Shown here in pieces: positions 1-64,000 of a stretch of DNA of 64,000 nucleotides. The notes beneath the pieces are model-generated. The model ran no database searches. It was not told the DNA's origin and saw only the letters and a program-made list of their open reading frames with translations. The stretch lies in the NCBI GenBank assembly GCA_027490995.1, contig JAIXWY010000011.1, forward strand, positions 1 through 64,000. The letters are read 5' to 3'. This DNA comes from Opitutaceae bacterium (GTDB taxonomy: Bacteria; Verrucomicrobiota; Verrucomicrobiia; Opitutales; Opitutaceae). The translations under genes were made by a program, and so were the position numbers. How positions within the stretch are numbered: position 1 is the stretch's first letter; each line of letters begins with the position of its first letter.

Positions 1-469
1 ACTTCGAGTCTTTACCCCAAGCGTTTGGGTTGTGGATCACGGCCAAGTAGTCGTCCGGTTTAATCTTTTTAATGCGCCGGCGAAGGACGGGAAGGGCGCG
101 GCGAAAGATCTCCGGTGAGGTAGACTTTGCGCGTTCCCGATGGGGTCTGGCTTCGCCACTCCGGTGATCGAAGATCGCACACAAGACCAGGTCGACGAAG
201 AACCGGCGCTTGTCGGATATGGCCTCCCAATCCCGCACAACGGATTGGTGACGGTTGCTGACCCAACGCTCAAACCACGACCACAAGAGCGCATCGAGCC
301 CCCCTTGAGGCAAGGGCTTCGGTAGATTGCCAATCGGGCGGGCGGGCGGTGGCGCACTTGCGGCGACCGGCACGGGTTTCCACTTATCCGTCTTGCCGAC
401 GCGGCGCAGAATCACCGGTTCTGGCAGTTTTGGCGGATCTTTCCGGGGCTTTGAACGTGGCGATTTCAT
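1..469 (-). CDS. Hypothetical protein, partial, coupled to integrase
   Basis: This reading frame stays open from an ATG at 469 to the left edge of the window, at least 156 codons, so the C-terminus is missing. I translated it by hand. It begins [18 protein letters not shown], a basic proline-rich stretch, followed by a segment with several Trp residues ([14 protein letters not shown]) and a very basic helix near residue 130 ([14 protein letters not shown]). I recognise no family. Its ATG overlaps the TGA of the integrase by four bases (ATGA, 466-469), which is the main reason to believe it is translated: it is probably made by coupling to the integrase. Its position inside the presumed integrated element suggests an element-specific role, possibly DNA binding given the basic charge, but that is a guess. 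Confidence 0.6.
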
Positions 470-1689
470 GCCGGCAGGATGCGGGGTAAAACGGACAGGG
501 CGGCGCGCATGGCTTCCGTCTCCCGGTGAGTGTATTGCCGATGAACGTCCGAGGCGTGCCCCACGTGTTCGCGGCGGATTTCCTCGGGAACGCCAGCGTT
601 TGCGGCATTGCTGACGCACGTATGGCGGAGCGAGTGAAAGCCGAGATCGAAGAAGGATTTCTTCGCCTGGTCGGAAGCCACGTTGGAGAACTTCACTCCC
701 GCCTTATTCAATAGTTCGCGGAACGTGAGGCTGAGGCCGTATTTGCCGCCGGACTTCTTGCCGATGAGTGTCGGGCAGAGTGGGGTGTTGCCGAGCGCCT
801 CGCGCGGGCGGAGCCATTCGAGCAGTTCATTGGTTAGGACTGTTTCTTCTTTCTTCGCGGCACGGTCGCGGCGTTCCTTAGCCGGACGCATCACAATAAC
901 TCCCCTCTGAAGGTCCACTTGGTTCCAGCGCAGGGAGGCGGCGTCTTGGATTCGGAATCCACAATGGTAGCCGAGTAGAATCATGGTCTTCCAGTCTTCG
1001 CCGGCGGTGGAGAAAACGGCGCGGAGTTCTTCCATCGTGAACGCGCGACGCTTGGCGGCTTCATGTCTGAGCGAGTCCACAGCCTCACCGGGATTGGATA
1101 AGAGCACCCCTTGCCGGCGTGCGCGATTGAAGGGCACGCGGAGAACCTTCACGGCCATATTGGCGGACGCTGGCGAGACTCCTCTCTTTAGCTCGGCGTC
1201 GCGGAATCCTTGCACGTCTCGCGCGGTGACGCGGGCCATTGGTTGATCGGCGCGAGGGCCGAGAAATTTGAGGAAGTCCGCAATGATGCGCTTGTATCGG
1301 GCGGCGGTGCCGCCGGCGCGGGCCTTGGTCTTCTCGGCAAGGAAGGCGTCGAGGAATTGGCGGACAGTCTCCACCCGCAAACGGTCTTGCCCGGATGCGG
1401 CGAGAAGATCGGAGACGTAGCCTTGCGCATCCTCTAGCGTTAACTCGCCCGCGTGCGCTTTTTGGCTGAGGGTAATGAATCGCTCGGAGATTTCGGCCGC
1501 TTTCGCGATGGGGAGCACGCTTGTCGCGCGTCCGGCGAGGGTGTCGGCTTCGCGTTGCCAGCGTTCGGCAATCGCTTCCGCGGTGGCCTTGTTGGTTTCC
1601 TTGGTCGAACGGGCGACACGTTTTCCGTAAGGGGAGGTGTAATGCCCGATCCAAAAGCGCGTCTTGGGTTGGCGGTGAACTGAGGCCAT
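466..1689 (-). CDS. Tyrosine recombinase / phage-type integrase
   Basis: This is a site-specific recombinase of 407 residues, the usual size for island integrases. An N-terminal Arm-type region (about 1-60) precedes a SAM-like core-binding domain (about 105-195, with [15 protein letters not shown]) and a catalytic domain (about 215-400). The catalytic set is complete: Arg246 in [16 protein letters not shown], His352 and Arg355 in FHSLRHT, His378 in HVGHAS and nucleophile Tyr386 in RQYTH. It should cut and rejoin DNA at the attachment site. The gene starts about 180 bases from a 3' tRNA-Gly fragment (1869-1896) and reads away from it. Its stop overlaps the start of the next gene by four bases. 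Nothing suggests decay, so the element may still be mobile. No obvious Shine-Dalgarno precedes the ATG. Confidence 0.93.
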
Positions 1690-1868
1690 CGGGTCGGGGG
1701 TTTTGTCCGTTTTGTCGGGCGGTTGAAGAGTAGGCGGAAGCGGTGCGGCTGGAAAAGTTCTCTGGTCTCCTGACTTCTAACGCAACTTCTAACAACGCCA
1801 ACGAATATTGAGGACGCCAAGTGCCTAGCATGAAGGGCTTAAGGAAACTGCTAGGGCGGTATCGAATC

Positions 1869-1896
1869 GAGAGTTCGAGTCTCTTCGCCCGCTCCA
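1869..1896 (+). other. tRNA-Gly 3'-end fragment, probable att site
   Basis: These bases form a complete T-arm and acceptor 3' strand: stem GAGAG, loop TTCGAGT, stem CTCTT, acceptor strand CGCCCGC, discriminator T and CCA. A U73 discriminator with a GCGGGCG/CGCCCGC acceptor stem fits tRNA-Gly. No GCGGGCG 5' strand, D-arm or anticodon arm lies in the 75 bases upstream, so this is not an intact tRNA. A 3' tRNA fragment next to an integrase is the classic junction of a tRNA-integrated element. The element would extend leftward out of the window and the native chromosome would begin just right of 1896. The exact core of the repeat cannot be set without the other end. Confidence 0.75.
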
Positions 1897-1905
1897 TTTT
1901 CACTT

Positions 1906-1940
1906 AAAGCCCTGCTCCTGAAAAGGTTGCGGGGCTTTTT
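1906..1940 (+). terminator. Rho-independent terminator after tRNA fragment
   Basis: A stem AAAGCCC (1906-1912) pairs with GGGCTTT (1932-1938), and part of the interior (TGC/GCG) can also pair. It is followed by a short T run and GTTTTG. Its place ten bases after the tRNA 3' end suggests it is the original terminator of the tRNA-Gly gene, left behind on the chromosomal side of the insertion. Confidence 0.6.
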
Positions 1941-2533
1941 GTTTTGTGGCGGGCTTTGGTCTCCCGCACCGCAATCGGGGGGGCAGGGCGCCGATAGCCG
2001 CAGGAGACGCATCGCGGATTAGAGGCGTACTCCAGAGAGAAATGGGTCACGAGCTGCGCTTGAATCGCCAGGCTACTGAGAACGGTAGCAGCTTGGTATG
2101 CAAAGGCTCTCTCTGCCGTCGCAGCGACCTTCGAATTCAACCGTCGCGATTGCGAAAGCGAGCAGCAGGTCGTGGTTTGCCGTTGCGGCGATATCCGGGT
2201 CGCTTTTGCCGAGGCGTGGAGTGGTGCTGACGAAGATCCGCTCCGTCCCGAGACCACGATGCGCGACGGTGTGCGCTGACGATGGCGAGGTAGCAACCCG
2301 CGGAGTCAGGAGCCTCGCCGTGAACGAATCGGAAGCGTTTGCATCCGCGAGGGGTGAGGGCGAGGGAAACGCAGCCCAGCGTGAGGCCCCCACGATGCCG
2401 TCGGCCCATCTGAGGACTGCCTTCACGCGCCCTCCGTCTTGGGCTCTTGGGATGCCCCTTGACCCCCGGGAAGCGTCGGGGTACCGGGGCAGAGGCGGCG
2501 AGGAATTTGCTCCTGGCGGCCGCCCGCTTTTCT
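1941..2533. other. Intergenic, no gene recognised
   Basis: About 590 bases between the tRNA remnant and the phosphotriesterase-like gene. Open frames here have no recognisable motif, no ribosome-binding site and unconvincing composition. I see no clear promoter or RNA structure. Confidence 0.5.
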
Positions 2534-3490
2534 ATGGCTGAACGCATGATCACGACGGTGACAGGAGACATCCCGGACTCCGAACTCGGTGCGACGCTCG
2601 CGCACGAGCACCTGTACTGTGATATCTCGGTGCACTCGGGCCGCGCGGATAATCGTCTCGACGATGTGGCGGAGGTGGTCGGAGAGATGGAGTGGTTTTC
2701 GCGCGCCGGTGGTCGTACCATCATCGAGGTGACGCCCGAAGGGATCGGTCGGGATGCGGCGAAGCTTCGCGACATCAGCGTAGCGTCGGGCGTACGGGTG
2801 GTCAGCGGGATCGCTTTCTACGATCAGAGCACGTACCCCGATTGGGTACGCTCCGCCTCGGCGGAGACGATCGCGGACTACTTTGTGCGGCACCTTGAGG
2901 AGGGAGAGAATGGGGTCAGGGCGGGACTCATCGGCGAGATCATGAGTCACAACGAGCCGGTGCCCAACGCCGCCGGCTACCGCCTCGAGCCCCTGGAAAG
3001 ACGTGTCTTCGTGGCCGCGGCGTTGGCGCAGCGGAGGACGGGGGTCGCGATTTCCACGCATGCCTCGCTCGGGCGCGCGGGGCATGCGCAACTGGACGTT
3101 CTGGAGCAGGAAGGCGCTGATCTCAGTCGTGTCGTGATCGGCCACTGCGATGCCCATGTGCACGACGACATTGAGCTAGATCTGGCCTACTACCTGCCGA
3201 TCCTGCAGCGCGGAGCGTTTTGCCAGTTCGACATGATCGGATGGGAAATGCTGGCTCCGGATGAAGCGCGGGCTGAACGCATCGCCGCACTGGTCCGACT
3301 CGGTCATGCGCGGAAGATCACGCTTTCAACCGATACCTGTCGACGGTCGCAGTTCCGGCGCAATGGCGGTCGGGGCTACGATTACCTCTGGACCTCCTTC
3401 CTGCCGCGCCTGCGGCGGTGGGGTGTCTCTGAAGAGCAGATCCGGCTGATGCTCGTCGATGCGCCGCGGGCGCTGCTCGCGCGCGCGTGA
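2534..3490 (+). CDS. Phosphotriesterase-family metal-dependent hydrolase
   Basis: This is a TIM-barrel amidohydrolase-superfamily enzyme of the phosphotriesterase homology type, cytoplasmic and without a signal peptide. The binuclear metal set is visible: His24 and His26 in LAHEHLYCD, Glu135 in LIGEIMSH, His176 in STHAS, His204 in IGHCDAH and Asp267 in STDTCR. The bridging residue is Glu rather than carbamylated Lys, as in E. coli PHP and unlike true phosphotriesterases, so a lactonase or carboxylic-ester activity is at least as likely as phosphotriester cleavage. The frame is open from 2447, but homology begins at MITTVTGDIP, so I start at ATG 2534; ATG 2546 is a close alternative. It converges on the symporter gene. 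Its link to the sugar locus is unproven. Confidence 0.85.
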   Translation: MAERMITTVTGDIPDSELGATLAHEHLYCDISVHSGRADNRLDDVAEVVGEMEWFSRAGGRTIIEVTPEGIGRDAAKLRDISVASGVRVVSGIAFYDQSTYPDWVRSASAETIADYFVRHLEEGENGVRAGLIGEIMSHNEPVPNAAGYRLEPLERRVFVAAALAQRRTGVAISTHASLGRAGHAQLDVLEQEGADLSRVVIGHCDAHVHDDIELDLAYYLPILQRGAFCQFDMIGWEMLAPDEARAERIAALVRLGHARKITLSTDTCRRSQFRRNGGRGYDYLWTSFLPRLRRWGVSEEQIRLMLVDAPRALLARA

Positions 3491-3573
3491 GTGGTTGCAG
3501 GAGCGCGGTGCTTCCGCGTGAATCCTACGGGAGTCGAAACCGGGTGGTACGATTGATCGGATTGTAGCGTGAA

Positions 3574-5364
3574 TCAGCTCGATCCGGCCGTCTTACGGCG
3601 GCCGGTCCAGAGCAGCACTGCGCCGACGAGCATCTGGAATCCTGCGATCGCGAGGACGCCCAGTTTCCCGTTCCACTGCCAACCCGCCGTTGGGAACGCA
3701 AGCAGCGACACGGCGGCGCCGGTTGCGAGGCTGAACCAGCCGAGGATCCAACCCTGGCTGCGCTGGCCGGGGCGGCTGCCGACCTCGCGTTCAAAGTCGA
3801 CCGGCGTGCGCATGCGGCGGTAGAATTCGGCGGTACGCGCGCGGTCCTCCTCCGAGTCCTTCGCGACGTAGGCGGCGAAGTAGCCCGCGACACCGGTGAG
3901 AAGCGTCGCGAAGACCTTCTGATCGTAGGTCCACGTGCCGATCAGATCGTTCAGGACGTCGACGCGTCCGCTGAGGTAGCCGACGAAGGAGACCACGAGG
4001 GCGGATAACATCGACCAGACGGCTGCCCGACGGGGAGCTCGCGGAGTGAAGAGCCCGAGCACGAGCGGTGTCGACATGGGCAACCCGAGAAGCGCTCCCA
4101 GTTCCAGCATCAGGTCGAACGCTCCCTTACCTTTGGCCGCCGCGAAGTAACACGCGATCCCGATGATGGCGCAGCCGGACAGGAGGGTCAGACTCTCGCC
4201 GACTCGGACAAGGGCGGCGCCCTCGACGGGAGGCTGTCCGCGCCAGCGTCGGTAAGCTGGATAGATGTTTTTGGCGAAGACCGCTGCGAAGAGATTGAGA
4301 CCGGAGTCCATCGTGCTGAGCGTGGCGGAGAAGATGGCCACCACCATCAAGCCCATCAGTGCCTCGGGGAGGAGTTGCATGCTGGCGACCGCGTAGCTGG
4401 CTTCAGCCGGCTGTGGCACGGAGGCCGCGGCGACGGCGTCGCTGTAAAGGATCCGTGCGACCATCGGGGGAAGGAAGAAGACCAGGGTGCTGGCCGCCAT
4501 CAGCCCGGCAACCAACCAGCCTGCGCCGGAAGCGTGGCGCCCGTCGCGGCACGAGAAGTAGCGGGGTGCAGCGTTGAGGCTGAGGCGGTCGCAGAGGAGA
4601 ACGATGGTCGAGGCGAGCACCCAGGGTGCCGTGAAGTTGTAGTTGAGCTCTTCTTTCGGTGGCTTGATGAAGGCGAAATCGTCCGTCAGACCGCGGCTTT
4701 CGATCGCAGAGAAAAAGCCGTCCACGCCGCCCACGGCCCGCAGGCAGAGCCAAGCAAGCAGCACGGTGATGGGAATGAGAATCATGCCCTGCACGAAGTC
4801 CGCGCCCATCACCGCCCAGCGACCGCCCAGGACCGAATAAAACATGACCACGACGCCGACGGTGATGATGGTCGGAATCAGCGGCAGTCCGAACACGGTG
4901 GAAGCAAAGATGCAGAGCGTGTAAAGGGTCATCGCCGCGTACAACACGCCGAAGAAGTTGCCTACCCAGCTGTAGAGAAGCTCCGCGCGCGGCCCGAAGC
5001 GATCGCGGATGACCTCGGGCGCGGTGGTGACGCGCAGTTGGCGCAGCCAGGCAGCGAGGAAGAGGCCGTTTAGGCCGAAGCCAATGACGTTCGCGATGAA
5101 GTTGGTCGAGGCTGAGTAGCCCGCGACGTAGGCCGCGCCGGCGAGTCCAGTGAAGGTATACGCGCTGAACGACGCCATGTAGGTGCTCATACCGACAAGC
5201 CACCAGCTGCCCTGGGAACCGGAGCGGAAGTAGTCGTCGCCGTTCCGGTTCATCCGCCGGAACGCGAACGCGATGCTAAGCAGCAACGTGAAGTAGCCGG
5301 CGAGGGTGGCGAGTTGGAGTCCGGTCAACTGGCCGAGCAAAGCGAGAGGCGGGAGCAGGGTCAT
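3574..5364 (-). CDS. Sodium:solute symporter (SSS/SLC5 family)
   Basis: This 596-residue inner-membrane protein has about 14 hydrophobic helices and the SSS-type core. Recognisable pieces are the early helix with DDYFRSGSQGSWWLVGMS, then MASFSAYTFTGLAGAAYVAGY, and later IFSATLSTMDSGLNLFAAVF, the conserved Na-binding helix region of this family. It should import a sugar or related solute with Na+. Its ATG overlaps the stop of the upstream GH52 gene by four bases (5361-5364), so it is the distal gene of the TonB/oxidoreductase/GH29/GH52 operon. It is the only inner-membrane importer in that operon and probably supplies the cytoplasmic glycosidases. The substrate cannot be read from sequence. 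Confidence 0.93.
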   Translation of the reverse strand: MTLLPPLALLGQLTGLQLATLAGYFTLLLSIAFAFRRMNRNGDDYFRSGSQGSWWLVGMSTYMASFSAYTFTGLAGAAYVAGYSASTNFIANVIGFGLNGLFLAAWLRQLRVTTAPEVIRDRFGPRAELLYSWVGNFFGVLYAAMTLYTLCIFASTVFGLPLIPTIITVGVVVMFYSVLGGRWAVMGADFVQGMILIPITVLLAWLCLRAVGGVDGFFSAIESRGLTDDFAFIKPPKEELNYNFTAPWVLASTIVLLCDRLSLNAAPRYFSCRDGRHASGAGWLVAGLMAASTLVFFLPPMVARILYSDAVAAASVPQPAEASYAVASMQLLPEALMGLMVVAIFSATLSTMDSGLNLFAAVFAKNIYPAYRRWRGQPPVEGAALVRVGESLTLLSGCAIIGIACYFAAAKGKGAFDLMLELGALLGLPMSTPLVLGLFTPRAPRRAAVWSMLSALVVSFVGYLSGRVDVLNDLIGTWTYDQKVFATLLTGVAGYFAAYVAKDSEEDRARTAEFYRRMRTPVDFEREVGSRPGQRSQGWILGWFSLATGAAVSLLAFPTAGWQWNGKLGVLAIAGFQMLVGAVLLWTGRRKTAGSS

Positions 5365-7475
5365 GGGGTAGAAGAGGGTCGCTCATTCAGCCAAAGAACC
5401 GAGGTCACTCCGCGCGGATAGTAGAGGCTGCCGAGCGGTTGGCTGGTGGCACTGTGGAATTGGTCGACCATCGCATGCCCTCCGAGGAGGGGCCCGCGCT
5501 GGAAGTCGGCATGGACGCGATCAGCGCTTCGGGCGGCCGGTGACATCGCATGTGGGAATAGGCGTCTCGCGACGTGTTGGGCGAGGGCGATCTTGCTGAA
5601 CCACGTGTTCGTGCTGGTGCTGGAGATCTTCCACGCGCCGCTCGTGGCGTCGAGGCAAATGCCGGGCTGGAGCGCCGTGCGCAGGTGTTCCTCGAGGCGA
5701 GCGAGGAGCGCGGGATAGCGTCGGCGCAGGAGGTGTTCGCGTCCGAGATGGAGAAGAAACACCAAACCCTCGATTGCCGGAAGAATGATCGAGCGATTAC
5801 CTCCCTCGAACACGGCGGGAAAAGCGGCCAACTGGTCGTCGTATTTGGCCTCGAGCGTGCGGGCGAGGAGGTCGGCCGAAGCACGGGCCCGTTTGGCTTC
5901 GGGACGGTCGCCGAGCGCGGCCCACGCCTCCTCGAGCAGCCACCACGCCGCCAAGGCTTTGACTTGGAGGTAGAGATTGAGGCGGGCCTGTCCGAGCGAC
6001 ACGTCGAGCGAGTCGTAGGTTGTGATTTCGCTTCCTTCCGGACCGCACCGATCTGAGTCCCACTTGAGCAGTCCGTCGCGCCGTTGCGGATCCGGATCGT
6101 CCCGCCGCTCAAGACTGCGAGCGCACGCGCGGAGCGTCGCCGCCTCGCGGCGGAGCCATGCGAGGTCGCGCGTGTGCCGGGCATAGGTGACAGCGCAGCA
6201 GATCCAGTTGACGAGCTGCTCCATCGCCATGTGGGAAAAGCATCCATGCAGGTCGCGGCATTCGTAGCTCGAGCGTCCAGGTGGGGTGAAGTGATTGCTC
6301 ACGCCCATGTCGTGGGTGAAGGAAATCCCCCCAGCGGCCCGGCGGCCCTCCGGCCCGTGGACGGTGTCGCGGTAAGCGTAGCGGCGGCGGAACAGCACGA
6401 GGGTGTCGCGCACGGCCCAGGGAAACCATGCCAGCTCAAAGAACAGATGGTCCACCGTGAGGTCGAAGGTATTCAACATCCGGTATTCGCCCTCGTTCAC
6501 GATCCAGAGTGGCTTCCCGCCGCGGCGGAGGAGTTCGGTGCTGCCGAAGTAGCTGTGGGTGGCCTGTGCGATCAGCCAGCGTTGGTCAGCCGAAAGCGAC
6601 GAGCGCGCCAGGGCGGCATCGCGCCGTGCCGCGAGCTGGAGCCGACGGCGATGCGCGGCGAGACCGTACCGCAGGACCTCCTCCAGGTCTCGGAACAGCG
6701 AGGTGTAATGAAACCGTGCGGTGAGGCCGGAGGTCACTTGCCCTCCCTGATAGAAGCCGAGGGCGAGCGGAAACCGCCGTCGCGCTCCGGTTGGTACTTG
6801 GAAAACCAGCGCGTTTTCGGGACCGAGCAAATGCAGACCGCGGTGGTCGCGGAAGGCAGGCTGTTCGAAGGCGAAGGCCTGACGGGCCTCGACCTCCGGG
6901 CTTGGCCGGGTGGCGTAGCCGAGCGTGTGAGTATGGGCAAAGCCGACAAGATCGGCGGCGGTGTCGTTGAGCGGACGCCACGGATGCGCCGAGTCTCCAA
7001 TGCCGAAGACCAATTCCACCGGCCCGCTTCCGGCATGATTGTCGAACTCGATCCAGCCGTAGATGCACGGCGCAAAGGCGGCCTGCTGCGTCACCTTGTT
7101 CGACCGCGCCGGGTCGGGGGTGCGGTCCCACGGAGTGGCGAGGCCAAAGGTAAAGCTGCCGCTCCGCCACACGTCGGAGGCCCAGTTCAGATCCCGCGTG
7201 AATTCCTCGGAGGCCAGCGCGCGACGGGAGGGTGGAGCTGTGGTGCCCGATTCACCGGTGAATGCCTCTGCTCCACGCTGGGGACCCGGATCGAAGAATG
7301 GCAGGAGACGCCACGTTGACTCGCCGGCCGGCCGGTAACCGACGAAGACATTCTGTTGGGCGGGACCCGACAGCGACTGACCGAAGCCCCCGCGGGCGCC
7401 GTGGCGTCCGACGGTGAAGCTCGCGAAGGCGCCCAGTGGAGCGTGCTGCGTGTGGTAAGACGTGGAGGGCTTCAT
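5361..7475 (-). CDS. GH52 beta-xylosidase
   Basis: This glycoside hydrolase family 52 enzyme removes xylose from the non-reducing end of xylo-oligosaccharides with retention of configuration. Family signatures run along the protein: QHAPLGAFASFTVG at the N-terminus, LWIVNEGEYRMLNTFDLT (about 323-340, containing the nucleophile Glu328 or Glu330), GGISFTHDMGVSNHF, GCFSHMAMEQLVNWICC and EITTYDSLDVSLGQAR (acid/base Asp488 or Asp491), ending in LGSLYYPRGVTSVLWL. I chose the ATG at 7475 because it gives 704 residues, the family's usual ~705. The frame is open further upstream to 7595, but that extension is basic and unrelated. The start overlaps the GH29 stop by four bases. There is no signal peptide, so it acts in the cytoplasm on imported oligosaccharides. 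Confidence 0.95.
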   Translation of the reverse strand: MKPSTSYHTQHAPLGAFASFTVGRHGARGGFGQSLSGPAQQNVFVGYRPAGESTWRLLPFFDPGPQRGAEAFTGESGTTAPPSRRALASEEFTRDLNWASDVWRSGSFTFGLATPWDRTPDPARSNKVTQQAAFAPCIYGWIEFDNHAGSGPVELVFGIGDSAHPWRPLNDTAADLVGFAHTHTLGYATRPSPEVEARQAFAFEQPAFRDHRGLHLLGPENALVFQVPTGARRRFPLALGFYQGGQVTSGLTARFHYTSLFRDLEEVLRYGLAAHRRRLQLAARRDAALARSSLSADQRWLIAQATHSYFGSTELLRRGGKPLWIVNEGEYRMLNTFDLTVDHLFFELAWFPWAVRDTLVLFRRRYAYRDTVHGPEGRRAAGGISFTHDMGVSNHFTPPGRSSYECRDLHGCFSHMAMEQLVNWICCAVTYARHTRDLAWLRREAATLRACARSLERRDDPDPQRRDGLLKWDSDRCGPEGSEITTYDSLDVSLGQARLNLYLQVKALAAWWLLEEAWAALGDRPEAKRARASADLLARTLEAKYDDQLAAFPAVFEGGNRSIILPAIEGLVFLLHLGREHLLRRRYPALLARLEEHLRTALQPGICLDATSGAWKISSTSTNTWFSKIALAQHVARRLFPHAMSPAARSADRVHADFQRGPLLGGHAMVDQFHSATSQPLGSLYYPRGVTSVLWLNERPSSTP

Positions 7476-8767
7476 GGCGGGAGCAGATCGGACGGGCAAG
7501 GATCGTAGTGCGGGTGCGGTGCGCGCGGCACCCGCATGCCCGCGGTGAGGTAGAGGCGGGGCGGGTGGGCGCAGGTGAGCCGCAGCACGGGACAAACCTC
7601 GTCGGGCGCGGCGACCGGTGCTCCACGAATGACAAGGCGGCGACCGCGCTGGCGGAACTCCAGGCGATGATCCGTACCGAGAAGGGTCACCGCTTGTACG
7701 CGGGTTTCAAGACCATCGAGGACGAGCTCGGAGCCCGGCCAACGGCAGACGTGCCAGTACAACTGTCGCCCGCGGGCGGTGAACGGCCCGTGGTGCGACC
7801 AGTCGGCACGATGATCGCCGCGCACCTGCAGGTCCCAGGTGAAGGTGTCGGTGTCGTAGATCGCTTCGCCGCAGCGCGTGAGCCACCGCCCGACCGATCG
7901 CAGCGTGCGTACGGCGGGGGCCGGGAGAGAGCCATCGCCACGCGGGCCCACGTTGAGCAGCAGGTTCCCGCGGCTCGCCGCGCATCGCTGCAGCAGCGCG
8001 GCCACATGGCGCGCTGATTTCCACTCGTGGTCTCCGACATGCCATCCCCAGCTTTCGTTGAGCGAGAGGCAGGCTTCCCACGGTCGCCAGGGTCGCGGGC
8101 TGGACAAATGTCCTTCAGGCGTGGCGAAGTCTCCGGGGAGTCCATTGCGCCCGTTGAACAGGATGTTGGGAGCGATCGCCCGGATGCGGGCGTTCATCTC
8201 TGCGGCACGCCAGCCCCCGGCATCGAACGGCCACCAGCCATCGTACCAGAGCACGTCGGTGCTGGGGAAGCGTCGGATCAGTTCCTCGACGCGGGCAAGC
8301 GTACGGTCGACGAAGCGGACCCGAGCGCTTGGGCGCTCAAGGGCGGCGACGCCATCGGGTGCATCGTGCCACGAATTCAAGCTATGGTAGAGGCCGACGC
8401 GCAGACCGCGGACTTGGGCCGCTGCGACGAGTTCAGCGACAAAGTCTCGACCGGCGGCGGTCTTGCTCGAGCAGAAGCTGCTCAGCTCCGTGTGATAGAG
8501 CCGGAATCCGTCATGGTGCATCGTCGTGAACACGATGTACCGCTGGCCCGCCGCGCAGGCTAGGTCGCACAGTTCCCCGGCATCGAAGCGCTCTCCTCTA
8601 AACCGGCGGGCGAGATCGGCGTAGTCGCGGCGCGAGAGGCGCTCGCGATTGCGGACCCACTCGCCGCGACCGAGCAGGCTATAGAGGCCCCAGTGGACAA
8701 AGAGCCCGTAGCGCGCGGCCACAAACCAGTTCGCGTCCGGAGCCGGCGGCGTGGCGTCGTGGGTCAT
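7472..8767 (-). CDS. GH29 alpha-L-fucosidase-like enzyme
   Basis: This is a GH29-type alpha-L-fucosidase of 431 residues. The TIM barrel opens with ARYGLFVHWGLYS, then AGQRYIVFTTMHHDGFRLY and LRVGLYHSLNSW. The nucleophile is Asp176 in STDVLWYDGWW. Later segments GNLLLNVGPRGDGSLP and VRTLRSVGRWL match the barrel end, followed by a short beta-sandwich. No signal peptide is present, so it is cytoplasmic like the GH52 enzyme. It overlaps both neighbours by four bases (ATGA at 7472 and at 8764). Co-expression with a beta-xylosidase suggests a xylose- and fucose-containing glycan, but some GH29 members act on other 6-deoxy or galacto-type residues, so the exact substrate is inferred. Confidence 0.9.
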   Translation of the reverse strand: MTHDATPPAPDANWFVAARYGLFVHWGLYSLLGRGEWVRNRERLSRRDYADLARRFRGERFDAGELCDLACAAGQRYIVFTTMHHDGFRLYHTELSSFCSSKTAAGRDFVAELVAAAQVRGLRVGLYHSLNSWHDAPDGVAALERPSARVRFVDRTLARVEELIRRFPSTDVLWYDGWWPFDAGGWRAAEMNARIRAIAPNILFNGRNGLPGDFATPEGHLSSPRPWRPWEACLSLNESWGWHVGDHEWKSARHVAALLQRCAASRGNLLLNVGPRGDGSLPAPAVRTLRSVGRWLTRCGEAIYDTDTFTWDLQVRGDHRADWSHHGPFTARGRQLYWHVCRWPGSELVLDGLETRVQAVTLLGTDHRLEFRQRGRRLVIRGAPVAAPDEVCPVLRLTCAHPPRLYLTAGMRVPRAPHPHYDPCPSDLLPP

Positions 8768-9816
8768 TGGCGCAAGGCGGTGAGTCGGCCCGAGCGGGCC
8801 GCACGAGGGAGGGCATCGACGACCTGCAGGCCAGCGAGGGTGGCCTCGCGTGCGGCGGTCGACAGCACCTTGCCCGATCGGACGGCTTCCGCAAATTCTT
8901 GAAACTGGTAGTCGCCGCTCAGCACCGAGAAGACGCGTCGCTGCACCCGCGGCCGGAGTGAACGTCCCGGTTGCACGAGGGCGAGTTCCGAGCGAATGCG
9001 CCCGCCGAGGTGATCAGGGAATCCGCAATTCCGATACGCAGTTCCGCGCTCGAAGTTCACGGTCAGCGAATTCTTGTAGGGCTGGCCGTCGCTCACGCAG
9101 AACGAGCCGTAGAGGGAGGCGAGGGCTCCGTTGGCAAAGACGAGGTTCAGCAGGGCGTTGTCCGGGGTCGGTCGGCCCGTGCGGACGTGGGTCTGGGCGA
9201 CCTGCAGCGCCACGGGGGCGCCGGCCAGAGCGACGCAGTCGTTGATCAGGTAGATGCCAAGGCGAAAAATCGGCGCGACCGGGCAGCGCCGGGGGTCGTC
9301 GTACCACGAACCGTCGGCGGACTCTTGGTAGCCGACCCATGCCTCGGCTCGTAAACCGACGATTCGCCCCAAGTCCAAGGACTCCTGCCATTCGCGGATG
9401 CACGCGAGTTCGGGCGAAAGCGTCGGACCAGGCGAGTTCAGGTGAACGACGCGGCCAAGCCGCTCGGCGGCGTCGAGAGCGCTCCGGGCCGCTGCGACTG
9501 AAAGCTCAAAGGGCTTGGTCGTGAGCACGTGCTTTCCGGCGCGGATTGCTTGGTGGATCATTCGGGCCCGTTTCTCGGGACCCGTGAACAGGCCGATCGC
9601 TTCGATCGTCGGGTCGGACAGTAGGTCTTCCCACGTCGCGACGCGAACGTGGTGACGCGCGGCAACCGGACCGGAGCGGGCCGGATCCAGGTCCGCGACC
9701 GCCGCAACTGTTAACCAACGTCGTGCCGGACCTTCCATCAGCCGACGCACGATCTGGGCGCCGAAATTGAGTCCGACGATGCCGATCCGGATCGGCTGGA
9801 GTCGAGGAGTAGGCAA
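8764..9816 (-). CDS. Gfo/Idh/MocA family oxidoreductase
   Basis: This is an NAD(P)-dependent sugar or inositol oxidoreductase. The Rossmann fold begins at IRIGIVGLNFG, followed by the GKHVLTTKPFELS segment that holds the family's Lys and a C-terminal alpha/beta domain with RLGIYLINDCVALAG. The frame is open back to an ATG at 9954, but that start overlaps the receptor gene and adds about 46 proline/arginine-rich residues with no family match. A TTG at 9816 puts the Rossmann motif close to residue 9, so I prefer it, although no good Shine-Dalgarno supports it and the ATG 9954 start remains possible. The stop overlaps the GH29 start by four bases. It may interconvert or oxidise the released sugar. 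Confidence 0.85.
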   Translation of the reverse strand: MPTPRLQPIRIGIVGLNFGAQIVRRLMEGPARRWLTVAAVADLDPARSGPVAARHHVRVATWEDLLSDPTIEAIGLFTGPEKRARMIHQAIRAGKHVLTTKPFELSVAAARSALDAAERLGRVVHLNSPGPTLSPELACIREWQESLDLGRIVGLRAEAWVGYQESADGSWYDDPRRCPVAPIFRLGIYLINDCVALAGAPVALQVAQTHVRTGRPTPDNALLNLVFANGALASLYGSFCVSDGQPYKNSLTVNFERGTAYRNCGFPDHLGGRIRSELALVQPGRSLRPRVQRRVFSVLSGDYQFQEFAEAVRSGKVLSTAAREATLAGLQVVDALPRAARSGRLTALRQ

Positions 9817-9905
9817 GGGAAGTGGAGCGGGGAGAAGGGGTGAAAAGACAGCGGAGGGGGAGCGCCGAACGACGCTACCCCCTCCGAATGCAAGCGGGGA
9901 ACGGG

Positions 9906-12170
9906 TCAGAACCGGGCGCCGACCGTGAAGCGGAAGGTTTGGCCCTCGATCCATGAACCGCCGCCGAAGTCCTCCTCGTCGGTCAGGTTGCGGAGGTGGA
10001 GCGACAGGGAGATGATGCGCTTCTCAGCGAGCTTCCAGTCATACCGGACAAACGCGTCGGCGAGGATGTAGGAGTCATTCTGGACCTGTTGTCCTGAGGC
10101 ATCGGCCCAGCCGCGGTCGATCTCGCCGGTGTAGATTGCGCCGCCGCCGATCGTGAAGCCGCCGGGGAAACGGTAGCTGTTAAACAGCGAGACGCGATTG
10201 TACGGATTGTTGGCGAAGTTGCGTCCGATGTTGGCGGCGTTGGTGTCCTTGGAGATGAACGTATCGACGTACGACCAGCCACCTGTGAGCTGCCAAGCAT
10301 CGGACGGGAAATAGAAGAACGAGAAATCTACGCCCTCGGAGGTCTGCTCGCCGACCTGGATGTTGTCGCCGAGGCCGCCAGAGGCGTTCGGGGTGGTCGC
10401 GCTGAAGACGGGGAGGTTCTGGTTCTTGATCTCGTACACGCTGACCGTGCCGGAAAGGCGACCCTCAAACGCGTCGAACTTGATGCCCGCCTCGAGGCTC
10501 TCGCCGAATGACGGATCGAAATTGACGCCGAAGCTGTTCGTCGCGCCGTTGCGCGGTTCGAGGGACTCGGAGGTGAGGGCGTAGAAGCCCAGCCAGGACG
10601 TCGGCCGGTAGAGCGCGCCCACATTCGGACTCCACTTGTCGGTAACGGAGTTCCGCACGTCGACCTGTCCCGTGCGGCGCCACAGCCACTGACGCGAGTA
10701 ATCGTTCTCGTCGAAGCGTAGGCCGGCGAGGGTGGTCAACGTGTCGTTCAGGAACGAACCCTGGTAGTTCAGGTAGTACGACGTCAGCTCGATCGGATCC
10801 CGGTAGCTGAGCCACGGGCGGGCCCAGCTGACGGGATTGTAGGCGTTGTTACCAAGGGAGAGGTCCGGGTTGCGGACATTGACCGGGTAGTAGCGGAAGT
10901 TCTGACCGAGGGAGTCGACGCTGTTGGCTGGGTTCGGATTCCGGTCCTCGCGGAGCAAGCGATCGTTGGTGTCCTTGGCAAAGTTGAAGCCGGCGAGGAG
11001 CGTGTGGCTGGCGCCCGCGGCGTTGAAGCGATAGACAGCATCGGCGCGCGTCTGCCACATCGTGTTGTCGTTGTAGTCATTGGCCCAGAGCGTGCGGACG
11101 GCCTTGATCGCGTTGCCGGAGTTGTCGAGCACCAGTGCGCCGTTGCGATCGCGCAGTGCGGTGACGGTGAGCCCGCGGTGCGTCTGGGTGGTGCGCTGCT
11201 GCACGCGGTCGAGGGAGTTGAAGGCGAAGTTGACGGAGAACGCGTCGCTGAACCGGTGGTCGACGATGGCCATCACATTGCGGACCTCGTTTTGGTGGAC
11301 GGTGTCGTTGCCGGTCCACTGCTGGTCGCGCGGCACGGAGAGGAAGCCGGGCAGGTTGGTGGTTGCGCCGGTCGGGGTCAGGCTGACGTCCCGCAGTTTG
11401 TTGTGGGTGAAGCCGCGGTCCTGCTCCATGAATTCGAGGTCGAGTGTGACGGTGGTCGCTTCGGAGAGGCGGTAGCTAAACACCGGCGCGAAGAAAGTCC
11501 GGCGGGTGCTCTCGAAGTCGCGGAACCCGTCGGCGTCGGTGTACGAGCCGGTGACCCGGATGCCCAGCGGGCCCTCGGGCATGTGGTTCACGTCGAGCTC
11601 GGTGCGTAGAAAGCTGTAGGATCCGAAGATCTGGCGCATCTCTCCGAAGGAGCCCGGCTTCGGGCGCTTGGTGATGTAGTTGATCAGACCACCGGGCTGA
11701 CTGACGCCGTAGAGCACGGCGGCGGGGCCAGCGACGATCTCCTGGCGCTCGATGTTAACGCTGTCGGAAGTGTCGTAGCGGCGAAAACCCTCGCGCATCT
11801 GCCAGATGGTGCCGAAGCCGCGGATGGTCACTTGTGTGTCGCGGTCGCCATCGCGCAGGCCGACCTCCACGCCGGGCTGGAAGCGGAGCGACTCGGAGGC
11901 GTCGATGGCGCCGAGGTCACGGATGAGTTCCTCGGTGACCACCTGGATGTTCATGGGTACATCCTTGAGCGGCGTGTTGACGCGGGTGCCGCCGATGGAG
12001 TTGGAGGCGCGGTAGCCGCGGTCGCGGGACGTGTCGACGCTGAAGGGCGAGAGCGTCACGACCTCGTCGGTCCGTGCTGATGCCGCCGGTACAGACTGCG
12101 CGATCGCGACCGCTGGCGCTGCCAGGAGGCAGGCGGCCGCGAGGAGGGGAATTCGATTCGATGCTTTCAT
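9906..12170 (-). CDS. TonB-dependent outer membrane receptor (first)
   Basis: This is an outer-membrane receptor of 754 residues. A signal peptide (MKASNRIPLLAAACLLAAP...IAQS) is followed by the segment EVVTLSPFSVDTSRDRGY, typical of Verrucomicrobiota receptors and probably holding the TonB box. A plug domain comes next (LGAIDASESLRFQPGV, VNIERQEIVAGPAAVLYG, GGLINYITKRP), then a 22-strand-type barrel ending in Phe (FRFTVGARF). It is the first gene of the leftward sugar operon and should bring the oligosaccharide across the outer membrane by TonB energy. No SusD partner is present. I start at the ATG at 12170 because only there does a signal peptide begin; the frame is open to 12617. It is divergent from lacI-family gene 12282, sharing a 111-base promoter region. 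Confidence 0.93.
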   Translation of the reverse strand: MKASNRIPLLAAACLLAAPAVAIAQSVPAASARTDEVVTLSPFSVDTSRDRGYRASNSIGGTRVNTPLKDVPMNIQVVTEELIRDLGAIDASESLRFQPGVEVGLRDGDRDTQVTIRGFGTIWQMREGFRRYDTSDSVNIERQEIVAGPAAVLYGVSQPGGLINYITKRPKPGSFGEMRQIFGSYSFLRTELDVNHMPEGPLGIRVTGSYTDADGFRDFESTRRTFFAPVFSYRLSEATTVTLDLEFMEQDRGFTHNKLRDVSLTPTGATTNLPGFLSVPRDQQWTGNDTVHQNEVRNVMAIVDHRFSDAFSVNFAFNSLDRVQQRTTQTHRGLTVTALRDRNGALVLDNSGNAIKAVRTLWANDYNDNTMWQTRADAVYRFNAAGASHTLLAGFNFAKDTNDRLLREDRNPNPANSVDSLGQNFRYYPVNVRNPDLSLGNNAYNPVSWARPWLSYRDPIELTSYYLNYQGSFLNDTLTTLAGLRFDENDYSRQWLWRRTGQVDVRNSVTDKWSPNVGALYRPTSWLGFYALTSESLEPRNGATNSFGVNFDPSFGESLEAGIKFDAFEGRLSGTVSVYEIKNQNLPVFSATTPNASGGLGDNIQVGEQTSEGVDFSFFYFPSDAWQLTGGWSYVDTFISKDTNAANIGRNFANNPYNRVSLFNSYRFPGGFTIGGGAIYTGEIDRGWADASGQQVQNDSYILADAFVRYDWKLAEKRIISLSLHLRNLTDEEDFGGGSWIEGQTFRFTVGARF

Positions 12171-12214
12171 GGACTTGGGTTCGTCGGCTGGGGTTGGGTG
12201 CGCTCCGGGAGAAG

Positions 12215-12232
12215 CGCTTGGATCGTCAAGCG
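12215..12232. promoter_or_regulatory. Palindrome in receptor/LacI divergent promoter
   Basis: A perfect inverted repeat CGCTTG-N6-CAAGCG lies midway between the divergent starts of the first TonB receptor and the LacI-type regulator. It could be an additional operator or a short hairpin in the receptor leader. It differs from the 19-bp element shared with the second operon. Confidence 0.35.
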
Positions 12233-12268
12233 TAAATCTCGACTTGCGGAGAACGCAAAAAACCGTCC

Positions 12269-12287
12269 GCTTTATCGTTAAGTGAAA
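12269..12287 (+). promoter_or_regulatory. Candidate LacI operator, copy 1
   Basis: The bases GCTTTATCGTTAAGTGAAA match a second copy at 13583-13601 at 16 of 19 positions; the joint pattern is GCTTWAYCRTTAAGTGAAA. The core is a dyad CTTWA-N3-TTAAG. This copy covers the GTG start of the LacI-type gene and lies 99 bases upstream of the first receptor, so it could serve both autoregulation and control of the leftward operon. It is notably AT-rich for this genome. Confidence 0.55.
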
Positions 12288-13325
12288 ACCAAGCCAAACA
12301 GTCGTCCGACGTTGCGACAGCTGGCCGAAAAGGCCGGGCTCTCGACGGCGGCCGTCTCGATGGCGTTGCGCGACCACCCGAGCATTCCGGAACGGACGTG
12401 TGCGCGGATCAAGCGGCTCGCGGCTGCGGCGGGGTACCGGCCGGACCCGGAGATTGGCAAGCTGATGGCCTACCTGCGGCAGCGGCGTGAAGTCCGTACG
12501 ACCGCGGTGTTGGGTCTGCTCACGATGTTTCCGGAGGCTCAACCCTGGCGCGATAATCCTTTTCTGCGGCGCACCGTGGCTGGAGCGGGCGATCGAGCGC
12601 AGCAGCTCGGCTATCAACTCGCGGACTTTTGGCTATCGGAGCCGGGGATGACCCCGGACCGGCTACGCCGAATCCTGCACGCGCGTGGCATCGAGGGCGT
12701 GTTGATCCTTGGCACCCCGACGTGGGTTGAGAAGATCGATTTCGACTTCACCCGTTTTTCGTGCGCGGTGATGGGTTACAGCGTGCGAGCCCGCATGCAC
12801 CGGGCGAGCCCGCACCAGTACAAGGATTTCCTGCTGCTGATGCGGCACCTGTCGCGCCTCGCCTATCGCCGCGTCGGTCTGATCCTTACCGAGGACTCCG
12901 ACAGCCGGACGCTGCAGCATTACTCCTCTGCCTTCCTCCGTACTCAGTGGGCGTTGCCCGCCGATCAGCAGGTGCCGCTGTGCGTCCGACCCAGCATTGA
13001 CTTCGAGGTCTTCCGGGAGTGGTTCCTAGCGAACGAGCCCGATGTTGTGATCGCGCATGCTCCCCGGGCGCCGGTCTATTTGGAGTGGTTGAATCGGCTG
13101 GGACGCGCAGTGCCGGAGCAGTGCGGCTTTGCCTCACTCGATGTCGATCCTGCGCTGAGCTTTACCTGCTCCGGTATTCTTCAGGATAATGAGAAGGTCG
13201 CGGCGGCGGCCGTCGACTTAGTCGTCTCGCAGATCCAGCGTCGAGAGCGGGGCTTGCCTGACCAACCCAAGACGGTGCTGATCGAGGGGACGTGGGTGGA
13301 CGGAGTGACCACCCGTTCTCAGTAG
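12282..13325 (+). CDS. LacI-family transcriptional regulator
   Basis: This is a 347-residue LacI/GalR repressor. The helix-turn-helix is at residues 9-55 (PTLRQLAEKAGLSTAAVSMA followed by LRDHPSIPERTCARIKRLA and AGYRPDP), with a periplasmic-binding-protein-like sugar-sensing domain after it (LGYQLADFWL, GVLILGTP, RVGLILTEDSD). The start codon is GTG; it gives the normal distance to the HTH. It sits between the two TonB operons and is divergent from the first, which makes it their likely local regulator. A 19-bp element overlapping its own start and repeated before the second receptor supports this. The inducer is probably a sugar from the imported glycan. Confidence 0.92.
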   Translation: MKTKPNSRPTLRQLAEKAGLSTAAVSMALRDHPSIPERTCARIKRLAAAAGYRPDPEIGKLMAYLRQRREVRTTAVLGLLTMFPEAQPWRDNPFLRRTVAGAGDRAQQLGYQLADFWLSEPGMTPDRLRRILHARGIEGVLILGTPTWVEKIDFDFTRFSCAVMGYSVRARMHRASPHQYKDFLLLMRHLSRLAYRRVGLILTEDSDSRTLQHYSSAFLRTQWALPADQQVPLCVRPSIDFEVFREWFLANEPDVVIAHAPRAPVYLEWLNRLGRAVPEQCGFASLDVDPALSFTCSGILQDNEKVAAAAVDLVVSQIQRRERGLPDQPKTVLIEGTWVDGVTTRSQ

Positions 13326-13764
13326 ATTGCCGTCGCCGTGGCAAACCCACGGGTCGGTTGGTCGTGGCCATGCGGCGTCCCGCGACGTATTGGCGGCAGA
13401 GGGGCGACAGACGGGGCGGGTGCCGAGCGCGGCCGATGCACTGATTGCGGTGGCACGGGGCAGTGGACCTTCGCCTACCGCCATCCGCCCGATGGCACCT
13501 GAATACGGTTCGACTCGTGTCGCGTGCCCCTCCTGCGCCGCGTTCTGCCGCGCGAGACCGAGACCCCGCGGAGCGCGCATCAGCTTAACCATTAAGTGAA
13601 ATCTCAGTTGCGCCGGGTGGACGGCAAATCGTTGGGTGTCTATCGCCCCCGAAACGAAGCGTCTACCCCGGTCTGCCTGATGCCGCTCGGATCGAGGGCC
13701 GGGTGTTGTTCCACGCCCGGCTACCCCTCCAGTTACGTCTCACCCTAACCCCGACCCTTCCATT
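13326..13764. other. Intergenic, leader of second receptor operon
   Basis: About 440 bases with no convincing gene. It contains the second copy of the 19-bp element (13583-13601) and a GCCGGG...CCCGGC inverted repeat at about 13703-13726 shortly before the receptor start. The promoter of the rightward operon should lie here. Confidence 0.5.
13583..13601 (+). promoter_or_regulatory. Candidate LacI operator, copy 2
   Basis: The bases GCTTAACCATTAAGTGAAA match copy 1 (12269-12287) at 16 of 19 positions. Here the dyad CTTAA-CCA-TTAAG is perfect. It lies 163 bases upstream of the second TonB receptor gene. Same orientation as copy 1. Confidence 0.55.
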
Positions 13765-16700
13765 ATGACTATTTTTCGTGCCGCTTTGCCCCTTCTCGCA
13801 GCGCCGCTGCTCTCCTTGGCTCTGTCGGCGCAGACGGTTAAGCCGCCCGCCGAAGAGGAGGTCGTGAAGGGGGCGGAGTTCCGCGTCGATACCACGCGGG
13901 ACCGCGGCTACGTGGCCACCAATTCCACGACGGGCACGCGCTTGAATCTGGAGATCAAGTCGATCCCGCTGCCGATTGAGGTCGTCACGCGCGAGTTTAT
14001 CGACGACATCGGGGCCGTCGACGTCAAGGAGGCCCTCGAGTACTCCGCGGGCATCATCCAAGATCAGGTAGCGACGTCGAATAACTTCCTCTTCAGTCCC
14101 TCTGGCACGGGAGCGGCGGGAGCGATCTCGCGCGATTCCACGGCGATCACCATCCGCGGGCTGAATACGCGATCGTTCCTCCGCAGCGGATTTCGGCAGG
14201 ACACGGTGACGGACGTGATTAATGTCGACCGACTGGAGGTCGCGCGCGGCCCGCAGTCGCTGCTTTATGGCGTGGCCTCGCTCGGCGGCATCGTGGCGCT
14301 CACCCCGAAGTATCCCCGCGCCACGCCTCAGACCGACCTGCGCTTCGGAATCGGGAGCAACGAGTTTCTCCGCGGCGAGCTGTATCACACCGGCCCGCTC
14401 TGGAAGTCGGAGTCTGGTAACCGCTTTGTGAACTACGGCGCCGGCCTCGTCTACCAGACTCTGAGCAGTCGGTCGGATTTCGACGATCGCTCCCGCCTCC
14501 TGTTTACTCCGGCAATCGAGTTCCGCCCCTTTCGCGACACCACGGTGTTCGTGGACATTGAGTATGGCCGCTTCGATACGGAGGGGTCCGGCTTTCAGGA
14601 TCTCAATGACTCCAGCGCGGGCAACGTCCGTCATCCCATCACACGGCAGTTGATCGGGGAAAATCTCAACGAGTGGAACGAGGCCCGTCTGGTCGCGAAG
14701 GATCTCTTCGGCCGCACCCGCTTGTACCGGTGGAGCGGACCCGACACCTACTCCAAGGACGACTACTTCAACGGCACGTTTGAAGTCACGCAGAAGATAC
14801 TGCCCGGCCTGACCGCCGTGATTGGCGGAAACTACTCCGACCGCCGCAACGAGCGGCGCACGATCAGTGGCTCGGTATTGCGGACGACAACGACGAGTCC
14901 GACGGTCGCCCCGACGAGTCCGGGGCTGTGGACGAACGTCGGCGCCGACCCGGTCAACGGCGCGCTCACCCAATGGAAGACCATCGGCTATGGCTGGGGC
15001 TTCGCCGAGTCGCACAAGTACATCCGCCAGGCGCGGGTGGACCTCAATTACGAGTTCACGGTGTTCGGGGCCCGGCAGAGTATCTTGCTCGGGCGCACCG
15101 ATCAGATGGTGAAGCAAAACGACCTTTCGACCACACAGGTCACGAGTAACACCACGGGGAGCCCGACGCAGGGATTCCTGACCTTTACGGCGCCTCAGTA
15201 CATCCGCTACGGAGGCGAGCAGTTCCGGCCGTTCCGCGACTCCTTCTTTACCGAGTGGGACACCGGCCATTACGCCGTCTATCAGGGACGCTGGTGGAAG
15301 GACCGCATCACGACGATCGGCGGCTGGCGCAACGAGCGCTACATGGTGCGCAGCTACTTCACCTCCTTCGTCAAGCAGGATACCACCCAGCCGGATACGA
15401 ACCTCGCCAACTGGACCCTGCCCTCGAGCCCTGACCCGTCGAGTCTGGTGAATGCGCCGGGGCAGGCGCGGGTTGTCAACGGGTACCGCTTTGGCGCCGT
15501 GCCGCAGCGTGACGACACCTTCACGCTGGGCGTGAACGTCGCCGTCACCTCGGACATCAACCTCTACGTGGTGAGTGCGGGCGGTATCTTCCCGAATACC
15601 GGGCAGCGCGACGGTGCGGCGAATCCGTTCAAGCCGGAGCGTACGCAGAGCCGCGAAATCGGCGCCAAGGTCGATCTCTTGAAGGATTCCCGTGGTCGCT
15701 CGAAGATTTCCGCCACGGTTTCCTACTTCGAACTCGATCGCGAGAATGCCATCTACAACTTCGCGTTCGCTCCTCAGCCCCGTTCCAACAATCAGACGCT
15801 GCTGCGCACCGGCTTCACCGGCAACACCGTCGCCCGCGGCACCGGACCCAACGCCTACACCGTTCACAATTCCGGCTTCACGTCTTTCCAGACGAACCAG
15901 CCGGTCACGTACCTCCTACCCATCGGCTACGTGGCGGCGGCGGACTTGACGCATCCCCGCGTGACGGGAGCGCCGCAACAGAGCGGGTTCCTGCTGGTCG
16001 ACTACGCTTCACTCGGCACCGCGGCCAACGATCCTCTGCGGCGCGCGCTGGAAGCCGCCGCCTCTGATCCCGCCACGAACACTGCGTTGCAGGGGGGCTC
16101 CATCGGGTCTGGGGCCACCGCTCTCAACGCGAACAATGCCTATGCGCTCAATCGCAACTCCGACGTGGCCTATGATGACCGGTCCAAGGGCGTCGACGCT
16201 CAGATCTACCTGAATTTCACCGACCAGCTTAGTACCGTGCTCTCCTACACCCACTTGGTGCAGGCGGTCACCGGCGGCTTTGAGATCGTCGACCAGCCGT
16301 CCAGCACCGAGTACGACTCATGGTGGCGATTCCTCCGTTACACCACCGACGAAGCCCGCGCCATCTCGCTTGATGAGTCGCAGTCGTCGGTCACCAAAGT
16401 GGGCGCGATCGGACGCCGGACGAGCGATGTTCCCCGCAACGTTTGGGCGATGTGGAACAACTACAAGTTCACGAACGGTCGTCTGCGTGGCTTCGAGGCC
16501 AGCCTTGGCTTCACGCTGAATGGCCCACGGCAGGGAGAGCAGGTGATCGACAACGGCCTGCGCGACCGTTCCAACGACGAGAACCGTCGCTACCGCCCCG
16601 AGATTCCGATGGAGTACAAGGTCAACGCGGCGGTCGCCTACCGGGGTAAGCTCCTCGGGAGGGTCTGGAACATCCGGCTGAATATCACCAACCTTCTCGA

Positions 16701-16869
16701 CGATCAAAAGATGGTGAGCACGAACACCACCGATCTCTTCATCAATCCGGCCACCGGCGCCTTGGTGCCGTCCACCACCGCCGGCGCTGAGCGGATCACG
16801 GTTTCCAATCGCTCGATCCGCTACTTCGATCCTCGCTCGTTCCGCCTCAGCATCAGCACGCGTCTATGA
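13765..16869 (+). CDS. TonB-dependent outer membrane receptor (second)
   Basis: This 1034-residue receptor has a signal peptide (MTIFRAALPLLAAPLLSLAL then SAQ), the lineage-typical segment FRVDTTRDRGYVATNSTTGT, a plug (IGAVDVKEALEYSAGI, VINVDRLEVARGPQSLLYG) and a long barrel ending in a Verrucomicrobiota-style C-terminus (YFDPRSFRLSISTRL). It is longer than the first receptor (754), as expected for carbohydrate-type receptors with large loops. It heads a rightward operon: its TGA overlaps the ATG of an FGE-like gene (16866). A copy of the putative LacI operator lies upstream. It likely imports a related or larger glycan fragment than the first receptor. Confidence 0.93.
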   Translation: MTIFRAALPLLAAPLLSLALSAQTVKPPAEEEVVKGAEFRVDTTRDRGYVATNSTTGTRLNLEIKSIPLPIEVVTREFIDDIGAVDVKEALEYSAGIIQDQVATSNNFLFSPSGTGAAGAISRDSTAITIRGLNTRSFLRSGFRQDTVTDVINVDRLEVARGPQSLLYGVASLGGIVALTPKYPRATPQTDLRFGIGSNEFLRGELYHTGPLWKSESGNRFVNYGAGLVYQTLSSRSDFDDRSRLLFTPAIEFRPFRDTTVFVDIEYGRFDTEGSGFQDLNDSSAGNVRHPITRQLIGENLNEWNEARLVAKDLFGRTRLYRWSGPDTYSKDDYFNGTFEVTQKILPGLTAVIGGNYSDRRNERRTISGSVLRTTTTSPTVAPTSPGLWTNVGADPVNGALTQWKTIGYGWGFAESHKYIRQARVDLNYEFTVFGARQSILLGRTDQMVKQNDLSTTQVTSNTTGSPTQGFLTFTAPQYIRYGGEQFRPFRDSFFTEWDTGHYAVYQGRWWKDRITTIGGWRNERYMVRSYFTSFVKQDTTQPDTNLANWTLPSSPDPSSLVNAPGQARVVNGYRFGAVPQRDDTFTLGVNVAVTSDINLYVVSAGGIFPNTGQRDGAANPFKPERTQSREIGAKVDLLKDSRGRSKISATVSYFELDRENAIYNFAFAPQPRSNNQTLLRTGFTGNTVARGTGPNAYTVHNSGFTSFQTNQPVTYLLPIGYVAAADLTHPRVTGAPQQSGFLLVDYASLGTAANDPLRRALEAAASDPATNTALQGGSIGSGATALNANNAYALNRNSDVAYDDRSKGVDAQIYLNFTDQLSTVLSYTHLVQAVTGGFEIVDQPSSTEYDSWWRFLRYTTDEARAISLDESQSSVTKVGAIGRRTSDVPRNVWAMWNNYKFTNGRLRGFEASLGFTLNGPRQGEQVIDNGLRDRSNDENRRYRPEIPMEYKVNAAVAYRGKLLGRVWNIRLNITNLLDDQKMVSTNTTDLFINPATGALVPSTTAGAERITVSNRSIRYFDPRSFRLSISTRL

Positions 16870-17693
16870 GGCCGTGGCGCGCGGCAACCGTCGTCTGCGC
16901 CGGACTCCTGCTTCTGGCCGCAAGCCTTATCAGTGTGCGGGCCTCCGCACGCGTGTCCGGTGAGGAACGACTCGTGGAACTGGGTAAGGGCGAGGGGCTT
17001 CGTTTTGTTTGGATTCCATCGGGGGCTTACTGGCGCGGCAGCGCCCCCGAGGAGTCGGGACGCGGCGCCGACGAGGGGCCCCGCCACGAGGTGGTCATCA
17101 GCCGAGGCTTTTTCCTCGGCGTGCACGAGGTCACCCAGGCACAGTGGGAAGCGGTAATGGGCCGCAACCCGGCGGCGTTCCGGTACGGGCCGTTGGCGCC
17201 GCGCCGCCCGGTGGACTCGGTTTCCTGGGAGGACTGCGCACGTTTCATCGCGCGGCTCGACGCGCGAGGCAACGGACGCTTCCGGCTGCCGACCGAGGCG
17301 GAGTGGGAGTACGCCGCGCGAGCCGGCAGCACCACGCGTTTCCCCTGGGGTGACGACCCCGGAGAGAGGGAGACGCACACCCACGCGTGGGCGAACAGTC
17401 GCTCTTACGCGGTGACTCACCCGGTCGGCGGCAAACCGCCGAATGCATGGGGCCTCTACGAGATGCACGGTAGCGTATGGGAATGGTGCAGCGACTGGTA
17501 TGGACCGTATGCGGCTGGGTCGCAGCGCGATCCTCTCGGGCCCCCTTCGGGCACGGAGCGAGTCTTCCGGGGAGGGAGTTGGTATGATTTTCCCGTGAGC
17601 CTCCGCTCTGCGAACCGTCACCGACATCGGCCTGACGGACGCTACACGGCGGTGGGTCTTCGCTTGGTGTGGGAACCGGAGGATTCGCGATGA
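16866..17693 (+). CDS. Secreted FGE-like (SUMF1 domain) protein without the cysteine pair
   Basis: This 275-residue protein has a signal peptide and one formylglycine-generating-enzyme-like (SUMF1) domain: FVWIPSGAYWRGS, VHEVTQAQWEAVMGRNP, FRLPTEAEWEYAARAG, GLYEMHGSVWEWCSDWYG and VFRGGSWYDFPVSLRSANR. True FGE enzymes carry two active cysteines just after RGGS(Y/W); here that stretch has none, so sulfatase activation by the known mechanism is not expected, and no sulfatase gene lies in the window. It overlaps the receptor gene before it and the fusion gene after it by four bases each. A binding or accessory role in glycan processing is possible; the function is not known to me. Confidence 0.85.
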   Translation: MRPWRAATVVCAGLLLLAASLISVRASARVSGEERLVELGKGEGLRFVWIPSGAYWRGSAPEESGRGADEGPRHEVVISRGFFLGVHEVTQAQWEAVMGRNPAAFRYGPLAPRRPVDSVSWEDCARFIARLDARGNGRFRLPTEAEWEYAARAGSTTRFPWGDDPGERETHTHAWANSRSYAVTHPVGGKPPNAWGLYEMHGSVWEWCSDWYGPYAAGSQRDPLGPPSGTERVFRGGSWYDFPVSLRSANRHRHRPDGRYTAVGLRLVWEPEDSR

Positions 17694-20239
17694 AGGCATG
17701 GCTGCTACTGTTTCTGGGTTCTTGGATCCTGATCGCCGACGCCGCGTCGGCCGCCGGGCCGGCCGCGCCCCTCCGGGAGCGCGTGGTCACCTTGGCGGAA
17801 GGCCTGACCTTCACCTTCGTCGAGGTGCCGGCGGGGAGCTTTGTGATGGGCAGTCCTGCAGGGGAGATGGGGCGGGCGAACGACGAAGCCCCGCAGCGCG
17901 AGGTCACTCTCAGCAAAGCATACTGGATCGGCAAAGTTGAGGTGACGCAGGCGCAGTGGCTCGAGGTGATGAAGGGAAATCCATCGACCTTCCGCGATTA
18001 CGGAGCGTCGTCGGTCCATCCCGTCGACAGCGTTTCGTGGCTGGATGCGCAGGAATTTTTGGCCCGTCTGGGCGCGCGCGGGGTAGGCCGATTCCGGCTG
18101 CCGACGGAGGCGGAGTGGGAGTACGCCGCGCGGGCGGGGACCACGGCCCGGTTTCCGTGGGGGGAGGATGATGGTTTCCGCTCCCTCGCCGAGCACGCAT
18201 GGTTCTACCCGCGAGCAGAGGGACGCAGTCATCCCGTGGGGACCAAACGGCCCAATGGCTGGGGTCTGTACGATATGTTCGGTGGAGTATGGGAGTGGTG
18301 TGCGGATTGGTACGGACCGTACTCGACGGGTGCGGCCGTCGACCCGCAAGGGCCCGTGGAGGGCACGCATCGCTGCATCCGCGGCGGGAGCTGGTTCAAC
18401 GAAGCGGAGGCCTTGCGGAGTGCTAATCGGCATCGGCATCTGCCGGACTCACGCCAGACCAACATCGGGCTGCGACTGGTCTGGGAGCCTCCTGCCGGCG
18501 TGGGAACGGCAGTCTACGAACGACGGCCCAATGGCTCAATTCCCAATGGTTATCGCGCAATGCCTTCGGTCGCGACAGGCCCGTGGTTTGTTCCGGTCGA
18601 CGGGCACGCGCCGGTCGCCGCCGGCGAGCACCCTCGACTCCTGTTCCGGCGCTCCGATCTCCCCGCTCTGCGCGCGAGGGCTGCCACGCCGGAGGGCCAG
18701 GCGATTCTCCGGCGCCTGCGCTACCTGCTCAACGGGGCGGAGGGCGAAGGACCGGCCCCTCATGTCAGCCGAGCTTCAGAAGCCTACCCCAAGGAAAAGG
18801 TACAGACTCTACCTGTGGGTATGCTGACGATCGGACATCCGGCGGGTTACGGGTTGCTATACCAGCTGACTGGCGAGGCACGCTATGCCGAGTGGGGAAG
18901 GGAGTCCTTCGAGCAACTCCTGGCTGGCGTGCGCGACCGCGATCCCCGCTATAGCTTCCGACGGCCGGGCGGGGCGCTCCGAGCCGGGCCTTCGCTTGGC
19001 TGGATGGCGGTCGGATACGACCTTTGCTATGACGGCTGGGACGCCGCTACGCGCGAGCGATTTGGACGTGCGATGGCGGAGTACCACGAGGTACCGGACA
19101 CGGCCAAACCGAAGGACGCGGTCACCTTGGCCAGCCTCGCGCGCGGCACGATGCCGCCTTATAGCAATCACTTCAGCATGCAGGTCGGCGGGGCGACACT
19201 CGCCTTGCTCGCCCTCCGCGGCGAAGCGTGGACGGATGCGGCCTTAATCGACCATCTCCTTGAGTACGCAGCACACGGTGTCGTCCGTAACTTGGATGAG
19301 GGCTTCGGCGACGGGGGATTCTATGCGGAGGGTGACGGCACTGGCTCGATGGCCTCGCAGATCGTCTTCCTCAGCGCGCTCCAGGCCTGGCGTAACGTCG
19401 AGGGCCGCGACTACTTCGCGAGCCCCCGACCGAACGCGCGCATGCTTACGCTCAAGTGGGCCTACCAAACAGTTTTTCGCGAGGGCGTACCAGACTTGTG
19501 GCCGGTGCGCGGTGGGTATTCACGGAACGTGTGGGCCCGTCACGGAATGAGCGGGGCGTCGTACTTCGCGCTGGGCATGGGCAGTCTTCCCCCAGCGGAG
19601 CGCGGAGCGATGGCGTGGATTTACGACCGGTTTCTCGCCGCGGCGGATGCCCGCGCGGGCATGCCGTTCGACACCGCGAACACCTATCCCCAGTACGTCG
19701 TCCACTCGTTCGTGAGTTGGCCGCTGGGCGAGGCCACGATCGATCCGCACCTTGTCCTGCCCCACGCTTACCGCGATTCAATGGCCGGATTCTTCTGCTG
19801 GCGCGATCGTTGGCAGGACGAGAATGACACCGTCATCACCGTGTTAACCAATCCCGTCCGCGGCTATATGGGGGCAGAGGCGGACCGCGCGTTGGCCGTC
19901 CACTCCCGCGGGCGTCGGTTGCACTGGGGGACGGTCACCGAAGGTCCGGTGCGCGATTGGAGCACCTCCGCCCGAGCAGAAACCAGCACGCTGACGCTCG
20001 CCGACGGAACCGCGTTCGCCGTCGACTTTACGGGAGCGAGCGGTGCGGAAATCATGCTCGTGACGACAGGTGCGGCGGAGGGAACGCCGGTGACGATTGG
20101 AGGCACGACGTTGACGTTCTGGTTCCCGACGGCGGAACGGCCCCCCGTGCCGCGGGTCGAGGGCGATGCCGTCCAGGTCGGCCGCCAGCGAGTCACCTGG
20201 CGCGATGGCCGGCTCTCTCTGGGAATCACGGCGCGCTGA
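17690..20239 (+). CDS. FGE-like domain fused to toroid lyase-like domain
   Basis: This is a secreted protein of about 849 residues. A signal peptide (MKAWLLLFLGSWILIADAAS) precedes an FGE-like domain (about 30-270) very similar to the preceding gene (FRLPTEAEWEYAARAG, GVWEWCADWYG, CIRGGSWFNEAEALRSANRH) and likewise lacking the catalytic cysteines. The second half begins GEHPRLLFRRSDLPALRARA, the usual opening of heparinase II/III-like (alpha/alpha)-toroid proteins, and continues with a helical region (LLYQLTGEARYAEWG, DGGFYAEGDGTGSMASQIVF) and a C-terminal beta-sandwich. A role in polysaccharide cleavage or binding is inferred. I start at ATG 17690, which overlaps the upstream TGA; a GTG at 17669 would spoil the signal peptide. 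The domain pairing is unusual. Confidence 0.8.
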   Translation: MKAWLLLFLGSWILIADAASAAGPAAPLRERVVTLAEGLTFTFVEVPAGSFVMGSPAGEMGRANDEAPQREVTLSKAYWIGKVEVTQAQWLEVMKGNPSTFRDYGASSVHPVDSVSWLDAQEFLARLGARGVGRFRLPTEAEWEYAARAGTTARFPWGEDDGFRSLAEHAWFYPRAEGRSHPVGTKRPNGWGLYDMFGGVWEWCADWYGPYSTGAAVDPQGPVEGTHRCIRGGSWFNEAEALRSANRHRHLPDSRQTNIGLRLVWEPPAGVGTAVYERRPNGSIPNGYRAMPSVATGPWFVPVDGHAPVAAGEHPRLLFRRSDLPALRARAATPEGQAILRRLRYLLNGAEGEGPAPHVSRASEAYPKEKVQTLPVGMLTIGHPAGYGLLYQLTGEARYAEWGRESFEQLLAGVRDRDPRYSFRRPGGALRAGPSLGWMAVGYDLCYDGWDAATRERFGRAMAEYHEVPDTAKPKDAVTLASLARGTMPPYSNHFSMQVGGATLALLALRGEAWTDAALIDHLLEYAAHGVVRNLDEGFGDGGFYAEGDGTGSMASQIVFLSALQAWRNVEGRDYFASPRPNARMLTLKWAYQTVFREGVPDLWPVRGGYSRNVWARHGMSGASYFALGMGSLPPAERGAMAWIYDRFLAAADARAGMPFDTANTYPQYVVHSFVSWPLGEATIDPHLVLPHAYRDSMAGFFCWRDRWQDENDTVITVLTNPVRGYMGAEADRALAVHSRGRRLHWGTVTEGPVRDWSTSARAETSTLTLADGTAFAVDFTGASGAEIMLVTTGAAEGTPVTIGGTTLTFWFPTAERPPVPRVEGDAVQVGRQRVTWRDGRLSLGITAR

Positions 20240-20388
20240 AGCATCACCGTTCCCTGTGCACCCGGCCGCGGGTGTTCCCTGACTCTCGGCGACTCGTGCG
20301 TCTCGCGGCGCTTGTCTTCACGGCGCGAACGCTGGCCTCGGGGAGCCAGGCTTGGCTCGGAGCGCGCTCGCGAAAGCGCTGGGGCGGT

Positions 20389-22587
20389 TCACGGTTCCTC
20401 CATGGTCCAGAGCGGTGAGTCGCCTCGATAATCGAGATCGAAGCCGCCGGCGTCGGTGCGTAACCGCAGGCGTCCTTCGCCAACGGTCAGCGGACCGCTG
20501 GCGGCGTGCCCGCCGTTGGCCCAGGATCGACGAAGGAGGGTTTCGCCGTTGACCCGAGCCGCGGGGCGGAGCGCCGTGGGCTGGTAACTCAGCTCCAAGT
20601 GGTCGCCGGAAATCGCAGCGTAGCGGGCGGTTAGTCCCTCAAGAGACACGCGACCCTTCTTCTCAAGAGACGCCAGAGTTGGAGCGCTGGAGCGCTCTAC
20701 GGCCTCAAGGGCGAAGCCGGCGACCTCGCCAGGAATCGCCAGAACCCGGTAATCCCGGAGTCTCTGTACGGGATGTCGACCACCCGTGTCGGCCGCGAAC
20801 GCCGCGGGATCGGGATCGATCCAGAAGGATCCCGGGACGAGCGGAGTGACGACGATCCAAGTCTCCGGAGCCTCGATGACAAATCGGTCGCGTTGCGGAT
20901 GAATCTTCGTCTTTCGCGGTACCCATAGCCACGTGGCCGCCGACGAACGCGAGCGGTCGAAGTAGCCTCGCAATGCCGAGGGATCGTCTGACGTGGGCGG
21001 GCTCGCAGGGTGCAAGGGGCCGGAAAAGGCAGTGATCCGGGTGTAGCTGCGGGGGCCTTCGAGTTGGTCGATCCGCTCAAGGGTGGGTGGGAGGGTATCA
21101 CCCGGCGGCGGCTGCGTCGGCCCGGTCATGAAGAGGATCGCACCGCGCTTCTGGACCCATTGATCGTAGGGGCTGTGGCCCTCCGGAGAAAGCCACCGCG
21201 GCTGGCCGCCCCCGAAAATCAGGGACTCGCGTTCCCCGCGTACGTTGAGCGACCACGTGGTCTGCTGTCCGGAATTGTTGATCCCATCGAGTTGGACGCT
21301 CCCGAGTGCGAAGCTCGATGAACAGTAAAACGTTTCGAGATGCCGCCCGGCTTCGCTCATGCCGTAGTCAGGGTGGGATAACTCCGCTTCGAAGGGCAGG
21401 GGAACGTGCTTGGCGGCAAGAGCGATGATCGCGGGATCAGGCCGGTACCGGGTGGTCAGTTGGTGGAGAGAGACATGCGCCTTGGAGGGATCGACCGGGA
21501 CCGTGGTGTAACCCGGAGTGCCGCCGGCCCACAGCCAAAGCAGCGTGTCCATCTCGCCGAGGTGGTCGCCCTCGACCCAACCACGGCGCTTGGGGCCGGT
21601 GTGAACGCCGTTGAAGACCTTGAGCGCGTACACCGTGAGGTAATAATCAATTGCTGCGCGGGCAACGGCGCGGGTTGCTGGTTCGGGTGAAAAATCGTGG
21701 AGATTGAGGAGGCTTTGGATCGAGTGGGGAAAGTAAGAGGTCGACTGGTACTCTCCGTTGCCCATGACGAAAAGCTTTCGGGTGAAGTCGCGCAGAACGC
21801 CCCCAGCGATCACGCGCGTCTGCGCCGGGGTGTGGCCCGAGATGAGTGCGTCGTCGGGAAACGTTTCCGCAAACAGAAGCGCGCTCGTGCGGAACATGAT
21901 CTTGTGGTTCTCGGTTCCTCCCCCGCCGAGATGTTGGTCAGGCCGGCCCACAAGCGTGAAGGGCGCCTCGACCGGTGCGTGTTCACGGGGGCCGTCGGAC
22001 GGCCGACGAGAGTCGGCGTAGTCAGCAACGGCCCGCCGGAACGCCGTCTGGAACGCCTCGCCGAGTTGGTTGCCAAGCAGGCCCTGCAGCCTGGCCCAGT
22101 GACTGGTGGCGAAGTGGTACTGCTGGCTGAGATTGCCGGGAATCATCAGGAAGGCTCGGGCCTGTGCATCCGTCGGATCACGGAGAAGGCGAGCGATCAC
22201 CGGCGGCAGATCGAACTTCAGCGGATCGCCACCAAACGCGGAGATGCGGCCCTCCGCGTCGCGCGCCTTGGGACCGAAGTACCCCGTGGGTCCCTGACGG
22301 TAGCGTCGTCCCGTATAGGGTGAAATGATCTCCTCGCCTTCGACCGCCCAAGCTCGCACCGGAAGGCCGGTGTCCGGACAGGACGACGGCGCGAGCGAGC
22401 GCTCCCCATACGGCTTCCGAGCGATCGCTTCAACGAGACCGCGGCTTCGTTCGCTAAAACCCGCCTCGTCCGCATAGCGTTCGGGCGGCCATGCCAGTGG
22501 CGTGGGCGCGGCGCCGAGGGAGGAGAGGGCGGTGAGCCCGGACCATGCGCAGGCGAGGCGCAAGAACGAATGAAGGCAGGCGACCAT
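20389..22587 (-). CDS. Large secreted protein, toroid-like, function unknown
   Basis: This 732-residue protein has a signal peptide (LRLACAWSGLTALSSLGAAP). The middle is mostly helical with segments GTENHKIMFRTSALLFAETF, FVMGNGEYQSTSYFPHSI, ATRAVARAAIDYYLTVYAL and GDHLGEMDTLLWLWAGG; the last third is beta-rich. This helical-then-beta layout recalls (alpha/alpha)-toroid polysaccharide lyases, but I cannot assign a family. It converges on the FGE/toroid fusion gene, so it borders the sugar locus and may process the same glycan outside the cytoplasm. No regulatory copy of the 19-bp element was seen upstream. The start at 22587 gives a plausible signal peptide. Confidence 0.75.
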   Translation of the reverse strand: MVACLHSFLRLACAWSGLTALSSLGAAPTPLAWPPERYADEAGFSERSRGLVEAIARKPYGERSLAPSSCPDTGLPVRAWAVEGEEIISPYTGRRYRQGPTGYFGPKARDAEGRISAFGGDPLKFDLPPVIARLLRDPTDAQARAFLMIPGNLSQQYHFATSHWARLQGLLGNQLGEAFQTAFRRAVADYADSRRPSDGPREHAPVEAPFTLVGRPDQHLGGGGTENHKIMFRTSALLFAETFPDDALISGHTPAQTRVIAGGVLRDFTRKLFVMGNGEYQSTSYFPHSIQSLLNLHDFSPEPATRAVARAAIDYYLTVYALKVFNGVHTGPKRRGWVEGDHLGEMDTLLWLWAGGTPGYTTVPVDPSKAHVSLHQLTTRYRPDPAIIALAAKHVPLPFEAELSHPDYGMSEAGRHLETFYCSSSFALGSVQLDGINNSGQQTTWSLNVRGERESLIFGGGQPRWLSPEGHSPYDQWVQKRGAILFMTGPTQPPPGDTLPPTLERIDQLEGPRSYTRITAFSGPLHPASPPTSDDPSALRGYFDRSRSSAATWLWVPRKTKIHPQRDRFVIEAPETWIVVTPLVPGSFWIDPDPAAFAADTGGRHPVQRLRDYRVLAIPGEVAGFALEAVERSSAPTLASLEKKGRVSLEGLTARYAAISGDHLELSYQPTALRPAARVNGETLLRRSWANGGHAASGPLTVGEGRLRLRTDAGGFDLDYRGDSPLWTMEEP

Positions 22588-22929
22588 TATGGGCTCACTC
22601 TTACGAGGTTCGCGCTGACGGCAAGCGGACGAGGCGTTACCTGTCGACGGGCGCGGAAAACCTCAACCGGCGGAGGGACGGGGCGTCTCCGACTCACGGG
22701 AACGTCCTCGGCAAGAGGGAGGAGATCTCGAGGGCCTTGGCCGACGAAGACCGGGCTGAGCCCCGGCGTCTCCGCGTCGGTGGTCAGTGTCATCGGTACG
22801 GGGAAAGAACGCTCACTAAGATCGCGGCCGGATCGTGACGGATCGCGGCCGCGTGATCTGCCCTTTGCCTCGGACGCGGGGATCGGCGCGGTTTATGTCC
22901 GGCGACGATTCCACGCTGCCCAACGTTTC
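22588..22929. other. Intergenic, no gene recognised
   Basis: About 340 bases between two leftward genes. Short open frames exist, but none has a family motif or ribosome-binding site. It should hold the promoter of the unknown secreted protein. Confidence 0.45.
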
Positions 22930-23763
22930 TCAGAACAGGTAGACGATCGAGAGTGCGGCCTCGATCTCGTGTCCTTTCCGGGCGACCGGGCTGCGCTTGA
23001 TGTCACTGCTGTAGAGCTCAAAACCGGCTGAGCCGATTACCTGAATTTTTGGCGTGAGGTGACGCCGGTCGATGAGCTGGACTCCGGTGGATCGGTAGCC
23101 TCCACCGAGCTTTGTCTCCCGCAGCCCAGAGCCAACTGCGTCGGCTCGGGTGACTCCGAAATCTTTGGTGATAAAGGTGCCAGTCCCGAACGTAGAGAAG
23201 GCAAAGATTTCCGTTCCGGTACCGTCGAGACTGGAACCGAATCTGCGTCCTGCCGCCAGCACGCCAAGCCAACCGAAATCGCTCGCACCGCCCAATGCCC
23301 GCCCGCCAACCCAGTTTCTCCAGTCTTTGCCGATGGCGCGTCGAAATTCAAGGAAGCCGACTATGTGGGAATCTCGCTCCACGAAGCCCTTCAAACGTCC
23401 ATCCTTAGAGTCGTCGGCTGCAAGTCCCGCCTCGTAGCGAGCGCCGGCTTGCATCAGCCACTTCTCCGCCGTCAGGCCACGCCAACCCAATTCGATTCCC
23501 TCCCAGAAAAACAGATGGTTTCCGTTGCGCCACTGGATCGCACCGGCGGGTTCGATTCCTGACTCGTATTCGTCGGAACCGTCGTAGGCAGTTTCGTACT
23601 CAAAACCGAGCCCCAGCGCGCCGCCCCAGCCGCGGCCTTCGGTGAAGTCGAAGACCGATGGCAGGGGAACCAGCGGCAGTTCCTTTTTCGCCTGCAGGTC
23701 GACCGGGCTGGCAATCAACAGGCCTAGGGCTGCGGCCGTGACTGCCGTGAGGCGTTTCGGCAC
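22930..23763 (-). CDS. MipA/OmpV family outer membrane protein
   Basis: This is an outer-membrane beta-barrel of the MipA/OmpV type. Family features are ALGLGFEYETAYDGSDEYES near the N-terminus, alternating amphipathic strands, and a C-terminus ending in Tyr-Leu-Phe (AALSIVYLF). In other bacteria such proteins act as scaffolds for murein enzymes or as porins; the role here is unknown. The frame is open upstream to 24045, but I prefer the GTG at 23763: an AGGAAG Shine-Dalgarno lies eight bases before it, and the product then begins with a clean signal peptide (MPKRLTAVTAAALGLLIASP ending DLQA) and has 277 residues. An ATG at 23892 is the alternative. Confidence 0.85.
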   Translation of the reverse strand: MPKRLTAVTAAALGLLIASPVDLQAKKELPLVPLPSVFDFTEGRGWGGALGLGFEYETAYDGSDEYESGIEPAGAIQWRNGNHLFFWEGIELGWRGLTAEKWLMQAGARYEAGLAADDSKDGRLKGFVERDSHIVGFLEFRRAIGKDWRNWVGGRALGGASDFGWLGVLAAGRRFGSSLDGTGTEIFAFSTFGTGTFITKDFGVTRADAVGSGLRETKLGGGYRSTGVQLIDRRHLTPKIQVIGSAGFELYSSDIKRSPVARKGHEIEAALSIVYLF

Positions 23764-24454
23764 GCCGATCGCTTCCTGAATGTTGCGGAGGAATGACGCG
23801 ATGCCGGCGGTGCCAGCGGCGATGCGACCGAGTCGCCGTGTTTGCGCGGCGTTGCGTCTGAGGAGGGAACTTCGAGGCGGCTGGGCATTCATGGCATTCA
23901 AATCGAACCTCCTCGGACGCCTGGCACGACTTGCGCCCGGCCGGTCCAACGACCGTGATGAGTCAGGCCGAGTCGGATTCGATGGCGTCCACGCTACCGG
24001 ATCGTCCGTGAGGCGCCCGTGAAGGCGTCGTTGAATGCACGTCACATCGTGTGCGGTCGACGGCCGGAGCGGTTCAGGTTCCTTTTGCCCAATCGTCGTT
24101 CGGAAGCCGTACCCGAGCGGGCAGAGTCGGCGCGCGGGTCCAGGGCCTCCGCGACCGGAGGGCGCGCGATCGCTGACGGCGACGGGGCCGGTGCGATGGG
24201 CTCCCCTGCGGAGGCGATCGACTATGCCTCACGGACTCCGGGTAAGCAGGGGAGGCCGGTGCGACGGGTGCCTTGGTCGACGTTACGCTCTCCCCGATTG
24301 CAAACATTGACTGATGGCGGTATCCACCCGAGCCATGGAGAATCGTCACGATCAAACCCGTACGGTCGCGGTGTCTACACCCGCGCTGGCGCTCGTGAGT
24401 GGTTTCGTCTGCGGGTAACCGACTTTCTCTTTCCGTCGTCTCTAGGAGTCCCCG
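23764..24454. other. Intergenic, no gene recognised
   Basis: About 690 bases between divergent genes. It has no convincing coding frame. A good Shine-Dalgarno (AGGAG at about 24444-24448) belongs to the next gene. The rest must hold two divergent promoters, but I see no clear operator. Confidence 0.45.
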
Positions 24455-26446
24455 ATGAACCGTTCCACTCGCCGTCCCGGCGCCGCTAGCGCGTTGACCA
24501 CCTCACTGCGCGCGACCAGCGCGGCGTTCGCCCTCGTCGTTGCGTTGTTACCGCTGGGGCGGGCACAGGACTCGCGTCTGGCGAACCTCGCGATCCGGGC
24601 GGAGGCGGTGTCGGGAGAGCCGCTGATCGTGGGTTTTAGCGTGGGCGCGGGGGAGGAGAAGACCGTGCTGATTCGGGCGGTGGGGCCCACGCTCGGGAGT
24701 TTCGGGGTCAGTCGGCCGCTGGCTGATCCGCGGGTCCAACTCTTCGCTGCGGGCGGCCGCGTCGTGGGCGAGAACGACCAATACGCGTCCGCCGATGCTG
24801 CGGTCTTTGCGCAGGTCGGGGCCTTCGCCTTGCCCGCCGGTTCGAAGGATGCGGCGATCGTCGCCCGGCTTGGGCCTGGCGGCTACACGGCACACGTCAC
24901 CGGGGCCGTGGGCACCAGCGGCACGGTGCTGGTGGAGGTTTATGAGGTGGGAGCAACGGCCACGCGGCTGACGAACCTCTCCGCGCGGGCGCGGGTGGGC
25001 ACCGGGGATGCGATCCTGATTCCGGGGTTGGTGCTGTCGCCGGGCACGAACTCACGGCGGCTGCTGGTGCGAGCGGTGGGGCCGGGGCTGGAGCCGTTCG
25101 GGGTGACCGGGTTATTGGCGGATCCGAAGCTGGAGTTGTTTCAAGGAGGGAGACGGATTGCGGAGAACGACAACTGGGGCACGCCTTCCGGGGCGTACGC
25201 GGCGACGGCCGACGCCTTGCGCGTTGCGTTCCAGCAGAGCGGAGCCTTCGCCCTGCCGACGGGGAGTCGCGACGCAGCGCTCTCTACGCTACTCCCGCCG
25301 GGCGGCTACACCGTGCAGGTGAGCGGGACACTGGGAGGCACGGGCGAGGCGCTGGTCGAGGTGTATGACCTGACCGGCGTTTCGTTGGGGCCCGTACCGG
25401 AGGTGGCGAAGGAGGCGTCAGCGGCGCTGCGCGCCCAGATCGACGCGCTGGTTGCTCCGGAGATCGATCCCACGGGCGCAGGCGGGAAAGTCGTCGGAGC
25501 CGTGGTGGGCATCATTGGTCCCGACGTGCGTACGGTTCGCGGCTACGGCGTGACTGCGCTGGACTCGCGGACCACTCCGGCCGGCGATACGCTTTTCGAG
25601 ATCGGCTCCAACACCAAGCCGATGACCGGCCTGATTCTCGCAGATCGCGTGGTGAAGGGACACATGCGGCTCGACGATCCGGTGAGTCGCTTTCTTCCCA
25701 GCGCGGCTCTGCCGACCGCCCCAGGGGCAAGCCTTCAATTGGTGCATCTGGCGACGCACACCGGTGGCTTGGCCGACTTTCCCGATAATTTGGTCGGCAC
25801 GCCACCGAATCCCGCCGCAGGCTACACGCGGGCGCTGATGTTCGATTACCTTGGCCGGACCACGCTCCGGACCAGACCGGGAAGCGCGATCGCCTACTCC
25901 AACCTCGGCTTCGGCCTGCTGGGCATCGCGTTGCAGGACGCCGCGGCGATGGCCAGCTATGACGTTCTTTTCGCGGAGCACCTCGGCGACCCACTCGGGA
26001 TGAAGGACACCCGAGTGAGCGTCCCTACCTCAAGCGCGGCCCGCTCCGCCCGCGGCTCACGGCAGGGCCGGGCCGTGGTGCCGTCGCAGATCGACACGCT
26101 GGAGGCAAGCGGAGCGCTCCGTTCGACGGGCGCCGATATGCTGGCGTTCATCGCCGCGAACCTCGCTCCCCCCGCCACGCTCGCGGACGCAGTCGCGCTG
26201 TCGCAGACGGTCCAGTTCGATCTCGGCGGCCGAAAGATGGCGCTGGGATTCTCAGTCGAGACCCGTAACGGCCGCACGTACTTCTCCAAGGGCGGAGGAA
26301 CTCCGGGGTTCACGAGCCATGTCCGCTTCACCACGAGCCCACCGGCGGGGGTCGTGGTCCTGACCAATACCGGACAGTCGGACGCAGCCGAGCGTCTCGC
26401 CGAGGCGATTCTAGAGACGGTGATCGCTCGGACGGTGCAACCGTAG
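24455..26446 (+). CDS. Two-repeat module fused to serine beta-lactamase-like hydrolase
   Basis: This 663-residue exported protein starts with a signal peptide, then two similar ~130-residue modules (about 41-166 and 171-307). Each runs from R(L)xNLxxR through LIRAVGP/LVRAVGP, a DP(K/R) site, END(N/Q), GAFALPxGS(R/K)DAA and PGGYTxxV to LVEVY(D/E). The C-terminal part is a class C beta-lactamase/penicillin-binding-like serine hydrolase: Ser385-x-x-Lys388 in EIGSNTKPMTG, Tyr481-Ser-Asn483 in AYSNLGFGLLG, and a SKGGGTPGF segment at the KTG position. It may be an esterase or peptidase at the cell surface rather than a drug-resistance enzyme. The same module ends the LamG/FG-GAP protein at 37614-40475. 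An AGGAG site supports the start. Confidence 0.88.
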   Translation: MNRSTRRPGAASALTTSLRATSAAFALVVALLPLGRAQDSRLANLAIRAEAVSGEPLIVGFSVGAGEEKTVLIRAVGPTLGSFGVSRPLADPRVQLFAAGGRVVGENDQYASADAAVFAQVGAFALPAGSKDAAIVARLGPGGYTAHVTGAVGTSGTVLVEVYEVGATATRLTNLSARARVGTGDAILIPGLVLSPGTNSRRLLVRAVGPGLEPFGVTGLLADPKLELFQGGRRIAENDNWGTPSGAYAATADALRVAFQQSGAFALPTGSRDAALSTLLPPGGYTVQVSGTLGGTGEALVEVYDLTGVSLGPVPEVAKEASAALRAQIDALVAPEIDPTGAGGKVVGAVVGIIGPDVRTVRGYGVTALDSRTTPAGDTLFEIGSNTKPMTGLILADRVVKGHMRLDDPVSRFLPSAALPTAPGASLQLVHLATHTGGLADFPDNLVGTPPNPAAGYTRALMFDYLGRTTLRTRPGSAIAYSNLGFGLLGIALQDAAAMASYDVLFAEHLGDPLGMKDTRVSVPTSSAARSARGSRQGRAVVPSQIDTLEASGALRSTGADMLAFIAANLAPPATLADAVALSQTVQFDLGGRKMALGFSVETRNGRTYFSKGGGTPGFTSHVRFTTSPPAGVVVLTNTGQSDAAERLAEAILETVIARTVQP

Positions 26447-26680
26447 GGTTGCGATCCAGGTAAGGGCGGCAACCGATGAGGGCGTATGGCCCGACTGTTG
26501 ATGGATCGCGAGGCGCAGGGTGACTCGCGATCCTCGCTCCGAGCCGCGGTGGGATGGCGGGCGGGGGTTTTTGCGAGCGCGCCGACCGCGGCGGCGAGCG
26601 TGCGGTCGGGAGTCGAGTCCCGACCGTTCGGATTCCTGACCCGTTCGGTCAGCCCCTTTGAGAGCGCAGACGGCAAACGA

Positions 26681-26697
26681 CAAAGCCTGACCCCTTT
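26681..26697 (+). repeat. 17-bp direct repeat, copy 1
   Basis: CAAAGCCTGACCCCTTT occurs here and again at 26773-26789, both preceded by an ACGACAAA motif. The sequence resembles a short dispersed element that I recall near REP-associated (Y1) transposases in many bacteria. No transposase gene is present here. Confidence 0.55.
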
Positions 26698-26772
26698 TGA
26701 AGGAGTTCGAGTCAGTGCCCGCTTCGGAATCGTCCAAAAAGGCGAGGCGGAGAGAGCGTGAACGACAAACTG

Positions 26773-26789
26773 CAAAGCCTGACCCCTTT
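26773..26789 (+). repeat. 17-bp direct repeat, copy 2
   Basis: Second exact copy of CAAAGCCTGACCCCTTT, 92 bases after the first. Here the upstream context is AACGACAAACTG. The pair may be the ends or relics of a small non-autonomous element. Confidence 0.55.
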
Positions 26790-27154
26790 GGGGTGAGCAC
26801 GGGCATCGGTGGCTTTTCTTGGTCTCTGTATCTGAGTCTAAGATGCAGGGTGGCCTGCTTCGCGACTCGTGGGTTGACCGTGAGCGTAGCGAAAGATTGC
26901 CTACGGGGTGGTCAGATGTTCGAACCCACTTCAGCAGGTGGCCGGTGTTCGTGTGCCGTGCCGCGGCTTCGGCCGACGAGCGCCCGCAAGGGGCGCAGAT
27001 CTGCTGTGCGCGGCCAGAATCGCACGTCCGTCGTGGGATGGCAGGACGAGCGGCTGGCTGTCGTCTCATTCGATCCCGTCCGGACTTCGCTTTCTCGATT
27101 GATTCTCTCCCATTCCAGTCTCCGCAAGAGTGGGCCTTTCGGGGGGGCGCGCGC

Positions 27155-28798
27155 ATGGTGACGCAAGGGTCCTTCCTCATCCGTCGGGGACCGATTCTCC
27201 TCCTCGGTGCCTGGGCCTTGCTCCTTTCCTCTTGGGCCAACTTCGGCATCGCGCCCCAGCGTAATCTTCTGAACGACGAGGCGGTGGAATTGCTGCAGAC
27301 CGTGGATCTGCCCCTGGGGAGGTTTTACTACCTCGCTCCGGCGCACCGGGATCGCTGGTGCGAGCCCGTGGAGTCTGCTGGCATCTACCTCAACCGACTC
27401 CTGGTTGGCCCGGGCCGCTATGACGTGACTCCGCTGCGAATCCTGCACGTGTTCGTGTACGTCGGCGGCGTTCTCGCCTTCTACGCGGCCGCAAACCGGG
27501 TACTGGGCCGGTTCCTCAGCGTCGCGGCCGCCGCCGTGTTTGCAGCGTCTTCCGTCAGCTTATACTACAATCAGGTTCTCACCCGCAACTACCTGAGCGC
27601 GCCGCTCGCTGGTCTGCTGCTGTTCTTCTTGGTGCGTTCTTTCCACGCGGGCACGCCGCTGCAGCGCACCCGGTCGATGGTCTGGATGGGGTGCGTCCTG
27701 CTCGTGGGTGTGATGACGTACAGTGCGTTTCGGCCTTTGGCCGCCGCTCTCTTCGTGGCGCTGATGTGGGAGGTCGCTCTGCGTCCCGGGTTCAGCGTCA
27801 GAGAACGGCTGAAGCACAGCCGAGTCCCGGTCGCGTGCTTCCTCGGCATCGGCGCCGCGACGGGCGCGCTGCTGTGGCTTTCGCAGACGCCACTCGGTCT
27901 CTTCGTGAGTCGTGGAACCTATTCGCTGGCTACTGGGATTGATCCGCTGACTCGTCTGGGGCTGACCTGGGCCTCGCCGATCTGGCTCACCCGGTCTTCG
28001 CAGTATGAGGGGAAGTTCATCATCGACGAGACGCACTGGGCTTTTGAGCAGCCCTACGTTCTCTGGCCTCTAGCGGTGTTCTACGTGGTGGGTCTGTTGG
28101 GTGGGTTGCTGGGCCGTGACCGGGAACGTCGCCCGGAGCTCTTCATCGCGGCGTGGACGGTCGTGCTGTGCCAAGCCATCCTTTCCGCCGGCGGCCCGAA
28201 CCTGAAGTATTCCTATGCTCTGTTCCCGTTCTACATGCTCCTCACCTTTGCCGGTCTCCAAGCTGCGACGGATGCCGCCGTGAAGGGTTTGCAGCGCGGG
28301 GTCCGCCCGGATGCATCGGCCGGCAAGTCAGGTTTTTCTCTGTCGGTCGCTGGGGCCGTGCGTGCAGTGGTGATCGGATGCCTCGTGCTGAATGTCGGCC
28401 TCGAGATCCGGCATCTGGCGACCCGCCCCGCCTTTATCAATGACCTAACCCGGGACCCAGATCCCTTACGGCTCATGGTCCATTACCAGAAGATGCACCG
28501 TCTCGCGATCGATACGGCTCAAACCGCTATCGATCGGGCGCAGGCCTCGCCCGAAACGATGGTCTACGCTCACGCCATTTGGGGCGGAGATCTCGTCTAT
28601 TGGATGATTCGGCCTTACGGGAATATCAAGAAGGTCGACACCCCTCAGCAGTTCGTCTCGGAGGTCGAGGCGCGACCGGGTCGCCGACAGGAGCTTGTTT
28701 TCAATCATGCGGGCGAGCGGGACGTTATCCGGGGTTTCCACGAGTCGGCCAAGCGCTACGGCGTTGGCGTTCACTTCCTGGATCCGATCGAGTACTGA
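27155..28798 (+). CDS. Polytopic membrane protein, GT-C glycosyltransferase-like
   Basis: This 547-residue inner-membrane protein has roughly ten hydrophobic helices followed by a soluble C-terminal region of about 110 residues. The first helix (PILLLGAWALLLSSW) is followed by a loop with NDEA, at the place where GT-C lipid-linked glycosyltransferases keep an acidic pair, and further on by RNYLSAPLAGLLLFFLV and TYSAFRPLAAALFVALM. The layout fits a dolichyl/polyprenyl-phosphate sugar transferase (ArnT/PMT-like), but the match is general. I start at ATG 27155, just before the first helix, although the frame is open to 26819. It stands alone; the next gene converges on it. Confidence 0.75.
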   Translation: MVTQGSFLIRRGPILLLGAWALLLSSWANFGIAPQRNLLNDEAVELLQTVDLPLGRFYYLAPAHRDRWCEPVESAGIYLNRLLVGPGRYDVTPLRILHVFVYVGGVLAFYAAANRVLGRFLSVAAAAVFAASSVSLYYNQVLTRNYLSAPLAGLLLFFLVRSFHAGTPLQRTRSMVWMGCVLLVGVMTYSAFRPLAAALFVALMWEVALRPGFSVRERLKHSRVPVACFLGIGAATGALLWLSQTPLGLFVSRGTYSLATGIDPLTRLGLTWASPIWLTRSSQYEGKFIIDETHWAFEQPYVLWPLAVFYVVGLLGGLLGRDRERRPELFIAAWTVVLCQAILSAGGPNLKYSYALFPFYMLLTFAGLQAATDAAVKGLQRGVRPDASAGKSGFSLSVAGAVRAVVIGCLVLNVGLEIRHLATRPAFINDLTRDPDPLRLMVHYQKMHRLAIDTAQTAIDRAQASPETMVYAHAIWGGDLVYWMIRPYGNIKKVDTPQQFVSEVEARPGRRQELVFNHAGERDVIRGFHESAKRYGVGVHFLDPIEY

Positions 28799-28910
28799 GA
28801 CTGAACCGCGCTGAGGCGACGCGGTCGTGAGCGATGCAGTCGCCCAGAGAAGGATGATCGCGGTTCGAGGATCCTCGTTCATCGAGGCGCGCGTTGTCGC
28901 GAGCGCCGGG

Positions 28911-30548
28911 TCACTGCGCCTGACCCGGTGCGGCGAGCCGAAGGCCGGCCAGTTGACGGGAGTCGCGCAGGTTGTCTCGCCAGCCCTGCACGGACGGATG
29001 AACCAGCCGGATCACCGTGTTATAGGCGAGGGGGATGATGGGCATGTCGTCGAGAATCATTCGGTCCAGTTCCTGATACAGCGCGTGGCGAGCGGCTTGG
29101 TCCATGGTCGAGGCGGCCTGGTCGTACACGCGGTCGTAGGGGGCACTTTTCCAGCGTGAGTCGTTGAATTCGCTGGTGGAGTGGCAGAGAAGAAACAACT
29201 CGGCACACTCCGGGGTGAACGGGTTCCAGCCCGCGCGCGCAAGGTCGTAGCGGCCGGTGCGCCGTGAATCGAGGAACACCTTCCACTCCTCGTTGCGTAG
29301 TTCGACGTCGATTCCAAGCTCGCGCCGCCAGATTTGCTGCAGTGCCTCAGCGACGTCGCGATTCCGCTCGGAGGTGTTGTAAAGGTAGGTCACCTTGGGG
29401 AAGCCCGCCCCGCCGGGGAAGCCCGCCGCGGCAAGGAGGCGGCGCGCGTCGTCTGCGCCTTCGGTGATCTGATGCTGCGGTTGGTAGTCGCCCATGCCCG
29501 GCTGCCCGAGCGATCGAGCCGGAACTTCGCCGCGACCGAGGACCTTGTCGGCCAACTGCCGGCGGTCGATCGCGAACGCGAGCGCTCGGCGTACCCGCGG
29601 GTCGCGGAGTACGGGGTGCTCGGTGTTGACGTTGAGGTAGTGTAGTCCGAGCCGCGGTGCCACGTGGAGTTGGTCCGGCAACTCGGTGCGGTACACCGGC
29701 AACTTAGTCGTGGGTACACCCGAGGTGTAGTGAAGCTGCCCAGTGCGGTACGCGCGGTCTTCCGTATCTAGACTCTCAATCGGATGAAAATGAATCTCGC
29801 GCAGTTGGATCCGCGCCGCATCCCGAAAGTGCGGGTTTTGCTCGATCACGAGTGGGTGATTGGGTGTCCATTCTTTCAGTCGGTACGGGCCGCTGCTGAT
29901 CATCGTGCCTGGCTTAGTCCACAGTCCTGCCGGATTGGTCCAGCCGCCGTTGGCCTCGATGGAGGCGCGGTGCACGGCAACAAAGGGGTAGGTTTCGAGA
30001 TAGTTAAGCAGCTGTGGCAAGGGCGCGCGGAGACGAATGCGAAGAACATACGGGCCGTCGGTACTCACGCCGATGGTGGCTGGATCTGTGGACTTACCCC
30101 GGTGGTAGTCCTCCGCGCCGACGATCGGGTAGGCGAGATTCGCGAGCGTTCCGCCGAGGCCGGGCTCGACAATGCGCACGAACGACGCGCGGTAATCTTC
30201 GGCGGTGACTGGATCCCCGTTGGACCAGCGTCCATCGGTTCGGAGATAAAACGTGTAGGTCAAGCCGTCCGGCGAAATCTCCCAGCGCTCGGCGCCGCAC
30301 GGTAGCACCTCGTTGATGTTGTCCGGATCGGCCACCACGAGGGCGTCGAAGAGTTCATTGATGATGAAGGCTTCGGGTGCGCCCGAATTGCGATGCGGGT
30401 CGAGGGTGGAGGGCTCGACCCCGTTTCCGGCATGCAACACCTGATCGCGGATCCCGCGCTCGACCGATGAGAGCCGCGGCTGGCAGGCGCACAGGAGAAG
30501 GATCGCGACGGTAACGATGCACAGAGTCGCAGGTCTCAGAGGGCTCAT
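28911..30548 (-). CDS. Peptide ABC transporter substrate-binding lipoprotein (OppA/SBP family 5)
   Basis: This is an extracytoplasmic solute-binding protein of the oligopeptide type, 545 residues. The N-terminus is a lipoprotein signal (TLCIVTVAILLLCACQP) with the lipidated Cys in LCAC. The fold is shown by EPSTLDPHRNSGAPEAFIIN, the family-5 signature region WEISPDGLTYTFYLR..WSNGDPVTAEDY, and the C-terminal MILDDMPIIPLAYNT. It should bind oligopeptides for an Opp/Dpp-type permease. No permease or ATPase genes are adjacent, so the partner must lie elsewhere or the protein has another use, such as murein-peptide capture. The frame is open to 30623, but the lipoprotein signal begins at ATG 30548. 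Confidence 0.92.
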   Translation of the reverse strand: MSPLRPATLCIVTVAILLLCACQPRLSSVERGIRDQVLHAGNGVEPSTLDPHRNSGAPEAFIINELFDALVVADPDNINEVLPCGAERWEISPDGLTYTFYLRTDGRWSNGDPVTAEDYRASFVRIVEPGLGGTLANLAYPIVGAEDYHRGKSTDPATIGVSTDGPYVLRIRLRAPLPQLLNYLETYPFVAVHRASIEANGGWTNPAGLWTKPGTMISSGPYRLKEWTPNHPLVIEQNPHFRDAARIQLREIHFHPIESLDTEDRAYRTGQLHYTSGVPTTKLPVYRTELPDQLHVAPRLGLHYLNVNTEHPVLRDPRVRRALAFAIDRRQLADKVLGRGEVPARSLGQPGMGDYQPQHQITEGADDARRLLAAAGFPGGAGFPKVTYLYNTSERNRDVAEALQQIWRRELGIDVELRNEEWKVFLDSRRTGRYDLARAGWNPFTPECAELFLLCHSTSEFNDSRWKSAPYDRVYDQAASTMDQAARHALYQELDRMILDDMPIIPLAYNTVIRLVHPSVQGWRDNLRDSRQLAGLRLAAPGQAQ

Positions 30549-30853
30549 GGTCGATGGAGCGTGCGCCGCCCGGCGAACACGATCAGGTGGGTCTCGTGTC
30601 TTGGGGTCAATCCTGTGGAGCACGACCCGTGGTCGATGGTCTGGCTGAACAATCGGGCCGAGTGTACTTGAAGGGCGATCGGGCTAGCCCGCGCACGACT
30701 TGAGGGAGCCGGGCTTGGGTGTGACGATGGCGAGGATAGGCGCGCCGGGCAGTTCTCCGGTCGGTCGCACTCTCCCGCGGGCCGCTCGGCGCTTGCAGCG
30801 GGGGCTTCGCGTCTCCTTGAAGTCTAGCAGTTTCTACCATTAGGGTGTTCGCG
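30549..30853. other. Intergenic divergent promoter region
   Basis: About 305 bases between divergent genes. I see no gene and no clear operator. Confidence 0.4.
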
Positions 30854-31789
30854 ATGCCTCTTCGATTCCTGCTTGGGTTGCTCTGTCTTTCCGGTGCGGC
30901 CGCAGCCTCGCTGTCTGCGGCTGGACCGCATCCCACGGTACTTACCGTGAAGTACAAGGATCGCATGCTTCCGGTGGTGAAGGTGATTGGCACGGACCCG
31001 GTGGTCTTGGCGGAGGGCAAGGAGAAGCGCATCCGCACGGAGCCGACCTACCAGCCGCAGCGTACCTCAGACTACAGTCCGGCGGAGGTGGCGCTGCAGA
31101 ATGTGTGGCTTGGAGGGATGCAGCTTTTTGCTTCGATTGACGGAGAAAAGCGCACGGATAAACCGGTGGTGGGTCGCCAGGGTGGCCTGACCGAGTTTCG
31201 GGTGTCGCTGACGGCGAAGCAGGCGATGCCTCAAGGCTTCATCGCGGTCGTGATCTACTCGGAAGAAATGTTCACGAACGAGAGCAGCCTTTTCCAGCCG
31301 CAGATTGTGGTGCATGCCCTCCCGCCGCTCCCGGAGGGAGTGGAGGTTCCGGTGCGGGTCACCTCGAAGATGTTTACCTTCACGCCCGGTCAGAAGTACT
31401 TCGTCCAGATCTTTGACCAAGACGGTGCCGAAATTCTGACACCCTATGCGTCGCTCGGTTGGCCCTACTACGCGTCGATGGAGAAGCTACAGTTGGCCGT
31501 GGTTCTAAAGCAGTACCTCATTGCCCAAGCGGGACGGGATGCTCCGGCAAGGCCGGTGGTTTCCGTCAAACCGCTGTTACCTCCACAGGCGGAGCGACCG
31601 GCAGCTCCGATGACGGCACGCTTCAGCGTGACTGCGGCGGGGCATGTGGAGGACGTGAGACTGTCGGCACCGGCCTCGCAAGAAATTGAGGCCTCCCTGC
31701 GCGATGCCATCGGTGGGTGGCTATTCCTGCCCCAAATCAAGGCTGGATCGCCGGTCGCCTGCCGCGTCGAGGTACCGTTGCGCTTTTAG
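30854..31789 (+). CDS. Secreted protein with TonB-C-like C-terminal domain
   Basis: This 311-residue protein begins with a signal peptide or single anchor (MPLRFLLGLLCLSGAAAAS). The middle is unknown and beta-rich. The last ~75 residues resemble the TonB/TolA C-terminal domain: TARFSVTAAGHVEDVRLSAP, then EIEASLRDAIGGWLFLPQIK and AGSPVACRVEVPLRF, matching the usual pattern of 'v.F.v...G.v..v', 'al..W.F.P' and 'G.pv...v.vp..F'. Unlike a normal TonB it lacks a proline-rich periplasmic linker. It may contact outer-membrane receptors or be a TonB-fold protein with another role. A GTG at 30845 would add three residues. It stands between the OppA gene (divergent) and the kinase (convergent). Confidence 0.7.
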   Translation: MPLRFLLGLLCLSGAAAASLSAAGPHPTVLTVKYKDRMLPVVKVIGTDPVVLAEGKEKRIRTEPTYQPQRTSDYSPAEVALQNVWLGGMQLFASIDGEKRTDKPVVGRQGGLTEFRVSLTAKQAMPQGFIAVVIYSEEMFTNESSLFQPQIVVHALPPLPEGVEVPVRVTSKMFTFTPGQKYFVQIFDQDGAEILTPYASLGWPYYASMEKLQLAVVLKQYLIAQAGRDAPARPVVSVKPLLPPQAERPAAPMTARFSVTAAGHVEDVRLSAPASQEIEASLRDAIGGWLFLPQIKAGSPVACRVEVPLRF

Positions 31790-31810
31790 CGGAGTGCCGG
31801 TGCAGCCGGG

Positions 31811-31854
31811 ACCGGCCATCGTTGCCGCTGCGGTTGCGGTTGAAGGCCGGTTTT
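31811..31854 (+). terminator. Possible terminator between convergent genes
   Basis: ACCGGCC (31811-31817) pairs with GGCCGGT (31845-31851), followed by TTTT. It lies 22 bases after the TonB-C-like gene and before the end of the convergent kinase gene. The loop is long, so the call is tentative. Confidence 0.4.
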
Positions 31855-31896
31855 CGCGCAAGGTTTGGTCTCGGCGGGCGTCGACGCCGCAGAGGG

Positions 31897-34689
31897 CTAC
31901 GACTCGCGGTCAAGTTCTGCCTGCATGGCCTCGCGGAGGCGGGCGTAGTGCTGGGGCAGTTCAGCTAAGCCCTTCGTCAGCGCGGGGAAGTCGCTGATTC
32001 GGCCTGCCTGCTCGATGTCGCGGGCGAGTGCGGCCAACGAGTCGCCGCCCAACGTGGCGATCCCGCCCTGGATTTTGTGGGCCACGAGCACGGCCCCGGC
32101 CGCGTCTTTGGATTCGATCTTTTCGCGCAGTTCTTCGATCTGGCCGGGTAGGTTGTTGAGGATCGCATGGAGGATTCCGCGTGCGAGGGCACGATCTTCC
32201 CCGAGGCAGGCGAGGAAGCGCTCACGATCGAAAACGGCGAGCTTCGTTTCGTGAGGCGCGGCCTCGGGATCGCGGGCCGCGCTGCCGGCCGTCGCGGAGG
32301 CGGAACCGCCTTCGCGCGGTAGCCACGCTTCAAGGATATCAGCAAGGCGCTGGATCTGCAGTGGCTTGGCGATGAAATCATTCATGCCTGCGTAGAGGGA
32401 ACGGTCGCGGTCGCCGGGCATGGCGTTGGCGGTCATCGCGATGATCGGGATCCGGTGGTTCAGGACGCTGGACCTCGGATTGCGGACCCGGCGCGTCGCC
32501 TCCAGCCCGTCCATGACCGGCATTTGAACATCCATCAGCACAAGGTCGTAGGGAAGCGTGGCGAGGGCCTGGATTGCCTCTTGTCCGTTGGCGACCAAGT
32601 CGGCGCGCAGACCGAATCGCTTGAGCATCGCGGCCGCGACGTGCTGGTTGATGATGTTGTCGTCGACGACAAGAATGCGCGCGCCTCCCGAGCGGATTGC
32701 GATGGGCAAAGAGCGGGGTGCCATCGCACGTGCGGGTGAGTCAGCCGAAGGGGGCCTCAGCACCGCGGCAAGAATCTCAGAGAGCTCAGACTGTCGTACG
32801 GGCTTGGTCAGAAAAGCGGTGAAGCCGAGCGACGGGAGACTCGCGAGGTCGGCGCGCCGGCTCATGTCGGCCATCATCACGAGGCGCGTGTCGCTAAGGC
32901 GGTCATCGCCCGCGATGGCTTTGGCAAGTTCCGTGCCGTCGGTGCCGGGCATCTGTCGATCTAGGATGGCGGCCACGAATGGATCGCGCTCGCGACTGGC
33001 CCGAAGGAGCGCCGCCGCCGCGGCGTCGGCGGTTGAGGCATCTTCCACCCTGGCCCCCCACGCGGCGAGGCGTTCGTGGAGGAGACTGCGATGGGTGGCA
33101 TTGTCATCTACGATGAGGATTCGGGCCCCGCGGATGCCGGGCGGCGCGGGCGGCGTGCGTTCGCGCCCGGGTTGCTTCGGGAGGGTAAGAGTGAACCAGA
33201 ACTCAGATCCCTTTCCCTCGGTGCTCCGGACTCCGATGTCGCCGCCCATCAGCCCAACGAGTTCCTTGGAGATTGCCAGTCCGAGGCCGGTGCCACCGTA
33301 GGTGCGCGCCGTCGAGGTGTCCGCCTGGGTGAACTTCAGAAAAAGTCCGTCGATCTTTTCCGGAGGAATGCCGATACCGCAGTCACTCACACTGAAGCGT
33401 ACGGTCACGTTGTCATCGGTCTCAGCGTCGAGGGAGGCGCGGATCACGACTTCTCCTTGGGGCGTGAACTTGATCGCATTACCGGCAAGGTTGAGAAGGA
33501 TCTGTCGGATGCGTCCGGGGTCGCCGCGGAGGTGGGCAGGAAGGTCGGAGGAGGCGGAGCAGATGAGTTCCAGCCCCTTTTCCTGCGCGCGGAGAGCGAG
33601 CATGGAGCTGAAGTCATCGAGGAGGGCAGTGAGGTCGAAATCGAGGATTTCAAGGTCGAGTTTACGTGCCTCGATCTTGGAGAGGTCGAGAATGTCGTTG
33701 ATGAGAGAAAGCAACGATTTCCCGCTGTTGCAGGCGATCTCGGCGTAGTGGCGCTGGGTGTCGTCGAGGTCGGTGTCGAGCAACAGTCCGGTCATGCCGA
33801 TGACGCCGTTCAGCGGCGTGCGGATCTCGTGGCTCACATTGGCGAGGAATTCGCTCTTCGCGGCGTTGGCGGTTCTCGCTTTCTGGGCCATGGCGTGGGC
33901 TTGGGCGGTGGCCTCCTCAAGCCGACGGTTGGTGGCGATGAGCAAGTCGCGGCTGCGGCGAACTTCTTCGGACTCGAGGCGCTGCGCGACTTGCAGGGCC
34001 TGTTCGACGCGGCGTTGTTCGAGCGAGGCGGCATGGAGTTCGGCGGTGCGCTTGCGGACCATCTCTTCCAAGTGCAGGAAGGTGCGGCGACTGTAGAGCA
34101 GGGAGCCAACCTGCTGGGCGAGGACGACAAAAGAGGGTAGGAGCTTCTCGCTAAGCTCCGGGTAGAACACTTTTCCTCTCGGGCCCAGTCCGCCGACGAG
34201 CAGTCCGCTGAAGGCTTTCGCCGGGTCGAAGTACGGCGCGACCACCGCGTGGACGAGTCCGAGGCGGTCGAAGGGGTCGCCAGCTTCGGGGACCATGATG
34301 AGGGCGTCGCGCTTGCTGAGCCGCGTCAGGTGGCGGACTTCTAGCCAGTCGAGCGGCACGCTGGTTCCCGCGGGCGGGGGGCCGAGGCCGCACGAGGCTG
34401 AGACCCGGCAGCTACGGTCGGTGGAGTCAAATTCGAGTAGGGCTCCGAATTCCACTTGGAATACATCGACGATGGACTCTGCCGTGATCTCGGCGAACTC
34501 CTCCATCGTAGGTGCCGCGAGGCACTTGGTGCTGTAGTCCTGGATGAGCCGAAATCGCTCAATTTCCTCGTCCACACTGTTCCGGGTGTTGATCAGCTCC
34601 TGTTCGACAACGGAGAAGCGCGTGATTCTTCGCTGCAGTTCTTCACACCGGTGAAGCAGCGTGGGCAGATCGATCGACTGAGCGGCCAT
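31897..34689 (-). CDS. Hybrid sensor histidine kinase with two receivers and HPt
   Basis: This is a soluble phosphorelay kinase of about 930 residues with no membrane helix. A short coiled coil leads to a GAF-like sensor (about 50-205) and a second coiled coil (about 205-280). The dimerisation/H box is [20 protein letters not shown], and the ATPase domain has [29 protein letters not shown] and [19 protein letters not shown]. Two receivers follow, [13 protein letters not shown]...[11 protein letters not shown] and [13 protein letters not shown]...[12 protein letters not shown], and a C-terminal HPt with His in LVAHKIQGG. The frame is open to 34827, but [12 protein letters not shown] at 34689 clears the upstream gene. 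It follows a FIST-domain gene by 38 bases, so FIST is probably its input sensor. Confidence 0.93.
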
Positions 34690-34727
34690 TCTCGGAGCGG
34701 GCGCGTGATAACCGGGCCGGGTAAACC

Positions 34728-35924
34728 TTACCGGCGGGTGATGACGGCGAGCGACGTCGTGTAGTTGTGGAATTCGTTCGTCCCGCCGAGGCGGGCGAAT
34801 TCGCCGAATCCGTACATGCCCAGCCATGGGACGTCGCCTTGCGTGAAGAGCGAACTTTGCATGAGGCCGACAATTTCCTCCTTGAGGACCCGATTGAACA
34901 GGTAGCGTCCGCGCGCGAGGCAGTCAGCGTGCAACACCGCGACGGGTTTTCGGTCGCCGAGCTTCGCGACAATCTGCTGCATCATGAGCTCAAGTGAACC
35001 AAAAATGGCCGGCTCGTCGCGGCGAGTGAGCCACAGTTTGGTGCCCGTCGGACACTCGGTCGCATAATACATCGTGCCATCGGCGTCGCGGCGGGTCACG
35101 ACCCGCAGGAGGTGCGGATTTCCGTACTCCGCCGCGCGCTTCGGTGAAAGTTCCTCGCCCAACGCGCCGATCGGGATCGAGTCGCCGGGCGTGGCGGTCG
35201 AGGGAAGACCGAGGCGATCGGTGAACTCCTCCCATGCTGGTCGCCCGTTCAGTTCGAGGATGCGATTGCCCTCGGTGCGGGTTGCGATCAACGGGGTTCC
35301 GATCGCCATGAATCCATGCGTCGCCTGCGTGACCACTTCGAGGGAGGGATCGGCGAAGCCCACGAGCCAGGCTCCATGCTCAGTGGTCCGGCCCTCGGCA
35401 TATTGGAAGCTCGTCACGCCCTTCATATTGTCTGAGGAGGTCGCTCCAAAAATGGTGACCTCGGGCCCGAGCTCCGACTCGATGCCTTGGATAAGGCGGT
35501 CGGCGGCGAAATCGATCCCCGAAGCCATGAGGAAGACCATCTTTACACCCGGGGCTTGGCGCTTGACCTCCCGGGCCATCTGAGCGGCCGCGGCGAAGGC
35601 ATTTTCACCATAAACATCGTCGAGTGCCGCCACCGCCCATTCGCCGATCTCACCGCGGACCGACATGACGCCAAGCGCCTTCATGGATTCACTTACTCCC
35701 TCCGAGCCGACGACGCCGCAGCAGGAGGCGCCTACGACCTGCGATCCCGGGGCCAGGCGGAGCGCCTCCGCGGCCAGTTCCGCGAGATCGTGACCGAGTG
35801 AGGCGTGAAGGATAATCAACCCGGCAGGTCGATCGGAGCCTTCGCCAAGCGCTGAGTCCAAGCATTCGGCGACCGCTCGTTTGGAGTTTACCGCGCGGGT
35901 CATTCCTGAAGAGAAGCTAAGCAT
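34728..35924 (-). CDS. FIST-domain sensory protein
   Basis: This 398-residue cytoplasmic protein carries FIST_N (about 25-220) and FIST_C (about 220-375) domains, a ligand-sensing pair thought to bind small molecules such as amino acids and found next to signalling proteins. Family features are [45 protein letters not shown] and the C-terminal [24 protein letters not shown]. It lies 38 bases upstream of the hybrid kinase and on the same strand, so the two form a likely sensor/kinase operon. I start at ATG 35924 (MLSFSSG); an internal ATG ten codons further would also be possible, and the frame is open to 36032. Confidence 0.92.
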
Positions 35925-36654
35925 AAGACGCTGATATCGGACTAAATGGGTTGGGGATGGAGTGTCGGAAATCGTGGATCGGCTCCGCCGATCGTTCCGC
36001 GGGGGGCGGCGATGCGGCGGCAGCGCAACCACAGCGGTCCGAGACCATGGTTCCGAGCTGACCGTGACGTCGGAATCCGATTTTGCTTCGGCACTGATTG
36101 GCAGCGAGCGAGGCCGTGGTGATCACTTCGACTGCGAGTCGCTGGAGGGCCACCGTCTGACGTGACTGGGGTGAGATTGAGGGCGTGCTGGGGTCCACAC
36201 CCTAGCGATATAGGCGAGGTTCGATCCGTTCGCGCGGTGAAGGGCGGTTTCGAAGGATCGACCCGAGGTGAGCGGAGGAGGTGGTGTGACGCGTCAGCAG
36301 CGGAGGTCGACCGAAGCGGTGGCCGGTCAATTCTCACAAAGGGGGCAGGCAAGGCTCCGACGTTCGCGGCGTCAAGAATTCAGTATCCATTTAAATGATC
36401 TTACGTACGCAGCGGACCCAGCGACGGAATCTCGCCCGAAGACTGGTCCAAGGTGGCGATCTCGCGACCTCTCCGCGGACGCGTTGAGCCGGACTTGCTC
36501 AGGGGGTGCGGAGGTCATCCGCGACGACTCATGCGAGCACCGGGTCGGAGTGTGTAGACAGCCTGAAGCCAAGAGGATCCGGGACTGACCTGTGCCACCT
36601 CCCCGGTTTGGACCGACTCACATTCGGGTGGACGCGCGGTGAGCCGGGCGGTTA
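35925..36654. other. Intergenic divergent region, no gene recognised
   Basis: About 730 bases between the FIST gene and the epimerase gene. Open frames overlap in several phases without family motifs. I see no repeat, RNA structure or clear operator. It is one of the longest non-coding stretches in the window and could hide a small RNA that I cannot detect. Confidence 0.45.
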
Positions 36655-37398
36655 ATGGTTGTTTTTATGGAAACTGTGCTCGTGACCGGATCTTCAGGGC
36701 GCGTAGGGCGCGCCGTGGTAGCGGAGCTGCAGCGTCGTGGCTGCGCGGTGCGCGGTTTCGACCTCGCGCCTTCGGTCGCGCTGCCGGAGCCTCTTACTCA
36801 CATTGGCGATCTGAGTGACCGGGCGGCCGTCGATCGGGCCATGGCCGGGGTTTCCTGCTTGATACACTTGGCGGCGACTCCGGATGACGATGACTTTTTG
36901 ACGCGCTTGATGCCCAATAACGTGGCGGGGCTCCATCACGTGATGGAGTCCGCGCGGGATGCCGGGGTTCGCCGCATCGTCTTGGCCAGCAGTGTGCAGG
37001 TGAATTGGTGGCAGTTGGAGCGTGGACCGTTCCCGATTCGCGAGACCGACCCCGTATCGCCTCGCGGTTGGTACGCTGCGACAAAGATGTTTCTGGAATC
37101 CATCGGGCGTGGCTTTGTCGAAATCCATGGCATGTCCGTCATCGTCGTCCGACTCGGATGGTGTCCGCGTCCCGGCCAGGAAGCCTCGCTGGCCGCGACG
37201 GAGTACGCACAGGATTTCTACTTCAGTCCGGGCGATGCGGGGAGATTTTTTGCCTGCTGCGTAGCGGCGCCCCCTGACGTCCGCTTCCTCATCGTGCACG
37301 GCGCGAGCCGGCCGCGCAGGCTAGCCCGGCTCGACCTTACGGAAGCGGAGACAAAACTCGGTTATCGACCGCAGGACACGTGGCCCGAGGGACTCTGA
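36655..37398 (+). CDS. NAD-dependent epimerase/dehydratase (extended SDR)
   Basis: This is a 247-residue extended short-chain dehydrogenase. The nucleotide-binding motif is VLVTGSSGRVGRAVV, the acidic cofactor residue is in GFDLAP, and the catalytic YxxxK is WYAATK with LASSVQVNWW before it. Size and the SSVQV...YAATK pattern resemble uronate dehydrogenases and small sugar epimerases, but I cannot choose a substrate. It starts at ATG 36655; a second ATG four codons later is possible. It stands alone and converges on the LamG/FG-GAP gene. Confidence 0.85.
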   Translation: MVVFMETVLVTGSSGRVGRAVVAELQRRGCAVRGFDLAPSVALPEPLTHIGDLSDRAAVDRAMAGVSCLIHLAATPDDDDFLTRLMPNNVAGLHHVMESARDAGVRRIVLASSVQVNWWQLERGPFPIRETDPVSPRGWYAATKMFLESIGRGFVEIHGMSVIVVRLGWCPRPGQEASLAATEYAQDFYFSPGDAGRFFACCVAAPPDVRFLIVHGASRPRRLARLDLTEAETKLGYRPQDTWPEGL

Positions 37399-37410
37399 GC
37401 CGTCGCGCCG

Positions 37411-37442
37411 TGCTCGCTCAGGGCCAGCGAGCGGAGCGAGCA
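37411..37442. terminator. Hairpin between convergent genes
   Basis: TGCTCGCTC (37411-37419) and GAGCGAGCA (37434-37442) form a perfect nine-pair stem with a 14-base loop, 13 bases after the epimerase stop. There is no T run, so it may be a transcript-end or stabilising hairpin rather than an intrinsic terminator. Confidence 0.35.
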
Positions 37443-37613
37443 GGGCAGTCGTGCTTTATGGCGTTGCAGTCGCCTTGAAAGGCGGACAGCGGCGCGGATG
37501 CAGTTCCGTGCCGCTTCGATTGCTGCGGTGTTTACGTTCGCGACTGTTGCGGGTTCGGATGCCTTGATTACGGCCCATGACATGAGGGCAGCCCGAGCCT
37601 TGCGGGTGAGATC

Positions 37614-40475
37614 TTACGGCAGTTCGTAGACCTCGATGAGGACCACCCCGGTGGTGTTGTTCTTGCCGAAGGCGGTCGCTGTGTAGGCGCCGGGAGGGAG
37701 CTCGATCGCAAGTGCGGCGTCTCGGCTGGTGTCGATGGCGAGGTTGAACGCGCCCACGCGTGCGAACGCCGTCTTCAGCGCGACGGTGCCGCCCCAGTCA
37801 TCGTTGGTGGCGACGATCAAATCACTGTTCAGCGGGCGCACCGCAAGCACCGGATCTACGAGTGTTCCGCCGACGCCGAAGACGCCGAGGGTCGGTCCGA
37901 TGGCGCGGATCAGCAGTTTCTTCGGCACGTTGCCGTTGATCACGAAGCCCGCGATGAGCACGTCGGAACCGATTCCCGTCTGGGATCGCGCGGAGAGGTT
38001 CACCAGCTTCAGCGTGTTGTCCGTACCGGTGTCGTAGACCTCGACCAGCGCGATGCCGGTGCGATTGCTCGTGTCGGTGACTTTGGCGGTATACGCCCCT
38101 GTGGTCGGCGCGAAGGCGAGCGCGGCGTCTTTACCGGACTCGGGAGACAGGGCAAAGGCTCCCACAGCGGCAAAGGTGCTCTTCAGAGCGGCCGTGCCGC
38201 CCCAGTCATTGTTTTCCGCGAGCTTGGTGCCGCCCAACGGCGCGATCTCCACCAGCGGATCGGCCAGCGTACCATTCAGTCCAAAGGCGCCGAGCGCCGG
38301 TCCGATCGCCCGCACCAGCAGCGGCTTCGTCCCCGCTCCGCTCAGTGCGAACCCAGCGATGAGCGTCTGGTCGCCGGTGCCGGCTTGGGTGCGCACCGAG
38401 AGGTTGGTGAGACGGCCCGGATTATCGGCCGTGCTTTGGAAGAGCGCGCGATCAATCGTCTTCAAGCCGCGGGCAATGCCGATTCGGGCGGGATTGCCGT
38501 AAAGAATGTCCATCCGTCCATCGCGATCGAAGTCGCTCACATGGACGAACGTGCTGCTCCCCCCTGCAGCGGGAATCGCGTCGGTGGCATCGACAAACTC
38601 GGCTCCACCGCGGTTGAGAAAGATCCGGTTGCGATTACCCCCGCCTGAGTCGGTGGCGACAGACGCGACGATGTCCGGGCGACCGTCGCCATCCAAGTCT
38701 GCGACTCGGGTCCAGATGACCCATTTCTCGTCGCTCTTCCAAACAAACCGACCCGATGCGCTGCCCTCGTAGAAGGTGCCGTCGCCGCGATTGAGGAGAA
38801 CCTGAATTCCCGGGATCGAGTACCCGTCGATGACCGCCCCGTCTGGCATGGTGATGCTGCCTCCGGTGCTGGCGAACAGCAGGTCGATCGCGCCATCGCC
38901 ATTGAAATCTCCGGGGGCAATCGCGACGACGCTCGACTTGGCCCCAAGCAGTTTCGGCGGGAGTGAATAGGCGGCGTTGCGCGCAAAACGTCCGGTGCCG
39001 TCGTTGAACAGAATCTCGTTGGTCAGTGCCGGTTCGCCCCCCGAGCCAAGGATGAGGTCAGAGCGACCGTCGCCGTTGACGTCGAGCAGTAGGGCCGCCG
39101 TGTAATTGCGGGCGGCGGCGCGGTTGGCGATGTCGGCAGGGAGCCGGTCGGCCGCTTCGGTAAAGATGCCAGTGCCGTTGTTAAGATAGAACCGAGGGCC
39201 CACGTCCCCTCCGTTCACGTTGGCCATGTAGAGATCGAGATCACCGTCGCCGTCGATATCGCTCGCAGTCACGTGGTGGGTAAAGCTGATCCGTGGAGGA
39301 AGCCGCGTGGCGGTCTCGTCCACCAGTCGTCCGTCGGCTGTTCGAATGAAGAGCTTGGACTGCTCGCCGGGGTACGGGCGCATGTCGGTACCGTGACCGA
39401 TCACGATGAGATCGTTGCGTCCATCACCATTAAAGTCGGCGACTTGGCTGTGCCGCGGATGGACCATCGTCACGTTGCCGAGCACGGCGTCCGTCGCATC
39501 AACGAAGTTACCATTATTGTTTCGGAAAGCGCGCAGTCGGGTGCGCGTCTCCGGAAGGGTGGGAGGCCACGCGATCTGGAACGCCACGAAGTCCAGGTCG
39601 CCATCGCCATCGAAATCGATCACTTCTCCATCGGATAGACTGCGAAGGGAGCCGTCGCTGATGGCATTCGAAGTAGCTGTGAAGAACGGCCCCGCCGCGA
39701 GCACGGCTTGCCGTAGGGTGGTCAGCTGGCCCGTTGCGGCGGTGAGGGCGCGGTTAGCACCGCTTATGTCGCGCGCGGTGGTGCCGGAGGCCTCGTCCAG
39801 AGGCCATGCGGCAATCAGTCCGACGCGGTCAGCTGGAAGCGACTGGCCAAGTGCGGCGGCGATCTGCGTCGCGGTGCGCGCCACGCTCCAGAAGCGCATG
39901 TGGCGGGCGTAACCTGGAAAGGGCGAGTAATTGGTGCTGCCGTCGCCGCGGAATGCGACGCCCACACCGAACGGAATCGTGCTCGCTGCGACCGGTGCAC
40001 CGGCGGCGGTCGCGGTCGCGACCTGCACACCGTTGATGAGCATGCGCATGGTGGTGCCGCCCTCCAGTACGGCCGCAACGTGCGTCCAGGTGCGCAACGG
40101 TAGCGCTGAAGGAGAGTCCAGCTGCCGGTAGCTACCCGCCGCGCCCGTCGAGCAGGCGAAGGTGAGCTTCGTGCCGTCGCTGCTGAGTTGCAGCGCAAAA
40201 CTGACGAACGGATCTGCGCCACTCGTTGCAAGCCCCTTGCCCATGATCCACGCAAAGGGACTGGTCTCGGTCAGGTAGATCCACCCCTCCATCGTGAAGT
40301 GAGAACCCGGGACGAAATCCGCAGTGGCGGGAGCACGTAAGGGCGCCGCGCCGATGCCAGCCACGTAGTCTTGCGTCGGCGGCGTGGGTTGGCTGAAGGC
40401 CTGCTCCGGAAACGAACCGAGAGTGAACAAGAGAATCAGTCCAGCCACTACGCGGGTACCTTTCAAATTGAACAT
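37614..40475 (-). CDS. Secreted LamG / FG-GAP repeat protein with C-terminal modules
   Basis: This 953-residue exported protein has a signal peptide (VVAGLILLFTLGSFPEQAFS), a LamG-like concanavalin domain (about 50-230: TMEGWIYLTETSPFAWIMG, WTHVAAVLEGG, GYARHMRFWSVARTATQIAA) and a long FG-GAP/VCBS beta-propeller (about 280-680) with many calcium-type loops such as DFDGDGDLDFV, DFNGDGRNDL and DIDGDGDLDLY. Two ~130-residue modules close the protein (from RLTNLSVRTQAGTGDQTLIA to LVEVYD, then LVNLSARSQTGIGSDVLIAG to LIEVYELP). The same module type precedes the serine hydrolase at 24455-26446. It is probably a cell-surface or secreted adhesion/carbohydrate-binding protein. It is divergent from the SGNH esterase gene. 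Confidence 0.9.
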   Translation of the reverse strand: MFNLKGTRVVAGLILLFTLGSFPEQAFSQPTPPTQDYVAGIGAAPLRAPATADFVPGSHFTMEGWIYLTETSPFAWIMGKGLATSGADPFVSFALQLSSDGTKLTFACSTGAAGSYRQLDSPSALPLRTWTHVAAVLEGGTTMRMLINGVQVATATAAGAPVAASTIPFGVGVAFRGDGSTNYSPFPGYARHMRFWSVARTATQIAAALGQSLPADRVGLIAAWPLDEASGTTARDISGANRALTAATGQLTTLRQAVLAAGPFFTATSNAISDGSLRSLSDGEVIDFDGDGDLDFVAFQIAWPPTLPETRTRLRAFRNNNGNFVDATDAVLGNVTMVHPRHSQVADFNGDGRNDLIVIGHGTDMRPYPGEQSKLFIRTADGRLVDETATRLPPRISFTHHVTASDIDGDGDLDLYMANVNGGDVGPRFYLNNGTGIFTEAADRLPADIANRAAARNYTAALLLDVNGDGRSDLILGSGGEPALTNEILFNDGTGRFARNAAYSLPPKLLGAKSSVVAIAPGDFNGDGAIDLLFASTGGSITMPDGAVIDGYSIPGIQVLLNRGDGTFYEGSASGRFVWKSDEKWVIWTRVADLDGDGRPDIVASVATDSGGGNRNRIFLNRGGAEFVDATDAIPAAGGSSTFVHVSDFDRDGRMDILYGNPARIGIARGLKTIDRALFQSTADNPGRLTNLSVRTQAGTGDQTLIAGFALSGAGTKPLLVRAIGPALGAFGLNGTLADPLVEIAPLGGTKLAENNDWGGTAALKSTFAAVGAFALSPESGKDAALAFAPTTGAYTAKVTDTSNRTGIALVEVYDTGTDNTLKLVNLSARSQTGIGSDVLIAGFVINGNVPKKLLIRAIGPTLGVFGVGGTLVDPVLAVRPLNSDLIVATNDDWGGTVALKTAFARVGAFNLAIDTSRDAALAIELPPGAYTATAFGKNNTTGVVLIEVYELP

Positions 40476-40764
40476 CGGTGTAGCGAACGCGAGCGACAGC
40501 GTAGTGCAAGAGGCAACACAGCCGCAGTGCTGAATTCGATGTGTCGCACCGCCGTGACAAAGGTCTCGGCCCGCGAAATCGAAGAAGGTTTAATCCCGCG
40601 GGAAGCGACGACTTGCGTCGGGCGGGCGCTGCTTGACCGGTTGACCGCCGTTGCACCGTGACGCGGCGAGGGGGTGTGGGTCGCCCAGAATAAGTTCGCC
40701 GCGGCCGCTTCGACCTCGTTGAGTCGCTGGTCGGTGGGATAATTCGAACCATCGTAGCTCGATC

Positions 40765-41976
40765 ATGTCGTCGTTCTCTCTGCGTCGCTTCGGCGGGAGC
40801 CGGATTTCTCGGTTTCTCTGCGTCGCTCTGCTGGTCAGCCTTGCCGTGCTTTGCGTCGGTGCGGCATCTGTAACGGAGACCGACGCCGCGACGTTCACCC
40901 TCGTTGCTCCGCTGCCTTGGCAGGTAGTCCAACGCAGCGAGGCTGCCGCGGCGGATGGCAGAGGGGCTTTCGAGCGCGGTTCTGCGACCGTCCGTGTGGT
41001 GCTCTCCGGAGCGATGTTAGCGGATGTCGGCGGTGCGGCGGACATTCGCGTGCTGAGGTCGAGCGTCAGCGGAACTACAGGCGCCGCCTTCGCGGGTGTG
41101 GATTCGACTTCGACCGCGTGGCAACCGTTGTCGTGGGTGCGTCCTGCGGTGGCGACATCTGCAGCGGCGCAGGTCACCGCGGAGGTGATGATTGCCGCCG
41201 GCGGGTGGTATCGCGTGGAGGTCCGTTGGCGTGGGCGTGAGGGATCGACTCACCTTGCGGCGGTCGAACCGATCGGGGTGGGGGAAGTGTTCCTCGTTGC
41301 TGGCCAATCCTACGCGACGAACACCAATGATGAGCGCCTGCAGGTGACCGACCCCGGCCGCCGTGTCTCGGCGTTCAATGTGGAGACCGGAACGTGGCGG
41401 ATAGCCGATGATCCGCAGCCGGCGCCGGATCGCAGTCTGGATGGATCCATCTGGCCCCCGGTGGGCGATCAACTTGCCCGGGAACTCGGCGTGCCGATCG
41501 GTTTTGTGAACGTCGCCGTAGGTGGTACCTCGACGCTCCAGTGGATGCCTGCGGAGCAGCTCTCTCTCCGTCTGCACGACGCAGGACGCACCCTCGGACG
41601 CTTCCGTGCCGTGCTCTGGCAGCAGGGCGAATCGGATGTGCTCGCAGACACCTCCCTGGACGACTACGTCGACCGCCTCCGAGAGATCCGTGCTGCAGCC
41701 GTGGCGGACTGGGGCTTCGCACCGCCGTGGATTTGTGCCCTATCGACGCATCACCCGACCGTTTATCGAAAACCCGAGGCGGAGGCACGAATCCGGGAGG
41801 CGATTATGCGCGTCAGCCGTCTTCCGGGGTTCGTGCTCGGTCCCGACACTGACCAACTGCAGGGGCCTCATCGCGGTGGCCCGCAGTCGCGCCGCCACTT
41901 CTCGGGTCTCGGCCAACGCCGTGCCGCGGACCTGTGGGTGGATGTACTCTTGCGGCAGCTACGGCCCGGGCGTTGA
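40765..41976 (+). CDS. Secreted SGNH esterase, sialate O-acetylesterase-like (SASA)
   Basis: This 403-residue exported protein belongs to the SGNH hydrolases of the sialate O-acetylesterase/carbohydrate esterase type. An N-terminal beta domain (about 40-165) precedes the catalytic part. The nucleophile is Ser182 in VFLVAGQSYATNTND, the Gly/Asn blocks are in FVNVAVGGTS and LWQQGESDV, and the catalytic His is in HFSGLGQRRAADLW. It should remove acetyl groups from sugars. It lies divergent from the LamG/FG-GAP gene, with 289 bases between them, and far from the two sugar loci, so its glycan is unknown. A membrane-spanning signal peptide (FLCVALLVSLAVLCVGAAS) supports export. Confidence 0.87.
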   Translation: MSSFSLRRFGGSRISRFLCVALLVSLAVLCVGAASVTETDAATFTLVAPLPWQVVQRSEAAAADGRGAFERGSATVRVVLSGAMLADVGGAADIRVLRSSVSGTTGAAFAGVDSTSTAWQPLSWVRPAVATSAAAQVTAEVMIAAGGWYRVEVRWRGREGSTHLAAVEPIGVGEVFLVAGQSYATNTNDERLQVTDPGRRVSAFNVETGTWRIADDPQPAPDRSLDGSIWPPVGDQLARELGVPIGFVNVAVGGTSTLQWMPAEQLSLRLHDAGRTLGRFRAVLWQQGESDVLADTSLDDYVDRLREIRAAAVADWGFAPPWICALSTHHPTVYRKPEAEARIREAIMRVSRLPGFVLGPDTDQLQGPHRGGPQSRRHFSGLGQRRAADLWVDVLLRQLRPGR

Positions 41977-42133
41977 GCACACGAGGGAACCTGGGGAAAC
42001 AGAGAAGGGCGGGCGTCCGATGAAGTCAGACCGCCGGTCCTTCGAGCGACGAAGTCCAGCCGTGCGGCCGCTCCCGGCGCGCCGTTCCAAACTGCAGCCG
42101 CGACACGCGTGAGGTTTTCGCCAGCATGGCGGC

Positions 42134-42802
42134 ATGAGGCGATTTCGCGATCGGACCGACGCCGGCATGCAGCTGGCGGAGATGTTGTCGGCCTACGCGG
42201 ATAAGCGCGACGTCGTGGTGCTCGCCTTGCCGCGCGGCGGCGTGCCGGTCGCGGTCGAGGTCGCGCGTCGCCTGCGGGCGCCGCTAGACCTGCTCGTGGT
42301 CCGGAAGCTCGGGCTCCCGAGCAATCCGGAGTGTGCGATGGGTGCGATCGCGCGGGGTGGTGTGAAGACCCTTGATCCGGCAGTCATCGAACGATTCGGA
42401 CTGGGCCCGGCGGAGATTGCAGCGGTGGTGCGGCAGGAGACCTCCGAGTTGCATCGCCGTGAGGCTCTCTACCGAGGAGACCGGCCCTTTCCGACGCTAC
42501 GTGGGCGGACGGTTCTGCTGGTTGATGATGGCGTTGCCACCGGTGCGACCATGCGTGCAGCCGTGGCGGTGGCGGCAGCCAATGCGCCGTCGCGCACGGT
42601 GGTCGCTGCGCCGACAATGGCGGCCGCAACGGCGAGAGCCTTCGCGGCCTTGGCCGACGACGTAGTGACTGTGATGACGCCGAAACACTTCGAAAGCGTC
42701 GGGCAGTGGTACGAGGACTTTCGTCAGGTCACGGATGATGACGTCCGGCGCCTGCTTCGAGTGCAGCAGGGCGATGGCCCTGACGCTGGCGAGCGCGCGT
42801 AG
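42134..42802 (+). CDS. Phosphoribosyltransferase-family protein
   Basis: This 222-residue cytoplasmic protein has a type I phosphoribosyltransferase fold. The PRPP-binding loop is TVLLVDDGVATGATM (about 126-140) and an early segment ALPRGGVPVAVEVARRL is typical of the subgroup often annotated as 'predicted phosphoribosyltransferase', which is frequently found near dienelactone-hydrolase or erythromycin-esterase genes in other bacteria. The nucleobase substrate is unknown. It stands as a single gene here. Confidence 0.88.
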   Translation: MRRFRDRTDAGMQLAEMLSAYADKRDVVVLALPRGGVPVAVEVARRLRAPLDLLVVRKLGLPSNPECAMGAIARGGVKTLDPAVIERFGLGPAEIAAVVRQETSELHRREALYRGDRPFPTLRGRTVLLVDDGVATGATMRAAVAVAAANAPSRTVVAAPTMAAATARAFAALADDVVTVMTPKHFESVGQWYEDFRQVTDDDVRRLLRVQQGDGPDAGERA

Positions 42803-42895
42803 TCCGGTTTGGCGTTGGCAGCGGTGTGACTGCGCTCAAGAGTACAGTCGGTCGAACCTCGGCTGGACGCGGTTCGCTCCCACCCTCTTTTCCCC

Positions 42896-43279
42896 ATGAA
42901 ATTTGAGCACTTTGCCCTAAACGTTCCGGATGCCCGCCGCCAAGCCCAGTGGTGGATCGACCATGTCGGTTTTTGCGTAGTCTGGCGGAATGAAGACGCT
43001 CCGTTCACGCACTTCCTCGCCGACGACTCGGGTCGCGTGATCATGGAGCTCTATTCGACGCCAGCAGTTCCCTTCTGGTCGCAGGGCGACCTTCCGGCGG
43101 GAAGCTTCCACGTCGCGGTGGTTGCGGCCGACGCTCGGCACGAGCGCACGCGCCTGGAGAAGGCGGGAGCGACCCTGCAGTCCGAGAACGTGTTTCCCGA
43201 CGGAACGTGCCTCGTGATGCTCCGCGATCCGTGGGGTGTGTCGTTGCAACTCTGTCAGCGAGCGAAGCCGTGGGCGTGA
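42896..43279 (+). CDS. VOC-superfamily (glyoxalase-like) protein
   Basis: This is a 127-residue single-domain VOC protein built from two beta-alpha-beta-beta-beta units: MKFEHFALNVPDARRQAQWW at the start, VIMELYS in the middle, SFHVAVVAAD opening the second half, and VMLRDPWGVSLQLCQR at the end. His5, His92-region and two Glu-type positions can form the metal site. Members act as lyases, isomerases or resistance proteins; no specific reaction is indicated. It converges on the Gfo/Idh gene. Confidence 0.85.
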   Translation: MKFEHFALNVPDARRQAQWWIDHVGFCVVWRNEDAPFTHFLADDSGRVIMELYSTPAVPFWSQGDLPAGSFHVAVVAADARHERTRLEKAGATLQSENVFPDGTCLVMLRDPWGVSLQLCQRAKPWA

Positions 43280-43371
43280 CGGCTCCCGCTGGTCCGATTG
43301 TGGCCGCGGTGCTTAGGTGAGGACGTGACGGGCCGTCGCGATCGTGAGGGCGACACCGACAAAGCCGACGC

Positions 43372-44442
43372 TCAGCGCCGGCGGCCGGGCCAAGTTTCGG
43401 GTGCCTCCCAGAAGGCGGTGCGTCGGTCGCCGTAGTACGAAGCCAAAGCAGCGTCCATGACGGCTGAGGTCCGCAGGGCCGATGCAGCGGTGCTTGGGCA
43501 GATGGCCCGTCCGAGCAAGTCATCGACGACGCTCTGGATCAGCGGTTGAGCCACGTGTGGTGGGTGAGGGATCTCTAGCTCGGTGACGTTTGTTCGGCGG
43601 GTCAGACGCAGGGGTCGCGGATCGAAGACCGAGTACTCGATGCATCCCTCGGTGCCACTGAGCCGGCAGAGATCGCGGGCAGCGTCGGAAGCAAAGTTCC
43701 ATGAGGCGACGCCGCCGGCGCCGCCGGCCGTGAAGTGAAGGATCACGGAGTCCTCGGCATCCTGCGCGGAGCCGACGTTGGCCGCGCGACCGGAGACGTC
43801 GCTGAGCGGGCCGATGAGAAAATCGATGAGATCGAGAGCGTGTGAGCCAAGGTCGAGGAACAAACCGCCGCCGGCGGCGCGGACGTCGGTACGCCAGCCC
43901 GCCTCCAGCCGGTGAGCCGGAGACGCGTGGTGGTAGTCGATTCCGGTGACCTTGCCGATGGCCCCGTCCTCCAGCCATCGTTTGACTTGCAGGAACCGGG
44001 GAAGGGCGCGCCGATAGTACGCGACGTACAGCGGCAGGGCGCGTTCCGTGAACGCAGCAATCATCCGTTCGCACTCCGCGGTCGATCGCGCCATCGGCTT
44101 CTCCACGTAGGCCGGCTTGCCGGCGGCGGCGACCTGAAGGGCATAGGTCTCATGGGAGTCTGGAGGCGTGGCGATGTAAACTGCGTCGACCTCCGGATCT
44201 GCGATGAGCGCCTCGGCGCGATCGTACCAGCGCGGGACGCCATGTCGTCGGGCGTAGTCGGCGGCGAGGGCCGCGTTGCGGCGCATCACCGCGACCAGCC
44301 GCGAGCCGGCGGCGAGGCGGAAACCGGGGCCGCTCTTCACCTCGGTGACGTCGCCGCAGCCGATGATGCCCCAGCGCACGACGCCGGGTTCACGCTGGGA
44401 GCTGGCGTGGAAAGGAAATGGCTGGAGTAAAGGGAGGGACAT
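43372..44442 (-). CDS. Gfo/Idh/MocA family oxidoreductase
   Basis: This is a cytoplasmic NAD(P)-dependent oxidoreductase of 356 residues. The Rossmann motif is VRWGIIGCGDVTE, the family Lys is in AYVEKPMARS, and the catalytic-domain helix is GGGLFLDLGSHALDLIDFL. It would oxidise or reduce a sugar or cyclitol. I start at ATG 44442 (MSLPLLQPFPF), preceded by an AGGGAGGG-like purine run on the coding strand side being absent; the frame is open to 44493 without family match. It lies 98 bases after DUF1501 and on the same strand as DUF1501 and PSD1, so the three may be one transcription unit. Confidence 0.88.
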   Translation of the reverse strand: MSLPLLQPFPFHASSQREPGVVRWGIIGCGDVTEVKSGPGFRLAAGSRLVAVMRRNAALAADYARRHGVPRWYDRAEALIADPEVDAVYIATPPDSHETYALQVAAAGKPAYVEKPMARSTAECERMIAAFTERALPLYVAYYRRALPRFLQVKRWLEDGAIGKVTGIDYHHASPAHRLEAGWRTDVRAAGGGLFLDLGSHALDLIDFLIGPLSDVSGRAANVGSAQDAEDSVILHFTAGGAGGVASWNFASDAARDLCRLSGTEGCIEYSVFDPRPLRLTRRTNVTELEIPHPPHVAQPLIQSVVDDLLGRAICPSTAASALRTSAVMDAALASYYGDRRTAFWEAPETWPGRRR

Positions 44443-44540
44443 GGCTGAGGGCTTGGGAGGATCGTGAGCGACGCTCGCCGGAGGCGTCCACACTCGGTGT
44501 CACGCGCGCCGCTGGAACGTGAGGGGCGGGCCGGGAGCGA

Positions 44541-46016
44541 TCAGGCCAAGAGGTCCTTCATGACCCGACCGTGGACGTCCGTCAGTCGGTAGCGACGGCC
44601 CTGGAACCGGTACGTCAGGCGCTCGTGATCGACTCCGAAGAGATGCAAGAAGGTCGCGTGAAGGTCGTGCACGTGCACTCCGTCGCGAACCACGTTGTAG
44701 CCGTAGTCGTCGGTTTCGCCGTAGGTAAGACCGGCTTTGACGCCGCCGCCGGCCATCCATCCGGTGAAGCAGCGAGGATGGTGGTCGCGCCCGAAATTCG
44801 TCGCGGTCATCGGGCCTTGGCAGTAATTGGTGCGCCCGAACTCGCCGCCCCACACCACGAGGGTGTCGTCCAGCATGCCGCGGGCCTTCAGGTCGGACAC
44901 GAGCGCGGCGGCGGGCTGGTCGGTCTCCCGACATTCGCTGCGCAGGCCGGTCGGCAGGTTGCTGTGGTGATCCCAGTCCTGGTGGTAGAGCTGGATGAAC
45001 TTCACGCCGCGCTCGGCGAGCCGACGGGCGAGGAGACAGTTGGCGGCGAAGGTTCCGGGGTTGCGGGCGCCGGGACCGTAGGAATCGATCACCGCGTCCG
45101 ACTCCCCGCGGAGATCGGTGACTTCGGGCACGCTGGTCTGCAGGCGGAACGCCATCTCGTAGTTGGCGATGCGGGTCGCGATCTCGGCGTCTGCGGTGCC
45201 GGCGAATTGGTGCTCATGCAGTTCCCGGAGACTGTCGAGAGCGGCGCGGCGGGCCTCTGGTGAGAGTCCGGCCGGGTTGTTGAGGTAGAGCACGGCATCG
45301 GCGGCGGAGCGGAAGCGGACTCCCTGGTGCCGGGTGGGCAGGAAGCCCGATCCCCAGAGGTGGGACATCAGCGGCTGGCCCTTGGTCTTGTCCTTGGTGA
45401 TCAGCACCACGAACGACGGCAGGTTGCTGTTCACACTGCCGAGCCCGTAGTCGATCCACGAGCCAAAGCTAGGGCGTCCCGGGATTTGCGATCCGGTCTG
45501 CATGAAGGTGACTCCCGGACCGTGGTTGATCGACTCCGTGTACAGCGTGCGAACGATGCAGAGGTCGTCCGCGATCCGCGCCGTGTGGGGGAGCAACTCG
45601 CTGAACCAAGCGCCCGATTGGCCGTGGCGGGCGAAGCGGAAGGGTGAACCGGCGATCGGAATCGAGCTCTGGTTGCCGGACATTCCGGTCAGGCGCTGAC
45701 TGCCGCGGACGGAGTCGGGCAATTGTTCGCCGTGCCTCTGGTTGAGGAGCGGCTTGGGGTCCATCAGATCGAGTTGGGAGGGCCCGCCGGACTGGAAGAG
45801 GTAGATGATGCGCTTGGCCTTGGCCGGGAAGTGAGGCAGTCCCGGCAGGCCGGGCTCGGCGGGCGCGCTGGTCGCGGCTTCGGTGTCTCGCTGGAGCAGT
45901 TGGGCCAGCGCGATTCCGCCAATTCCGAGGGCGAGGCGGTTCAGGCACTCGCGTCGGCTCATCGAGAGCCACGAGGCGTGTCCGGTGCAGAGCGCGGGGT
46001 GAGGGGATTGGGGCAT
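44541..46016 (-). CDS. DUF1501 protein, Tat-exported
   Basis: This 491-residue DUF1501 protein begins with a twin-arginine signal (MSRRECLNRLALGIGGIALA). The fold is of the sulfatase/alkaline-phosphatase type: KRIIYLFQSGGPSQLDLMDP, SINHGPGVTFMQTGSQIPGR, GVKFIQLYHQDWDHHSNLP and DTLVVWGGEFGRTNYCQG, with a C-terminal LTDVHGRV. DUF1501 genes are almost always paired with PSD1-type cytochromes in Planctomycetota and Verrucomicrobiota, as here: the ATG at 46016 is seven bases after the PSD1 stop. The pair is thought to act in periplasmic polysaccharide breakdown, but its reaction is unknown. The frame is open to 46040, inside the upstream gene. Confidence 0.92.
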   Translation of the reverse strand: MPQSPHPALCTGHASWLSMSRRECLNRLALGIGGIALAQLLQRDTEAATSAPAEPGLPGLPHFPAKAKRIIYLFQSGGPSQLDLMDPKPLLNQRHGEQLPDSVRGSQRLTGMSGNQSSIPIAGSPFRFARHGQSGAWFSELLPHTARIADDLCIVRTLYTESINHGPGVTFMQTGSQIPGRPSFGSWIDYGLGSVNSNLPSFVVLITKDKTKGQPLMSHLWGSGFLPTRHQGVRFRSAADAVLYLNNPAGLSPEARRAALDSLRELHEHQFAGTADAEIATRIANYEMAFRLQTSVPEVTDLRGESDAVIDSYGPGARNPGTFAANCLLARRLAERGVKFIQLYHQDWDHHSNLPTGLRSECRETDQPAAALVSDLKARGMLDDTLVVWGGEFGRTNYCQGPMTATNFGRDHHPRCFTGWMAGGGVKAGLTYGETDDYGYNVVRDGVHVHDLHATFLHLFGVDHERLTYRFQGRRYRLTDVHGRVMKDLLA

Positions 46017-46023
46017 GGCAGAC

Positions 46024-49000
46024 TCAGCGTTTAACGACAAACTCGTCGTGATTCATCAGCGTGTTCACGACCACGGTGGCTGCCGCCACCAGCGGGGTCG
46101 GGAGATCCGTGGCCCGGGGGGATGCGCCGGTGGCAGCGTAGGTCTCGGCGGCTTGCGGGCTGGCGGAGAAGACCTGCAGTTGGCGCTCCAGCAGGCGACT
46201 GATGATCTCGCGCTCGACGGGGTCGGGTGGCCGGCAGAGCACTTCCTCGAAGGCGGCGTTGACGATCTCGTCTCGCTGTCCGCTATGGGCGCGCACAAGT
46301 TTCTCGGCGAGGAACCGAGCGGCCTCGACGAACTGGGGGCCGTTGAGCAGGATCAGGGCCTGCAGCGGCGTGTTGGTGGTGTCGCGACGGACCACGCAGA
46401 CCACGCGCTTCGGCACGTCAAAGGCCTCGAGCACCGGCGCGGGCCCGGTTCGCCGCCAGAAGGTGTAGACGCTGCGGCGGTACAGCGCATCCCCCTTGCC
46501 GGCTGGGGCCGGCTTGAACGATTCCGGAATGTCGTAGGTGAAGACGGGCGGCCCGCCGAAAGTCTCGACGAGCAGTCCACTGGCGGCGAGGGCCCGATCG
46601 CGGATCATCTCCGCAGGGAGCCGGTGGCGCGGGCCGCGGGCTAGCCACACATTGCCGGGGTCCTCCGCCACGAGCTCCGGACCCGCGATGCTGCGCTGGC
46701 GGTAGGTTTGGGACAGAACGATCGTGCGCACGAGTGACTTCAGATCCCAGCCGGAGCGAATGAACTCGGTGGCGAGCCAATCGAGCAGTTCGGGTTGGGC
46801 GGGTAACTCACCCTGGCTGCCGAAATCTTCCGACGTGCGCACGAGGCCGCTGCCAAAGAGGGACTGCCAGAGGCGGTTCACGGTGACCCGCGCGAACAGC
46901 GGATGTCCCGGATCCGTTAGCCAGTGGGCGAGGCCTAGGCGGTTGCGCGGCTCGCCGTCGGGGAAAGGCGGCAGGACGCCGGGAGTGCCGGCGGTGACGC
47001 TCTCGCCGCGCTGGTCGTACTCGCCGCGGCGGAGGATGTAGGCGGTGCGGGGCCGGAAGGACTCCCGCATGACCATGATCTCCTTCGCCTCCTCGGCGGC
47101 TGCGGTCTGGGCGGCGCGCGCGATGCGCAGCGCCTCGAGCGCCTGAAGGTAGGCCGGGTCGTGATTAGCCAGATAGTAATCCAATCGCTCCAGCGGCGTC
47201 GCCGCCGCCCACGCGCCGGCGGCGTCCAACTCCCTGGCCTCCACCTGAGTGATCGCGCGGTTGAAGATGCGGAGATCATCGATCAGTCCATCCTTAAAAA
47301 TGCGGTCGCGGAAGCGCACCCCGACCGTAAGGGTCTGGCAGGAAAATCCCGGAGGATTGTACTCCCGGCAGCCGGTGATGTCCTTGGACAGGTTGTCTTG
47401 GACCACCTCGACGCGGGCCGGCTTGCCGTCGACGAAGATTGCGAGTCCAGCCGCCCGGCTGGAGCCATCGTAGCTCACGGAGACGTGGACCCACCGATCG
47501 AGGGGCAGCGGATCGACGGCGCGGATGGAGATGGCGTTGCCGGGCCAGAAGTGGATCAGAGACCAGCGGAGCCGGCCTCCGTCGAGGATGAGCTCGTAGC
47601 CGCGGCTTCCGCTGTCGCTCGCCGCACTGGAGCGATGGAAAATGACGGCCCTTTCCTCCTGGCGGGTGGTCTGGACCCGGAGCGCGACGGAGAAGGGGTC
47701 GTGACGCTGGAAGTTACCCACAGTGGTGGTGACCGGGAAGTCGCCGCTGATGCGGAGGGCGCCGCCGCTCGAGCCGGGCGCGTGCTGGTACTCCGCGGGC
47801 GAAGTAGCGTAGTCGCCTGGGCTAGCCCGGTTCGCGAACCGCACCAACGGCACGTTCGGCTCGTCGCTGGGCACATTCGGGTCCTTGGGTGCCTTCGTGG
47901 CATCAGACGCGGCGGGAGCGGGTGCGGATTCTGATTCGTCGAAGCTGAAGCTCGCGATCTCGCCCTCCATGCGCAGGGCCGTCGTGGGGGTCTCGGCGAG
48001 CCATCGTTCGAACGCTGGTCGGCCGGCGGAGCTTACCTCGGCAAGGGCCCGTTCGGCGGCGCGTACGGCGGCAGTGGCAGCGGCGTGCTTCTGGCGTTGG
48101 GCCTCGTCAGGGAGCCACATCGTGGGCGTCGGCGTTGACTCCGGACCTAGGGCGTACACGCCTGCCTCATCGATGTCCTGGAAAAAGGCGGAGAGGGAGT
48201 AGTATTCCCGCTGGGAGATCGGATCGTACTTGTGGTCGTGGCAGCGTGCGCACTCCAGCGTCAGGCCCAGAAAGGCGGCACCGAACGTAGTGGTGCGGTC
48301 ATTGACGTGGGTGATCCGGTACTCCTCTTCGACGGAACCAGCCTCGGCCTCCTGCGCATGTAGGCGGTTAAAGGCGGTCGCAAGAACCTGCTCGTCGGTC
48401 GCGTTGGGGAGGAGGTCTCCGGCGAGTTGCCAGGTCACGAATTGGTCCCACGGCAGATTGCGGTTGAATGCGCTGATCACCCAGTCGCGCCACGGCCACA
48501 TGTCCCGCGCACGGTCGATCTGGAAACCGTAACTGTCGGCATAACGCGCCACGTCGAGCCAGTCGGCCGCCATCCGCTCACCGTAGCGAGGCGAGGCCAG
48601 CAGCCGGTCCACGAGCCGCGCGACAGCGTCCGGCGATGTGTCGGCGACGAAGGCGGCGACCTCGGCGGGAGTCGGAGGCAGGCCGTTCAGGTCCAGCGTG
48701 AGGCGGCGGATGAGCGTGCGACGGTCTGCCTCCGGCTGCAGGTGCAGTTGGCGGGGGACGAGGGAAGCGGCGACCAAGCGGTCGATGGCCGACGCATCAG
48801 ACGGAACCCCGGGCGTTGCCGGCGGCGGGTGACCGGCCGCGGGCTGGGGTGGCACGAAGGACCAGTGGGACTGGTAGTGGGCTCCCTCATCGATCCAGCG
48901 TTGAAGGATCGTGACCTCGCCCGGGGTGAGACGGCCGAGCTTGGCCTCGGGCGGTGGCATCATCTCGTCCTCGTCGGAGCTGGTGATGCGGATGAGGATT

Positions 49001-49299
49001 TCGCTTTCGGCGCTTTTTCCGGGCACGACCGGCGTGAATCCCTCCCGGGTCCGGATCGCACCCTCGCGGGTATCGAGGCGCAGACGTCCCTTTCGATTCT
49101 CCTCGTCCGGACCGTGGCAGTGGTAGCACTTGTCCGAGAGAATCGGCCTGACCTCCCGGTTGAAGTCGATCGCGCCGGAGGACGGCGCAGGCACCGCGAG
49201 AAGCGAAGAGCCGACGAGGAGTGCCAGCGTCCAAGCGGCACGCCGGACCGCACGGATGGGCACCGAGATAGCTTCAGGTCGACCGATCGGGATGCTCAT
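46024..49299 (-). CDS. PSD1 / planctomycete cytochrome c domain protein
   Basis: This is a large exported protein of 1091 residues. In order: a signal peptide (TLALLVGSSLLAVPAPSSGA), a PSCyt1 heme domain with CYHCH in ILSDKCYHCHGPDEENRKG and a Met-rich DEDEMMPPP ligand region, a PSCyt2/DUF1549 domain (TLDLNGLPPTPAEVAAFV, SPRYGERMAADWLDVARYAD) with a second CARCH motif, a LamG-like insert (residues about 480-690), and the C-terminal PSD1/DUF1553 domain (VNRLWQSLFGSGLVRTSEDF, LVRTIVLSQTYRQRS). It probably moves electrons during periplasmic glycan processing with the DUF1501 partner. I start at ATG 49299, giving the signal peptide; the frame is open to 49380. Confidence 0.92.
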   Translation of the reverse strand: MSIPIGRPEAISVPIRAVRRAAWTLALLVGSSLLAVPAPSSGAIDFNREVRPILSDKCYHCHGPDEENRKGRLRLDTREGAIRTREGFTPVVPGKSAESEILIRITSSDEDEMMPPPEAKLGRLTPGEVTILQRWIDEGAHYQSHWSFVPPQPAAGHPPPATPGVPSDASAIDRLVAASLVPRQLHLQPEADRRTLIRRLTLDLNGLPPTPAEVAAFVADTSPDAVARLVDRLLASPRYGERMAADWLDVARYADSYGFQIDRARDMWPWRDWVISAFNRNLPWDQFVTWQLAGDLLPNATDEQVLATAFNRLHAQEAEAGSVEEEYRITHVNDRTTTFGAAFLGLTLECARCHDHKYDPISQREYYSLSAFFQDIDEAGVYALGPESTPTPTMWLPDEAQRQKHAAATAAVRAAERALAEVSSAGRPAFERWLAETPTTALRMEGEIASFSFDESESAPAPAASDATKAPKDPNVPSDEPNVPLVRFANRASPGDYATSPAEYQHAPGSSGGALRISGDFPVTTTVGNFQRHDPFSVALRVQTTRQEERAVIFHRSSAASDSGSRGYELILDGGRLRWSLIHFWPGNAISIRAVDPLPLDRWVHVSVSYDGSSRAAGLAIFVDGKPARVEVVQDNLSKDITGCREYNPPGFSCQTLTVGVRFRDRIFKDGLIDDLRIFNRAITQVEARELDAAGAWAAATPLERLDYYLANHDPAYLQALEALRIARAAQTAAAEEAKEIMVMRESFRPRTAYILRRGEYDQRGESVTAGTPGVLPPFPDGEPRNRLGLAHWLTDPGHPLFARVTVNRLWQSLFGSGLVRTSEDFGSQGELPAQPELLDWLATEFIRSGWDLKSLVRTIVLSQTYRQRSIAGPELVAEDPGNVWLARGPRHRLPAEMIRDRALAASGLLVETFGGPPVFTYDIPESFKPAPAGKGDALYRRSVYTFWRRTGPAPVLEAFDVPKRVVCVVRRDTTNTPLQALILLNGPQFVEAARFLAEKLVRAHSGQRDEIVNAAFEEVLCRPPDPVEREIISRLLERQLQVFSASPQAAETYAATGASPRATDLPTPLVAAATVVVNTLMNHDEFVVKR

Positions 49300-49643
49300 C
49301 CGAGGAATCGCACGGCGGTGGAGAGCGTGGGCCGGCGAAGCCAGCCAAACCGGAGTGACCTTGCGACCCGGAGGATTCACGATGAGAAGAACGGAGGTTC
49401 GTGACTACGGACTGAGTAGAAATGTCCAGTCCCAGCACCGGTGCGATACCGAATTAAGTTTCCGGTAATCTGAACTCAAAGGCGCTCGGGAGCACTCCGC
49501 ACGCGCCCTGAGGGTGCCACTTTCCCCGGCCAAGCACCATCCGGCCCCGAGGCGAGGAGAGTGGCTTCACGGCCGCGAGGGCGGTGAGGGCACCCCCGGA
49601 CGCGTGACGGTCCTGCGAGTGGGCGCGTTGCACCTGATCGAGG
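49300..49643. other. Intergenic, no gene recognised
   Basis: About 345 bases upstream of the PSD1 gene. It should contain that gene's promoter. It includes GACGCGTGACGGT (49599-49611), a near-repeat of the motif inside the hairpin that follows. Confidence 0.45.
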
Positions 49644-49681
49644 CGCGGTCCCGACGCGTGACCGTTCGCGTCGGGACCGCG
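49644..49681. terminator. Strong 15-bp hairpin downstream of third TonB receptor
   Basis: CGCGGTCCCGACGCG-type left arm (49644-49658) and its perfect complement (49667-49681) enclose an eight-base loop TGACCGTT. It begins 65 bases after the stop of the leftward TonB receptor gene. There is no T run on the minus strand, so it may stabilise the 3' end or act as a Rho-type end rather than an intrinsic terminator. Confidence 0.5.
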
Positions 49682-49745
49682 GCCCCTGGGGCAAGGGTTT
49701 GAGGAGATGGACCCGTGAGGCTGGGCGAACGCACCGCGCGGGGCG

Positions 49746-52007
49746 TCAGTATTTCACGGTGGTGCTGAAGTACACGGTGCGCGGCGAATCGACCGTGTTG
49801 CTGCCGGGAGCGATGGCAGCCTGCACAAACACCACGTCGGTCAGGTTCTCGCAGGTGAGGGCAAAGTCCCAGTTTTTCCGGCGGTAGTTGAGGCCTGCGT
49901 CCCAGCGGGTGGCGCCAGCGATCTTGTAGGTGTTTTCGGCGATGCCCCAGACGTCGGTCTGGTGCACCACGCCGGCGCGGATGGAAAAGCCCGTGGCCCG
50001 CTCGGCAACGAAATCGTACTTCGCGAAGGCCTGGATCTTGTGCTTGGGGATGCCGCGGAGCTCGCGGGGAGAGCGGCCGTCGGATTTGAAGCCCGGGGCT
50101 TGGGTCTCCGTGTAGGCATAGCCGCCCACAAGGGCCAGATTCTGGCGGAGGCTACCGCTGAACTCAACTTCCCAACCCTCGGCCCTGTTGCCGCTTTCGA
50201 TGATGTTTTGGGAGCCGCCGGGAACATTCACGATGTCGTTGCTCGTGTTGTTGCGGACGTTGTCGACTTGCACGATCTCGAAGTGGGCGACGTTGATGCC
50301 GAAGGCACCATCGAAGAGACTCGCCTTGAAGCCGAACTCGTCGTTCGTGGTCAGCGGAGTGACGGTGCGGAGAATCTGGCGGGAATCGGTGAGCGGAATG
50401 TTCGGGAAGATCGCGACTTGGCGGCTGGCCGCGCCCGCCTCGCTGTAGACCGCGTAGGCGGAGAGCCACGGCAACGGCTTCACGGTCAATCCGTACATCG
50501 GACTTTCGACGGTGGGCGTGGTCTTCACGTTCGTGTAGGCGCCGGTGAAGTTGTTGCGCGTCCACGAGGCTTTGCCTTGGTCGCGGCGCAGACCGCCGGT
50601 CACGACGACGCGCTCGTTGAATCCGGTCAGCTGGGCGTTGGCGAAATAGCCGAAGTTGCCGCCCTTCGAGGTGTTGTCGACGGTCTTAACCATCGGCGTG
50701 CGCAGCGGCACGCCGTAAACCGGGCTGCTGATGTTGATTGGCTCCATCTGGCCCGTTGTCGTGGTTCCCGAGCCATCCGTGCGACCCAAGTCGTAACCAA
50801 CGAGCACGGTGGCTCCCAGTTGACCATCCATCCACTTGGTGGTTCCGACGATGTCTCCCTGCGCCCGCAGGATCTGGCTTTCGGCAGTGCTTCGGGTGGC
50901 GTTACGCTCGTAGACGATTTCGCCATTATTGTTGTAGGCGAAGAAATTTGCGACGACGGAGCGGTAGTGGTTGGTGGAACTGTCAAAGTACGAGACGGCC
51001 TGCCGGGCCGCGAACACGTCGTTGAACTGGTGGGTAATCGTGGTGAAAACAGAATAGAGATCGGCGTAGAAGCCCATACCAGGTTCACCGCTGGAGTTGA
51101 GTGACATGGGAGCCCACTGGCCGAGTTGGAAGCGGGGTGTCACGCCCGCTGGCACGACGACGGCTTGCGGCACGCTGATGGCGCTCGTCTGGCTGACGGT
51201 ATTGACCGGAGCGATGTAGGGCGTGCTGAAGCCGCCCGGGGTGAGGCCGTCATAGTATTCCAGGTCCACCGAAATCTGGGTCTTGCTTGAGACCTGCCAC
51301 AGGAACGACGGGTAGAGCGCCGTCTTGCGGAGCTTCTCGTTGTCGCGAAAACTGTCCGAGGTGAGGTGCACCGCGTTCAGCCGGTACGCCATGGTGGTTC
51401 CGGCGATCGGGCCGGTGGCGTCGATCGTGCCACGAAGGAAGCCACGGGATCCCATCGTCGCGGTCCCTACGACTGCTTCCTTCATCTGGGGCCGCTTAGT
51501 GATGATGTTGACGTATCCACCGGACTCGGAGGAACCGGCGATTGACGCGGACGGCCCCTTGATGATTTCGATCCGGTCGACATTGATCATGTCGGTTTCG
51601 AAGCCGGGAACGAGGAACCCGTTCCGGTACCGGTTGGAGACGATGAAGCCGCGGATGACACTGCCATCGCGCACGTTTTGGCGCTGCGTGACGCCGGGGG
51701 TGTAGCGTACCGCCTGCTCGTACGAGAAAGCCGAGATGTCCTTCAGCAGGTTCTCGTTTAGCACGCTGATGGTCTGCGGCACGTTCTCAGCCGGTGTGTT
51801 GAGTCGTGTGGCCGACGCGAGGTTCGAAGAACCGTACGCGCGTGCGGGGTTCTCCCGCACGGTGAAGACATCGAGTGTGACGGGCGTTTCCTCACCCGCG
51901 GGCTTCGGGGCCTGTTGGGCGGGCAGGGAGGCGCAGGGAGCGAACGCGAGGACGGCAGCGATCAGGGCACTGCGGCGTTGTTGCGTGGGTTGGCGGTGTG
52001 GTGTCAT
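49746..52007 (-). CDS. TonB-dependent outer membrane receptor (third)
   Basis: This is a 753-residue receptor. A signal peptide (SALIAAVLAFAPCASLPAQ) is followed by the lineage segment LDVFTVRENPARAYGSSN, a plug (SAFSYEQAVRYTPGVTQRQN, MINVDRIEIIKGPSASIAG, GGYVNIITKRP) and a barrel ending in YFSTTVKY. The plug resembles siderophore-type receptors (FhuA/FpvA-like) more than SusC. Two palindromes of the GntR operator type lie 165-200 bases upstream (52172-52208), so it is placed in the GntR regulon and probably imports that regulon's substrate. A very stable hairpin lies downstream. It has its own promoter region, separated by 296 bases from the enoyl-CoA hydratase gene. Confidence 0.92.
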   Translation of the reverse strand: MTPHRQPTQQRRSALIAAVLAFAPCASLPAQQAPKPAGEETPVTLDVFTVRENPARAYGSSNLASATRLNTPAENVPQTISVLNENLLKDISAFSYEQAVRYTPGVTQRQNVRDGSVIRGFIVSNRYRNGFLVPGFETDMINVDRIEIIKGPSASIAGSSESGGYVNIITKRPQMKEAVVGTATMGSRGFLRGTIDATGPIAGTTMAYRLNAVHLTSDSFRDNEKLRKTALYPSFLWQVSSKTQISVDLEYYDGLTPGGFSTPYIAPVNTVSQTSAISVPQAVVVPAGVTPRFQLGQWAPMSLNSSGEPGMGFYADLYSVFTTITHQFNDVFAARQAVSYFDSSTNHYRSVVANFFAYNNNGEIVYERNATRSTAESQILRAQGDIVGTTKWMDGQLGATVLVGYDLGRTDGSGTTTTGQMEPINISSPVYGVPLRTPMVKTVDNTSKGGNFGYFANAQLTGFNERVVVTGGLRRDQGKASWTRNNFTGAYTNVKTTPTVESPMYGLTVKPLPWLSAYAVYSEAGAASRQVAIFPNIPLTDSRQILRTVTPLTTNDEFGFKASLFDGAFGINVAHFEIVQVDNVRNNTSNDIVNVPGGSQNIIESGNRAEGWEVEFSGSLRQNLALVGGYAYTETQAPGFKSDGRSPRELRGIPKHKIQAFAKYDFVAERATGFSIRAGVVHQTDVWGIAENTYKIAGATRWDAGLNYRRKNWDFALTCENLTDVVFVQAAIAPGSNTVDSPRTVYFSTTVKY

Positions 52008-52171
52008 GGGGTTAGGGGAGGGAGAACGGGAAAGTCTTCGGGGCTTCGCGGAGCGGATTCGCAGCGCGAGGGGTTGTGGGCGAGGGACAAGACGCGACGT
52101 CGGCGTGGTTCTGGAGGTAACGGGCCAGACGGGGCCCGCGAAGGGCGGCCGGGCGCAGGGAGTGGCTAGAA

Positions 52172-52208
52172 ATTGTCAACAATCGGGTCAAGGCGAATTG
52201 TTAACAAA
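52172..52208. promoter_or_regulatory. Two candidate GntR operators before third TonB receptor
   Basis: ATTGTCAACAAT (52172-52183) and ATTGTTAACAAA (52197-52208) lie with centres 25 bases apart. The first, read on the other strand, is ATTGTTGACAAT, differing at one end base from the sites at 53144 and 55228. They are strikingly AT-rich here. They fall between the receptor start (52007) and the end of the next gene. Confidence 0.7.
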
Positions 52209-52303
52209 CGACACGTGGTCGGCGGCGTGCGAGCGAATGGAGTGAGTTTGGGACGAGGGAGAAACGGCGCCCAGCGGGCGCGACGATGCCAGGGGCGGGA
52301 GCC

Positions 52304-53089
52304 TCAGTGTCCGCTCTTGGGCGCGCGGCGCGCGGCGAAGAACTGGGCGAGGCGGAGGGCGGCGTCGCCGGAGGAGAGGCAACGCTCGGACGCGGCGGCC
52401 TCGATCGAGGCGTTCTCGGCGAGGGAGGAGGCGCTGCAGGTCGAGAGAATCGCCTTCGTCTCCCGGATCGCGGAGCGGCTGTTGGCCGCGACCGCCGAGG
52501 TGAAGGCGTCCAGACGGGCGGGGAGGTCGGCGGCCGGCCCCGACCAGTCAACGAGCCCAATCCGGGCGGCTTCGTCGGCATCAATCATGCGGGCGGTGAA
52601 GGCGAGCTCCTTGGCGCGTGGGAGCCCGACGCGGCGGGCGAGTCGGTAGCACCCGCCCCAGCCTGTGACGAGGCCGAGCTTCACCTCCGTCTGACCAAAG
52701 TGCGCGGTGCTCGCGGCGAAAATGAGATCGCAGGCCATCGCCAGTTCCAGACCGCCACCGAGCGCGTAGCCCTCGATCACGGCAACGACGGGGAGGGGCA
52801 GCGCCTCGAGGCGGTTCATCACCTGGTGTCCGCGGTGCACCCACGCCGCGACGGTCGAGGCGGTGATGGTTTCCATCACGTTGAGGTTGGCACCGGCGCA
52901 GAAGAACCGGGCAGAGTGACTCCGGAGCACTACGGCAACCAGCGTGTCGGCGCGGCTCTCGATCTCGGCACACGCAGCGTCGAGCGCATCGATCACTCCG
53001 GCGTCGAGCGTTGGGGGCTTGCCCTCCGGTGGAACCAGGGTGACGTGCGCGATCGCGTCGCGATACGAAAGTTGGACCTCGGTGCGCAT
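52304..53089 (-). CDS. Enoyl-CoA hydratase/isomerase family protein
   Basis: This 261-residue cytoplasmic crotonase-fold enzyme acts on a CoA thioester (hydration, isomerisation or C-C cleavage). Family features are AVVLRSHSARFFCAGANLNVM (oxyanion-hole NH), PVVAVIEGYALGGGLELAMA, and AHFGQTEVKLGLVTGWGGCY, where classical hydratases keep a catalytic Glu in the last segment. That position is not clearly Glu here, so the reaction may not be a simple hydration. I start at ATG 53089; the frame is open to 53161 through the promoter region. It is divergent from the CoA-transferase gene, with a GntR-type site between them. Confidence 0.9.
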   Translation of the reverse strand: MRTEVQLSYRDAIAHVTLVPPEGKPPTLDAGVIDALDAACAEIESRADTLVAVVLRSHSARFFCAGANLNVMETITASTVAAWVHRGHQVMNRLEALPLPVVAVIEGYALGGGLELAMACDLIFAASTAHFGQTEVKLGLVTGWGGCYRLARRVGLPRAKELAFTARMIDADEAARIGLVDWSGPAADLPARLDAFTSAVAANSRSAIRETKAILSTCSASSLAENASIEAAASERCLSSGDAALRLAQFFAARRAPKSGH

Positions 53090-53143
53090 GTTGCGGGAGC
53101 GGTGAAGCGCAGGCGGAGCGAGAAGGGACCCGATGTCAAACGT

Positions 53144-53155
53144 ATTGTTGACAAA
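53144..53155. promoter_or_regulatory. Candidate GntR operator between divergent CoA genes
   Basis: ATTGTTGACAAA, identical over 12 bases to the site at 55228-55239, lies in the 95-base gap between the enoyl-CoA hydratase and the CoA-transferase. A TACAAT hexamer follows at about 53157-53162 and could be the -10 box for the rightward gene, so binding would block the promoter. Confidence 0.7.
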
Positions 53156-53184
53156 ATACAATCAGACCGCGCAGCATCGCGACG

Positions 53185-54417
53185 ATGCATCCTCCCGAGT
53201 CGGCGCTGAGCGGTATCCGCGTTCTCGATTTCACGCACGTTTATCAGGGTCCTGTCGGCACCCAGATCCTGGCCGACTATGGGGCCGATGTGATCAAGAT
53301 TGAGCGACCCGGGGCGGGCGACTGGAGCCGTCGCTGGGGGCCGTTCGTGCATGGCGTGAGCCTGCCGTTTGCCGGCCTAAATCGGAACAAGCGCAGCGTG
53401 GCAATCGACGTGAAGAACCCGCAGGGCCGCCAGGCGGTTTACGACCTCGCAGCGAAGGCGGATGTGGTCGTGCACAACTTCCGGGCGGGCGTCATGGAGA
53501 AACTGGGTTTCGGCTACGAGGATCTTTCGCGGATTAACCCGAGGCTCGTCTATGCTTGGTCGGGTGGTTGGGGTGACCGTGGACCGTCCGCGGATCGCGC
53601 GCGAGGCGGGCACGACCTCATGGCGCGAGCCGAGGCGGGCTGGTTCGTGCAACCGGATCGGGCCAAGCCTCCGATTCCGGCGGGCATCTCGGCGGACTAC
53701 GCGGCGGGCCTCATGCTGATGCAGGGGATCCTGATGGCGTTGCTGGCGCGGGTGCGGACGGGGCGTGGACAGCGGGTGACGACCGACCTCCTGAGTGTCG
53801 CGTTCCACGCGCACTCGTGGGAGGGGCCGGCGGAGATGAACGCGGAACGAATCACGGAGGTTTCAGGCGTGATCGCCAACGAGAGCACCATCGACAAATC
53901 GTTCGCGACGCGCGACGGCTACATCGAGATTTCGCCCGTATTCAGCGAGAATGCACTTCGGGACATTTCGGTTGCGCTGGGCCTTGGTGACCTGTCGCTG
54001 GATGAACGTTTCCGTACGTTCGCATTGCAGGAGCGAAACCGCGGGGAGCTGAATGGGTTGCTCGCGGCGCGTCTGCGCGAGCGCACGACGGCGGAGTGGC
54101 TCGCTGAACTCGAGGCCAAGGGTGTGCTCTGCGCTCGCATCAACACCATCGTCGAGGCGGCGGATGATGCGCAGCTACAGGCCAACCAGATGGTCGTCGA
54201 CATGGATCATCCGGCGGGCGGATCTCTCCGCCTGCTCGGGACGCCGGTCCGGCTTTACGGCACGCCCCCGCAGCCGCGCGTATTCGCGCCGGAACTTGGC
54301 GCTCATACGCGAGAGGTGTTGCTGGAGTTCGGGTATTCTGCCGAACGGGTCGCGGACCTTGAATCCAGCGGCATCGTGCACACCGCCGCAGCGGTCTCGG
54401 CGGCGGTTGCTCCCTAG
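53185..54417 (+). CDS. CaiB/BaiF family CoA-transferase
   Basis: This is a 410-residue class III CoA-transferase that moves CoA from one acid to another. The N-terminal block SGIRVLDFTHVYQGPVGTQI, the DYGADVIKIERPGAGD motif, LNRNKRSVAIDVKNPQG and the Asp in RGGHDLMARAEAGW (candidate catalytic Asp) are typical; the C-terminal half has PVRLYGTPPQPRVFAPELG. It is cytoplasmic and would activate an imported carboxylic acid for the divergent crotonase-fold enzyme. It converges on the GntR gene. The acid donor and acceptor cannot be named from sequence. Confidence 0.92.
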   Translation: MHPPESALSGIRVLDFTHVYQGPVGTQILADYGADVIKIERPGAGDWSRRWGPFVHGVSLPFAGLNRNKRSVAIDVKNPQGRQAVYDLAAKADVVVHNFRAGVMEKLGFGYEDLSRINPRLVYAWSGGWGDRGPSADRARGGHDLMARAEAGWFVQPDRAKPPIPAGISADYAAGLMLMQGILMALLARVRTGRGQRVTTDLLSVAFHAHSWEGPAEMNAERITEVSGVIANESTIDKSFATRDGYIEISPVFSENALRDISVALGLGDLSLDERFRTFALQERNRGELNGLLAARLRERTTAEWLAELEAKGVLCARINTIVEAADDAQLQANQMVVDMDHPAGGSLRLLGTPVRLYGTPPQPRVFAPELGAHTREVLLEFGYSAERVADLESSGIVHTAAAVSAAVAP

Positions 54418-54571
54418 TCCGTGATCCACGGGTGGAGCGTGTCGGGCTTCGCGCCCGCGGCTTCGCTGCCTCTTGTGGCTTGCTCCGACCGAAACGCGAG
54501 TCGAGCGCGTCTGGTTTTCGTCGACCCAACTCGGCGTGCCGCAGCGACGCGGACGACGCCGAACCGATGCG

Positions 54572-55171
54572 TCACACAATGTGGCTCTTGAGCGCCTCGA
54601 GCGCTTCCCATTCGCGTCCTGCGTGCATGGCGCGGACGATGCTCGCGTGCTCGTGGTAGCTTTCCATGAGATCGCGGTGTCTTGAGTAGCGCAGGAACAT
54701 CCGAAGCATGATGGGCAGCCAGAGGTCCACGAGGCTCCCCTTGTCGGCGGTCTCGACGATCAGACGGTGAAACGCCATGTCGAGTTCGACGACCTGCCCG
54801 AGGTCGCTCCCCCCACACGCTTCGCGGTACAGCGCCAGATTGTCGTCGAGCCGGCGGAGTAGGTGTGGATCGCGCGTCTCAAACCAAGCCGTGATGGCGG
54901 ATGCCTCGATCTCGCGCCGCAGATGCACGATCACGTGACGTTTGAAGCCCGACGGCTCGGCGGCGACCTTCACGCCGACGTTCGGTTTTGCCACGAGCAG
55001 GCCCTCTTTGGTGAGGTGCAGGAGCGCGTCGCGGATGGGACCGCGGCTGATGCCGAACTCAAGCGCGAGCGTCTGTTCGCGGAGCGGTGTGCCAGGCAAA
55101 AGCTGGCCAGAAAGAATACGTCGCCGCAGGTGCGATGCGACCTGTTCTTGCAGGTTGGAGGCCAGCTTCAT
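54572..55171 (-). CDS. GntR-family regulator, FadR type (FCD domain)
   Basis: This 199-residue regulator has a winged helix-turn-helix (NLQEQVASHLRRRILSGQL, LREQTLALEFGISRGPIRDA) and a C-terminal FCD ligand domain with metal-type residues (LDMAFHRLIVETAD, ESYHEHASIVRAMHAG). Such regulators usually sense an organic acid or sugar acid. It sits between the CoA-transferase and the isomerase/cytochrome operon. An ATTGTTGACAAA palindrome lies 57 bases upstream of its own start, shared with the divergent operon, which predicts autoregulation. The C-terminus is short (ends LEALKSHIV), but the domain looks complete. Confidence 0.92.
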   Translation of the reverse strand: MKLASNLQEQVASHLRRRILSGQLLPGTPLREQTLALEFGISRGPIRDALLHLTKEGLLVAKPNVGVKVAAEPSGFKRHVIVHLRREIEASAITAWFETRDPHLLRRLDDNLALYREACGGSDLGQVVELDMAFHRLIVETADKGSLVDLWLPIMLRMFLRYSRHRDLMESYHEHASIVRAMHAGREWEALEALKSHIV

Positions 55172-55227
55172 CAGACGGGAAGGGCAATCAGCGACCGTCG
55201 GGAAGGCAATCCCGTTTCCATTCGATG

Positions 55228-55246
55228 ATTGTTGACAAATGACAAT
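55228..55246. promoter_or_regulatory. Candidate GntR operator before regulator and divergent operon
   Basis: ATTGTTGACAAA (55228-55239) is followed directly by an extra half-site TGACAAT (55240-55246). It lies between the GntR start (55171) and the isomerase start (55340), so one site could control both directions. Confidence 0.7.
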
Positions 55247-55339
55247 AGGCGCAAATCCTCACGGCGCCCTGAGGTCAGCTTGCTTTGAGTCTGACCTAGA
55301 CACCGAGCTACGACCCCGAAGCCTGCCTCTCCGTCCGCC

Positions 55340-56302
55340 ATGTCCCATCCCATGAATCGGCGTCCGTTGTCCGCGGTTTCGCGGCGAACCTTCTTGCGTG
55401 AGGCCGCCTTGTCGGCGGCGGCGATGGCGACGGTTGCCACGGGGCGGACTGCGGCCGCGTCGCCCGCGTTCGCGCTCAAGTACGTCGTGGCTTCTAGTCT
55501 CTACGGTGGTCTCTCGCTCGACGAAATCCTCCCCGAAGTCGGTCAACAGGGTTCCTCCGCCATTGATCTCTGGCCGCGGCGTCACGGCACGCAGCGTGAG
55601 GAGGCGGATGCTTGGGGCCGGGAGCGCTTGGTGCGAACGCTCGAGCGTCACCACGTGGCGCTGGCGCTCACCACGCGATTTGATCTGGGACCATTCGGGT
55701 TGGATCAGGAGATCGACTTTGTCCGATCCCACGGAGCCCGTCTGATTGTGACGGGCGCCAAGGGTGAGGTGGGCCTGAAGGGTGCCGCGCTCAAGCAGGC
55801 GGTGAAACACTTCGTGGAGGCGATGCGGCCGACGCTCGACCGCGCGGGTGCGGCCGGGGTGCAGATCGCCATCGAGAACCACAGCAGCACGCTCATCAAC
55901 GAGCCGGACTCGCTACGCTGGCTCCGAGACTTTTCGGTCGGGCTACCGCTCGGCGTCGCCCTCGCGCCGTATCACCTGCCGCAGGATCCGGCGCTGCTGG
56001 CCGGGCTGATCCGAGAACTCGCTGATCGCTTAGCATTGTTCTACGGTTGGGAGTACGGAAAGGGTTGCATGAAGCCGATGCCGATCGAGGAGGAGTTGAT
56101 GCAACTGCCGGGGCGCGGACCGCTCGACTGGGCTCCCTTGCTGCGGGCGTTGTACGACATCCGTTTTTCCGGATGGACCGAAATCTTCATGCATCCGACG
56201 CCCCGGGGGCGGCCGATCCGTGAGACGGCCTCTCAGGTCACGGAAGAGATCAATCGCGCCCGCGTGCATCTTGAAACGGTCTTGAAGGTGGTGTCCCGCT
56301 GA
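55340..56302 (+). CDS. Tat-exported sugar-isomerase-like TIM barrel protein
   Basis: This 320-residue protein resembles the xylose-isomerase/AP-endonuclease-2 TIM-barrel family, but carries a twin-arginine signal (SRRTFLREAALSAAAMATVA), so it is exported. Likely metal ligands are in VQIAIENHSS (Glu), ALAPYHLPQD (His) and WTEIFMHP (Glu/His). Exported members are common in Planctomycetota and Verrucomicrobiota and are thought to act on sugars or cyclitols in the periplasm. It heads a rightward operon with the five-heme cytochrome (5-base gap) and propeller genes. A second ATG (55352) is as good a start. Confidence 0.85.
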   Translation: MSHPMNRRPLSAVSRRTFLREAALSAAAMATVATGRTAAASPAFALKYVVASSLYGGLSLDEILPEVGQQGSSAIDLWPRRHGTQREEADAWGRERLVRTLERHHVALALTTRFDLGPFGLDQEIDFVRSHGARLIVTGAKGEVGLKGAALKQAVKHFVEAMRPTLDRAGAAGVQIAIENHSSTLINEPDSLRWLRDFSVGLPLGVALAPYHLPQDPALLAGLIRELADRLALFYGWEYGKGCMKPMPIEEELMQLPGRGPLDWAPLLRALYDIRFSGWTEIFMHPTPRGRPIRETASQVTEEINRARVHLETVLKVVSR

Positions 56303-56307
56303 TCGCC

Positions 56308-58530
56308 ATGCGTCTCATCGAATACGCGCAGGGAATTCGGCGGATCCTTGCCGGGGTCGGGCTGGGACTCGCGGTGTCAGCGGGTGCGAGCCCCGCGCCC
56401 GTCGTGGCCGGCTTCGAGCGTTTTCATCGTGGGGCGTTGGAGGACGCTGCTTTGGCGGAGGGCGGATTACTGCTGCTCAGCGAACTCAATTGTGTCGCTT
56501 GCCATCGGCTCCCGGGGCTGGGGAGTCTTCCCGAAAGGGCGAGGCTCTCGCTGAGCGACGTGGGCGCACGCCTCTCGACGGAATCGTTAGCGGCCTTCCT
56601 TACGCAGCCGAGTAAGGTGAAACCAGGCACGGTGATGCCGGACATCTCGCTGGCGCCTGACGAGGTGCGGGCGCTTGCGGCGTACTTGGGGTCGTTGGGT
56701 AGTCCGCACGAAGATGCGGATCTCATCGCCGGAGGAGTCGAATCGGGTCGGTCCTTGTATCATTCGGTTGGATGCGTTGCCTGCCACGGAGCCGACACGA
56801 AGTCGGTGCCGGCGGGCACCCTCGGTGAATCGGCGCCGCCTCCGCCCGCCGCCGCGGTGCCGCTGGCACTGGGGGAGCAGTACAGTCGCTCCGCCCTCGT
56901 GCGCTTTCTCGTGGATCCCCTGACGGTTCGGCCCTCCGGCCGGATGCCGGACAGTCACCTTACGCCCGCTGAAGCAGCGGACATCGCGGCTTATCTGCAG
57001 CGGGACCGTGAGGTCGTGGCCAGTGTTCAAGGGCCGGAGGCGCCGACGCTCCTCCTCGCGGAGGGACGACGCCTGTTTACGGAACGTGGGTGTGTGTCCT
57101 GTCATGTGGCGGATGAGGGAGGAGAGACAGTTGCTCCGGTGGAAACGGTGCGTCGCGGACCGGACCTGACCGGCTCCGGTGAGTCGCTCGCCCGCGGTTG
57201 CTTGGCGGATGCTCCCTCATCTGCGGTGCCGCACTTCCGGCTCGATGGTGAGCAGCGGCGTGCGGTGGTCGCAGCCCTGCGGCGGATTGGCGCGGACGCC
57301 GCCTTCCTTCAGGCGGAGCCCCGCCGGGAGGTCGAACGCTTCATGGCTCGCATGAATTGTTACGCTTGTCACAGCCGCGACGGCCGCGGTGGTGTAGAGG
57401 CTGCGCGGGCAGGCTTTTTCGCGGTCACGGACACCGGAGCCCATTCCCTCGGGGAAATGGGAAGCCTGCCGCCGGCGCTCGATCACACCGGGCGTAAGCT
57501 GACGCGTTCGTGGTGGGCCAAGCTGCTCTGGGAGGGGGGCGGAGAGGTCCGGCCCTATCAGGTCGCGCGCATGCCGGCGTTCGGGCGCGATGTGTGCGAG
57601 CCCGTGCTGGATACCTGGGAAGAAGCGGACCGGAGGACTCCAGCGGTGGTGATCGACGTGAGCGGGCGCCAACTCCACCAGCGCTCGGCCTACGGCCGCC
57701 GGCTGATGGGCACCCAGGACGGAGGACTCGGCTGCATCACCTGCCACGGATTGCGTGACCGTCCCGCGATTGGCGTCTCCGCCGTTCCCCTCACACACAC
57801 CGTGGATCGGCTCCGCCCGGAGTACTTCAAGGAGTTGCTCCTCAATCCTCAGTCAGTACAACCGGGAACCCTCATGCCCCCGATGTTCATGGGTCGGGAA
57901 AAGGCGGATCAGGAAATCGAGCAACTCTGGACCTATCTTAAGGAAATCGAGCAACAACTACTTCCGGAAGGTCTGTTGCGGACGGGAGAGTATGAACTCA
58001 AGCCGGAGGAAATGGGACGCACGGTCGTCTTCCGCACGTTCCTGGAGGGAGCTGGCCTCGAGGCGGTGGCCGTGGGTAGCCCCTCGGGCCGGCATGCCGC
58101 CTTTGATGCGCGGGAAGTGCGCTGGGCGCTGACGTGGCGCGGCCGCTTCTTGGATGCCTTGACCACGTGGGAAGAGCGGGCGATGACCCCGGCACGCCCG
58201 CTGGGTGAGGAGGTCACGGTCTTGCCCCCGTGGACGGCGTTCGTGCGCGTCGGAACATCGCTGGCGGCGGACGCGCCGGCGTCGGAGAGCGCCCGCTACC
58301 GTGGGTATGCGCTCGGGGCGGATGGCGTGCCGACGTTCCGTTACGACCTCGGGCCACTGCGCGTCGAAGATACGCTGCGCCCCGGGGAAGCCGGTGGCTA
58401 TCGGCGCACCCTTGTAGTGAGGGGCGGCGGACCGGGCTGGCTTTTCCGCGGAGCCGCACCCGGCGCGGAGCCGCAGCCTGTTTCATTTGACGCCGCCGGC
58501 GAGGCGCGTCTGGAGGAGGCGCTCCCATGA
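56308..58530 (+). CDS. Five-heme c-type cytochrome
   Basis: This 740-residue exported protein has a signal peptide (ILAGVGLGLAVSAGASP) and five CXXCH sites: Cys62-His66 (CVACH), Cys156 (CVACH), Cys262 (CVSCH), Cys351 (CYACH) and Cys476 (CITCH). Likely distal Met ligands lie in GTVMPDIS, GRMPDSH, ARMPAFG and GTLMPPMF. The last ~190 residues have no heme site and no recognised family. It should carry electrons in the periplasm from the neighbouring oxidation to the respiratory chain. It follows the isomerase gene by five bases and overlaps the propeller gene by four (ATGA at 58527), which indicates a tightly coupled redox pair. Confidence 0.9.
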   Translation: MRLIEYAQGIRRILAGVGLGLAVSAGASPAPVVAGFERFHRGALEDAALAEGGLLLLSELNCVACHRLPGLGSLPERARLSLSDVGARLSTESLAAFLTQPSKVKPGTVMPDISLAPDEVRALAAYLGSLGSPHEDADLIAGGVESGRSLYHSVGCVACHGADTKSVPAGTLGESAPPPPAAAVPLALGEQYSRSALVRFLVDPLTVRPSGRMPDSHLTPAEAADIAAYLQRDREVVASVQGPEAPTLLLAEGRRLFTERGCVSCHVADEGGETVAPVETVRRGPDLTGSGESLARGCLADAPSSAVPHFRLDGEQRRAVVAALRRIGADAAFLQAEPRREVERFMARMNCYACHSRDGRGGVEAARAGFFAVTDTGAHSLGEMGSLPPALDHTGRKLTRSWWAKLLWEGGGEVRPYQVARMPAFGRDVCEPVLDTWEEADRRTPAVVIDVSGRQLHQRSAYGRRLMGTQDGGLGCITCHGLRDRPAIGVSAVPLTHTVDRLRPEYFKELLLNPQSVQPGTLMPPMFMGREKADQEIEQLWTYLKEIEQQLLPEGLLRTGEYELKPEEMGRTVVFRTFLEGAGLEAVAVGSPSGRHAAFDAREVRWALTWRGRFLDALTTWEERAMTPARPLGEEVTVLPPWTAFVRVGTSLAADAPASESARYRGYALGADGVPTFRYDLGPLRVEDTLRPGEAGGYRRTLVVRGGGPGWLFRGAAPGAEPQPVSFDAAGEARLEEALP

Positions 58531-60134
58531 ATCAACCCATGACGTTCCAGTCCGTGACGCATCAGGACTCAGGCCACCCAATGTGGTGCGGTTTGCGGGA
58601 ACGGGCCCAGTGGGGCTTCCGGATTCTCGGGTTGCTGCTGCTGGCGGCCGGGGCAGCGCCCACCCGTGCGGAGGTCGTAACGCCTTCGGTGGCCTACGAA
58701 CGACTGCCTTACGCCCTGCCGACGGAGAGCAAGTTCGAGGTCAGCGGCATCGCGGTGCTACCGGATGGCCGGGCTGCTCTCGCGCTCCGCAAAGGCGAGG
58801 TATGGATCCTGGAGAATCCGCTCGATGATCCGGCTCAGGCGCGTTTCCGGCGGTTTGCCGGTGCTCTCCATGAGCCGCTTGGCCTCGCGTGGCACGACGG
58901 GGCGCTCTACACGGCGCAGCGCAGCGAGATTACGCGAATCGAGGACCGCGACGGCGACGGCGTGGCGGACACGTATGAAACGGCCGCTAAGGGGTGGGGC
59001 ATCTCAGGCAACTACCACGAGTACGCGTATGGGCCGGTGTTTGACCGTGACGGCAACCTCTGGGTCACGCTGAACGTAACGATCGGATCTCCCGCGAAGA
59101 TCACCGGTCACCGCGCGGGTCCGCCCCTGTGGCGCGGCTGGGCGATGCGCCAGGCGCCCGGCGGCGATCTGCAACCCGTGGCCGCGGGCCTTCGTTCGCC
59201 TTTTGGTCTCGGGGTGAACCTTGCCGGCGACGTGTTCGCGACCGACCAGCAGGGTAATTGGTGGGGCACATGCCCGCTGATCCATCTGCAGCCCGGAAAG
59301 TTCTACGGGCATGCCGAGTCCATTCCCGATACCCGTCGCCCCGAATCGCCGGTGCGCGATCCCGGAACGTTGCCGGTGGGACTCACGGTGGTGGAGGCGG
59401 CGGAGCGCATTCCCGGTTTCGCACTCCCTGCGGTCTGGTTTCCGTACGTGAAGATGGGGCAGAGCACGACGGGAATCATCTGTGACGTGACCGGCGGCGC
59501 CTTTGGGCCCTTCGCTGGCCAACTTTTCATCGGTGACTTCACGCTCGCCCAGGTGAACCGCGTCTTTTTGGAGAAGGTCGACGGGGAGTACCAAGGTGCC
59601 TGCTTCCCCTTCATGGACCAACTGCAGTCGGCCGTGCTCCAGATGGCGTTCCTGCCTGATGGATCGATGATCGTTGGGGAATCGAACCGCGGCTGGAATT
59701 CGCTCGGCTCGCGCTCGTTCGGTCTGGAGCGGATCCGGTGGACGGGGAAAACGCCCTTTGAGGTCCAGAGTATGGAGGCCACGCCAGATGGATTTCGCCT
59801 GACCTTTACGGAGCCTTTGGCTGCCGATGTCGCGCTGGAGCCGGGGCTGTTCACCATGACCAGCTACACCTACCTTTATCGCCAGGCGTACGGGAGTCCC
59901 GAGACGGATCCTCGGCCAGTAGCGGTGGAGCACGTGGAGATGAGCGCGGATCGGCGGCAGGTAACCCTGCGATGTGGCGAATTGCGCCGCGGCTACGTGC
60001 ATGAACTCGTGCTGGGCGCTCTGCGCTCGGCGACCGGACAGGCCCTCCGTTACAACCGGGCATACTATACGCTCAACCGCATTCCGGCATCGGTGTCAGT
60101 CGGCGTCGACGTGGCACGGCAACTGCCGCGCTAA
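58527..60134 (+). CDS. Periplasmic beta-propeller, sugar-dehydrogenase-like
   Basis: This 535-residue exported protein has a signal peptide (WGFRILGLLLLAAGAAPTRA) and a six-bladed propeller of the soluble glucose-dehydrogenase/membrane-bound dehydrogenase kind. Repeats include KFEVSGIAVLPDGRAALALR, HEPLGLAWHDGALYTAQRSE, YGPVFDRDGNLWVTLN and VLQMAFLPDGSMIVGESN, and DRDGDGVADTYE looks like a Ca-binding loop. The last ~110 residues form a separate domain. In Verrucomicrobiota such propellers are usually fused to a heme domain; here the heme part is the separate upstream gene. Together they could oxidise a sugar or alcohol, but the cofactor is not visible. Confidence 0.85.
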   Translation: MNQPMTFQSVTHQDSGHPMWCGLRERAQWGFRILGLLLLAAGAAPTRAEVVTPSVAYERLPYALPTESKFEVSGIAVLPDGRAALALRKGEVWILENPLDDPAQARFRRFAGALHEPLGLAWHDGALYTAQRSEITRIEDRDGDGVADTYETAAKGWGISGNYHEYAYGPVFDRDGNLWVTLNVTIGSPAKITGHRAGPPLWRGWAMRQAPGGDLQPVAAGLRSPFGLGVNLAGDVFATDQQGNWWGTCPLIHLQPGKFYGHAESIPDTRRPESPVRDPGTLPVGLTVVEAAERIPGFALPAVWFPYVKMGQSTTGIICDVTGGAFGPFAGQLFIGDFTLAQVNRVFLEKVDGEYQGACFPFMDQLQSAVLQMAFLPDGSMIVGESNRGWNSLGSRSFGLERIRWTGKTPFEVQSMEATPDGFRLTFTEPLAADVALEPGLFTMTSYTYLYRQAYGSPETDPRPVAVEHVEMSADRRQVTLRCGELRRGYVHELVLGALRSATGQALRYNRAYYTLNRIPASVSVGVDVARQLPR

Positions 60135-60430
60135 TGAGCGTTCGCTGGGTCGGAGGCACGCTTACTGGTTCTTCATGGCGACGCGGATTGTACTGCGGCG
60201 AAGGTGCAATGCGGCGATGGTGGCGCTGCGAGAAACGAGGCCTAGGCGGGTCGCGCTCGCGGGCTGCGTGAGGGTGATGGATCCTTGCGCCGGGGCGTAA
60301 TGCAACTCCTACTGCCGTCCCCGAGATACTCCGGCCCCGAAATGTCGCGGTCGAGTTCAGGTGCCTCGGGTGCTCGGCTGGAGATCTAGGTTCCTCATTT
60401 GCGCCGCAGGCGAAAAGCGTGGTGGCGGAA

Positions 60431-61003
60431 TCAGCGCTGAGGAATGCGGCGGAGCTTGGTCACATCGTGTCCAGTCTCCGCGAGGCGTGCCACGAGTTCT
60501 TGGTAGCGCGGCTCCGGGATGAACTTCGTGCGCGACATGATCCAAGCGTAGCGACGGTTCGGCACTCCGATGATAACCGTTTCATAGTTCGGATCCAGAT
60601 CGACAATCAGATAGCTCGCCTTGAAGGGCCACACGAAGCGCATGCGCCACTCCGTGCGTGTCTCCTGATTGTAGATGAATCCGCGCGGGCGATACGTCTT
60701 GAGTGGTCCGTCGAAGCTTCCCTGATTGAAAAAGAAGGTGGTCGGGATCGTGCCGTCGGCAGCGAGTTCGTAGCGTTCGACCGCATTGTAGGCTTCCTTC
60801 TCGATGAAGGTTGGAATGTGGGCGAGGACGTACCAGTCGCCCATGAAACGCTCCAGGTCGATGCTGCGATCAAGCGCGCGAAGGGGCGCAGGAGAGGAAG
60901 CGACTGAACCCGCCGGGGCGGTTTGGCAGGCGGAGACTAGCATGGCGCACGGGAGGAGCAGCGTCGCGAGGGCGATGGCAGGGACTGATGAGAAATGCTT
61001 CAC
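60431..61003 (-). CDS. Lipocalin-family lipoprotein (Blc-like)
   Basis: This is a lipoprotein of 190 residues. It starts at a GTG (61003) that gives a lipoprotein signal (LATLLLPCAMLVSACQT) with lipobox VSAC. The lipocalin signature FMGDWYVLAHIPTFIEKEAY is followed by RYELAADGTIPTTFFFNQGS, KASYLIVDLDPNYETVIIGV and YAWIMSRT. Such bacterial lipocalins bind lipids in the envelope. No Shine-Dalgarno is evident, but the frame upstream is not protein-like. It is the most distal gene of the leftward lipid-type group. Confidence 0.9.
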   Translation of the reverse strand: MKHFSSVPAIALATLLLPCAMLVSACQTAPAGSVASSPAPLRALDRSIDLERFMGDWYVLAHIPTFIEKEAYNAVERYELAADGTIPTTFFFNQGSFDGPLKTYRPRGFIYNQETRTEWRMRFVWPFKASYLIVDLDPNYETVIIGVPNRRYAWIMSRTKFIPEPRYQELVARLAETGHDVTKLRRIPQR

Positions 61004-61068
61004 GGGAAGGATGTGGAGTGGCGCGAACGCCGGTGTTTTGGGGTGGAGGGGGAAGGGCAAGCAACGGT

Positions 61069-61875
61069 TTACGGGGTGCGGGGACTCGGATCTTGCCGCG
61101 GAAACCACGGCACAAACGCCGACGTAGTTTGCTGGTAGCGGAGATAGGCGGCTCCCTTGCTGCGGATGGACTGTTGCTCGGTCAGGGGGATCCCGGTGAC
61201 GCGGAGCAGTAGGTAGAGGATGGAAGCGGGGGCGATGAGGCCGATCCAGCCCCACGGAGCGGAGAGGGCGAACACCGCGTAGCTCACCCAGATTAGCCAC
61301 TCGAAGAAGTAGTTGGGGTGTCGACTGTAGCGCCAGAGGCCGCGGGTGCACACTGCGCCCCGGGACTGTGGCAAGCGTTTAAAGGCCGCGAGCTGGGCAT
61401 CGGCCACGGCCTCCCCGATGACGGCCACCGCCCAGAGTCCGAGCGCGATCCACTCCACCCACGCAAGTTCCGGACGCGGGTTGGCGGCGATGAGAAGAAA
61501 CGGCAAGCCCAGCACGACCACCGAGGCGGCTTGTTGTTGGAAGAAGATCGACATGCGGCGCTCCACCTCTCCGGTCCAGCGCTGGCGCATCGCCGCGTAG
61601 CGTGGATCCTCGGCGGGATGGTGCTTCGCCAGACGACGCAGCAGGTGTGACCCGAGGCGAAGGCTCCATGCGCCGACCAGCACCGCGAGCAGCACGCGGC
61701 GAGTCGGCCAACCGGTGCCGACTACGCTGTAGATTACGGCGACAAGGCCGAAGGCGTAGGACCAGACGACATCGACGAAACCGTAATTGTCGAAACGTCG
61801 GCAGATCCGGAACGCCATGCCGAAGAGCGCGGCGAGGAGGACGAAGGCAACCAGAACTTGCAGCAGTAGGGGCAT
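61069..61875 (-). CDS. DUF1295 membrane protein (steroid-reductase-like)
   Basis: This 268-residue inner-membrane protein has seven or so helices and the 5-alpha-reductase/DUF1295 C-terminal signature: GLWRYSRHPNYFFEWLIWVS and VTGIPLTEQQSIRSKGAAYLRYQQTTSAFVPWFP. It also has DNYGFVDVVWSYAFG near the N-terminus. Family members reduce or methylate lipids using a bound nucleotide. Its position among lipocalin and chalcone-isomerase-like genes supports a fatty-acid or lipid role. Confidence 0.92.
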   Translation of the reverse strand: MPLLLQVLVAFVLLAALFGMAFRICRRFDNYGFVDVVWSYAFGLVAVIYSVVGTGWPTRRVLLAVLVGAWSLRLGSHLLRRLAKHHPAEDPRYAAMRQRWTGEVERRMSIFFQQQAASVVVLGLPFLLIAANPRPELAWVEWIALGLWAVAVIGEAVADAQLAAFKRLPQSRGAVCTRGLWRYSRHPNYFFEWLIWVSYAVFALSAPWGWIGLIAPASILYLLLRVTGIPLTEQQSIRSKGAAYLRYQQTTSAFVPWFPRQDPSPRTP

Positions 61876-61899
61876 GGGAGAGTGTTCAGCAGATGAGGG

Positions 61900-62433
61900 T
61901 CAGCGGGAACCGCTCGCTCCCGCGCGCGAGGCGAGTCGACGCAGGACGGGGCGTAGCGGGAAGTACACGGCGGCGAGCAAGACCGGGGCGGTGATCGCCC
62001 AAGCGGTGAAGGCGTGGAGACCCGCCCAGCCGAAGCGGGCAAGAAAGTCGGTGATCGAGAGTTCAGAGAAGGCTCCGATCATTTCAGCGATGCTGAAACG
62101 ATCCGTGTCGGACGCTCCCCATACGACCTCCCCGAGGCGCACGTAGACGAGTATCATCCCAAGTTGCACGGGGCCGAGGAGTTGGTTGAGGGTCTGGAGA
62201 ATGGGTTGGTTCAGACGTAGCCAAAAGCCCATCGCGAAGTTGAGCGCAGTGGTCGTCCCGAGAAATGGGAAGAGGGAGCACACCGCGCCGAGGCCGAGTG
62301 TGAAGGACAGCCGGTCTGGAGTGACGCCTTGCATCAGCACGGCGCGGAGCGGCGTGAGCAGGCGACGACGCCAGAAGGAGGGCGCCGGATCCTGGACGGC
62401 GGTCGCCATGGGGGGCGCGGACACGTCGTTCAT
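61900..62433 (-). CDS. DUF2062 membrane protein
   Basis: This is a 177-residue DUF2062 protein with about three helices (LGLGAVCSLFPFLGTTTALN, NQLLGPVQLGMILVYVRLGE, WAGLHAFTAWAITAPVLLAA). The family has no settled function. The ATG at 62433 overlaps the TGA of the preceding gene by four bases (62430-62433), which fixes the start. The frame is open to 62733, but that part shadows the neighbour. Confidence 0.88.
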   Translation of the reverse strand: MNDVSAPPMATAVQDPAPSFWRRRLLTPLRAVLMQGVTPDRLSFTLGLGAVCSLFPFLGTTTALNFAMGFWLRLNQPILQTLNQLLGPVQLGMILVYVRLGEVVWGASDTDRFSIAEMIGAFSELSITDFLARFGWAGLHAFTAWAITAPVLLAAVYFPLRPVLRRLASRAGASGSR

Positions 62434-62852
62434 GACGCGGGGAACAGAAGATTCTTTGCCCCCAACAGGTAGACGGCTACCCCGAGCGCCACAAAGGCGG
62501 ACGGCCACGCAAGTCCACTGTCGCGCCGCGATGCGAAGACCTCCGCAAGGGAGCCTTGGGTCGGCACCCGGAACAGCTCCCGCAACAGGTAGGCCGCCAT
62601 GGCGAAGTTGCCCCAGAGGACGATCGCCACGCCCCAGAGCACGCGGGTGACGCTCCGCGTTTCCTTCCAGGCGACCCACACAAAGAAAGTGAGGAAAGCG
62701 AAGTAGGCATCGAGCAGGGTGACTTGGAACCACGGGTTCCGGTACACCTCCGGTGGGATGTCGAACAGGGCCTGCGCGAAGCTGGCGCGCAGCGTGCCCC
62801 AGGTCATGGCGGCGAGAACGAAGATGAAGAGAGCGCGGAGGAAGAGGATCAT
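62430..62852 (-). CDS. DUF1475 small membrane protein
   Basis: This 140-residue protein has four helices and a DUF1475-type pattern: MILFLRALFIFVLAAMTWGT, PWFQVTLLDAYFAFLTFFVWVAWKE, VAIVLWGNFAMAAYLLRELF. The function is unknown. It is translationally coupled to the DUF2062 gene by an ATGA overlap and lies 63 bases after the chalcone-isomerase-like gene. Confidence 0.82.
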   Translation of the reverse strand: MILFLRALFIFVLAAMTWGTLRASFAQALFDIPPEVYRNPWFQVTLLDAYFAFLTFFVWVAWKETRSVTRVLWGVAIVLWGNFAMAAYLLRELFRVPTQGSLAEVFASRRDSGLAWPSAFVALGVAVYLLGAKNLLFPAS

Positions 62853-62915
62853 GGGGGTGGATGAAGTGAGGAGAGAGGAGCGGAAGGTCTCGCGTGAGCG
62901 CGCGCTCGGCAGGAA

Positions 62916-63488
62916 TTAGCGGCCGAGCAGCGTATCGCGGAGCGATGGACTGATCGGATCGTCGCCGAGCCAGATTCGGAAGTAGGCAGCCGCGAAGTCG
63001 TGGCCGGGAATGGTGATCAATGGTTCGCCATTGAGCCGGAGCGTGGTACCGCGTCCTGGCACATAGGTGAGGGTGTAGCTATCGCCGGGCTTCACGTCGC
63101 GGTAGACGGCATTGAGCGTTTGAAGCCGTGGGCGCAGAGCCTCGAGCGCGGCAGCATCGACATTGCGAGCGAGGAGCGTGTCTCCTCCCTGGATGATTTC
63201 AGTGGCCTTGAAGCCGCGATGGTAGCTGAGCTGCAGCCGGGTCGGCATGTCAGCGAAGATGCGCTGGGTCGATTCCCCGGGAGCGAGGTGGAGGGCGGCG
63301 TCGTAGACCTTGATCACCGCCATCCAGCGAAATGTCTTCTCTCCGACGCGCTCGAAACGTACTCCGTCCTCCGTGAGCGACGCGGGCGTGCGGGGAAGCT
63401 TTGCCGCGTGGAGGGTGGAGCTGAAGACGAACCAGGAGAGCAGGGCAAAGAGGACGGTGCGGCGGCCGGCGAGAGTAGAAGTAGACAT
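62916..63488 (-). CDS. Chalcone-isomerase-like exported protein
   Basis: This 190-residue protein has a signal peptide (TVLFALLSWFVFSSTLHAA) and the bacterial chalcone-isomerase-like fold: VRFERVGEKTFRWMAVIKVYDAALH, TRLQLSYHRGFKATEIIQG, and the closing FAAAYFRIWLGDDPISPSLRDTLLG. Bacterial members are thought to bind fatty acids rather than isomerise chalcone. I start at ATG 63488; the frame is open to 63560. It is the first gene of the leftward group visible here. Confidence 0.88.
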   Translation of the reverse strand: MSTSTLAGRRTVLFALLSWFVFSSTLHAAKLPRTPASLTEDGVRFERVGEKTFRWMAVIKVYDAALHLAPGESTQRIFADMPTRLQLSYHRGFKATEIIQGGDTLLARNVDAAALEALRPRLQTLNAVYRDVKPGDSYTLTYVPGRGTTLRLNGEPLITIPGHDFAAAYFRIWLGDDPISPSLRDTLLGR

Positions 63489-63686
63489 GGTGGGTGAGGG
63501 AAAAGTCGTCAGGACGTAGGGCGCGCCCCCACGGGCGAGTGCGAGCAGAAGGTAGCACATCTTGCGTGAAGCCCACGAGAAGCCGTCGTCTAAAAGACGT
63601 GAAGTTGCGAAATCCTCAGTTCCCGTTCGCTGGGCGGTGCCATCGTCGCGGCGTAGGCGCTTTTCGGCGCGCTCGCCTTGGACGGC

Positions 63687-64000
63687 TTACTCCAAGGCAA
63701 CGGTCTTCGCTGCCTTCGGAAAGCTGATGTGGAGGTTGACGATGCCGAGGCCGGCTTCGCCCGCGATCGAGTAGAGCAACCAAGCGGTATCTCCTTCACG
63801 CCACACCGCGGGGTCGCGAAGTTCGTGCACCCGGTCGTCGCCGTGCTTGATCGTACTTCCACCGCGGGAGTAGGCGAGGGGAAGGTCGGTTCCTTCCCAC
63901 GGACGTTCCGGGCGGAGTACTTCGATCACCCCGCGCGCGCGCCAGGTCTCGGGCGGACCTGTGAGGGGAACAACGGTGCAAAGAATCCGTTCCGGACGAT
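63687..64000 (-). CDS. Glycosidase-like beta-propeller protein, partial
   Basis: The C-terminal 104 residues of a gene that continues past the right edge. The visible part includes TGPPETWRARGVIEVLRPER, LAYSRGGSTIKHG and HELRDPAVWREGDTAWLLYS followed by AGEAGLGIVNLHI. The RDPAVW...WLLYS pattern recalls five-bladed propeller glycosidases (GH43/GH117-like), in which RDP carries an active-site Asp. The N-terminus is missing, so the family is tentative. It is on the same strand as the lipid-type group but 198 bases away, so probably a separate unit. Confidence 0.7.
   Translation of the reverse strand, partial: RPERILCTVVPLTGPPETWRARGVIEVLRPERPWEGTDLPLAYSRGGSTIKHGDDRVHELRDPAVWREGDTAWLLYSIAGEAGLGIVNLHISFPKAAKTVALE

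Follow-up and report, generated by a model that had tools for sequence, protein, structure and literature searches.

In the window, that is, the whole stretch of 64,000 nucleotides that was analysed, genes for a TonB-dependent receptor, for a solo FGE-like protein, and for a protein joining an FGE-like domain to a toroid lyase-fold domain form an operon. The genes, domains, and active-site positions considered below are the following.

13765..16869, plus strand: TonB-dependent receptor gene, first of the operon (1034 aa; Pfam Plug, E 3e-11)
16866..17693, plus strand: solo FGE-like gene, "type 1", exported (275 aa; Pfam FGE-sulfatase, E 5.6e-46)
17690..20239, plus strand: FGE::toroid lyase-fold fusion gene (849 aa; ATG at 17690, stop at 20237-20239)
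17816..18484, plus strand: fused FGE-like domain, residues 43-265, "type 2", without the FGE copper cysteines and with the signature RSANRHRH
18599..20236, plus strand: toroid lyase-fold domain, delimited by AlphaFold secondary structure, pLDDT, and fold matches
19166..19171, plus strand: Asn493-His494, aligned with the PL17 Asn-His pair (49 of 49 core rows)
19328..19342, plus strand: EGDGT (residues 547-551), with Thr551 at the place of the catalytic Tyr (EGxxY) of relatives and canonical lyases
19517..19519, plus strand: Tyr610 (49 of 49 core rows; absent from four Tyr551-bearing relatives)

The initial annotation described an exported FGE-like domain fused to a toroid lyase-like domain, and both halves are indeed encoded in one 849-aa ORF (17690-20239) without an internal stop. 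Pfam FGE-sulfatase (PF03781) covers residues 43-265 of the product with E 2.9e-50. The C-terminal half is matched by no Pfam family, and the closest NCBIfam lyase model, HepB (PL21), reaches E 0.0046 and 15 bits, far below its cut-off of 600. The segment GEHPRLLF, on which the assignment to the heparinase II/III type had been based, starts at residue 312 (window position 18623). A signal peptide, MKAWLLLFLGSWILIADAASAAG, is apparent by eye at the N-terminus, in agreement with the proposed export. An assembly fault is ruled out by five further genomes carrying the same fusion; together with GC and GC3, which are equal in both halves of the gene, they show that it is not an assembly joint.

AlphaFold models most of residues 300-849 well, with an (alpha/alpha) toroid at approximately residues 304-690 and a beta domain at approximately 690-849. 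When residues 296-848 of the model were compared with solved structures (VIA), the best match was the chondroitinase 9o3q (Z 24.5, 4.2 A, 436 aligned), along with the PL39 enzyme Dp0100 (6jp4; Z 24.3, 5.3 A, 487 aligned), the PL17 enzyme Alg17c (4ok2; Z 23.4, 4.7 A, 452 aligned), dermatan sulfate epimerase 1 (6hzn; Z 21.2, 6.4 A, 489 aligned), and heparinase II (3e7j; Z 17.4, 5.0 A, 457 aligned). Foldseek matched the same residues to toroid lyases with E as low as 2.8e-11. The predicted structure has, at the fold level, the toroid plus beta-sandwich architecture of heparinase II/III-type lyases. At the sequence level, a 31-row family profile finds the PL17 alginate lyase 8bdd (E 6.6e-6). No Pfam family covers this lyase-fold family, the best among the 31 rows being DUF4962 (1.3e-4, in 2 rows). 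A contig search with the second half of the protein retrieved 35 loci, nearly all of them in Planctomycetota, Verrucomicrobiota, and Kiritimatiellota, with one distant cyanobacterium; within the phylum of the window, 13 of 387 genomes have a match. The lyase-fold family is PVC-wide and absent from Pfam.

The active site of enzymes with this fold, as outlined in PMC12088678 and PMC4765187, combines a carboxylate-neutralising Asn, often accompanied by a His, with a Tyr and in most cases a further His. In the alignment with 8bdd, the Asn-His of the lyase lies opposite N493-H494 and its EG opposite E547-G548, where the alignment ends. For the conservation counts, short or duplicate rows were removed, and of the 57 distinct rows in the tree, aligned to the family profile, 49 were counted as core (L031, L035, L043, L044, L047, L052, L053, and one frame of L079 were left out). 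N493, H494, Y610, H383, Y421, R431, and D574 are each found in 49 of 49 core rows, so that the Asn/His carboxylate neutraliser of toroid lyases is present throughout. The catalytic Tyr is not: position 551 holds Tyr in none of the 49 (T27, P14, A3, C2, S2, G1), most core rows reading EGxG[T/P/A/C/S/G], and outside the core it is Thr in L043 and a gap in L047. The form EGxxY occurs in four distant homologues (L035, L044, L052, and L053), which in this order have W, W, W, and a gap at position 494 and F, W, E, and V at position 610. Since these Tyr-bearing relatives lack H494 and Y610, the loss of the classical Tyr goes with the gain of H494/Y610. One further row, L031, lies inside the core clade by the tree, yet is without N493, H494, and Y610. 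Among the His residues of the window protein after position 494, none is 90% conserved in the core rows, the alignment of the beta domain being loose. Tyr610 is named here as a candidate relocated acid/base, and H494/Y610 may have taken over the chemistry of the Tyr. Of the proposed lyase, the fold thus stands, by both predicted structure and profile match, and the textbook active site is not there. A search of the open-access literature on the catalytic Tyr found no paper.

Four-base ATGA overlaps connect the receptor gene with the solo FGE gene and the latter with the fusion gene in the window. The order TonB receptor, solo FGE, FGE::lyase is kept in all five loci whose upstream side is visible, a receptor homologue lying immediately 5' of the FGE pair in L001, L002, L075, and L077. 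An ATGA overlap likewise joins the solo FGE gene to the fusion gene in 5/5 loci; between the receptor and solo FGE genes the overlap is unambiguous in the window, could exist in three loci if translation starts at GTG, and was not seen in L002. The L002 receptor is only 41% identical, compared with 67-77% for its FGE and lyase parts. The left flank encodes GH52, GH29, an oxidoreductase, a symporter, and a second TonB receptor, a gene set consistent with glycan use. Of those window genes that were compared, the LacI regulator and the operon itself were the only ones to recur at L001, and at L002 the operon alone did so. For the neighbouring gene at 20389-22587, no solved relative was found. Finally, we considered the neighbours of the core lyase genes, namely 83 of 104 proteins encoded within 6 kb of 15 loci (all those of L019 were left out, leaving 14 loci). 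These proteins have no carbohydrate family in common and give no pointer to the substrate, the commonest family being PQQ_2 (6/83).

The lyase domain was found in eight of the 252 genomes of the family to which the window belongs, and in six of them it is fused to FGE (the window, G434, G438, G443, G445, and G471); the copy of G446 ends near a contig end, and G483 has a 1698-aa frame without FGE. In the first locus set, a sensitive FGE profile detected the domain in only three lyase ORFs, namely L036 (the window's copy), L001, and L002; the last two are the copies of G438 and G445, respectively, with identical lyase rows. All six fusions group together in the lyase tree (support 100), nested in a 13-row clade (99) that also holds L003, L004, L037, L038, and forms without an extra domain; both trees of this study are quick ones with SH-aLRT support only. 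The N-terminal slot of the relatives is either empty or occupied by an unrelated beta-rich domain (L003, L004, L037, and L038 of the 13-row clade, and also L020), which in L003, L004, and L020 is poorly modelled (pLDDT 45.6). The fusion is rare and confined to a single clade. According to the initial annotation it is not known as a described enzyme class, and we found it in no paper of the open-access literature; an unclassified CAZy entry for it may exist.

A second FGE-like domain, missed by the initial annotation, is encoded upstream in the TonB-receptor operon and is of the partner type of the fused one. The solo and fused FGE regions are 55% identical (146/265 columns), and the 3.47-Mb assembly has no PF03781 domain besides these two. 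The positions of the copper-binding cysteines, C336/C341 in human FGE, align with a gap and a Ser in the FGE domains of the window. Both domains carry the signature NRHRH (mostly RSxNRHRH), which marks 14 of 46 FGE domains compared: every fused, solo, or double-FGE domain has it, and the remaining 32 do not; the copper-cysteine segment is without Cys in all 14. The DNA form of the signature occurs in 13 of 252 family genomes, and a backward control gave 0 among the genomes listed. The relatives G289 and G339 encode one protein with two such FGE domains and no lyase domain, and in G390 the pair consists of two overlapping separate genes near sulfatase-like genes (by eye). In the FGE tree, the double-FGE proteins L062 and L063 are divided between the two types, their N-domains grouping with the solo genes (SH-aLRT 91) and their C-domains with the fused domains (88). 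Solo and fused domains thus represent sister types, and since relatives also have both in tandem within a single protein, they probably pair. The pair is variously encoded by separate genes, contained in a single chain, or extended by an enzyme behind its second member, which suggests that the two domains act as a heterodimer.

The solved sequence closest to the FGE half is TvpA (E 3e-31), and PvdO (5hha) matches with E 2.1e-29. According to PMC6328139, the C-type lectin fold serves ligand binding in general and includes an FGE subtype. Together with the absence of copper cysteines and the variable N-terminal slot, the match to a C-type-lectin-fold variable protein fits the early proposal that the FGE half serves as a binding or targeting unit. 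In Verrucomicrobiota, 239 of 387 genomes match the fusion query at E <= 1e-20, mostly through the FGE half. Twenty FGE loci, mostly long frames, were fetched and 17 ORFs scanned (L103, L108, and L121 were left out): nine are protein kinases, four have FGE only, and the others are a GH127, a DUF4838 with PA14, a GDPD with LamG, and an LRR protein. As the choice favoured long proteins, these counts are not frequencies. The FGE domain is a common add-on in Verrucomicrobiota, at least twice on a protein of sugar-enzyme type.

The fusion protein shares features with several known systems. As in the PL17 oligoalginate lyases (Alg17c, 4nei/4ok2; 8bdd), a toroid and a beta domain come with an Asn-His pair and an EG motif, and H383 aligns with the His of the FHC segment of 8bdd; unlike them, to which it is 13-14% identical, the window domain has no Tyr at the position of Tyr258, no beta-domain His that is seen to be conserved, and no Pfam or NCBIfam membership. 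It has the fold of PL21 heparinase II and of the PL35 GAGases and chondroitinase 9o3q (Z 16-24.5), and the HPRL start aligns with heparinase II, whereas the catalytic Tyr257/Tyr246 and His406/His401 given for these enzymes in PMC12088678 have no recognisable conserved counterpart here. The FGE half shares the PF03781 domain with FGE/SUMF1 and PvdO, from which the missing copper cysteine pair and the NRHRH signature specific to its subtype set it apart. With TvpA and other FGE-subtype variable proteins it has in common a fold used for ligand binding; in contrast to that group, it is fused to an enzyme fold in a genome where no reverse transcriptase was found. Finally, the serine/threonine kinases of Verrucomicrobiota also bear FGE as an added module, but the partner domain and the FGE subtype are different.

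Taken together, these observations point, in our judgement with about even confidence, to a putative TonB-linked, FGE-docked two-module enzyme that acts on an acidic oligosaccharide through a rebuilt active site. The TonB-receptor operon would give rise to an exported, probably periplasmic protein of two modules. Its toroid half would use the retained Asn-His pair, the uronate carboxylate neutraliser of known lyases, on a uronate-containing substrate; the acidic polysaccharide put forward in the initial annotation is a plausible candidate. The invariant His494 and Tyr610, gained where the Tyr of EGxxY was lost, may have taken over proton transfer. The FGE-like half would make no formylglycine and would instead serve as a sugar-binding or docking module of C-type-lectin type, paired with the solo FGE-like product of the preceding gene, and the pair would presumably keep enzyme and sugar near the importing TonB receptor. 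We only tentatively extend this to a joint proposal, which we think rather unlikely as a whole: that proton transfer has been relocated in a PVC-wide family of toroid-fold enzymes, the Tyr in the helix (EGxxY) being lost and His494 and the loop residue Tyr610 becoming invariant, which would amount to a new catalytic arrangement on the lyase fold, and that one lineage of Verrucomicrobia ties this enzyme to a TonB receptor through a heterodimer of two FGE-type lectin-fold domains in a role like that of SusD-like proteins in Bacteroidetes. Several results count against the docked two-module enzyme. Conserved neighbour genes that would indicate a substrate were not found; in the FGE half, pLDDT is below 50 for residues 150-258, so that an interface is not visible; and the operon is patchy, as the nine same-genus genomes other than that of the window have no match to the lyase domain. 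As to the underlying data, structure alignment A2 placed the row of the solo FGE protein wrongly, opposite the lyase half, so that the FGE half of the model rested on three rows.

The strong invariance of the residues could also mark an enzyme that is not a lyase, which also counts against our preferred reading. Indeed, the C-terminal half may possibly be another catalyst of toroid fold, such as an epimerase, a dehydratase, or a hydrolase, that reuses the Asn-His pocket, with the FGE half still accessory. The loss of the canonical Tyr in 49/49 core rows, the lack of a beta-domain His seen to be conserved, and the presence of dermatan sulfate epimerase 1 among the fold matches favour this, and yet the neutraliser pair is kept in all 49 rows and the closest solved relative at the sequence level is a lyase; the fold alone fits either. 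The first two of these observations would also suit a catalytically dead domain retained as a carbohydrate-binding scaffold, which we find improbable: seven polar residues invariant in the core exceed what we would expect of a scaffold across the PVC phyla, and L031 has lost N493, H494, and Y610 together, like a set working jointly. A standard lyase of the heparinase II/III type, working by the classical Tyr/His mechanism and with its Tyr simply misaligned, would agree with the fold, the Asn-His pair, and the EG motif, but is more improbable still, because G-x(3)-EG-x-x-[Y/T] aligns gap-free between the core rows and the four Tyr-bearing homologues and Tyr551 is never found in the core.

It is very unlikely that the FGE half produces formylglycine, or carries out redox chemistry, on behalf of sulfatases or the lyase half. 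In favour of such a role, 17 sulfatase matches (two within a single frame) were obtained in the genome, its only FGE domains are the two described here, and a metal could be bound by the NRHRH signature; on the other side, the copper-cysteine positions are a gap and a Ser, and the genome has a strong match to an anaerobic sulfatase maturase (anSME; 510 bits, cut-off 349), so that sulfatase maturation does not need these FGE proteins. A role as sulfatase maturase was rejected on these two grounds. The variable protein of a diversity-generating retroelement, suggested by TvpA as closest solved sequence, was rejected too and is hardly credible, as no reverse transcriptase (PF00078) was matched in the genome, which is 94.7% complete.

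If the change in the active site is real, the family would offer a natural experiment on which residues are indispensable to a toroid lyase, and would mark a widespread PVC enzyme family that Pfam misses. FGE-like proteins are common in Verrucomicrobiota and are named after sulfatase-modifying enzymes; the pair of FGE domains next to a TonB receptor would assign them a concrete function that can be tested.

The genome carrying the window contains 17 sulfatase matches and one anaerobic sulfatase maturase (anSME), and its only two PF03781 (FGE-sulfatase) domains are the two FGE-like domains of the window. The operon formed by the TonB-dependent receptor, solo FGE-like and fusion genes is accompanied by two further features:

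window 3574-13325, glycan-use cluster with an SSF symporter, GH52, GH29, a GFO/IDH/MocA oxidoreductase, a TonB receptor and a LacI regulator
window 20389-22587, (-), 732-aa ORF convergent to the fusion gene

According to the neighbourhood comparison, a LacI regulator adjoins the operon in L001 too, and no homologue of the 732-aa ORF was found beside the operons of L001 and L002, the two loci compared. This ORF has no sequence match in Pfam, NCBIfam, PHROG or PDB.

FGE and toroid domains also occur in other settings:

L122:5452-6850, (-), FGE pair encoded by two genes that overlap, from a further genome of the window's bacterial family
L115:1695-4658, (-), GH127 beta-L-arabinofuranosidase that carries an FGE domain at its C-terminus
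L031:7683-9674, toroid family member from Planctomycetota

Judged by eye, the genes adjoining the L122 pair resemble sulfatase genes. At five loci (L003, L004, L020, L037, and L038), the N-terminal slot held by FGE in the window's fusion is occupied by a beta-rich domain of ~290 aa, which matches no Pfam family. The Planctomycetota protein has lost the equivalents of N493, H494, and Y610, and is likely degenerate or changed in function.
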